DNA from: a candidate division WOR-3 bacterium
Lineage (GTDB): Bacteria > Hydrothermota > Tepidihabitantia > Tepidihabitantales > Tepidihabitantaceae
Direction: 5' to 3'
Assembly (NCBI GenBank): GCA_016867815.1
Contig: VGIR01000029.1
Location: 1 to 33,542 of the forward strand
DNA: 33,542 bases
Shown piece after piece: positions 1-33,542 of this stretch (position 1 is its first letter; every line of letters begins with the position of its first letter). A program made the translations under genes and the position numbers. The notes under the pieces are model-generated. The model had not been told where the DNA came from. It did no database searches and was given only the letters and a program-made list of their open reading frames with translations.

Positions 1-169
1 ATCCAAAGCCGCCGGCGATAGACGCCGAGTATCGTCTTCTCTCATTACTCACAGTATACACCAAACCGACTCCCATGTCAAACATTTTATGCTCTGATTA
101 GTAACCACCGCAAGGCAGCGATTCTACAATACTGTGGGATGGCGCGGGAGCGGGCTTTCGGGCCTATGT

Positions 170-197
170 GCTTGAGGTTTGAGGCGTTAGGCTTGAA
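170..197. repeat. heptamer tract (gcttgag type)
   Basis: Four degenerate 7-nt units in phase, of the form gcttgag/gtttgag. It lies in gene-free DNA. Confidence 0.6.
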
Positions 198-253
198 GCT
201 GACGAAATGACTCCTGCACCTGAGGGAATACCCCGCGCGTCGTTTGCATGGTT

Positions 254-358
254 GTGTCGTACATCGTTTATCGTTCAGTCCCGGACGTTGCCCCGACGGC
301 GGAATCGGGAGGAGTCCGGGGAGGAACGTCCATCGTTGTATCGTCTATCGTACATCGT
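254..358. repeat. two heptamer tracts (acatcgt type)
   Basis: Tracts at about 254-277 and 330-358 are built from units such as acatcgt, ttatcgt and ctatcgt, separated by about 50 nt of unrelated sequence. The same unit family (tacgatg on the other strand) recurs inside the membrane-protein gene at 25142-25176. Confidence 0.6.
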
Positions 359-506
359 GCAGCCCAAGCTTCTGTCCGGCGGTTTGTGCTACGGACTCTT
401 CTCCGGTGAGTCCGGGCACTTGCGGCCCGAGCAGCCGTCGAGACAGCAGTCGAGGTTGCATGCGGGTCAGTCTCCAGGTTCGCCTGCCGGGCCATGCGCG
501 GAGGCG

Positions 507-628
507 ATGCAGACTGCAGAATGCAGACAGCAAAATGCAGAATGGCGGACCGGAACGCGGCAGTGGCGGAGCCGGATAGACCAGAATCCAGAACGCAGGA
601 ACTGGAATCCTGACCGCAGAATTGCAGG
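507..628. repeat. two heptamer tracts (atgcaga and tccagaa types)
   Basis: At 507-548 there are six 7-nt units around atgcaga. At 580-628 there are seven units around tccagaa/cgcagaa. The two tracts use different units but the same period. Confidence 0.65.
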
Positions 629-797
629 ACCGGCAAGCATCCACCGCTGCCACAACATATGGTATGAGGTCGAATCCAGACCACAATTCTGCCGGGGAGT
701 GGACGGCCCACAGGCCGCATGGGGGGCTGCCTCGGCCTATGCAGCTCGGCATGCCACGGGACATGCAACCAGTCGAGCATCGACTCGTGAATCGACT

Positions 798-941
798 GAT
801 GGAACGCAGCGTGGAACTGCCGGCGCGACGATTGGTGCAACGTCTCATGCAGCGCACGGTGCAACGCAGCAAGCAACTTCTGATGCAGCTCGCGATGCAG
901 CTCATGATGCAGCTATCGACGAACTGACCGATGCAGTCTAG
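798..941. repeat. 12-nt tandem array (gatgcagctcat type)
   Basis: About twelve degenerate 12-nt units, best preserved at 882-917 (gatgcagctcgc, gatgcagctcat, gatgcagctatc). Because 12 is divisible by 3, several frames stay open: one plus frame reads a tetrapeptide repeat such as DAAR/DAAH/DAAI, another gives MQL-rich repeats, and the minus strand gives LH-rich repeats. No start with a ribosome site or conserved domain supports any of them, so it is recorded as repeat DNA. Confidence 0.6.
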
Positions 942-1085
942 CACGCCGTGAACGGTGGGTCTGCCGGTGCTTCGATCCCTGCTTCGCCGTATGCTTCGCG
1001 AGACGCAACCGCGCCTTCAGCGCGAGGGCGCAATCTGCCCGGAGCGTACGTTGTTCGTTGCCAAACGAGCGCTGCCGAAAGGCGC

Positions 1086-1463
1086 TCAGGCAGGCGTACG
1101 CGTCTTGGCCTGAGGCTTCGCCTTCCTTGCGACCGGCCGGAGTCCGGAGACGTAGTCGAGTGACTCGCGGAACAGGGATTCGAACCGGCGCAGGTCTGCG
1201 GCGCGCCCGGGCTTCAACATCACCCAGGCGGCCATCTGCTTGCCACGCGGCGTGAAGGGGACGAAGCCGGGCTTCTTCAGTATCTCTGCCGCCCGTTGCG
1301 GTGGCAGTTTGAAGCCTACACCCGGTCCGTACAGGCAGGCAAAGAGCTTGCCGCCGGTCCAGTAGCCGGGAAAGCCGAACATCTTGCCGGCCCGGGCGCC
1401 GGGCAGTTTGAGCAGCATCTCATCCAGAACCTGCTTCTGGGCGACGTCGAACTCGACTTTCAT
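1086..1463 (-). CDS. TfoX N-terminal domain-like protein
   Basis: A 125-residue protein resembling the TfoX/Sxy N-terminal domain family. The conserved part is the segment around KMFGFPGYWTGGKLFACLYG (residues about 27-46) followed by FKLPP and a helical end. Family members of this length are small cytoplasmic proteins. TfoX itself regulates competence in Haemophilus, but stand-alone N-domain proteins are mostly uncharacterised, so no role is assigned. The ATG is preceded by AGGAAGGTGAG, a good ribosome site. The last ~15 residues are Lys/Ala/Arg-rich and probably disordered. It stands alone, convergent with nothing to its left and downstream of the methyltransferase operon on the same strand, separated by 100 nt without an obvious terminator. 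The domain call could shade into the YjbR/MmcQ fold. Confidence 0.72.
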   Translation of the reverse strand: MKVEFDVAQKQVLDEMLLKLPGARAGKMFGFPGYWTGGKLFACLYGPGVGFKLPPQRAAEILKKPGFVPFTPRGKQMAAWVMLKPGRAADLRRFESLFRESLDYVSGLRPVARKAKPQAKTRTPA

Positions 1464-1563
1464 CTCACCTTCCTACTTCGTATGGACGACCCTGCGACAA
1501 CTAGCAGTTGGAGCGCTTAGCTTTCGGCCCAGACAAACTAGACGCCTCGCGAAGTAACGCACG

Positions 1564-2304
1564 TCACTCGGGCCGCACCGCGATGAACACTTCGTACGTC
1601 TCTCCGCCGACAGGCGGCTCGACATGCTCCCGAATCGTGGCCGTGAAGCCCCGGGCCTGAAGCAGGCGCAGCCACGTGGCGCGCGGGAAGAGCCCGGTCA
1701 CGTGCCGGTCGTACTCCACCTTGACCCCGTCTTTGTCCCGCAGGATGTAGGCGAAGTCCGTGGTCACCAGGGTATCTCCCGGGTCGGGGTCGTAGGCCCA
1801 CTCAAGGTAGCGCAGGCTGCGCAACATGCGGTCGTGCCCGCCGTGAGACGTGCTCGGCTTGAATGTCTCGGTCACATGGTCGGGACAGAAGAGCGCTGCT
1901 CCGCCCGGTTTGAGGTGAACCCACGCTGTCTCCATCGCCCGGGCCAGGTCCGCTTCCGTTAGCATGTATCCTACGGCATCGTGGATGAACACGGCGTCGA
2001 ACCGGCGGCCCAGCCTGACCTCACGCATGTCGCCGTGGACGTGCTCGCACTCAGGGTTCAACGACCGGCTCACGCGCAACATTCCCGGCGAGAGGTCCAC
2101 CAGCGTCAGTTCGCAGTGTGTCTTCAGATGGGACGCGTTGTTGCCGCCGCCCGAGCCGAGCTCGAGCATTGTCTTCACCGGAATCAGGCTTGCTTCGTTG
2201 ATGCACTGCCAATAGAACGCCGCCTCGCTCGCGTAGTCGTCCGGGCTGGAGAGCAGCGGCCACCACGCGGCCATGTCGTCGTAGAGACGGGGCAGTGGAC
2301 CCAC
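1564..2304 (-). CDS. class I SAM-dependent methyltransferase
   Basis: A 246-residue Rossmann-fold methyltransferase, presumably cytoplasmic. Motif I is LELGSGGGNN (residues 47-56). The acidic residue ending strand 2 is D70 in LTLVDLSPGM. A GDM follows at 91-93 and a motif IV-like FIHDAVGYM at about 106-114. Substrate is unknown; the overall layout resembles small-molecule or ubiE-like methyltransferases. The start is GTG, 8 nt after the TAG of the upstream propeller gene. The only SD-like element is a weak AGGT inside the preceding stop region, so expression probably relies on coupling; an ATG ten codons later is an alternative. It is the last gene of an operon otherwise made of secreted repeat proteins, which is an odd partner and gives no hint of substrate. 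Family call sure, function unknown. Confidence 0.85.
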   Translation of the reverse strand: MGPLPRLYDDMAAWWPLLSSPDDYASEAAFYWQCINEASLIPVKTMLELGSGGGNNASHLKTHCELTLVDLSPGMLRVSRSLNPECEHVHGDMREVRLGRRFDAVFIHDAVGYMLTEADLARAMETAWVHLKPGGAALFCPDHVTETFKPSTSHGGHDRMLRSLRYLEWAYDPDPGDTLVTTDFAYILRDKDGVKVEYDRHVTGLFPRATWLRLLQARGFTATIREHVEPPVGGETYEVFIAVRPE

Positions 2305-2312
2305 GTCGGGTG

Positions 2313-3650
2313 CTACCTGTTGATCACGACCTTGGTGACGGCGGACGCTTCACGCGCAACGCCTGACGCCGCATGCACGAAGTAGACGCCGGGAGCGAGG
2401 CGGGAGACGTCGTTCGGGCCGGGCTTCAGGTCGAGCACCTTCCGACCATCGGAAGTGATGAGCGATGAGTGATGAGCCATGAGCGAGGCAGGTAGACGCA
2501 GCACGCCGCGGACGATGGTGATGAAGCTGGTCTCGGCGGCCCCGGACAGACGGCGCGGTGCTTCCTCGACACCGGTCAGTGCCGAGTCGCGCAGCACCGA
2601 GATGGTGAAACCGCGGTAGTCCGCCGAGTAGACCCGGTTCTGCTGCGGGTTCAGGCAAAGGTCAGAGGGCCCGCTGCCGCTGCCGATGGTCGTCAGCACC
2701 GAGTCGGACACACAGTCAATCACCGTCACTTTGCCGCTATCGTAGGTGGCGACGTATACCTTGTTGTTTGTGGAGTTGTGGAGGATTGGCCAGGGCCCGC
2801 CGACCGCGGGAACCGTGGCGACAACCGTGTCCGCAGCGCAGTCTATCACGGTCACGTTGCCGCCGGCGTAGTTCGCGCAGTACGCCTTGTTATTGGTCGC
2901 GTTGTGGCAGATGCCCTGCGGAGCGTCGCCCACCGCCACGGTGGCGACGGCCGTGTCCGCCGAGCAGTCTATCACCGTGACGTTGTCGCTCATGTCGTTC
3001 GCAACGTATACCGTGTTGTCGGTCGGGTTGTAGCAGGTCGCCCAGGGGCCGTCGCCCACGGGGATGGTGGCGACGACCGAGTCGGTCACGCCGTCGAGCA
3101 CGGTGACGTCGTCGCTGTCGTAGTTGGAGCAGTAGACCTTGTTGTTGATGAAGCTGTAACAGACGTAGTAGGGACGGCTGCCGGTCGCGACCGTGGCGAT
3201 GACCGTGTCCGTCGTCCCGTCAATCACGGTGACGTTCCCGCTGCGCTGGTTTGCCACGTAGATTTTGTTGCCGGCCAGGTTGTAGCAGAAGAACACCGGC
3301 CCGTCACCCGCCGGGACGGTAGCCACCACCGAGTCCGTCGCGCCGGCAATGACGGTCACGTTGTCGCCGGCCGTGTTCGCGCAGTAGACCTTGTTGTTGG
3401 TCGGGTTGTAGACGAGCGAGTTGGGTCGATTGCCCGCGGTGACCGTCGTGACTATCTGGTTCGTCTCGCCGTCAATCACGGTTACGTTGCCGCTCCGATT
3501 GTTCGCGCTGTAGACCTTGTTATCGGTCGGGTTGTAGCAGACGGCATTGGGGTACGACGAGTCCGGCAGGACAATGGTCGTTTCCAGCCACTGGGCGGAG
3601 ACGGCTGACAGCAGGCAGCTTACGGCCAACAACAAAGACAGCAGCTTCAA
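2313..3650 (-). CDS. secreted YVTN/YncE-like beta-propeller with sorting tail
   Basis: A 445-residue secreted protein. Signal peptide is residues 1-19 (MKLLSLLLAVSCLLSAVSA). Seven full repeats of about 42 residues and a partial eighth follow, each with a pattern like CYNPTNNKVYCAN...NVTVIDG..D.VVATV..G..P, the YVTN/YncE-type blade, so one seven-bladed propeller is likely. The C-terminus (about 375-445) is a linker plus sorting tail with GRKVLDLKPGPNDVSRL and PGVYFV, ending TKVVINR. Such tails direct type IX-type secretion in Bacteroidota; their use here is inferred. The start is TTG, chosen because a perfect AGGAGG lies 6 nt upstream and the signal peptide begins there. The upstream gene's TAG overlaps that AGGAGG. 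Two short-repeat tracts sit in the tail (2341-2382, 2455-2489). Confidence 0.85.
   Translation of the reverse strand: MKLLSLLLAVSCLLSAVSAQWLETTIVLPDSSYPNAVCYNPTDNKVYSANNRSGNVTVIDGETNQIVTTVTAGNRPNSLVYNPTNNKVYCANTAGDNVTVIAGATDSVVATVPAGDGPVFFCYNLAGNKIYVANQRSGNVTVIDGTTDTVIATVATGSRPYYVCYSFINNKVYCSNYDSDDVTVLDGVTDSVVATIPVGDGPWATCYNPTDNTVYVANDMSDNVTVIDCSADTAVATVAVGDAPQGICHNATNNKAYCANYAGGNVTVIDCAADTVVATVPAVGGPWPILHNSTNNKVYVATYDSGKVTVIDCVSDSVLTTIGSGSGPSDLCLNPQQNRVYSADYRGFTISVLRDSALTGVEEAPRRLSGAAETSFITIVRGVLRLPASLMAHHSSLITSDGRKVLDLKPGPNDVSRLAPGVYFVHAASGVAREASAVTKVVINR
2341..2382. repeat. heptamer tract after sorting motif
   Basis: Units such as cgcaacg and cctgacg in 7-nt phase, in frame between the VYFV motif and the terminal TKVVINR of the propeller gene. 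Related to the tracts at 6284-6325 and 11817-11865. Confidence 0.6.
2455..2489. repeat. heptamer tract (gtgatga type) before sorting motif
   Basis: Five 7-nt units (gtgatga, gcgatga and variants). Translated on the minus strand it gives MAHHSSLIT immediately before the DGRKVLDL motif. Confidence 0.8.
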
Positions 3651-3659
3651 CGGTTCCTC

Positions 3660-4859
3660 CTATTCTGTTACGACGACTCTGTGAACTCTCGAATCCCGGA
3701 TTCCGCGACGCCTGGGATCCTCACGGACGAAGTATACCCCGGGCGCCAGCGAACGCACGTCGTTCGGGCCGGGCTTGAGGTCTAGCACCTTTCGACCATC
3801 GGAAGTGATGAGCGATGAGTGATGAGTGATGAGTGAGGCAGGCAAACGCAGCACGCAGCGGACGATGGTGGGCAGCAAATCGCCGATGGTGCGCTCGACG
3901 CGCTCTTCAGCGACCCAACTGGCACCGCCGTCCGTGGTCCGGATGAGTACGCCGGCATGGCCGCAGGCGTAGCCGTTGAGGCCGTCGGCGAAGTCGACCG
4001 AGTTGAGGTCGGAACCAGTTCCTGACGCCTGCTGCTGCCAGGTCGCGCCGCGGTCAGTGGTGCGGATCACCGTACCGACGGCGCCGACCGCGAATCCGGT
4101 GTCGTGACCAACGAACCGGGCCGAAGCCAGCCAGAGGCCGGAACCGGTAGACTCGGGAAGCCACGACGCGCCGCCGTCGGTGGTCCGGATCGCGACGAGT
4201 GGGCCGCAGGCGAATCCGGTCCGGCAGTCGCCGGCAAAGGCGACCGACAGCAGGCGGGAGCCGGTGCCCGAGTTCTGCACCGTCCAACTGCTGCCACGGT
4301 TCGTCGTCTTCAGCACACGGCCGGAGTCGCCGACCGCGAAACCAGTGTCGGTGCCGCTTGGGAAGCAGACCGAGAAGAGGTCGACTCCGACCCCGGAGGT
4401 TTGCCCTGCCCAATTGGCGCCGCCGTCGGTTGTCAAAGCAACCATCCCGACCTCGCCGACCGCGTAGCCGGTGTCCGGACCGGAAGGGAAACTGATGGAG
4501 CGGACCGGCCGCGTCAGGCCGCTGCCGAGCAGAGCCCAGCTCTGACCCGCATCGGTCGTCCGGTAGAAGGCGGCGCCGCTCGTGCCGCCGCCGGCGTAGC
4601 CGGTTGCGCTGCCGGCCGGGAAGTCGAGTGCGTAGAGCGTGTAGGTGAACTGATGCGGCAGCGCCGACCAGGTCTGGGCAGCATCAACGGTCCGGAAGAC
4701 GGTACCGGTCGACGTAAGCCCGGTCGTGAATCCGGTGTCGGACCCGCTCGGGAAGCGGACCGCCCACAGGTCTTCACCGACGCCGATGTTCCCAGGGATC
4801 CAGCCGGCTGCGGCCAGGCTGATCGCGAGAAAGAGGGTCAGCAGCAGTCGTGATTTCAT
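3660..4859 (-). CDS. secreted YCF48-like propeller with sorting tail
   Basis: A 399-residue secreted protein with a signal peptide (MKSRLLLTLFLAISLAAAG, 1-19). Seven repeats of about 44 residues follow, each combining a strand like LFSVCFPSGTDTGFAVG with an Asp-box-like RTTDGGASW. This is the BNR/YCF48 (photosystem-assembly HCF136-like) propeller pattern, found in many secreted bacterial proteins of unknown ligand. The C-terminal ~75 residues are the linker IVRCVLRLPAS, a repeat-derived LITHHSSLIT, and the sorting tail GRKVLDLKPGPNDV...LAPGVYFVRED, ending RVVVTE. ATG start with AGGAG 7 nt upstream; the upstream gene's TAG is part of that ribosome site. Middle member of the operon. Octamer repeats at 3683-3714 encode the RRRGIRDSR stretch near the C-terminus. 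Confidence 0.85.
   Translation of the reverse strand: MKSRLLLTLFLAISLAAAGWIPGNIGVGEDLWAVRFPSGSDTGFTTGLTSTGTVFRTVDAAQTWSALPHQFTYTLYALDFPAGSATGYAGGGTSGAAFYRTTDAGQSWALLGSGLTRPVRSISFPSGPDTGYAVGEVGMVALTTDGGANWAGQTSGVGVDLFSVCFPSGTDTGFAVGDSGRVLKTTNRGSSWTVQNSGTGSRLLSVAFAGDCRTGFACGPLVAIRTTDGGASWLPESTGSGLWLASARFVGHDTGFAVGAVGTVIRTTDRGATWQQQASGTGSDLNSVDFADGLNGYACGHAGVLIRTTDGGASWVAEERVERTIGDLLPTIVRCVLRLPASLITHHSSLITSDGRKVLDLKPGPNDVRSLAPGVYFVREDPRRRGIRDSRVHRVVVTE
3683..3714. repeat. octamer tract after sorting motif
   Basis: Four 8-nt units (gaactctc, gaatcccg and variants) within the last codons of the YCF48-like gene, at the same place where its neighbours carry 7-nt tracts. Confidence 0.5.
3805..3839. 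repeat. heptamer tract (gtgatga type) before sorting motif
   Basis: Five 7-nt units, almost identical to the tracts at 2455-2489 and 4989-5023 and at the homologous codon position (encodes LITHHSSLIT). Confidence 0.8.
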
Positions 4860-4867
4860 CGGGGCTC

Positions 4868-6250
4868 CTATCTTTGGACTATGAGCTTGACGGAGAAGCG
4901 GACTGATTGCAGGAAGTAGACCCCGGGCGCGAGGCGGGAGACGTCGTTCGGGCCGGGCGTGAGGTCAAGCACCTTGCGGCCATCGGAAGTGATGAGCGAT
5001 GAGTGATGAGTGATGAGTGAGGCAGGCAAACGCAGCACGCCGCGGACGATGAACGTCGCAGGTTTGTGGCTTGGGACTTGCGGCCTGAGGTCTTCCTCGG
5101 TCCCGACGTTCCCGGTCAGGTTGCGTTTGTAGTAGATCGCGCCGTGGCCGTCGCGTGTGTCCCTCCAGATGACGTGGACAATCGAGCCCGAGAAGTCGAC
5201 AAACGGGGTCGCAACCGAGAACGAGTCGTCTACCAGCGTGCAAACCGAATCCCAACTCGCGCCGCCATCGCCGGAGTGAAGATAGAATATCCCGGTGTCG
5301 CTGCCCAGCGTGAACCAGACCACGTGGATGTTCGTGCCGTCGGCGACAATCGACGGGTATACGGACACGGCCGAGTCGGTCGTGAGCCGCTCGTCCGCGC
5401 CCCAGGTCTCGCCGTAGTCGGTCGAGCGCTTGTGGTAGATCTCGAAGTTGCCGTCGCGGCCGTCCTCCCACGCGACGTCAACGGTTGAGCCGTGGGGATA
5501 GACCGTCGGGCTGTAAGACATCGCGGTGTCGCGGGTGAGCCGGGTTTCCGGCCCCCACGTGACTCCTTGGTCCGATGAACGGCGGTAGTAGACTTCGCTG
5601 TGGCCGTTGCCGCCGTGGCGGAACTCGTTCCAGACAATGTGGACGTTGGAGTCAGATGCGGCGATGCAGGGGTCCTCAGAACGGAGCGGTGCGTTCGAGA
5701 TGCGCTGGATGGAGTCCCAGGTCTCGCCGTTGTCGGTGGACCGCCGGAAATAGACCTCGCTGTTCACCGTGTCCAGGTTCAGGGCAAGGTACACGTTCTG
5801 ACCAACTGCGGCGACTGCTGGCCACCAATTGAACAGGATCGAATCCGAGATGAACTCGTCCTCGTCCCATGTCCTGCCGCCGTCGGTCGAGCGCTGGTAG
5901 TATGATAGGTAGCGGCCGGACCGCCGGTCACGGAAGGCTAGATGCACGTTCGTCCCCGACACCGCCAGCGTCGGGAAGCCGGAGTAGGCGGGCGAGCCGG
6001 AAAGCCGGGTGTCGTCGCCCCAAGTTTCTCCCTGGTCGCTCGAGCGCTTGTAGTAGATGGCGCTGCCGTTGTTCTTGGTATCGCACCAGATTACATGCAC
6101 CGTGTCCGCGCAGGTGACGAGGCACCTGCCCATGTTCTCGTTCAGTGCCGCCGAGCTGTCTGTGGTCGAGAGCTTGCGGTCCGGCTCCCACTGCGCCAAC
6201 GCGGTCGACAGCCAGCAGGCCAGGGCAAGGAATACGAGAGATGACCTCAA
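4868..6250 (-). CDS. secreted BNR/Asp-box (sialidase-fold) protein with sorting tail
   Basis: A 460-residue secreted protein with a signal peptide (MRSSLVFLALACWLSTALAQ). It carries six Asp-boxes of the form SSDQGETWG, STDGGRTWD or STDYGETWG, spaced about 50-60 residues apart, each preceded by a HVIW/HLAF strand and a YYKRS segment: a six-bladed sialidase-type propeller. The catalytic Arg triad and Tyr/Glu of true sialidases cannot be confirmed, so enzymatic activity is not claimed. The C-terminus has the same linker and sorting tail as its two downstream neighbours, ending KLIVQR. The start is TTG, supported by GGAG 6 nt upstream and by the signal peptide; again the GGAG overlaps the TAG of the upstream remnant. 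First intact gene of the operon whose promoter is at 6491-6519. Confidence 0.85.
   Translation of the reverse strand: MRSSLVFLALACWLSTALAQWEPDRKLSTTDSSAALNENMGRCLVTCADTVHVIWCDTKNNGSAIYYKRSSDQGETWGDDTRLSGSPAYSGFPTLAVSGTNVHLAFRDRRSGRYLSYYQRSTDGGRTWDEDEFISDSILFNWWPAVAAVGQNVYLALNLDTVNSEVYFRRSTDNGETWDSIQRISNAPLRSEDPCIAASDSNVHIVWNEFRHGGNGHSEVYYRRSSDQGVTWGPETRLTRDTAMSYSPTVYPHGSTVDVAWEDGRDGNFEIYHKRSTDYGETWGADERLTTDSAVSVYPSIVADGTNIHVVWFTLGSDTGIFYLHSGDGGASWDSVCTLVDDSFSVATPFVDFSGSIVHVIWRDTRDGHGAIYYKRNLTGNVGTEEDLRPQVPSHKPATFIVRGVLRLPASLITHHSSLITSDGRKVLDLTPGPNDVSRLAPGVYFLQSVRFSVKLIVQR
4989..5023. repeat. heptamer tract (gtgatga type) before sorting motif
   Basis: Five 7-nt units, third copy of this family in the operon, encoding LITHHSSLIT. 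DNA identity to the other two tails extends on both sides of the tract. Confidence 0.8.
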
Positions 6251-6259
6251 CGCATTCTC

Positions 6260-6483
6260 CTATCTTGTCACGATGACCTTGGTCATACGCTCGATGCCTG
6301 ACGCACTACGCATCACGCCTGACGCCGGGGCGGACGATGCGAAGCCTGCCGTCCGACGGCAGAAGTACACGCCCGGGCGCAGCCGAGATAGATGAAGCCG
6401 TCCGGCGGCTCGAACTTCGCTCCGTAGTGTGCTGCCGCCGACAGCACCAGACAGCAGAGCAGCGCGCTCACTGCATGTCGCAT
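6260..6483 (-). pseudogene. gutted secreted-protein remnant: signal peptide joined out of frame to sorting tail
   Basis: An ATG at 6483 opens a signal peptide (MRHAVSALLCCLVLSAAA) and about 16 further residues (to GFIYLG, near 6390). In another frame the following DNA encodes the end of a sorting tail, SRLRPGVYFC...ERMTKVIVTR and TAG at 6260-6262. The body of the protein and most of the tail domain are missing and the two ends are out of frame. The most direct reading is an internal deletion of a gene like its neighbours. The promoter at 6491-6519 lies so close that the ATG would be at or within 1-2 nt of the transcript start. Its TAG supplies part of the ribosome site for the next gene, so the remnant may persist as the operon's leader. 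A heptamer tract (6284-6325) lies in the tail. Confidence 0.7.
6284..6325. repeat. heptamer tract (ctgacgc type)
   Basis: Six 7-nt units: catacgc, tcgatgc, ctgacgc, actacgc, atcacgc, ctgacgc. Nearly the same string of units occurs at 11817-11865 in the other remnant. Confidence 0.8.
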
Positions 6484-6490
6484 ATGATGG

Positions 6491-6519
6491 ATGCTAGCGC
6501 GCACCGGCCTCGCTGTCAA
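6491..6519 (-). promoter_or_regulatory. sigma70-type promoter of the propeller operon
   Basis: On the minus strand TTGACA (6519-6514), 17-nt spacer, TAGCAT (6496-6491). The ATG of the remnant is 8 nt beyond the -10 box, so the transcript is leaderless or nearly so. Confidence 0.65.
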
Positions 6520-6544
6520 AGCTCGGCCATCTCGCCGGTTTGCC

Positions 6545-6572
6545 TTGACCGGTCAGCCGGCCGGGCTAGGCT
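6545..6572 (+). promoter_or_regulatory. probable promoter for DUF3795-VOC genes
   Basis: TTGACC (6545-6550), 16-nt spacer, TAGGCT (6567-6572), about 20 nt before the ribosome site AAGGAG. Divergent from the propeller-operon promoter. Confidence 0.45.
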
Positions 6573-6598
6573 TGTCTGCGCTAACCCAAGGAGCACCC

Positions 6599-6964
6599 AT
6601 GCCTGAACTGCTTGGCTACTGCGGCATCAACTGCGCCGCCTGCCCGACCCAGATTGCGACCCGGACCCGTGACGAGGCCCTGCGGGCCAAGACCGCGGCC
6701 GAGTGGTCCAGGTCTTCCGACCATGTCTTCAAGCCCGAAGAACTCCACTGCGTCGGCTGCACGGTCGAACCGGGGCCGCATGTCGCCTACTACGAAGCGT
6801 CGTGCGAGATACGCAAGTGCGCCCGCTCGCACAAGGTCGATAGCTGCGCGCATTGCCCTGAGTACGGCTGTGCGACCATCGCCGAGTTCCAGAAAGACAT
6901 GCCTGAAGCCAAGGCCCGCCTCGACGCCATCCGGGCTGCGCGCCGAAGCCAGACTGAAACGTAA
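6599..6964 (+). CDS. DUF3795 family cysteine-rich protein
   Basis: A 121-residue protein with the DUF3795 signature: GYCGINCAACP at residues 6-16, a second cluster LHCVGC, and a C-terminal cluster CEIRKC...SCAHCPEYGC. The regularly spaced cysteines suggest metal binding (Zn or Fe-S), but the family has no established function. I start at the ATG at 6599, since AAGGAG lies 7 nt upstream and the family normally begins a few residues before the first CG.NC; an in-frame extension upstream is possible but has no ribosome site. Its TAA stop overlaps the AAGGAGG of the next gene 9 nt away, so the two are co-translated. Confidence 0.85.
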   Translation: MPELLGYCGINCAACPTQIATRTRDEALRAKTAAEWSRSSDHVFKPEELHCVGCTVEPGPHVAYYEASCEIRKCARSHKVDSCAHCPEYGCATIAEFQKDMPEAKARLDAIRAARRSQTET

Positions 6965-6973
6965 GGAGGAACA

Positions 6974-7339
6974 ATGCCGCGAGTCATACACTTTGACCTG
7001 ATGTCCGAACAGCCCGAGAAGCTCGTCGAATTCTGCGCTGCTGTGTTCGGGTGGAAGATCTTCAAATGGGACGGCCCGATGGAGTACTGGCTGGTCGGCA
7101 CCGGCGACAAGACGCAGGCGGGCATCGACGGCGGCATCGGCCGCGGCAAGCCGGTCGACCAAGTCGTCCTCACGCTTGATGCGGCCAACCTTGACGCGAT
7201 GCTCGCCAAGGCCGTGGCGGCCGGAGCCAAGGTCGTGCAGCCGAGAGGGCCGATTCCCGGTGTCGGCTGGTTCGGCGCGGTTCGGTCGCCGGATGGAAAC
7301 CTGTTCGGCCTGATGCAGGACGACCCGGCCGCGAAGTAG
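6974..7339 (+). CDS. VOC family protein (glyoxalase/bleomycin-resistance fold)
   Basis: A 121-residue vicinal-oxygen-chelate protein. It opens with VIHFDLMSEQPEKLVEFCAAVFGWKI, where the H5 and the paired beta-alpha-beta module are typical. The second module begins around VDQVVLTLDAANLDAMLAKAV and ends with GWFGAVRSPDGNLFGLMQ, the usual position of a D/E metal ligand. Substrate is unknown; metal binding is plausible but not certain. ATG start with TAAGGAGG 5 nt upstream, overlapping the stop of the DUF3795 gene. Its stop lies exactly where the truncated WG-repeat gene on the other strand breaks off (7337-7339). Confidence 0.85.
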   Translation: MPRVIHFDLMSEQPEKLVEFCAAVFGWKIFKWDGPMEYWLVGTGDKTQAGIDGGIGRGKPVDQVVLTLDAANLDAMLAKAVAAGAKVVQPRGPIPGVGWFGAVRSPDGNLFGLMQDDPAAK

Positions 7340-7518
7340 CGCGGCGGAATGACGACGCGTCCATCCATGTCCATGTAGCCCCGCCGCAGCTCCTGCCGTT
7401 CCGCTATGACACACAGCCCCTCGGAGTAGAGGCCATCGACTTGGTACTGTGGCAGCCGAACCCGGGCCCGCGGCATGACGTAGTCGCGCCAGCAGCCGAG
7501 CAGAGGCAGGAGCAACAT
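7337..7518 (-). pseudogene. truncated WG-repeat lipoprotein fragment
   Basis: In the gap between the VOC gene and the peptidase remnant, the minus strand encodes ALMLLLPLLGC, a lipobox-like signal peptide, followed by one WG-type repeat: LYSEGLCVIAE...RRGYMDMDGRVVIPPRYFAA. WG-repeat proteins normally contain several such units; here the match stops after one, at the 3' end of the VOC gene. The first in-frame ATG (7518) would leave only a very short signal peptide and no ribosome site is visible. I read it as the 5' part of a secreted lipoprotein gene, cut off at its 3' side. It lies downstream of and parallel to the S8 remnant. Confidence 0.5.
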
Positions 7519-7623
7519 GAGAGCCAGCCCCGCACGTCTGTGCAGGTCGAGAACACGAATGTACCGTACAAGACGGTCGTCGAAGGCCGGCGAAGTCAGG
7601 ACGCGGCGTTGCAGGGCCACTCC

Positions 7624-9191
7624 CTATTTGACGAGGACTACGCCCCGCACGGTTTGCGCGTGATAGCTGTGTCCCGGCTGCTCCCGCACGAAGTAGACGC
7701 CGGGCGCGAGGCGGGAGACGTCGTTCACGCCGGGGCGCAGGTCCAGTGCCTTGCGGCCCGCTGCGTCGAGCAGCGAGTTTGTGCTTGGGCTTGTGCTACT
7801 CGGCAGGTATAGCACGCCCCGGATGATGACGGCTGGAACTGAGCGAGGCGAACTTGGGGGTTCGGCGCCCTCGATGCCGTAGGGCTGAGTAGACATCCTC
7901 ACCCTGCCGGCGCCGAGCTTGCCCGCCCAGTACAGCGAGTCAGGCATCGTGTCGCACATGTTCTCCAGGAGTTGCACTGCACTGTCATTCGATATGTCCG
8001 GCCAGGCAGATTTGAACCACGCCAGTACGCCGACTACGATGTTGCAGGCCGGTATGTTCCCGTCACGGTAGCGGTGGCCGGAGTGACCGCGGTCGAATAG
8101 ATGTCCTTGCCCGGGGCAGTGACGTCAATCCACGTGCCGTAGCCCGACCACGGCGTCTTGCGGTGGTCCCGTCCGCAGCCCGCTACCGCCACGACGCCAT
8201 CGTACGCCGCCGGGTAGGTCCGTTCCTCCATCGCGCTGGTTCCGGCAGGGGCGCACGGTATCGATCCGGCATCCCAGGCGGCAAGGCAGGCGTTCGCCAG
8301 TGGTTGATATGGCGTGAGGGTGCCGAAGTTCATCGAGAATGCCCACACCCCCTGCGCCATGCAGTAGTTGATGGCGGCGATGGCGGCTGACATTGAGACC
8401 CCCAAAGAGTCCCCGCAGCGCATGGCGTATGTTCTCACGTTCCATGGCGGCGCGGCAACGCCGATGCCGTTGTCGGTGACGGCATTCTGCACGCCAAGGC
8501 AGTGCGTACCAGCGGGGTCGTACTCGGGTGGCATCGGGTCCGGGTCTCCGCTATGGAAATCGAAGCCGATGACGTCATCCTCGTAGCCGTTGGCGTCATC
8601 GTCCACTCCGTTGAGGTCGCCGTCCGGCGCCCACTCCGGGTCGAACCGGCGGTCGCCGTTCAGGTCCTCCAATGCGTTTATTGCGATGTTGGCCTCAAGA
8701 TCAGGATGGGTCCAGTCCGGAGCGTCGGCAATCATTGCGGTCAGGACGTTGCTGTCGCCGTGCGCGATTGCCCACGCCCGCGGCGCGTTGATATCAGCCA
8801 GGTGCCACTGCGCGGGGTAGAGCGAGTCATTCGGCACACTGTCGATGGCAAACAGAACGTTGGGGCAGACGTACTCCACAACCGCACTGCTCGCGAGTCG
8901 GCCGACCAGTGCCGGCACGTCGACCGACGGGTCGAATTTCAGCAGGTATTGAAGGTCGAGTCCGTGGGCCAGGGCGTGCTTGTTCGGGCGGCGCAGAATT
9001 CGTTCGTAGCGGAGGACCGGAATGTCCGTCACCCCGAGCTGGGGGATGCTAGTCCCACTTTCACCGAGCCCGCTCCGCATCGCCGCAGTGAACTTCACTA
9101 CTACCTGTCCCGGCACGTACCGGTCGCTGATGGGCGTGGCCTCCCCTGGTACGGTTGACAGCAAGAGCAAAACCAGCGCCGCGCATCTCAT
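7624..9191 (-). pseudogene. S8 (subtilisin-like) serine peptidase, frameshifted and catalytically damaged, with sorting tail
   Basis: The 5' part (9191-8034, 385 residues) has a signal peptide, an inhibitor-like segment beginning YVPGQVVVKF, and a recognisable S8 domain: MIADAPDWTHPDL (155-165), a Ca-site-like DLNGVDDDANGYEDDVIGFDF, the His region PAGTHCLGV (H230), and an oxyanion-type FSMNFG. It stops just after GTY where GTS(M)A should be. From about 8050 another frame continues with NIVVGVLAWFKSAWPDIS, GKLGAGRV and a full sorting tail ending GVVLVK at 7624. So one nucleotide is missing at the catalytic-serine motif, the Ser codon itself is altered, and the canonical Asp (normally in IDTG) reads Ala (IADA). 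This is either a pseudogene or a sequencing error on top of an inactive pseudopeptidase. ATG with GGAGGAG 3-4 nt upstream, overlapping the TAG of the preceding gene. Confidence 0.8.
7778..7801. repeat. short heptamer tract before sorting motif
   Basis: About three 7-nt units around tgtgctt/gggcttg, encoding STSPSTNS on the minus strand, at the same linker position as the gtgatga tracts of the paralogues. Confidence 0.45.
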
Positions 9192-9200
9192 TGACTCCTC

Positions 9201-11783
9201 CTACCTAGTCATAACCACCTTGGTGATTGACGAATGGCGAACGTCGATTGCCGAGCGGACGAAGTAGACGCCCGTCGCGAGGCGGGAGACGTCGTTCGGG
9301 CCGGGCCTGAGGTCGAGCACCTTGCGGCCGGCCGCGTCGAGTAGGGCGATTTCAGATTTCAGATTGCAGGTTGAAGATTGCAGGTCGAGCACTCCGCGGA
9401 CGATGGTTGGGCCGGGCAGCGGCGGCCGGGACAGAGCAACTGGGTGCTCGTCCTGCATCGCGGGGAAGAACCCGAACCTGCCCCAGATGCGCTGGGCGTT
9501 GTAGGTCCGGCCGCCGACAGTGCGCGCCAGGTCGCCGAAGGCGAGGAGAACCTGGTTGCCGCTTCCCCGGCAGAGAGCGGCGGTGTACTGGGCGCCGTCA
9601 CCGCCGACGACAAGCGCGGCATCGCCGACGACGCCTGCGGGGCTGATCCGCGCGCCGTAGATGTCGCGGGAACCGTTGCGGTCGTCAACCCACGTCACGA
9701 GGTAGTCGGCGCCGTCGAATGTGACGCGCGCGTTGGTCTGCGTGGCCGCGGTCGTGCAGACCGGGATGCCGGAACTATCAAGCTGGATGCCGCCCGGCGT
9801 CATCCGCGCGCAGAAGATGTCGTAGCGACCGGTGCCGTGGCGCGTGTCGTGCCAGGCCACGAGGTAGTTGGCGCCGTCGAACGCGATAGCAGGGGTGAAC
9901 TGGCCGCGCGGGGCAGTGCTGACGGGCAGACCGAGGGTGTCCAGCGAAACGCCCGTGGGCGTCACCCGCGCGCAGTAGATGTCATCCGCGTACTGGCCGC
10001 CGCGGTCGTCCTGCCATACGACCAGCGCGTTTGCGCCGTCGAAGGCGACCTCAGGGGTGTACGTCTCGCCATACCGGGTGCAGACATCGATGAAGCTGTC
10101 CCGCACGACGCCGGCCGACGTCACCCGGGAACAGTGGATGTCGGCATCCGCAAGTCCGCGCTGCCACACCACGAGGAAGTCGGTGCCGTTGTACCCGACT
10201 CGGGGGACCCCTTGCGTGCCGCGGGCGACGCGTATCGGGATGCCGCCCGGGTCGAGCACGGTGCCGGTTGGAGTCACGCGCGCACCATAGACGTCGGCCA
10301 TCATGCTGCCGGTGTCGGAGTGACGCCAGTCTTCCCACACCACGAGGAAGCTGGCGCCGTCAAACGCGACCGCTGGCGCCAACTGGCTGTAGTAGTCCAT
10401 GGTGCAGACCGGGATGCCGCCCGGGTCGAGCACGGTGCCGCCCGGCGCCACGCGACAGGCATAGATGTCAGGGTCGCCGCCGCGCCAGTCTTCCCATACG
10501 GCAAGGTAGTTCGTTCCGTCAAAGGCAAGCGCCGGGTACTGCTGTGCGTGAGCCGCCAGCGCGAGATTGACGGCCGTCGAATCGAGCACGGTTCCCGCCC
10601 GCGTGACGCGGGCGGCGTAGATGCTGGCCCAGTCGGTGTTGACGGTGTCATACTGGTGCCACAGGACCACGGAGCCGTTCCCGTTCGGGCAGACCTCGGG
10701 TTCGTAGTTGACGAGCGCGGTGACGGGAATCAGGATGCTGGTTGAATCGAGCACGACCCCGCCCGGCGTTACCCGCGCGGCCCAGATGGGCATGCCGCGG
10801 TCCTCATCCCACGCCGCGACGAAGTTCTCACCATCAAACGCGACCGCGGGATCGGTCAAGTTATCCACACGAGTTGTCCCGAGGCGTACCCCGGCAGTGT
10901 CGAGCACGGTCCCGTCCTGCGAAACCCGGGCAAAATACAAGCGGTTGCGGCCAGTCGGCGGGGCCTGGCTCCACGCGACCAGGCTGACCGTGCCGTTGCT
11001 GCCGACCGACGGCGAGTGCTCGTCGTCCGAGATTGAATTCGACACGCGAATCCCGTTGGGGTCGAGCACGATCCCGGATGACGTCACGCGGCTGGCGTAG
11101 ATGTCATAGGAGAGCATCCGCTCGTCGCTCCAAACCACGACGAAGTCCGTGCCGTTGAAAGCGACGTCCGGGAATGCCTGGTGGCCAGAACGGACGCAGA
11201 CCGGGATCCCGGCAGTGTCGAGCACGTTCCCGGCCGGGGTCACGCGCGCGCAGTATATGTCGCCGGTGCCACTGGTGTCTTCCCAGGCGACGAGGTAGTT
11301 GGCGCCGTCGAAGGCGATGGCCGGCATCGACTGGCCGCTGGCATCGGGGCTCACGCGGATGCCCGCGGTGTCGAGCACGGTCCCGGCCGACGTCACGGGG
11401 CTGGCGTAGATGCGGCTCGCGCCGCCGCTCTCGTCCCACCACCACCACGCCACGAGGAAACCGGTGCCGTCGGAGCAGACCGCCGGGTACCACTGCGTGC
11501 GCGGGGTGGTCGAAATCGGGATGCCGGCCGAGTCGAGCAGCACTCCATCCGGCGTCACGCGACAGCCGTAGATGTCTGATTCGCCGCCGCGGCGGTCTAC
11601 CCAGACGGCTAGGATGCAGGTACCGTTGAAAGCGGCGACCGAGCTGTTCTGGTTCGGGAACGCAAGGCTCGAGACGAAGCCGGTATCGAGCAGGAACCGT
11701 CCGTGGTCGAGTCCGGGCTCTGCCCGGGCCGGCGAAAGGGCCGCGGCCAGGCTGACGATTGCGGCCAGCAAGCTGTGCCTCAT
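9201..11783 (-). CDS. large secreted repeat protein (VVWxD...DIYxARVTPxGTVLD repeats) with sorting tail
   Basis: An 860-residue secreted protein with a signal peptide ending near SPARA. The body is about 13 repeats of roughly 55-60 residues plus a degenerate last one. Each repeat reads approximately AFDGxNYLVAWED...DIYxARVTPxGTVLDxxGIPV. The W/D-box spacing predicts beta-propeller blades, perhaps two stacked propellers. No enzyme motif is visible, and a structural or ligand-binding surface role is only a guess. It ends with SSTCNLKSEIALLDAAGRKVLDLRPGPNDV split by a repeat tract, then VYFVR and TKVVMTR. ATG start with AGGGA upstream, formed partly by the TAG of the preceding remnant. Two heptamer tracts lie in the tail. 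Confidence 0.85.
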   Translation of the reverse strand: MRHSLLAAIVSLAAALSPARAEPGLDHGRFLLDTGFVSSLAFPNQNSSVAAFNGTCILAVWVDRRGGESDIYGCRVTPDGVLLDSAGIPISTTPRTQWYPAVCSDGTGFLVAWWWWDESGGASRIYASPVTSAGTVLDTAGIRVSPDASGQSMPAIAFDGANYLVAWEDTSGTGDIYCARVTPAGNVLDTAGIPVCVRSGHQAFPDVAFNGTDFVVVWSDERMLSYDIYASRVTSSGIVLDPNGIRVSNSISDDEHSPSVGSNGTVSLVAWSQAPPTGRNRLYFARVSQDGTVLDTAGVRLGTTRVDNLTDPAVAFDGENFVAAWDEDRGMPIWAARVTPGGVVLDSTSILIPVTALVNYEPEVCPNGNGSVVLWHQYDTVNTDWASIYAARVTRAGTVLDSTAVNLALAAHAQQYPALAFDGTNYLAVWEDWRGGDPDIYACRVAPGGTVLDPGGIPVCTMDYYSQLAPAVAFDGASFLVVWEDWRHSDTGSMMADVYGARVTPTGTVLDPGGIPIRVARGTQGVPRVGYNGTDFLVVWQRGLADADIHCSRVTSAGVVRDSFIDVCTRYGETYTPEVAFDGANALVVWQDDRGGQYADDIYCARVTPTGVSLDTLGLPVSTAPRGQFTPAIAFDGANYLVAWHDTRHGTGRYDIFCARMTPGGIQLDSSGIPVCTTAATQTNARVTFDGADYLVTWVDDRNGSRDIYGARISPAGVVGDAALVVGGDGAQYTAALCRGSGNQVLLAFGDLARTVGGRTYNAQRIWGRFGFFPAMQDEHPVALSRPPLPGPTIVRGVLDLQSSTCNLKSEIALLDAAGRKVLDLRPGPNDVSRLATGVYFVRSAIDVRHSSITKVVMTR
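9228..9255. repeat. heptamer tract after sorting motif
   Basis: Four 7-nt units around tgacgaa/tggcgaa in the last codons of the 860-residue protein (encodes SAIDVRHSS on the minus strand). Confidence 0.5.
9348..9389. repeat. heptamer tract (gatttca type) before sorting motif
   Basis: Six 7-nt units, gatttca, gatttca, gattgca, ggttgaa, gattgca, ggtcgag. Same codon position as the gtgatga tracts of the other paralogues but an unrelated unit. Confidence 0.75.
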
Positions 11784-11792
11784 TGACTGTCC

Positions 11793-11962
11793 CTATCTGC
11801 TCACGATGACCTTGGTCATACGCTCAACGCCTGACGCACTACGCATAACGCCGGACGCCTGACGTACAAAGTAGACGCCGGGCGCGAGGCTGGAGACGTC
11901 GTTCGCGCCGGGATGCAGGTCGAGGACCTTGCGGCCATCAGCATCACCGTTAGTTTCTTCAC
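11793..11962 (-). pseudogene. second gutted remnant: start site joined out of frame to sorting tail
   Basis: A GTG at 11962 with a near-perfect AAAGGAGG 4 nt upstream opens MKKLTVMLM, the start of a signal peptide. In another frame the DNA immediately continues as DADGRKVLDLHPGANDV, PGVYFVR and ERMTKVIVSR with TAG at 11793-11795. Signal peptide end, mature domain and linker are absent. The design is the same as the remnant at 6260-6483: a good start, a complete tail, and nothing in between. Its TAG contributes to the ribosome site of the 860-residue protein gene, and it is first in its operon behind the promoter at 12092-12119. Confidence 0.7.
11817..11865. repeat. heptamer tract (ctgacgc type)
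   Basis: Seven 7-nt units, catacgc, tcaacgc, ctgacgc, actacgc, ataacgc, cggacgc, ctgacgt, nearly the same order as at 6284-6325. Confidence 0.8.
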
Positions 11963-12091
11963 TCTGCCTCCTTTGCAGCGCAGCTTGTTAGGGTCGCGGT
12001 GTCCTGCCTGCCGGCTGCGCCCGGCAGTGATCCACCGTTCGAGTCCGGGGCGCGGCGGCGCCACCAGCGCCATGCTGCGCCCGGGTGCGGC

Positions 12092-12119
12092 ATTGTAGCC
12101 TACACTCGACAGGAGTCAA
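12092..12119 (-). promoter_or_regulatory. promoter of the second secreted-protein operon
   Basis: Minus strand TTGACT (12119-12114), 16-nt spacer, TACAAT (12097-12092). It leaves a leader of about 115-120 nt before the GTG at 11962. Divergent from clpB. Confidence 0.6.
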
Positions 12120-12184
12120 GCACCCAGAGACACGGCCGGCGGGCGAATCTCGGAGCGAATTGGACTATCTAAGTAATAGGGACT

Positions 12185-14740
<2,556 letters not shown>

Positions 14741-15187
14741 ATCTCCCCAACGGGGTGACAGGTGCACGTCCGGCGACCAGAGGAAGCCGCGTACACCGCC
14801 TTGAGGGGCGAAAGCCCCTAAGGTGCGGGGCTTGGGGAGATATAAGATTTGTCGGGAGCGGGTATCCCTCCTTCCCAACCCACCAAAATAACCCCCTTGT
14901 TTCCCCGCTCCCGACGCCAATTAGGACCGCTAGCTGCCTGATGACTTAAGCTCAGGCGCATGGACGTCCCGAGGACAGGGTCCTTGAGGGCGACCGGGAA
15001 AGACAGAAATGACTTTCTCAGCGGTGACTCTTGAAACCGCATGCCCGCCGGACTTCCGGCGGGCATCGGCTTTCATGGTGGATTCCTACTATCGGACAAC
15101 GCAGAAGACGGCCCGCGCGCGGTACAGTCGCGGTCTCTACGGTGCCAACTGACCGGACTCGTCCCAGCGGATCCTCTGGGCCGGCGA
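14741..15187 (+). other. structured non-coding region, possible small RNA
   Basis: No credible gene lies between clpB and the terminator of the next gene. Reading plus strand it is dense in hairpins. ATCTCCCC (14741) can close with GGGGAGAT (14834-14841) around a GGGGC-GAAA-GCCCC tetraloop hairpin. There is a perfect 12-bp stem at 14851-14862/14904-14915 with a 41-nt pyrimidine-rich loop containing CCTCCTT. GCCTGA/TCAGGC follows at 14936-14957, GTCC-CGA-GGAC at 14966-14976, and a 12-bp palindromic hairpin at 15041-15066 followed by CGGCTTTC. This suggests one or more structured transcripts, perhaps an sRNA whose loop could pair with AGGAGG ribosome sites. It matches no RNA family I recognise and no promoter is evident, so transcription is unproven. 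Confidence 0.4.
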
Positions 15188-15215
15188 AGAAAAGGCCGCG
15201 CCACCTGGCGCGGCC
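15188..15215 (-). terminator. intrinsic terminator of the coiled-coil gene
   Basis: On the minus strand GGCCGCGCC, loop AGGT, GGCGCGGCC, then TTTTCTT. A 9-bp GC stem plus U-run 40 nt after the stop of the TPR/coiled-coil gene. Confidence 0.75.
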
Positions 15216-15256
15216 CCGTGCAATAGCCAGACCGGTTCGGGTCCCGGTTCGATCCG

Positions 15257-18151
15257 TCAGCGCTGGGGCTTGCGGGCCCTTTCGGCGCGGGCTTTGGCCT
15301 CGGCCTCCAGCCGCGCGCGCTTCTCGGCGATCCTGCGCTCCTCTTCCTCTTCTTCTCTGCGTTCGGCCTCGGCGCGGGCCTTCGCCTCGGCCTCCAACTG
15401 GGCACGCTTACGTTCCTTGTCGGCGCGGGCCTGGGCCTGGGCCTGTAACTGGGCACGGTGCTCGGCGATCTTGCGTTCCTCTTCGGCTCGCAGTTCGCCC
15501 GCCTTGCGTTCGGCTTCGGCGCGGGCTTTGGCCTCGGCTTCCTCTTTGGCGCGCAGCTCGGCCAGTCTCCGTTCGGCTTCGGCGCGGGCCTTGGCTTCGG
15601 CCTCTTCCTTGGCGCGGCGCTCGGCGAACCTCCGCTCCGTCTCCTCGAGCTTCTTGCGCTCTTCTTCGGCGCGAGATTTGGCCTCGGCTTCCTCTTTGGC
15701 GAGCTGCTCGGCGATCTTGCGCTCTTCTTCGGCGCGGGCTTTGGCCTCGGCCTGGCGCCGTGCGCGCTTCGCCGCCAGCATCCGTTCCTCTTCTTCGAGT
15801 CGCTTGCGCTCCTCTTCGGCGCGGGCTTTGGCCTCGGCTTCTTCGCGGGCGCGCTGTTCCTCTTCGCGCCGGCGGCGCTCCTCCTCCTCTTTCCGCTTCC
15901 GCTCGGCCTCGATGCGAGCCCTTGCCTCGGCTTCTTCCCTGGCACGCTGCGCGGCGATCCGCTGCTCTTCTTCAAGCCGCTTGCGCTCGGCCTCGGCATA
16001 GGCCTTGACCTCGGCCTCCAGTTGGGCGCGCCGGTCGGCTAGTTTCCTCTCCTCCGCCCGGCGCCTGCTTGCCGCCTCGGCATCGCCCTTGATCTCGGCC
16101 TCGAGCTGCGCCCGTTTCTCCGCTACGCGGCGCTGCTCTTCCGCGACCTTGCGCTCAACTTCCTCCAGTTTCCTGCGCTCTCCGTCGAAGCGGGCTTTGG
16201 TCTTCGCCTCGTCCTTGAGCCGCTGCTGGGCGAGCCTATCTTCCTGCTCCGCGAGCCGCTTTATCTCACCCTCAGCCCGGGCCCTGGCCTCGGCCTGCTC
16301 TCTAATGCGTTGCTCGCCGAGCCGGCGTGCTTCTTCTTCTTTCCGCTTGCGCTCAGCCTCGGCGCGGGCCTTGGCCTCGGCCTCCTGCCGCGCACGCTGT
16401 TCCTCTTCGCGTTTCCTGCGGTCCTCTTCTTCTTTCCGCTTGCGCTCAGCCTCGGCGCGGGCCTTGGCCTCGGCCTCCTGTTTCGCCCGCTGGGCGGCGA
16501 CCTTCTGCTCTTCCTCTTTGCGCTTGCGTTCGGCCTCGGCCCGGGCCCTGGCTTCGGCCTCTTCCTTGGCCCGCTGCGCGGCAAGCCGCGGTTCGTCTTC
16601 AGCTTTCCGCCTGCGTTCGGCTTCAGCGCGGGCCTTGGCTTCGGCTTCCTCCTGGGCGCGCTGGGCGGCTATCCTCTGATCTTCCTCTTTGCGCTTGCGT
16701 TCGGCTTCAGCGAGGGCATTGGTCTGGGCCTGCAGCTGGGCGCGCATCTCCGCGAGCTTGCGCTCCCCTTCGGCACGGGCCTTGGCTTCGTCCATCGACT
16801 GAAGACGATTCTGGGCGCGCTTGCGTTCTTCTTCGACGCGAGCCCGGGCCTCGGCCTCTTCGCGGGCGTCCCGATCCGGACCGGCGGGTTCGGCTGTCGG
16901 CTGCCCCGCAGCCGACGGGACCAACTGCTTCGCCAGCTTCTCGGCGTCGAGCTTCTGCATCCCGGCCGCGACGCACGCGGCCGCGAATCGCTCGCCGCCC
17001 ATCTGCCCGGGCAGCGGTCGCAGTTTCTTCACAGTCTGCTCGGCACAGCCCCGCGCGCCGTTCCTCGCGAAAATGAGCAGCGCCTGTACGAGGTGCTTGA
17101 CCGCCTTGTCATTCTCGCCCTTGTCCTGGTGGAGCGTCCCGATGCTGACGAGGTTGTTCGCCTGCACCATTGAGTTGGCGACCGTGCGGCCGATCGCCAG
17201 TGCCTGCTCAAAGCTGGTCAGCGCTTTGTCGGGGTGACGCGTGGCCGAATAGAACTGACCCATGCCGTGCAGAGCTGCGGCCGCGCCCGCCTGGTTTCCC
17301 ATTCCGCGGTGCAGTTTGAGCGCCTGCTCGAGGTTCGCCTGGGCTTTCTTGACGTCGACCCGGCCCAGGTAGATAAGCCCAAGGTGGGTGAGGTTGTCGG
17401 CCTGCAGTTGCAGGTTCGCGACCTCGCGGGACTTCTCCAGCGCGTCGTCGAAGTACTTCAGCGCGTCGTCCGGCCTGGCCGCATCCTCATGGACGGTTCC
17501 CATGATACTGAGAGTCGCGGCCACGCCCGTCGGATACGCAATCTCGCGGTAGATCTGCAGCGCCTGCTTCTGCAGCTTGAGCGCCTTGTCGGTCTCGCCC
17601 GTGGCCTGGCAAACCAGGCCGATGTTGCTCAGGGCGGCTGCCTCGCCCTGCCAGTGCTTAATCCCGCGGTATGTCGTCAGCGCCAGCTCGAAGCTCTTGA
17701 GCGCTTTTTCGGGCTCTCCTTTGGCGAGTGATATGCTCCCGATGCAGCTGGTGTTGTCGGCCAGCAGGAGTTGATTGCCGGTCTCGGTCGCAATCGCCAG
17801 CGCTTCTTCGTGGAGCTTCAGGGCCTTGTCGGTCTCCCCGGTGGCATAGGATAGCCGCGCGAGATTGGTGATAGCCGCGGCCTTCCCCTGCCGGTCCCCA
17901 AACTGCTCGGCCAGCTGGGCCGACTCTTCGTGACTCTCTCTGGCTTCCTTCCACCTGCCCGGCGGTTCATGGCACAGCCCAAGCAGGCTCGCGAGCGCGA
18001 CCAGTTCGGTCCCCGCCGCCTCCTTCGTCGCCACTTTGAAGAGCAGGATCGCGTTGTCCCACTTGCAGGCCTTCATTGCCGCCCGGCCCAGTTCGAACGG
18101 AGTCCTGACCGTCGGCAGGGCATTCACGAGCCCGTCAAGGTATTCCATCAT
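15257..18151 (-). CDS. TPR-repeat protein with very long charged coiled coil
   Basis: About 963 residues. Residues about 1-375 are tetratricopeptide repeats, roughly eight units, several with the canonical ALKLHEEALAIA/ALSNIGLVC pattern. After a short Pro/Ala linker, residues about 405-964 are an Ala/Glu/Arg/Lys-rich helix built from tens of variants of AEAKARAEAERKRKEEE. It should form an extended coiled coil or single charged alpha-helix. There is no signal peptide or membrane segment, so it is probably cytoplasmic: TPRs for partner binding, helix as spacer or scaffold. The family is not recognised beyond these modules. Two ATGs are adjacent; the second (18148) is better spaced from GGAGGGG. 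Promoter at 18287-18315, terminator at 15188-15215: a single-gene transcript. Long open frames on the opposite strand here are artefacts of codon bias. Confidence 0.85.
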   Translation of the reverse strand: MMEYLDGLVNALPTVRTPFELGRAAMKACKWDNAILLFKVATKEAAGTELVALASLLGLCHEPPGRWKEARESHEESAQLAEQFGDRQGKAAAITNLARLSYATGETDKALKLHEEALAIATETGNQLLLADNTSCIGSISLAKGEPEKALKSFELALTTYRGIKHWQGEAAALSNIGLVCQATGETDKALKLQKQALQIYREIAYPTGVAATLSIMGTVHEDAARPDDALKYFDDALEKSREVANLQLQADNLTHLGLIYLGRVDVKKAQANLEQALKLHRGMGNQAGAAAALHGMGQFYSATRHPDKALTSFEQALAIGRTVANSMVQANNLVSIGTLHQDKGENDKAVKHLVQALLIFARNGARGCAEQTVKKLRPLPGQMGGERFAAACVAAGMQKLDAEKLAKQLVPSAAGQPTAEPAGPDRDAREEAEARARVEEERKRAQNRLQSMDEAKARAEGERKLAEMRAQLQAQTNALAEAERKRKEEDQRIAAQRAQEEAEAKARAEAERRRKAEDEPRLAAQRAKEEAEARARAEAERKRKEEEQKVAAQRAKQEAEAKARAEAERKRKEEEDRRKREEEQRARQEAEAKARAEAERKRKEEEARRLGEQRIREQAEARARAEGEIKRLAEQEDRLAQQRLKDEAKTKARFDGERRKLEEVERKVAEEQRRVAEKRAQLEAEIKGDAEAASRRRAEERKLADRRAQLEAEVKAYAEAERKRLEEEQRIAAQRAREEAEARARIEAERKRKEEEERRRREEEQRAREEAEAKARAEEERKRLEEEERMLAAKRARRQAEAKARAEEERKIAEQLAKEEAEAKSRAEEERKKLEETERRFAERRAKEEAEAKARAEAERRLAELRAKEEAEAKARAEAERKAGELRAEEERKIAEHRAQLQAQAQARADKERKRAQLEAEAKARAEAERREEEEEERRIAEKRARLEAEAKARAERARKPQR

Positions 18152-18462
18152 CCCCTCCAGTCGCCGGGCCGGATGCCCGCCCGTTTCGTCCGGAAGTCCT
18201 CCCGCCGGGGCAGTGATGCCCTGTTGCTGCCGGCGGGTGCAGGCTTCCTGTGACTTGGTTGTGCGTTACACGGTCTGGCACGGGACGTTATAGCCGGAAA
18301 GAGCGCAAGAGTCAAGCGGAGGCGAGCGGGCCGGAAGGCGTTCGGGGGCCGCGGAGAGGATGAAGCGGAGTGGTGGGAGCGGGGATTGTCCTTGCGGCAC
18401 CGGGGCGCGGACTGCGACATCCTGTTGTGTCAATGCTGAAGCGCCGGGCTCCGGTTGCCGAA
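18152..18462. other. 310-nt intergenic region
   Basis: Contains the promoter of the TPR/coiled-coil gene (18287-18315, minus) and its 5' leader of about 130 nt. Nothing else supported; no terminator for glyQ is evident. Confidence 0.5.
18287..18315 (-). promoter_or_regulatory. promoter of the TPR/coiled-coil gene
   Basis: Minus strand TTGACT (18315-18310), 17-nt spacer, TATAAC (18292-18287). Start codon about 135 nt downstream. Confidence 0.65.
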
Positions 18463-19317
18463 CTACTTCGGCTCTGGCTCGGCTTTGGCGAGGTAGGTCG
18501 TTGCGGTCAGGCGGGCGAGGCGGCGGACGCGGGCGATGTAGTTCTGGCGCTCGGATACGCTGATAGCGCCGCGCGCCTCCAGCAGGTTGAAGAAGTGCGA
18601 GCACTTGATGACATGGTCGTAGCCCGGATAGACCAGCCCGAGCTTGAGCAGGCGCTGGGCCTCGGACTCGAACCGGTCGAACATCTCACGGTACAAGGCG
18701 ACGTCGGCTTCCTCGAAATTGAACCTGGAGAATTCCTCTTCGTTCTGGCGGTAGACATCGCCCCAGGTCAGGCTGTCGTTCCACTTCACGTCGAAGATCG
18801 AGTTCGTGTTCTGCACGAACATGGCGATGCGCTCAAGTCCGTACGTGAGTTCGACCGGGATGACCTTCAAGTCAATCGAGCCGCACTGCTGGAAGTAGGT
18901 GAACTGGCTGATCTCGATGCCGTTCAGTTCGACCTGCCAGCCGAGTCCCCACGCGCCGAGGGTCGGCGATTCCCAGTCATCCTCGGTGAACCGGATGTCG
19001 TTCTTCTTCAGGTCGATGCCGATGGCCTCAAGGCTCTTTAGGTACAAATCCTGGATGTCGGCGGGCGCGGGCTTGAGAACTGCCTGCAGTTGCCAGAACT
19101 GCTGGACCCGCAGCGGGTTCTGGGCATAGCGGCCGTCGCGCGGCCGCTTGGATGGCTCGATGTAGACGACGTTCCATGGTCTGGAGTCGAGCACGCGGAT
19201 GAAGGTCGCGGGGTTGAAGGTACCGGCGCCGACCTCGGAGTTGTAAGGGGAGAGCACCGCGCAACCACGCTCGGCCCAGTACTGCTGAAGGCGGAGGATG
19301 ATGTCCTGGAAGTGCAT
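18463..19317 (-). CDS. glyQ: glycyl-tRNA synthetase alpha subunit
   Basis: A 284-residue class II aminoacyl-tRNA synthetase alpha chain of normal length. It forms the alpha2beta2 enzyme that charges tRNA-Gly. Hallmarks are the N-terminal FQDIILRLQQYWAERGC, the YNSEVGAGTFNPATF segment, YIEPSKRPRDGRYAQNP, the active-site stretch WESPTLGAWGLGWQVELNGIEISQFTYFQQ, and the conserved ELTYGLERIAMF. The ATG at 19317 matches the usual family start, though no Shine-Dalgarno sequence precedes it. The upstream DNA is decamer repeats (19331-19437). The beta subunit glyS, usually adjacent, is not in this window on either side; downstream is an intergenic gap and the TPR gene. Likely co-transcribed from the promoter at 20456-20483 with the HD and GxxExxY genes. 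Confidence 0.96.
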   Translation of the reverse strand: MHFQDIILRLQQYWAERGCAVLSPYNSEVGAGTFNPATFIRVLDSRPWNVVYIEPSKRPRDGRYAQNPLRVQQFWQLQAVLKPAPADIQDLYLKSLEAIGIDLKKNDIRFTEDDWESPTLGAWGLGWQVELNGIEISQFTYFQQCGSIDLKVIPVELTYGLERIAMFVQNTNSIFDVKWNDSLTWGDVYRQNEEEFSRFNFEEADVALYREMFDRFESEAQRLLKLGLVYPGYDHVIKCSHFFNLLEARGAISVSERQNYIARVRRLARLTATTYLAKAEPEPK

Positions 19318-19330
19318 CAGGATTCCCGAA

Positions 19331-19437
19331 GAACAACCGCCGATGCACGCCGACTAGCGCCGATGGGCGTCTTGGATTCGGGACCATATCTCCGGGAACA
19401 AACCGCCGATGGACGCCGATTAACGCCGATGGGAATA
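19331..19437. repeat. two copies of a decamer tract (aaccgccgatg type)
   Basis: Copies at 19331-19370 and 19396-19436 each read gaacaa(a)ccgccgatg then NACGCCGANTA and CGCCGATGGG, with a 10-nt internal period. On this strand they point into the GxxExxY gene; an inverted tract lies over that gene's start (19862-19892). Confidence 0.75.
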
Positions 19438-19492
19438 CGGGGAAGTGACCCGTAGCTACGTCTACCTGCGCTAATCAGCGGCACCATCGTTT

Positions 19493-19894
19493 CTAGAAGT
19501 CCCTCACAACGCGTTTGACGTCCAACTTCGGCTTCCCGAAGTTCAGGAGCAAGCAGACTGACAGACCAGTAGCCTTCAGGTAGTTCATACACTGCGCCAC
19601 GTGTACGTCATCCAGTGTCTTCACAGCCTTTAACTCGACAATCACCTTTCCCTCGACCAGCAGGTCGGCCGCATAATCACCGACCACAGTCCCGTCGTAG
19701 TGGACCGTAATGCTCTGCTGCTGGCCTGCCTTGAGTCCTGCCTTCCGCAGTTCGAGCGCCAGTGCATTCTCGTAGACTTTCTCAAGGAAACCGCTGCCGA
19801 GAGTGTTGCTGACCTTGAACCCGCACGAGATGATTTCCTTTGTGATGCGATCGAGTTCGATACGGCGTTCATCTGCGTTCATCGGCGGTTGCAC
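19493..19894 (-). CDS. GxxExxY family protein (PD-(D/E)XK nuclease superfamily)
   Basis: A 133-residue GxxExxY protein. The naming motif is GFLEKVY at 35-41, and the nuclease-like core is D77 in ADLLVEGKVIVELKA with E87 and K89, the D...ExK pattern. Biological role is unproven; the family is patchily distributed and often found next to repeats in environmental genomes. It ends SVCLLLNFGKPKLDVKRVV. The GTG at 19894 immediately follows the TGA of the HD gene (TGAGTG); an ATG four codons later is equally plausible. The first codons (QPPMNADERR) are themselves encoded by a decamer repeat tract whose inverted relatives lie beyond the gene's 3' end, so the gene is bracketed by inverted repeats. Inserted between HD and glyQ genes. 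Confidence 0.85.
   Translation of the reverse strand: MQPPMNADERRIELDRITKEIISCGFKVSNTLGSGFLEKVYENALALELRKAGLKAGQQQSITVHYDGTVVGDYAADLLVEGKVIVELKAVKTLDDVHVAQCMNYLKATGLSVCLLLNFGKPKLDVKRVVRDF
19862..19892. repeat. decamer tract over GxxExxY start
   Basis: Three 10-nt units, cggcgttcat, ctgcgttcat, cggcggttgc. Its reverse complement begins aaccgccgatg like the tracts at 19331-19437, so the two sides are in inverted orientation. Confidence 0.7.
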
Positions 19895-20440
19895 TCAGAG
19901 TCCGAGGTCTGCGGCTATGCCCTGCATCGCGGCGACACAGATGGTGGTGAATTCCTCGAGCGAGAGTCCGAGCGCGGAGCAGGTGGCAATCTGCTCACGG
20001 TTGGCCCCAGCCGCGAACTTCTTTTCCTTGTACCGGCGGAGGATAAACTCGGCGTCAACACTCGCAATCTTCCTGGTCGGGTGCATCAGGGTGGCGGCCA
20101 CGATGAGTCCGGTAGTCGGGTCGGAGGCGTAGAGGGCGCGGTCGAGTTTCGTCTGGGTGTCGGTGCCGGTGACGTGGCAGAGCACGGCGTGGACGATGTC
20201 CGGCTCGACGCCTTTCCCCGTCAGGATCTCCGCCCCGACGTGGCCGTGCTTCGCGGTGTCGTCCTTGGTCCGGTCGTAGTCGACGTCATGGAGCAGGCCG
20301 GCAAGACCCCACTTTTCCTCGTCCTCGCCGAGCTTGCGGGCGAGGCCGCGCAGGCACGCCTCGGTGGCAAGCATGTGCTTCAGCAGATTCCGGTTCGTGA
20401 CCATCGACGTCACAAGCTCGTAGGCCTCAGTTCGTGTCAT
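19895..20440 (-). CDS. HD-domain (HDIG-type) metal-dependent phosphohydrolase
   Basis: A 181-residue cytoplasmic HD-superfamily protein. Putative metal ligands are H22 (LLKHMLATE), H51-D52 in GLLHDVDYDRT, H65/H67 in KHGHVGA, and D107 in ALYASDPTTG. This arrangement, with the trailing LIVAATLMHPTRKIAS segment, is common in small stand-alone HDIG hydrolases of unknown substrate. ATG start with GGAG 6 nt upstream. A consensus promoter (TTGACA-N16-TATAAT) ends about 15 nt before the start, so the transcript leader is very short but contains the ribosome site. First gene of the likely HD-GxxExxY-glyQ transcript. Confidence 0.85.
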   Translation of the reverse strand: MTRTEAYELVTSMVTNRNLLKHMLATEACLRGLARKLGEDEEKWGLAGLLHDVDYDRTKDDTAKHGHVGAEILTGKGVEPDIVHAVLCHVTGTDTQTKLDRALYASDPTTGLIVAATLMHPTRKIASVDAEFILRRYKEKKFAAGANREQIATCSALGLSLEEFTTICVAAMQGIAADLGL

Positions 20441-20455
20441 CGTTTCTCCAGCGGC

Positions 20456-20483
20456 ATTATAGAAGAGGCCGCCCCGGTGTCAA
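20456..20483 (-). promoter_or_regulatory. consensus sigma70 promoter for HD-GxxExxY-glyQ
   Basis: Minus strand TTGACA (20483-20478), 16-nt spacer, TATAAT (20461-20456). The -35 overlaps the surE stop codon. Confidence 0.75.
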
Positions 20484-21241
20484 AGCAGGGCCAGTTGTCC
20501 GAACTTCGGTTGGAGCCGTTCGATTTCGGTGTGGTGCGTCATGTCGAGGTGGAGCGGCGTCACCGAGATGTAGCCTGAGTAGACCGCCTCGAAGTCCGTG
20601 CCTTCGGTACCCTCGAATGCCAGCTCGCCGTCGATGGTCCAGGAGACCCCGCCGTCAGGCAGCCTGCCTCTTATCGCCATGTCGCGGTAGATACGCCGGC
20701 CCAGGCGTGTGACCTTGATACCCTTGATTTTCCCATCCGGGATGTTGACGTTCAGCAGGGTTTTTGGTGGCAGGACGCCGTCCAGCAGCAGCGGCACGAG
20801 CCGGCGGATGAAACGGATGGCAACAGCACGGTTCTCGCCGGACTTGAGGTAGGAGACCGCAACCGATGGCATGCCGAGCATCGTGCCCTCGATGGCTGCA
20901 GCGACCGTTCCGGAGTAGAGCACATCATCCCCGAGGTTCGGGCTGTCGTTGATGCCGGAGAGCACGAGGTCGATGGTGCGCTTGAGGATGCCATGGTGCG
21001 AAACAAGAACGCAGTCGGTCGGAGTACCGTGCACTGCGAGCCACCGGGGACGGAGGCGCCAGACGCGGATCGGCTTGCGCAGCGTGAACGAGTGGCTGGC
21101 GGCGGATTGGTTGACGGCAGGCGCCACAACCCATGCCCGGCCCAGCCCCTTGATGCCGTCGTGGAGGTCCTTGATACCTTGCGCCTCGACGCCGTCGTCG
21201 TTGGTCACGAGAATCAGAGGTTTCGTGCGGGGCTTGAGCAT
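20480..21241 (-). CDS. surE: 5'/3'-nucleotidase SurE
   Basis: A 253-residue SurE nucleotidase, which removes phosphate from nucleoside monophosphates using a divalent metal. Metal ligands are recognisable: D15-D16 in ILVTNDDGVEA, S46 in PAVNQSAASHS, N98 in LVLSGINDSPNLGDDV. The YSGTVAAAIEGTMLG motif and GTPTDC are also typical. An in-frame TTG 16 codons earlier would extend it, but I prefer the ATG at 21241: the family begins just before the NDDG strand, and a promoter -10 box sits 5 nt before this ATG, giving a leaderless mRNA. No Shine-Dalgarno sequence is present. Confidence 0.93.
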   Translation of the reverse strand: MLKPRTKPLILVTNDDGVEAQGIKDLHDGIKGLGRAWVVAPAVNQSAASHSFTLRKPIRVWRLRPRWLAVHGTPTDCVLVSHHGILKRTIDLVLSGINDSPNLGDDVLYSGTVAAAIEGTMLGMPSVAVSYLKSGENRAVAIRFIRRLVPLLLDGVLPPKTLLNVNIPDGKIKGIKVTRLGRRIYRDMAIRGRLPDGGVSWTIDGELAFEGTEGTDFEAVYSGYISVTPLHLDMTHHTEIERLQPKFGQLALL

Positions 21242-21246
21242 GGCCA

Positions 21247-21274
21247 AGTATACACGCGAAAGCGCGAAGGACAA
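21247..21274 (-). promoter_or_regulatory. surE promoter, leaderless arrangement
   Basis: Minus strand TTGTCC (21274-21269), 16-nt spacer, TATACT (21252-21247), five bases, then ATG. Confidence 0.55.
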
Positions 21275-21397
21275 TGCAGTGAGGAACAAGCAAGTGGGGG
21301 GGAAGTAGTCGATCTAGACTCCAGGCTTTCTGCCCTGCTTTGTTCCTGGCTTTGTCACTTTGTACCTGGCCATGCGCTGGGCTGCGCTGGGCTGGGT

Positions 21398-21425
21398 TTG
21401 ACAGTCCGGGCCACATGGATAGAAT
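21398..21425 (+). promoter_or_regulatory. tRNA-Met promoter
   Basis: TTGACA (21398-21403), 16-nt spacer, TAGAAT (21420-21425); the tRNA begins 10 nt later. Confidence 0.75.
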
Positions 21426-21434
21426 CACCGTCCC

Positions 21435-21507
21435 GCCGGCTTAGCTCAGTTGGTAGAGCAATGGAATCATAATCCATGTGTCGGGGGTTCGACTCCCTCA
21501 GCCGGCA
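21435..21507 (+). tRNA. tRNA-Met (anticodon CAT)
   Basis: A 73-nt cloverleaf. Acceptor GCCGGCT pairs with AGCCGGC, discriminator A, CCA not encoded. D-arm GCTC/GAGC, anticodon stem ATGGA/TCCAT with loop ATCATAA (anticodon CAT), T-arm GGGGG-TTCGACT-CCCTC. The first base pair is normal and the anticodon stem lacks the three G:C pairs of initiators, so it is elongator Met, or tRNA-Ile2 if lysidine-modified. Confidence 0.93.
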
Positions 21508-21512
21508 TCTGC

Positions 21513-21551
21513 GAACGAACGCCGAACGCCGAAGTTCGAATCCCGAACTGA
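21513..21551. repeat. heptamer tract (gaacgcc type)
   Basis: Five 7-nt units, gaacgcc, gaacgcc, gaagttc, gaatccc, gaactga, directly after the tRNA. The same family occurs inside the membrane-protein gene at 25271-25312. Confidence 0.75.
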
Positions 21552-21612
21552 GGACGTCGGCAAATGCGTCGAAGATGGCATTACTGCTGATTCTCGAAAC
21601 GGATTGCACACG

Positions 21613-21639
21613 GCGGGGCCGACGGCCCCGCTTTCTTTT
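21613..21639 (+). terminator. intrinsic terminator after tRNA-Met
   Basis: GCGGGGCC-GAC-GGCCCCGC stem followed by TTTCTTTT, 14 nt before the ilvE start. It may end the tRNA transcript or attenuate read-through into ilvE. Confidence 0.8.
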
Positions 21640-21653
21640 AAGCGGGAGGCAAC

Positions 21654-22583
21654 ATGGGTCTTGAGGAAACGAAGTCCAAGTACGTCTGGATAAACGGCAA
21701 GTATGTGCCGTGGGCGGACGCAAACATACACATCTGCTCGCACGTCATTCACTACGGCTCGGGCGTGTTCGAGGGCATCCGCTGCTACAAGACGCCCAAG
21801 GGACCGGCGATCTTCCGGCAGAAGGAGCACACCGACCGGTTGTTCAACTCCGCCAAGATATACCGGATGGACGTCCCCTTCACCAAGGAACAGGTGAATG
21901 CGGCGATGGTGGAACTGATACAGAAGAACGGGCTTGAAGAATGCTACGTCCGGCCGATTGTCTACCGCGGCTACAAGGAGCTGGGCGTCAATCCCTTCAC
22001 CTGCCCGGTCGATATTGCGCTCATCACCTGGTACTGGGGCAAGTACCTCGGGCCAGAGGCGCTCGAGCAGGGCGTGGACGTGATGGTCTCGTCGTGGAAC
22101 CGGATGGCGCCGAACACCTTCCCGGCGATGTCGAAGACGTGCGCCAACTACATGAACTCGCAGCTCATCAAGATGGAAGCCATCAAGTACGGATTCGTCG
22201 AGGGCATCGCGCTCGACGTCAACGGCTTCCTCTCCGAGGGCTCGGGCGAGAACCTGTTCATCATCAAGGACGGGGTCATCTACACGCCGCCGCTCCACGC
22301 CACGATCCTGCCCGGTATAACCCGCGCCACGGTCATCACCCTGGCTCGGGACCTCGGTTTCGAATTGAAGGAGACAATGATGCTGCGCGAGTTCCTGTAC
22401 ATCGCCGACGAGGTCTTCTTCACCGGCAGCGCGGCCGAGGTCACGCCCATCCGTTCAGTCGACAAGATCACCATCGGCGCGGGCAAGTGCGGGCCGATCA
22501 CCAAGCAGCTCCAACAGGCCTTCTTCGCTGTCATCGACGGCAAGAGCCCGGACAAGTACAACTGGCTGACGTTTGTCCGGTAA
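21654..22583 (+). CDS. ilvE: branched-chain amino acid aminotransferase
   Basis: A 309-residue class IV PLP aminotransferase, catalysing the last step of Ile/Val/Leu synthesis (2-keto acid plus glutamate). The N-terminal WINGKYVPWADANIHICSHVIHYGSGVFEGIRCY is classical. The PLP lysine is K161 in AMSKTCANYMNS. The cofactor-phosphate region is FLSEGSGENLFI and FTGSAAEVTPI. Length is normal. ATG with GGGAGG 4 nt upstream, just after a terminator hairpin. The C-terminal DKYNWLTFVR is followed at once by a repeat tract and rpiB, probably in the same transcript. Confidence 0.95.
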   Translation: MGLEETKSKYVWINGKYVPWADANIHICSHVIHYGSGVFEGIRCYKTPKGPAIFRQKEHTDRLFNSAKIYRMDVPFTKEQVNAAMVELIQKNGLEECYVRPIVYRGYKELGVNPFTCPVDIALITWYWGKYLGPEALEQGVDVMVSSWNRMAPNTFPAMSKTCANYMNSQLIKMEAIKYGFVEGIALDVNGFLSEGSGENLFIIKDGVIYTPPLHATILPGITRATVITLARDLGFELKETMMLREFLYIADEVFFTGSAAEVTPIRSVDKITIGAGKCGPITKQLQQAFFAVIDGKSPDKYNWLTFVR

Positions 22584-22641
22584 GGATGAATCAGGAAAGG
22601 ATGAAAACGGAAATCGGCTGTGTTCATCCTTCATCCTTCAG
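22583..22641. repeat. inverted pair of heptamer tracts between ilvE and rpiB
   Basis: Left arm is two aaggatga-type units (22583-22606); right arm is ttcatcc-ttcatcc (22623-22638). The arms are complementary and could form a hairpin just before the rpiB start. Confidence 0.6.
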
Positions 22642-22653
22642 CCCTTTCCGGCA

Positions 22654-23088
22654 GTGAAGGTCGCGCTCGGCGCGGACCACCGCGGGTTCGCGCTCAAAGA
22701 GGAACTCAAGCGCTGGTTGACCGCCCGGGGTCACACCGTGGTCGATTGCGGGCCCGATAGTGTGGATCGAGTCGACTACCCCGACTACGCCTTCAAGGTT
22801 GCCGGTGCCGTTGCCCGGGATCGGGCCGACCGCGGTGTCCTGATATGTTCGACGGGCATCGGCATGTGCATCGCCGCGAACAAGGTGCGGGGGGTGCGGG
22901 CGGCACTGGCAGACAGCGTCCGGCTGGCCCGCCTCTCACGCGAACACAACGACTCGAACGTGCTCTGCCTCGGGGCGGATGTCGTCACCGGCGTGCAGGC
23001 CCGGCGGATTGTCGGAGTGTGGCTTGGGGCCGAATTCGCGGGCGGCCGGCACTCGCTGCGCCTGGACAAAATCGCGCGCTACCGCTGA
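22654..23088 (+). CDS. rpiB: ribose-5-phosphate isomerase B-type
   Basis: A 144-residue RpiB/LacA-family sugar-phosphate isomerase, interconverting ribose-5-P and ribulose-5-P in the pentose phosphate pathway. Typical start VALGADHRGFALKEELK, catalytic C65 in VLICSTGIGMCIAANKVRG, and SREHNDSNVLCLG (H98, N99). I start at GTG 22654 because the family begins with this strand. An in-frame TTG at 22573 would add 27 residues encoded by the inverted heptamer tracts and overlap ilvE, which is unlikely. No Shine-Dalgarno sequence is visible before the GTG. Confidence 0.9.
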   Translation: MKVALGADHRGFALKEELKRWLTARGHTVVDCGPDSVDRVDYPDYAFKVAGAVARDRADRGVLICSTGIGMCIAANKVRGVRAALADSVRLARLSREHNDSNVLCLGADVVTGVQARRIVGVWLGAEFAGGRHSLRLDKIARYR

Positions 23089-23106
23089 ACTTTTCTACTT
23101 AAACAA

Positions 23107-23135
23107 GCGCCCGGCCATCGGCCGGGCGCAGTTTT
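23107..23135 (+). terminator. bidirectional intrinsic terminator
   Basis: Perfect 10-bp stem GCGCCCGGCC-ATC-GGCCGGGCGC followed by AGTTTT on the plus strand and TTGTTT on the minus strand. It lies between the convergent rpiB and Wza-like genes. Confidence 0.8.
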
Positions 23136-23146
23136 GAGGGGCGGGG

Positions 23147-24463
23147 TCATTGGCCGGTTGGGTTCTTCCACTTGATTATGTCGACCACGATTGCCGCAAC
23201 CGGGACCACGGCGGCCATCACGAGTGCGTAGTCCTGCCACCACCTCAATCCCACTCGCGGCACCAGAACGACGTCTCCCGGTTCCGCGACCGGGTTGCTC
23301 CGTCCGGATATGCGCCGGCCGGAGCGGAGCACCGACATGGATCGGAAGTTCGCATACATCGTCGGGCCGCCGGCCTGACCGACATAGTCACCGGCCCGCA
23401 GGCTCGGGTAGTAGGGGAACGGGCCCGGATTGGTTACCTCGCCCTCGACGTAGACCAGCGTGTCGAAGGCCGGCACGACGACAACGTCGAAGTTCGCCAT
23501 TTCTATGTTCCGGGCCGAGTCCTGCTCGAAGATGATACTGCGGAGGTCGATCGGTATCTTCTTGCGCGCGCCGCCACCACCTACAACCAGCCGATTGATG
23601 TAGCTGTTGGACATGTCCGCCCACGGGGTTATGCCGCCGGCCTTGGAAATCACCTCGGAAACCCGCATCCCTGCTGTCAACTCATAGATGCCTTCGCTCA
23701 CCCGCTCTCGCGTCGCATCCGGCGTCTCAACGGTGGGGGCGCGCAGGCGAGACTCACCCCGGCCGAAGACCGCCCCTCTCACCGTGCAGAGACCTTTCAC
23801 CTTGGGTATCTGGATGACGTCGCCCGACTGCACATACGGGTTGGCGTCCAGGTCGCCGCTCATCTCGAACCGCTCGATGTCGACGATGGAGTAGACTACG
23901 CCACCCCGGATAAGCTCGATGTTGGTCCGGGTGCCGAGCGGCGCGATGCCACCGGCCCGGGAAATGATCTGGGAGACGCGCTCGACCGGCAGGGCGTCAT
24001 AGGCGCCCGGAGTCAGGACCTCGCCGGTCACGAAGACGATACCGGACCGCAGGCCGATCAGGGTCAGCTTCACCCGGGCTGATTTGAAGAGCTTGCCCAT
24101 GGCGACGGTGAGCGTGTCCTGGGCCTCGGCCAGGGTCAGGCCTGACACCAGGATGACGTCGACCACGTCCTGTTCATCCCTGCCGATCGGGATGCTTATG
24201 TTCACCTTACCCTCGTAGGTGACCAGCGCTTCGTAGGAATAAGTGACGCTGCCCTGAACAGTAACCTGCAGCCGGTCACCCGGCGCCAGGTAGTACTTGT
24301 CGGAGATGATCGGACTCTCGACCCCGGGCAGCTTGAGGATCTGCGACGCTCCGAGACCGGTCGCGCTGGATGACGCTGAGCCGGTAGTCGTAGACGACTG
24401 GCCCTGCGCGCCCGCAATGGACGTCAGAAGGGCGAGATAGATCAGAAACAGGGGAGCTTTCAC
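23147..24463 (-). CDS. polysaccharide export (Wza/SLBB) protein
   Basis: A 438-residue envelope protein. Signal peptide MKAPLFLIYLALLTSIAGAQ; Ser/Thr-rich linker; Poly_export domain beginning DKYYLAPGDRLQVTVQGS (about 55-135); then SLBB-type segments, VFVTGEVLTPGAYDALPVERVSQIISRAGGI (about 143-173), GIYELTAGMRVSEVISKAGGITPW (about 260-283) and VYVEGEVTNPGPFPYYPSLRAGDYVGQAGG (about 345-375); and one C-terminal membrane helix (YALVMAAVVPVAAIVVDII). It probably forms the outer-membrane or periplasmic channel for exopolysaccharide, as Wza does, but no polysaccharide genes are nearby. The GTG start has no ribosome site; a promoter -10 box lies 6 nt upstream, implying a leaderless mRNA. Confidence 0.88.
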   Translation of the reverse strand: MKAPLFLIYLALLTSIAGAQGQSSTTTGSASSSATGLGASQILKLPGVESPIISDKYYLAPGDRLQVTVQGSVTYSYEALVTYEGKVNISIPIGRDEQDVVDVILVSGLTLAEAQDTLTVAMGKLFKSARVKLTLIGLRSGIVFVTGEVLTPGAYDALPVERVSQIISRAGGIAPLGTRTNIELIRGGVVYSIVDIERFEMSGDLDANPYVQSGDVIQIPKVKGLCTVRGAVFGRGESRLRAPTVETPDATRERVSEGIYELTAGMRVSEVISKAGGITPWADMSNSYINRLVVGGGGARKKIPIDLRSIIFEQDSARNIEMANFDVVVVPAFDTLVYVEGEVTNPGPFPYYPSLRAGDYVGQAGGPTMYANFRSMSVLRSGRRISGRSNPVAEPGDVVLVPRVGLRWWQDYALVMAAVVPVAAIVVDIIKWKNPTGQ

Positions 24464-24469
24464 CGGGCC

Positions 24470-24498
24470 ATTCTATGGGGCGGGTGGCCGGAAGTCAA
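24470..24498 (-). promoter_or_regulatory. promoter of the Wza-like gene, leaderless arrangement
   Basis: Minus strand TTGACT (24498-24493), 17-nt spacer, TAGAAT (24475-24470), six bases, then GTG. It overlaps the last codon of the upstream gene. Confidence 0.6.
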
Positions 24499-24499
24499 A

Positions 24500-26809
24500 T
24501 CAGGTCTGCCGGTCCGGGCGGGCAGGCAGGGATTGGGTGAGTGCGCTGGTCAGTTTGACCGCACCCGCTGCCAGCGCTGCCAGGTGGATGCCGAAGACCG
24601 GCGCCAGCACGAGCGCCGTCAGGATTCCGCCGATGCCGCCGCCCACCAGGTCGAGGGCGGTGATGACGCCCGCACGCCGGGCAACGTGCTCCGGAGCGGA
24701 AGCGACGGGAGATGAGCGGGGAGCGATGAACCCGGCGACCGCGAACTGGAACCCGAGGCAGGCGCCGGCAAGGCAGTTGGTGAGCAGGAAAACCCAGGCC
24801 GGACCGGCGCGGATGAGGCCGAGGACGGCAGCGGCACACGCGCCAAGGAGAAGGTCGGAGATGAGAAAACGAGGAGTGATGAGCGCTGGGTGATGAACCC
24901 GGAGCGCCGAGTGAGTGCCGAGGAAGCCTCCGAGCACGGTGCCGAGCATGAACGCTACGACCAGCAGGGCGACGCCGGAGTAGACCGAGTCAAACCGCAC
25001 CTGCCAGGCGAAGATCAGCAGAGCCGATACCGCGGCCCCCGAGTAACCGGAAGTCAGAATCGCGAACCCGCGGCGGAAAGGCCGTCCGCGTACCCGCGCG
25101 CCCGCGAGGCCCGCAACCAGCATGACCAGGCTGAGAAGAAGTACGATGTACGATGAACGATGTACGATGTCCGACGAACCCAGCCGTGCGTACAGGGCGC
25201 CGAATGCCGGCGAGACCAGCCGATTCTCCCGCACCATGTTCAGGAACAACTCGCGCGGGAAGGCCGTCGTCGAGACGCCGAACGCCGAGCGCCGAACGTC
25301 GAACGCTGAGTCGATACCGCCCGCGGCCGGATGCAGGGCGGCGGCAAAGGTCCGCTGGCGGAACGGGTCGAGCAGGCTGGCGACATAGCCGGGATCGAGC
25401 AGCTTCGGCGGTTCTGAAAGCGTGGCCAGGCGGGAGACGAGAGCCTCAGCCGCGACGTTCAGCGCGCGGTCAGAGGCGAGCAGGAGCGGGAAATCCGCCG
25501 CCATCGGCTGCGCGTGCTCGAAGGCGGCCAGAAGCGTTCGCTGGCGGGTGGAGAGGATGCGCCCTGCGTCAAGAGAGAGACTGACCGGGTTTCCCGGTCC
25601 GGGAATCGCGAGGATGCCGCCGGGCGCGAGGCGCTCGCGGCAGAGCCGGTAGAACTCGGCGGCAAAGAGACGGCTGGAGCCGAGACTGCCGGGCGCGGCG
25701 TCGGTCAGGATGATGCAGTCGAAGGCGGCAGGGCGCGTACGGAGAAACATCACGGGGTCGGAGATGACGAGGGAGAAACGAGGAGGGGGCAGAGAAGAGT
25801 CGGACGACAGCGCAGCAAGAGACGTGCGAGCCAGCACCGGGTCGAGCTGGATGGCCACTACCTCGATGTCCGGCCGGAATCGGGAAAGCGCTGCCGGGAT
25901 TGCGAGGTCGTGGCCGAGGACCAGGACGCGGCAGGCGGCCGGATGGCAGAGCACCGGCAGCAGCGCCAGCTCCTCGATTCTCTCGCTCTGGGTCGGGGGA
26001 ATGGCCAGGGTCGGAAGTCCGTCGTAGAGGATGAGATGCTGGCCGGACCGCTCCATCCGGATGGTCTTGCCATAGGGCGAATTGGCGACCGAGGCGACGT
26101 GCTGGCCGCGCCAGGCCCTGCTCCACGCCCAGCGCTCAATCGGCAGGGCACACACCAACGAGGCAAGCACTCCCAATCCGAGGATCCAGGTTGCCCATTT
26201 CGTCCGTGTTCGTCCCGGTCCGATTCCCGCAGCCGCGATGAGCGGCAGCGCTGACAGCGCCACAACTGCCAGCGACGACAGGCGGTTGAGCAGCAGGAAA
26301 CAGGCCAGACCGCCGAGGGCCGTCCCGATGCCCTCCCAGACATAGGCGGAGCCGATACCCTGAGTCCTGCGGGCGGCAGCGGCCACGAACAAAGCGCCAT
26401 GGGTTGCTGCCGGAAGGAGCACGACCAGGAAGGTTGCCAGCAGCAGAAGCGGAATCGAGAGGGTTTCGCCCGGGAGGACGCCAAGCAGCGGACGCACCAG
26501 GATTGCCGCCGGCACCGCAGCGAGGGAGGTGAGGAGGGAGAGAGTGATGAGTGATGAGTAGTGAGCGATGAATGAGGAACGAAGACCGTAGAGCCGGGCG
26601 CCGAGGGCTTCGCACAGGACCCAGGCCGCGACCGTGACGCCGACGGAGAACTCGTTACCACCATACGCGGCCATAAGTTCGCGCAACAGGACCAGTTGCC
26701 CGGCAATCCCCAGGCAGCCGACGGCGACCAGCAGCAACGCCGACCGCCGACCGCTAACTGCCCACTCCCGACTCTCGATTCCCGACTCTCGACTCTGGAC
26801 TGCGAACAT
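24500..26809 (-). CDS. spermidine-synthase-like multipass membrane protein with repeat-tract insertions
   Basis: A 769-residue protein in three parts: an N-terminal membrane region of about six helices (from SALLLVAVGCLGIAGQLVLLRELMA to about 225); a soluble Rossmann-like domain (about 235-420) resembling spermidine synthases (NSPYGKTIRMER, LYDGLPTLAIP, RVLVLGHDLAIPAALSRF, FDCIILTDAAPG); and a C-terminal membrane region (about 545-760). This matches fused MFS/spermidine-synthase-like proteins, whose reaction is mostly unknown. The GxG of true PAPT enzymes is degenerate (LGHDL), so polyamine synthesis is doubtful. Several 7-nt repeat tracts are translated in frame: SRESGIESREW at the N-terminus, SSFIAHYSSLIT, SAFDVRRSAFGV, SSDIVHRSSYIV and RVHHPALIT. 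ATG start without ribosome site, 8 nt after a -10 box. Confidence 0.75.
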   Translation of the reverse strand: MFAVQSRESGIESREWAVSGRRSALLLVAVGCLGIAGQLVLLRELMAAYGGNEFSVGVTVAAWVLCEALGARLYGLRSSFIAHYSSLITLSLLTSLAAVPAAILVRPLLGVLPGETLSIPLLLLATFLVVLLPAATHGALFVAAAARRTQGIGSAYVWEGIGTALGGLACFLLLNRLSSLAVVALSALPLIAAAGIGPGRTRTKWATWILGLGVLASLVCALPIERWAWSRAWRGQHVASVANSPYGKTIRMERSGQHLILYDGLPTLAIPPTQSERIEELALLPVLCHPAACRVLVLGHDLAIPAALSRFRPDIEVVAIQLDPVLARTSLAALSSDSSLPPPRFSLVISDPVMFLRTRPAAFDCIILTDAAPGSLGSSRLFAAEFYRLCRERLAPGGILAIPGPGNPVSLSLDAGRILSTRQRTLLAAFEHAQPMAADFPLLLASDRALNVAAEALVSRLATLSEPPKLLDPGYVASLLDPFRQRTFAAALHPAAGGIDSAFDVRRSAFGVSTTAFPRELFLNMVRENRLVSPAFGALYARLGSSDIVHRSSYIVLLLSLVMLVAGLAGARVRGRPFRRGFAILTSGYSGAAVSALLIFAWQVRFDSVYSGVALLVVAFMLGTVLGGFLGTHSALRVHHPALITPRFLISDLLLGACAAAVLGLIRAGPAWVFLLTNCLAGACLGFQFAVAGFIAPRSSPVASAPEHVARRAGVITALDLVGGGIGGILTALVLAPVFGIHLAALAAGAVKLTSALTQSLPARPDRQT
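24871..24898. repeat. in-gene heptamer tract
   Basis: Four 7-nt units (gaggagt, gatgagc and variants) encoding RVHHPALIT in a loop between membrane helices. Confidence 0.5.
25142..25176. repeat. in-gene heptamer tract (tacgatg type)
   Basis: Five 7-nt units, tacgatg twice, aacgatg, tacgatg, tccgacg, encoding SSDIVHRSSYIV next to a membrane helix. Confidence 0.8.
25271..25312. repeat. in-gene heptamer tract (ccgaacg type)
   Basis: Six 7-nt units around ccgaacg, encoding SAFDVRRSAFGV in the linker before the C-terminal membrane region. Confidence 0.8.
26544..26578. repeat. in-gene heptamer tract (gtgatga type)
   Basis: Five 7-nt units, gtgatga twice plus variants, encoding SSFIAHYSSLIT in a loop of the N-terminal membrane region. 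Same unit as in the propeller-gene tails. Confidence 0.8.
26765..26806. repeat. in-gene heptamer tract at N-terminus (ctctcga type)
   Basis: Six 7-nt units around ctctcga/ttcccga, encoding the first residues after the start codon (QSRESGIESREW). Confidence 0.8.
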
Positions 26810-26817
26810 GGCTGCTT

Positions 26818-26845
26818 ATCGTAGGGCAGGCGAGCGGAGAGTCAA
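26818..26845 (-). promoter_or_regulatory. promoter of the membrane-protein gene
   Basis: Minus strand TTGACT (26845-26840), 16-nt spacer, TACGAT (26823-26818), eight bases, then ATG. Leader of at most 1-2 nt. Confidence 0.5.
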
Positions 26846-26850
26846 CGGCA

Positions 26851-26911
26851 GAAGGGATGAAAGGCGGAAGGGATGAAGGATGAAGAGGGAAGAGGGAAGA
26901 GGGAAGAGGGA
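26851..26911. repeat. heptamer tract between divergent promoters
   Basis: Four exact copies of agaggga at 26884-26911, preceded by degenerate agggatga units. It lies between the promoters of the membrane-protein gene and deoC. Confidence 0.85.
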
Positions 26912-26964
26912 ACTACCGGCTTCAGTTCCTTCTGTTTCATCCTCCTTCTTCGTTGTGGCAGGGC

Positions 26965-26992
26965 TTGAGTAGTTTCGGCTTTCTGGTAAGAT
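26965..26992 (+). promoter_or_regulatory. deoC promoter, leaderless arrangement
   Basis: TTGAGT (26965-26970), 16-nt spacer, TAAGAT (26987-26992), seven bases, then GTG. Confidence 0.5.
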
Positions 26993-26999
26993 ACCGCCC

Positions 27000-27686
27000 G
27001 TGGGTATCGCCCGGCTGATCGACCACACGCTGCTCAAGCCCGATGCCCGGCCGGAACAGGTCGAACAGCTCTGCGCCGAGGCGGTTGAATGGGGCTTTGC
27101 CACCGTCTGCGTCAATTCCTGCCACGTATCGTTGTGCCGGAGGAGATTGGAAGGTACGGCCGTCAGGGTCGGCACCGTAATCGGGTTTCCGCTGGGCGCG
27201 ATGCTGCGTGAGGCAAAAGCGGCTGAGGCGGCGGCCGCGGTCAATCTCGGCGCCGACGAACTGGACATGGTCATGAACATCGGCTGGCTCAAGACGGGCG
27301 CGGAAGAGATGGTCGTTTCCGACATTCACCGCGTGCTCGATGCAGCCCAGGCGCGAACGGTGAAGGTTATCATCGAGACCTGTCTGTTGACTGGGGCGGA
27401 GAAGGAGCGGGCGACGCAGTTGGTCGTCGAATCGGGAGCCGCCTTCGTGAAGACGTCGACCGGCTTCTCGACCGGCGGCGCGACCGTTGAGGACGTGATG
27501 CTGCTGGCCCGGGTTGCGGCCGGCCGGATCGGGGTCAAGGCGTCGGGCGGCATCCGCGACTACGCGACCGGCCTGAAGATGATTGAAGCCGGAGCCACCA
27601 GGCTTGGCACAAGCTCCGGCGTAGCGATAGTGAAAGAAGAAAGGAATCAAGGATTCGAGGAATCGAGGGGTCAAGGGCGGAAGTGA
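27000..27686 (+). CDS. deoC: deoxyribose-phosphate aldolase
   Basis: A 228-residue class I aldolase cleaving 2-deoxyribose-5-P to glyceraldehyde-3-P and acetaldehyde. Start IDHTLLKPDA, D89 in ELDMVMNIG, Schiff-base lysine K151 in AFVKTSTGFS, and K180 in IGVKASGGIRD are all present. The GTG at 27000 fits the family start, has no ribosome site, and lies 7 nt after a -10 box. The normal fold ends near GTSSGVAIV; the last ~17 residues (KEERNQGFEESRGQGRK) are read from an octamer repeat tract, so the original stop has been displaced. kbl follows after 73 nt. Confidence 0.93.
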   Translation: MGIARLIDHTLLKPDARPEQVEQLCAEAVEWGFATVCVNSCHVSLCRRRLEGTAVRVGTVIGFPLGAMLREAKAAEAAAAVNLGADELDMVMNIGWLKTGAEEMVVSDIHRVLDAAQARTVKVIIETCLLTGAEKERATQLVVESGAAFVKTSTGFSTGGATVEDVMLLARVAAGRIGVKASGGIRDYATGLKMIEAGATRLGTSSGVAIVKEERNQGFEESRGQGRK

Positions 27687-27741
27687 CAGACGCGAGTCGT
27701 CTTCCTCTGGAACCCTTGAATCCTGGACCCCTGGAATCCTT
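27641..27741. repeat. inverted pair of octamer tracts between deoC and kbl
   Basis: Left arm 27641-27675: 8-nt units aaggaatc, aaggattc, gaggaatc. Right arm 27707-27741: ctggaacc, cttgaatc, ctggaccc, ctggaatc. The right arm's reverse complement resembles the left arm, so a long imperfect hairpin can form. Confidence 0.65.
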
Positions 27742-27759
27742 ACGCTCAAGGAGGACTGA

Positions 27760-29010
<1,251 letters not shown>

Positions 29011-29026
29011 GTCACAATCGACAGCA

Positions 29027-29059
29027 GACGGGGCGGCGTCATGCCGCCCCGTCCCTTTT
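29027..29059 (+). terminator. kbl intrinsic terminator
   Basis: 11-bp stem GACGGGGCGGC-GTCAT-GCCGCCCCGTC followed by CCTTTTC. The duplicated copy at 32316-32340 keeps the stem but lacks the T-run. Confidence 0.85.
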
Positions 29060-29344
29060 CGGCACTCGCCACTCGCGTCCCTGATTCCAGAACTTCCGGA
29101 ATCCTGTCTTCTTCGCTGTCAGATTGCGGGTCCGGCCTGACTGTGATGGAAGATGGGAATCAGGGCGTCTCGCATCCTGTCCTGATCGCCGGCGGAACCA
29201 CGTGAACTGCCACCGGGATCCACGACCCGTGCGGTCTTCCTTCGTCCGCCGGCAGGGGTTTCCGGCCGCGCTGTACGGGAGAATGGCGGGTTGCCGCGCG
29301 GACGGGGCGGCCTCGCCGGGCCCGGCTCCGGGATGAACTCCGAC

Positions 29345-29372
29345 TTGCAGACAATCTGATTCTAGGTATAAT
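29345..29372 (+). promoter_or_regulatory. promoter of the sulfur-relay operon
   Basis: TTGCAG (29345-29350), 16-nt spacer, perfect TATAAT (29367-29372). Start site about 29379. Confidence 0.65.
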
Positions 29373-29500
29373 CCTATATACTTAGGTACGCATGGACCTG
29401 TTGAACAACGAACGACGCGTCGGATGCACCATCTGCCGGCCATGCTGAAGCCGGTCGTGGGCGCAGGGTTACACAAGGTCCATCGCTCAAAGGAGGTCCT

Positions 29501-30031
29501 GTGGATATGCAGAATGCGCTGGCTCAAGCGTCGGTCGCCAACTCCAACCCCAACGCCGTCAAGAACAAACTCTCGATGGTGGTGTTGAGCGGCGACCTGG
29601 ACAAGGTCTTTGCCGCTCTCATCATCGCCACCGGCGCCGCCGCGGCGGCCATGGAAGTCACCATGTTTTTCACCTTCTGGGGCCTGAAGGCCATCCAGAA
29701 GCCCGGCAAGTCGACCGGCACAGGGTTGATGGGCAGGATGCTGGCGATGATGAACCGCGGCGGCCTGAATGCGATCGGCCCCAGCCGCCTCAACATGGGG
29801 GGCCTCGGCCGGTGGATGTTCAAGCTGATGATGAAGCAGAAGGGAGTCGTGTCGCTGGAAGAGCTCTACGAGAGCGCCATCGACCTGGGAGTCAAGATGA
29901 TGCCCTGCGACATGAGCATGAAGGTGATGGAGATCGATTCCGCCGTGCTGCGGGACAATGTCACCGCGCCGGTCGGCGTGGCCACATTCATCCAGGAAGC
30001 AGCCGAAAGCAAGATCACGCTCTTCATCTAG
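29501..30031 (+). CDS. DsrE2-like (DsrE/DsrF/DrsH family) sulfur-carrier protein
   Basis: A 176-residue DsrE/F-fold protein of the longer, membrane-associated DsrE2 type (COG2210-like). It has SMVVLSGDLDKVFAALIIATGAAAAAMEVTMFFTFWGL (about 25-61), where the hydrophobic Ala-rich helix is typical, then a Met/Gly-rich middle, and the conserved cysteine C136 in VKMMPCDMSM, the presumed persulfide site. In sulfur-metabolising prokaryotes DsrE2 passes persulfide sulfur to or from TusA, whose gene follows after 29 nt. The GTG at 29501 sits 4 nt after AGGAGG; the ATG two codons later (10 nt spacing) is an alternative. First gene of a four-gene unit with its own promoter. Confidence 0.85.
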   Translation: MDMQNALAQASVANSNPNAVKNKLSMVVLSGDLDKVFAALIIATGAAAAAMEVTMFFTFWGLKAIQKPGKSTGTGLMGRMLAMMNRGGLNAIGPSRLNMGGLGRWMFKLMMKQKGVVSLEELYESAIDLGVKMMPCDMSMKVMEIDSAVLRDNVTAPVGVATFIQEAAESKITLFI

Positions 30032-30060
30032 CCGGACGCGCTACGCATAAGGAGAATGCA

Positions 30061-30300
30061 ATGAGCGACGAAATCAAGACCGTTCTGGATCTCAGAGGCC
30101 TGCTGTGCCCGATGCCGGTGGTCAAGCTGGCAAAGGCAGTTAAAGGTCTGGCCGCCGGCGAGTTGGTCGAAGCCACCGCGTCGGACCCGGGCGTGCTGGC
30201 CGACATCCCGGCCTGGTGCAAGAGCACGGGCAACGAGCTGGTGAAGATGGAGAAGGGCGACAAGGTCTTTACCTTCGTCGTGAGGAAACTGGCGGGCTGA
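30061..30300 (+). CDS. tusA: TusA-like sulfurtransferase
   Basis: A 79-residue TusA/SirA-fold protein. The N-terminal LDLRGLLCPMPVVKLAKAV contains the CPxP motif with the persulfide-accepting C16; the rest is the normal fold (EATASDPGVLADIPAWCKSTGNE). TusA proteins shuttle sulfane sulfur between partners. The context (DsrE2 before, membrane and Fe-S electron-transfer subunits after) points to sulfur-oxidation or sulfur-reduction trafficking rather than tRNA thiolation. ATG with AAGGAG 6 nt upstream. Stop TGA lies 2 nt before the next ATG, so translation is coupled. Confidence 0.92.
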   Translation: MSDEIKTVLDLRGLLCPMPVVKLAKAVKGLAAGELVEATASDPGVLADIPAWCKSTGNELVKMEKGDKVFTFVVRKLAG

Positions 30301-30302
30301 GC

Positions 30303-30941
30303 ATGGAGCTGACGCGATTCCAGGAAGTGGTGCACCTGATCGGCACGCCCGTGCTGGTCGGCCTGTACCTGGTGCGGCTGCTGCTGCTGCTGCGGGCGAA
30401 GATGGTCCGCGACCGGTCGCCCGACCCCAAGGGTGACCTGGCCCGCGGGGTCCGGGAGGCCTTTCTGACCCTGGCGGCGCCCTGGAAGATGGACAGCACC
30501 CGGCGGCACTGGGGGTTGTATCTGGTGTTCATGTTCCTACACCTGGGGATCGCCTTCAACATCACGCTGGCCTATCTCATCACCTACGCGGGGCCGTTCA
30601 TGACCGTGCCGGTCCGCTGGGTGTTTGCCGCCTTCATCGGGCTGGGCACGCTGGCCGGCCTCTTTCGCCTGGTCAGGCGGTCGATCCGGGCCGACATGCG
30701 GGCGATCAGCGCGTTCGACGACTACTTCGCGCTGGCGCTGCTCTTCCTCTTCAACGTCGGCGGCCTGCTCACCCTGCGCGGGGTGGAATGGGGCTCCTAC
30801 CTGTACTTCACGGTGGTGCTCACCTTCCTGGTTTACGCGCCGTTCAGCAAGATCCATCACTATCTCTACTACCCGTTCGCCCGGTTCTTCTACGGCCAGG
30901 ATTCGGCCCGCAAGGGCCTGTTCAACGCCGAGGTGCGCTGA
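30303..30941 (+). CDS. DsrM/HdrE/NarI-like membrane cytochrome b subunit
   Basis: A 212-residue integral membrane protein. Predicted helices lie at about 12-30, 71-95, 105-123, 141-158 and 166-183, as in the NarI/DsrM/HdrE family of di-heme quinone-interacting subunits. Candidate heme ligands are H11, H69, H80, H185 and H186 (RHWGLYLVFMFLH; KIHHYLYYPFARFF). It should exchange electrons between menaquinone and the Fe-S subunit encoded next. The ATG at 30303 is chosen because it begins the hydrophobic domain and lies 2 nt after the tusA stop; longer upstream extensions run through tusA in another frame. Its TGA overlaps the next ATG (ATGA-type overlap at 30939-30943). Confidence 0.82.
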   Translation: MELTRFQEVVHLIGTPVLVGLYLVRLLLLLRAKMVRDRSPDPKGDLARGVREAFLTLAAPWKMDSTRRHWGLYLVFMFLHLGIAFNITLAYLITYAGPFMTVPVRWVFAAFIGLGTLAGLFRLVRRSIRADMRAISAFDDYFALALLFLFNVGGLLTLRGVEWGSYLYFTVVLTFLVYAPFSKIHHYLYYPFARFFYGQDSARKGLFNAEVR

Positions 30942-32278
30942 TGGGTGTTTCCTCGAACGGCCACGTGAAGACCGCCCTGGGTGTGCTCGACAAGTCCCTG
31001 ACCCGGCAGATGGAGACCTGGCTGAACGTCTGCGCGCACTGCGGCATGTGCAACGACGCCTGCCACTACTATCTGGCCACCGGCAATACGAAACTGCTGC
31101 CCACCTACAAGACCGACAAGCTCCGGAACGTCTGGCGCAAGAAGCACGAGTGGATCGCCCGCGTCTTTCCCTGGTGGGTGAGCGCGGTGGACCTGACCGA
31201 AGAGAGGCTCAAAGAGATGTCGGAGATCGCCTTTCGCGACTGCACGCTTTGCGGCCGCTGCGTCGTCAACTGTCCCTTCGGGGTAGATACCCGCCAGATC
31301 ATGCGCACCATGCGGGCCATGGCCCTGGCCGCTGGCTACGCGCCGGAGATTCTCGACCAACTGGCCGACTCGGCCATCCAGCGTGAGGAGAACTTCGACT
31401 CGTTCAAGGAGTTCTTCCTCGACCAGATCAAAGCCATGGAGCCGGAACTGCGCGAACTGACCGGCGACCCGACGGCCGAAATCCCGATCGACAAGCAGGC
31501 GCGCGTGCTCTATGTTCCGCTCTCGGGCAAGCACACCATCCTGCCGGCAGCGGCGCTCCTGCACGCCGCGGGTGAGTCGTGGACATTGAGCAAGTTCGAT
31601 GCCGCCAACTACGCGGTCTTCCTGCACGACATTCCCCGGGCCAGGCGGATCGTCGAGCGCGTGGTCAAAGAGGCAGTGCAGCTCGGCGTCGAAGAGGTGG
31701 TCATCACCGAGTGCGGCCATGCCTACTCCTGCTACCGCTGGTCCGCGCCCAACTGGTTCGAGGGCGGGCTGCCGTTCAAGGTCCGCAGCATCGTCGAACT
31801 GATAGCCGAGTGGGTTGAGAACGGGGAGATTCCCGTGGCCCGGCTCGACTCAAGCGAGGTCGGCAGGCTGACGCTGCACGATCCCTGCAACTTGGGCCGC
31901 AACGGCGGCGTCTTCAATGAGCCACGCTCGGTGCTGAAGCAGATCGCGCCGGAGTTCGTGGAACTTGCACCGAACCGCAAGAATAGCATCTGCTGTGGCG
32001 GAGGCAGCGGTCTCGTCGCCAACCTGGACTATGAAGAACAGCGGCTAGAGGCCGGCAAGCCGAAGGCCGACCAGATACGTGCTACCGGTGCCAGGGTCGT
32101 CGTCGCCTCCTGCGACAACTGCCGCCACCAGATCACCGAGCTCAGCGAGCACTACAGGCTGGGCGTGGAAGTGATGGGCCTGGCAGAACTGACCGTGAAG
32201 GCGATGGTCAAGGCGGTCGCGGCCTCACCAAGATCGGCAAGAAGTACGGCATCCTCCACAAGACCAAGGATGAAGTAG
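30941..32278 (+). CDS. DsrK/HdrD-like Fe-S heterodisulfide-reductase-type subunit, C-terminus altered
   Basis: 445 residues. Two 4Fe-4S motifs: C31-C34-C37-C41 (CAHCGMCNDAC) and C101-C104-C107-C111 (CTLCGRCVVNC). Two CCG-type cysteine domains follow, TECGHAYSCYRW (about 262-273) and CCGGGSGLV with SCDNCRHQ, the site of the special cubane cluster in HdrB/HdrD/DsrK. With the preceding membrane subunit this makes a DsrMK/HdrDE-type complex that reduces or oxidises a disulfide or persulfide with quinone electrons; the TusA/DsrE2 neighbours suggest a sulfur-carrier substrate. ATG overlaps the upstream stop. From residue about 424 (KAVAA) the DNA is a copy of the kbl 3' end. A one-base deletion then changes frame, so the last ~17 residues ([17 protein letters not shown]) are not native. 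Confidence 0.88.
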   Translation: MGVSSNGHVKTALGVLDKSLTRQMETWLNVCAHCGMCNDACHYYLATGNTKLLPTYKTDKLRNVWRKKHEWIARVFPWWVSAVDLTEERLKEMSEIAFRDCTLCGRCVVNCPFGVDTRQIMRTMRAMALAAGYAPEILDQLADSAIQREENFDSFKEFFLDQIKAMEPELRELTGDPTAEIPIDKQARVLYVPLSGKHTILPAAALLHAAGESWTLSKFDAANYAVFLHDIPRARRIVERVVKEAVQLGVEEVVITECGHAYSCYRWSAPNWFEGGLPFKVRSIVELIAEWVENGEIPVARLDSSEVGRLTLHDPCNLGRNGGVFNEPRSVLKQIAPEFVELAPNRKNSICCGGGSGLVANLDYEEQRLEAGKPKADQIRATGARVVVASCDNCRHQITELSEHYRLGVEVMGLAELTVKAMVKAVAASPRSARSTASSTRPRMK

Positions 32279-32340
32279 TCGCCAAGTACGGCCTATAGGT
32301 TACAATCGACAGCAGACGGGGCGGCGCCATGCCGCCCCGT
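32210..32340 (+). repeat. direct repeat copy 2 (kbl 3' end plus hairpin)
   Basis: 131 nt, about 94% identical to 28921-29052, same orientation. It is fused to the 3' end of the DsrK-like gene and stops at the hairpin without its T-run. Confidence 0.9.
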
Positions 32341-32596
32341 ATCCTCAAGACAGACTGATAACAACGGCTTGGGTACGGGCCCGCGCTCAGCAGCACGGCC
32401 CTTCCTCGTTCATCGGCGGTCAGCTCCTCCGTCCGCCGCCCTGAACTCTGGATTCTCGTTCCTGAGTTCTGGACTGTCAGCACCCCGTTCTGATTGCACC
32501 TTCCTTGACTCCAGACCGGAACAGCATAGAGTTGCTGCAGGGCCGCACCGGCGACCGGCCGGCCGGCCCGAAGCAAAACACTAACAAGGAGTCGCA
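32279..32596. other. intergenic region after the sulfur-relay operon
   Basis: Holds most of direct repeat copy 2, a single decamer-type remnant near 32408-32420 (gttcatcggcggt), a heptamer tract at 32446-32480 (ctctgga type) and the promoter at 32505-32532. No gene. Confidence 0.6.
32505..32532 (+). promoter_or_regulatory. promoter of the beta-barrel gene
   Basis: TTGACT (32505-32510), 16-nt spacer, TAGAGT (32527-32532). Leader about 60 nt with AAGGAG. Confidence 0.55.
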
Positions 32597-33232
32597 GTGA
32601 ACCTACGAACCGTCATCGCATCGCTGCTGATCGCCGCGTCCCTGCTGCTCGTGACGCAGGCCCAGGCCGGCGCTGCGGACAAGCAGAGCTTCCTCTTGTC
32701 CGGGCAGGCCGGGCTGAACTACTACCTCAAGAGCGGCGGCCCGCAGGATTCCCCGACCTCCGGGCTGGACCTGACCATCGCCCCCCGGCTTCTCTATTTC
32801 CCGGTGAAGAGCATCGGCGTCGGCGGCGAGGCGAATTTCTACACGTACGCGAATGGCAGCAAGCAGACGAACATAGCTATCGGCCCGCGCGCCGCCTTCT
32901 TCCTGAAGCCCGACGCCAGCCACTACCCGCGCGCGTGCTGCCTGACCCCGTGGTTCGGCGGCAACAGCAGCTACTGGATGCCGTTCGTCGGCGTGTCGCT
33001 GATGTACCTGATGAACTCGTCTACCTACTCGGGCTACAGCTCGACCGCCTCCGGTTTCCTGGGCCGGGTTGGCGTCGGTGCGGCGCCGCTCATCGGCGAC
33101 CACGGTACCGCCTTCGTCGAACTCGGCTACCAGATGCAGTCGCTCACGCAGAGCGGCGGGAGCTTTGCCTCTGCCCAGACCAGCGGCAAGATATACCTGG
33201 AGGCGGGCTTCGGCGTCTTCCTCTTCAAGTAG
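32597..33232 (+). CDS. outer-membrane beta-barrel-like protein
   Basis: A 211-residue secreted protein with a signal peptide (cleavage near TQAQAGA-AD, about residue 27). The mature part alternates short strands and turns, such as FLLSGQAGLNYYL, LDLTIAPRLLYFP, IGVGGEANFYTY, TNIAIGPRAAFFL, GRVGVGAAPLIG and AFVELGYQMQSL, ending KIYLEAGFGVFLFK. The aromatic-terminated last strand is what small 8-stranded OmpA/OmpW-like barrels show. No specific family is recognised. The GTG start is supported by AAGGAG 5 nt upstream. Own promoter and own terminator: a single-gene transcript. A CC pair (RACCLTPW) mid-protein could be a surface-loop disulfide. Confidence 0.7.
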   Translation: MNLRTVIASLLIAASLLLVTQAQAGAADKQSFLLSGQAGLNYYLKSGGPQDSPTSGLDLTIAPRLLYFPVKSIGVGGEANFYTYANGSKQTNIAIGPRAAFFLKPDASHYPRACCLTPWFGGNSSYWMPFVGVSLMYLMNSSTYSGYSSTASGFLGRVGVGAAPLIGDHGTAFVELGYQMQSLTQSGGSFASAQTSGKIYLEAGFGVFLFK

Positions 33233-33249
33233 GCACTAAGGATTCCCGC

Positions 33250-33281
33250 GCCGGCCCTGCCACCAGGGCCGGCTTCGCTTT
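33250..33281 (+). terminator. intrinsic terminator after the beta-barrel gene
   Basis: 10-bp stem GCCGGCCCTG-CCAC-CAGGGCCGGC followed by TTCGCTTT. Confidence 0.7.
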
Positions 33282-33299
33282 GGGGGCCGCGCGAAATTA

Positions 33300-33542
33300 G
33301 GAGAAATTAGGGACAGTGGGGCTGTTGAAAAAGTCTTGACATCTTTCTGACGGCTGGTGCGTCTGAAGGGATGGTGACGCCCAACCGAAAGGACTCCACT
33401 GACAATGGTAGGTAGTCAGGACCGCTGGCGTGAGGACATCTTCGTCGCCTGTCCGCTTCGGGACCTGGTGCCCGACGACCATGTACTGAAACGGGTTGAC
33501 CGAGTGTTGGACTTGTCCTGGCTGCGGGACGAGGTGGCAGAC
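33300..33542 (+). mobile_element. left end of an IS1182-like insertion sequence (cut by window end)
   Basis: DNA from about 33311 (GGGACAGTGGGGCTGTTG, the presumed terminal repeat) runs into a transposase start at 33405. A near-duplicate GAAATTAG motif (33293-33300 and 33303-33310) borders it and might be a target-site or end-repeat effect. The right end lies outside the window. Confidence 0.6.
33405..33542 (+). CDS. IS1182-family-type transposase, N-terminal part
   Basis: The first 46 residues of a transposase continuing past the window: SQDRWREDIFVACPLRDLVPDDH, then LKRVDRVLDLSWLRDEVAD. This N-terminal domain (DUF772/IS1182-IS5-like, with the DLSWLRDEV helix) precedes the DDE catalytic core, which is not visible. 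ATG start with AAAGGA upstream. Completeness of the element cannot be judged. Confidence 0.8.
   Translation, partial: MVGSQDRWREDIFVACPLRDLVPDDHVLKRVDRVLDLSWLRDEVAD

Follow-up and report, generated by a model that had tools for sequence, protein, structure and literature searches.

We think it quite probable that the short repeats found in the sorting tails of this uncultured WOR-3 bacterium come from a genome-wide pool of small repeats, which is filtered by what the protein tolerates and copied among the tails. The pool would consist mostly of degenerate 7-base tandem arrays, together with a hexamer family and short palindromic elements, and the in-frame tail tracts would be members of it. 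Repeats would arise at the DNA level throughout the genome, the arrays presumably by replication slippage favoring 7-nt units. Within genes, they would persist only at positions where the protein can accommodate a short hydrophilic loop. The type IX secretion system (T9SS) tail would offer three such places: the linker before the domain and two loops within it, here called site 1 and site 2. Tracts would then be copied among the approximately 76 paralogous tails in short conversion-like blocks, probably by gene conversion, and loop content would change, by overwriting or replacement, more quickly than the remaining gene sequence diverges. An apparent hotspot for insertion is thus best read as a permissive loop.

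Position and period of the tail arrays

The window, the whole 33,542-nucleotide stretch of DNA analyzed here, is one contig of a 3.37-Mb WOR-3 genome (Table 1). Judged by one marker protein, the named genomes closest to it belong to candidate division WOR-3. The genome holds 76 copies of the 30-residue tail core, and we aligned all 76 loci on this core, counting coordinates from the LLDxxGRK strand. Arrays were detected with TRF at score 30 and with a period scan, using locally shuffled sequence as the control. The comparison set included 135 tails from six congeneric genomes and the tails of genus g6. An earlier note on this DNA had proposed aligning all tails of the genome and its relatives at the DNA level. 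This alignment confines the arrays to three places, with a period of 7 or 14 in the 76 tails: the linker before the TIVRG strand (−125 to −65), site 1, the loop before LLDxxGRK (−43 to +6), and site 2, the turn that follows VYFVR and leads into the last strand (+82 to +125). Period-7 coverage of the 76 aligned tails is 30% at site 1, 16% at site 2, and 7% in the linker, against 0.2 to 0.4% in the core and 0% in the upstream region from −600 to −125. In the 135 congeneric tails, the gene bodies from −600 to −200 had zero arrays above threshold. Propeller bodies have loops too, yet they are without arrays.

The pattern recurs in the 135 tails from six congeneric genomes, and all three places are seen in five congeneric genomes. 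Genus g6 has arrays at sites 1 and 2, the single-contig genome G007 shows a weaker pattern, and the small number of tails inspected in G008, G014, and G017 lack it. An assembly artefact is ruled out, since six congeneric assemblies share the pattern and the single-contig relative shows it less often. Array signals from −600 to −200 in G007 look like runs of N, since every period was equally frequent there; N runs were excluded in later period scans.

A tandem unit that does not divide by three ought to disrupt genes, and heptamers are generally described as intergenic; yet many secreted-protein tails in six sister genomes hold them in frame at fixed loops, with families that differ between sister species. 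A sample of 407 kb, made up of tail surroundings and seven stretches from other contigs and equal to 12% of the genome, held 90 period-7 arrays, whereas periods 6, 8, and 9 yielded 10, 13, and 5, and local shuffles of it gave 0 period-7 arrays. Repetition at the protein level would give periods of 3n. The source of a period of 7 in coding DNA therefore cannot be protein-level repetition, and we excluded that origin.

The earlier note had reported short-repeat tracts at two fixed tail positions, the first of them just upstream of xDGRKVLDL. TRF and the period scan confirm these, and the pattern is wider than stated, extending over 76 tails; both sites are real, but a third place, the linker before TIVRG, had been overlooked. 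Within the window, the gtgatga tracts in three genes (2455, 3805, and 4989) and the gatttca tract at 9348 are the site 1 heptamer arrays of Table 1, and the supposed tgtgctt heptamers at 7778 are actually a hexamer array. Arrays are present for all three ctgacgc-type tracts at site 2 (2341, 6284, and 11817), but the last two lie in orphan remnants rather than in intact genes. The octamer at 3683 did not hold up: the site 2 segment there gave no tandem array by TRF at score 30 or by the period scan, and has an inverted repeat. The tgacgaa tract at 9228 also gave no TRF array at that score. Nor does every tail-bearing gene carry tracts at both sites, as the note had it, since the BNR_2 gene and the peptidase tail are without a site 2 tract.

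Table 1. Sorting tails, repeat tracts, and loop arrays in the window
Positions	Strand	Feature	Basis
2313..3650	-	YVTN/YncE-type beta-propeller protein with sorting tail	TIGR02276, 213.8 bits; tail core match
2454..2486	-	Site 1 heptamer array, CTCATCA family, SLMAHHSSLITS	TRF; period-7 segment
about 2341..2375	-	Site 2 array, GCGTCAR-type heptamers, AASGVAREASAV	Sequence; class by eye
3660..4859	-	BNR/YCF48-type propeller protein with sorting tail	PF14870, 73.2 bits; tail core match
3804..3836	-	Site 1 heptamer array, CTCATCA family, inside copied ~70-nt block	TRF; block alignment
3683..3715	-	Site 2 segment, inverted repeat GGAATCC..GGATTC	Sequence
4868..6250	-	BNR_2 protein with sorting tail	PF13088; tail core match
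4988..5020	-	Site 1 heptamer array, CTCATCA family, inside copied block	TRF; block alignment
6255..6400	-	Orphan 3' tail remnant with site 2 GCGTCAR-type array (6284-6326)	Sequence; TRF (6296-6326)
7624..7977	-	C-terminal part and tail of broken S8 peptidase gene; frame differs from 8034-9191	Tail core match
7781..7800	-	Site 1 hexamer array, TTGTGC/TTGGGC (ttgtgc ttgggc ttgtgc)	Sequence; class by eye
9201..11783	-	860-aa repeat protein with sorting tail	Best core match, 97%
9347..9383	-	Site 1 heptamer array, AATCTGC family, LQSSTCNLKSEI	TRF; period scan score 16.5
9228..9256	-	Site 2 tract AIDVRHSS, very degenerate heptamer pattern at best	Sequence; below TRF threshold
11790..11945	-	Orphan tail remnant, site 2 array 11819-11864, site 1 lost by truncation	TRF; tail core match
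24500..26809	-	Non-tail multi-pass, spermidine-synthase-like protein; in-frame loop heptamer arrays 25141-25174, 25271-25306, 26542-26592	TRF; orthologue alignment

Arrays outside the tails and the protein-level filter

Arrays of many families, including unit families found in the tails, also lie between genes, at 0.32 per kb when intergenic DNA is separated from genes by approximate ORF calling. Tail regions carry 2.3 per kb, about sevenfold this intergenic density. Heptamers are underrepresented in gene bodies, whereas the tails exceed the intergenic level. In-frame dispersed repeats occur in unrelated proteins, namely, in tails with unrelated bodies and in one non-tail protein, the spermidine-synthase-like protein of Table 1. 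In congeneric orthologues of the latter, the same loop columns hold heptamer arrays that are likewise in frame but differ from those here, and its aligned orthologues in other genera have no arrays. Because this protein has loop arrays too, the effect is not specific to tails.

The earlier note had offered hotspots as one of two readings. In a true mutational hotspot, some feature of the tail DNA, or an enzyme devoted to the task, would direct repeats to both positions. The sevenfold excess speaks for such targeting, as does the presence of several unrelated repeat types, palindromes included, at the same two codon positions. The same families, however, appear between genes and in the loops of an unrelated protein that has no sequence in common with the tails, and no fixed target sequence adjoining the tracts is evident. 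The strong bias in orientation and frame described below points to filtering by the protein, and copying supplies part of the excess. A sequence-specific hotspot is therefore superfluous, and we regard it as very unlikely. The sevenfold tail excess is, for its part, unexplained by bare tolerance without copying, retention, or some preference. Copying among tails accounts for part of it; the rest may reflect retention, a preference for loop length, or a mild targeting effect.

The tail itself resembles known T9SS sorting domains. An AlphaFold (AF2) model built from 32 tails, with a pLDDT of 80.9, places both sites in loops: site 1 in the loop between the second and third strands (residues 34-37 and 48-51) and site 2 in the turn between the last two (residues 74-81 and 87-94). 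The top three Foldseek matches, with modest E values, are the C-terminal domains (CTDs) of NucA (8glk_D; E value, 1.2e-3) and RgpB (7pq4), and PorZ (5m11). SprA is encoded on contig C32 (TIGR04189; 429.8 bits summed in frame, against a cutoff of 200). The proteins of the window gave zero matches to the Pfam model PF18962 at an E value of ≤0.001; in the genome, this model matches 61 places, two of which coincide with core matches (C8:19786 and C63:10240). The predicted fold and the genome context with SprA fit a type IX secretion C-terminal domain.

Within the tails, arrays run in the sense orientation in 108 cases and in antisense in 7, compared with 39 and 20 elsewhere. The frame used is hydrophilic, with a mean Kyte-Doolittle value of −0.87 versus about 0 to +0.15 in the antisense frames. 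None of 122 arrays has a stop codon in the frame used, and 24 to 33% would have one in any other frame. This bias toward one orientation and one frame indicates that the protein filters the tracts. Selection on the encoded linker as a filter is thus supported.

The loops are filled with diverse material, sorted here into classes by eye. At site 1, about 55 of 71 tails have a recognizable repeat, in 13 classes; at site 2, 42 of 72 do, in 8 classes. Heptamer classes at site 1 include AAGCNNC, AATCTGN, GCGTCNN, CTCATCA, and CTCCTCC, and the AAGCNC hexamer is found there as well. Three palindromic elements also occupy site 1: the RDMT element (with GGGACATGACCGAA and TTCGGATCGTGTCCC arms), the GGGACTGTACC element, and the CCCTCTCCC..GGGAGAGGG element. 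In G007, site 2 has CCCTCTCCC palindromes and then heptamers. Short palindromes fill a minority of the loops; the tracts are mostly nonpalindromic heptamer arrays of 20 to 40 nt. Array-bearing loops at site 1 are 13 residues long in 48 of 82 cases. Empty loops measure 6 to 9 residues and filled loops 13 to 14 at site 1; the corresponding lengths at site 2 are 7 to 9 and 14 to 15. These values are compatible with, though no proof of, a filled loop being an empty one plus 7 residues (3 units), and the narrow length at site 1 suggests some length preference.

The earlier note had also considered selection for flexible linkers. The hydrophilic, stop-free frame and the skewed orientation bear this out as a filter, though not clearly as a drive. 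Positive selection for flexible or variable loops, with tracts that make the secreted proteins more diverse or help their secretion or processing, would account for the hydrophilic sense-strand peptides, the narrow loop lengths, and the faster turnover of loops than of bodies. Purifying tolerance accounts for the same bias, however. Any repeat class serves, palindromic elements occupy the same loops, and the same arrays lie in a multi-pass protein that is not a tail. The note held that tail paralogues lacking tracts would refute its proposal, and this is borne out in part: 16 of 71 have no recognizable repeat at site 1 and 30 of 72 have none at site 2. Tracts are therefore common, not obligatory. 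We consider positive selection unlikely.

Turnover between species and copying between tails

To compare loops across species, we paired loci of this genome with their reciprocal best matches in G002 or G003; the pairs were sought among the retrieved loci, so that some may be paralogues. In pairs whose bodies are 70 to 84% identical, the loop classes nearly always differ, and at both loops; the exceptions are one common hexamer at site 2 and possibly one related tract at site 1. Three of the seven pairs have core DNA at the 97th to 99th percentile of all cross-genome pairs. The core in these pairs is therefore orthologous, not swapped, and only the loops have turned over. Turnover is also seen within the genome. 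Tails 23, 53, and 60 are near-identical duplicates, with hundreds of upstream bases in common, and are alike through site 1 and the core. From site 2 onward, they carry three different families: the hexamer, GCGTCAA, and GACCGAA.

Copying between tails is seen as well. A block of ~70 nt, which begins at the TIVRG strand, spans the tract, and reaches into GRKV, is almost identical in the three gtgatga genes and in one gene on contig C6. The linkers of these genes are 27 to 45% identical, their cores are 70 to 89% identical, and their bodies are unrelated. Since a near-identical block lies in genes with unrelated linkers and bodies, the gtgatga tracts represent one event that was copied among genes. 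Other tail pairs with unrelated bodies have tail blocks of 70 to 200 nt in common, with a boundary at the linker or precisely at the stop codon, as expected of conversion limited to the homologous tail. The repeated, independent events at fixed codon positions proposed in the earlier note are supported by the 13 and 8 classes, by the differences between congeners, and by the three duplicates; its three gtgatga genes are copies and do not count as separate events.

Could all of the diversity come from paralogous tails recombining at their conserved strands, with no array births in tails? The blocks common to genes with unrelated bodies, which terminate within the linker or on the stop codon, are what such cassette shuffling would leave, and the classes at sites 1 and 2 assort independently (permutation P = 0.27). 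Yet the three orthologue-like pairs keep their cores and differ in their loops, and the non-tail protein, which has no paralogous cassettes, shows the same turnover. At least 13 classes at one site and 8 at the other require separate origins. Shuffling as the only source is, in our judgment, quite unlikely. A scenario of inheritance only, from an ancestral tail that had tracts and then diverged, is almost certainly wrong. Class does partly track the tree (27 changes, versus 36.8 when shuffled), but unrelated unit families and palindromes share one position, the closest genes of different species disagree, and recent duplicates disagree at site 2. There is, finally, a slim chance that the lineage actively diversifies its tail loops by a targeted process, such as the exchange of cassettes or rewriting templated by repeats, acting on both loops. 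If so, loop variety in secreted surface proteins would be of use, for instance in phage defense or in the sorting of substrates.

Relation to known repeats

In many bacterial genomes, heptanucleotides have been reported to outnumber every other long unit, and an origin by polymerase slippage has been proposed (PMC4679880, PMC4692102). The nearest DNA relatives of the WOR-3 arrays are the heptamer repeats of cyanobacteria, Beggiatoaceae, and Xanthomonas (PMC4679880, PMC4692102). Like the cyanobacterial STRRs and the TAACTGA-type heptamers (PMC4679880, PMC4692102), the WOR-3 arrays are dispersed 7-base tandem units of several families, and heptamers exceed other periods. Those repeats are mainly intergenic and underrepresented in coding DNA, whereas in WOR-3, the density peaks in frame in the tail loops of secreted proteins, with many families together. 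The P6b stem-loop of the Nostoc tRNA-Leu intron provides a parallel of a different kind, since heptamer classes repeatedly replace one another there at a fixed tolerant position (PMC4476775). P6b is an RNA stem-loop with two classes; the WOR-3 case involves protein loops, about 76 paralogues, and at least 13 classes. Rickettsia palindromic elements (RPE) are likewise small dispersed repeats that lie in frame in unrelated proteins and are apparently tolerated (reviewed in PMC2229807). They are palindromes of roughly 100 to 150 bp, and the WOR-3 tracts do not have such units: they are mostly heptamer arrays of 20 to 40 nt that recur at the same loop of a single domain and turn over from one species to the next. 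The host domain is probably a type IX secretion C-terminal domain (Por_Secre_tail, PF18962; structures 8glk, 7pq4, and 5m11). The tails of the window miss the Pfam model, and their loops are longer and filled with repeats.

In the literature searched, mostly without subscription papers, we found nothing linking WOR-3 to type IX secretion and nothing on heptamer arrays in T9SS tails. Many in-frame heptamer families at fixed loops of one large paralogous domain family, with turnover between sister species, is an arrangement that we did not find described. The likeness of loop peptides such as SHKPQAAS, NLQSAICNLQSE, and LITHHSSLIT reflects repeat DNA, not common protein ancestry. The tail family is thus a natural experiment in which the birth of small repeats, their orientation, structural filtering, copying between paralogues, and loss can be followed.

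Type IX secretion genes in the WOR-3 genome

The WOR-3 genome carries a gene for the SprA translocon, nine strong matches to C25-type peptidase, and at least 76 sorting tails, the predicted C-terminal domains of proteins secreted by the type IX system. We found no mention of WOR-3 together with type IX secretion in the literature searched.

Tail loops in another genus and tail remnants in the window

We also looked at tails of G007, a single-contig relative from another genus (loci L102, L103, and L119). At site 2, the turn between VYFVR and the last strand, they have CCCTCTCCC..GGGAGAGG palindromes and then heptamers, in frame, and site 1, the loop before LLDxxGRK, is occupied by a recurrent ATTPSLRNVGDIAL insert. 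In the window, an S8 peptidase gene is disrupted, its two parts lying in different frames. Two further tails are orphan remnants with no gene body attached, and each of them retains the GCGTCAR heptamer tract at site 2.

Coordinates of the features (in the window unless a contig is named)
Position	Feature	Detail
500-940 and 26738-26912	Apparently non-coding DNA	Heptamer arrays
6255-6400	Orphan tail remnant	
7624-9191	S8 peptidase gene	Disrupted
7624-7977	C-terminal tail part	
8034-9191	Catalytic part	
11790-11945	Orphan tail remnant	
15257-18151	TPR protein	
24500-26809	Multi-pass, spermidine-synthase-like protein	
G000:C32:13940-19441	SprA gene, WOR-3 genome	

Repeats outside the tails

The arrays in apparently non-coding DNA belong to several families (ATGCAGA, CGCCGAC, ACTCTCG, and GAAGAGG). 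A long E/A/R-rich repeat region in the TPR protein consists of tandem units of 63, 84, and 150 bp. Several loops of the spermidine-synthase-like protein contain in-frame heptamer arrays, and, as an alignment of orthologues revealed, the same loops in sister species carry different arrays.
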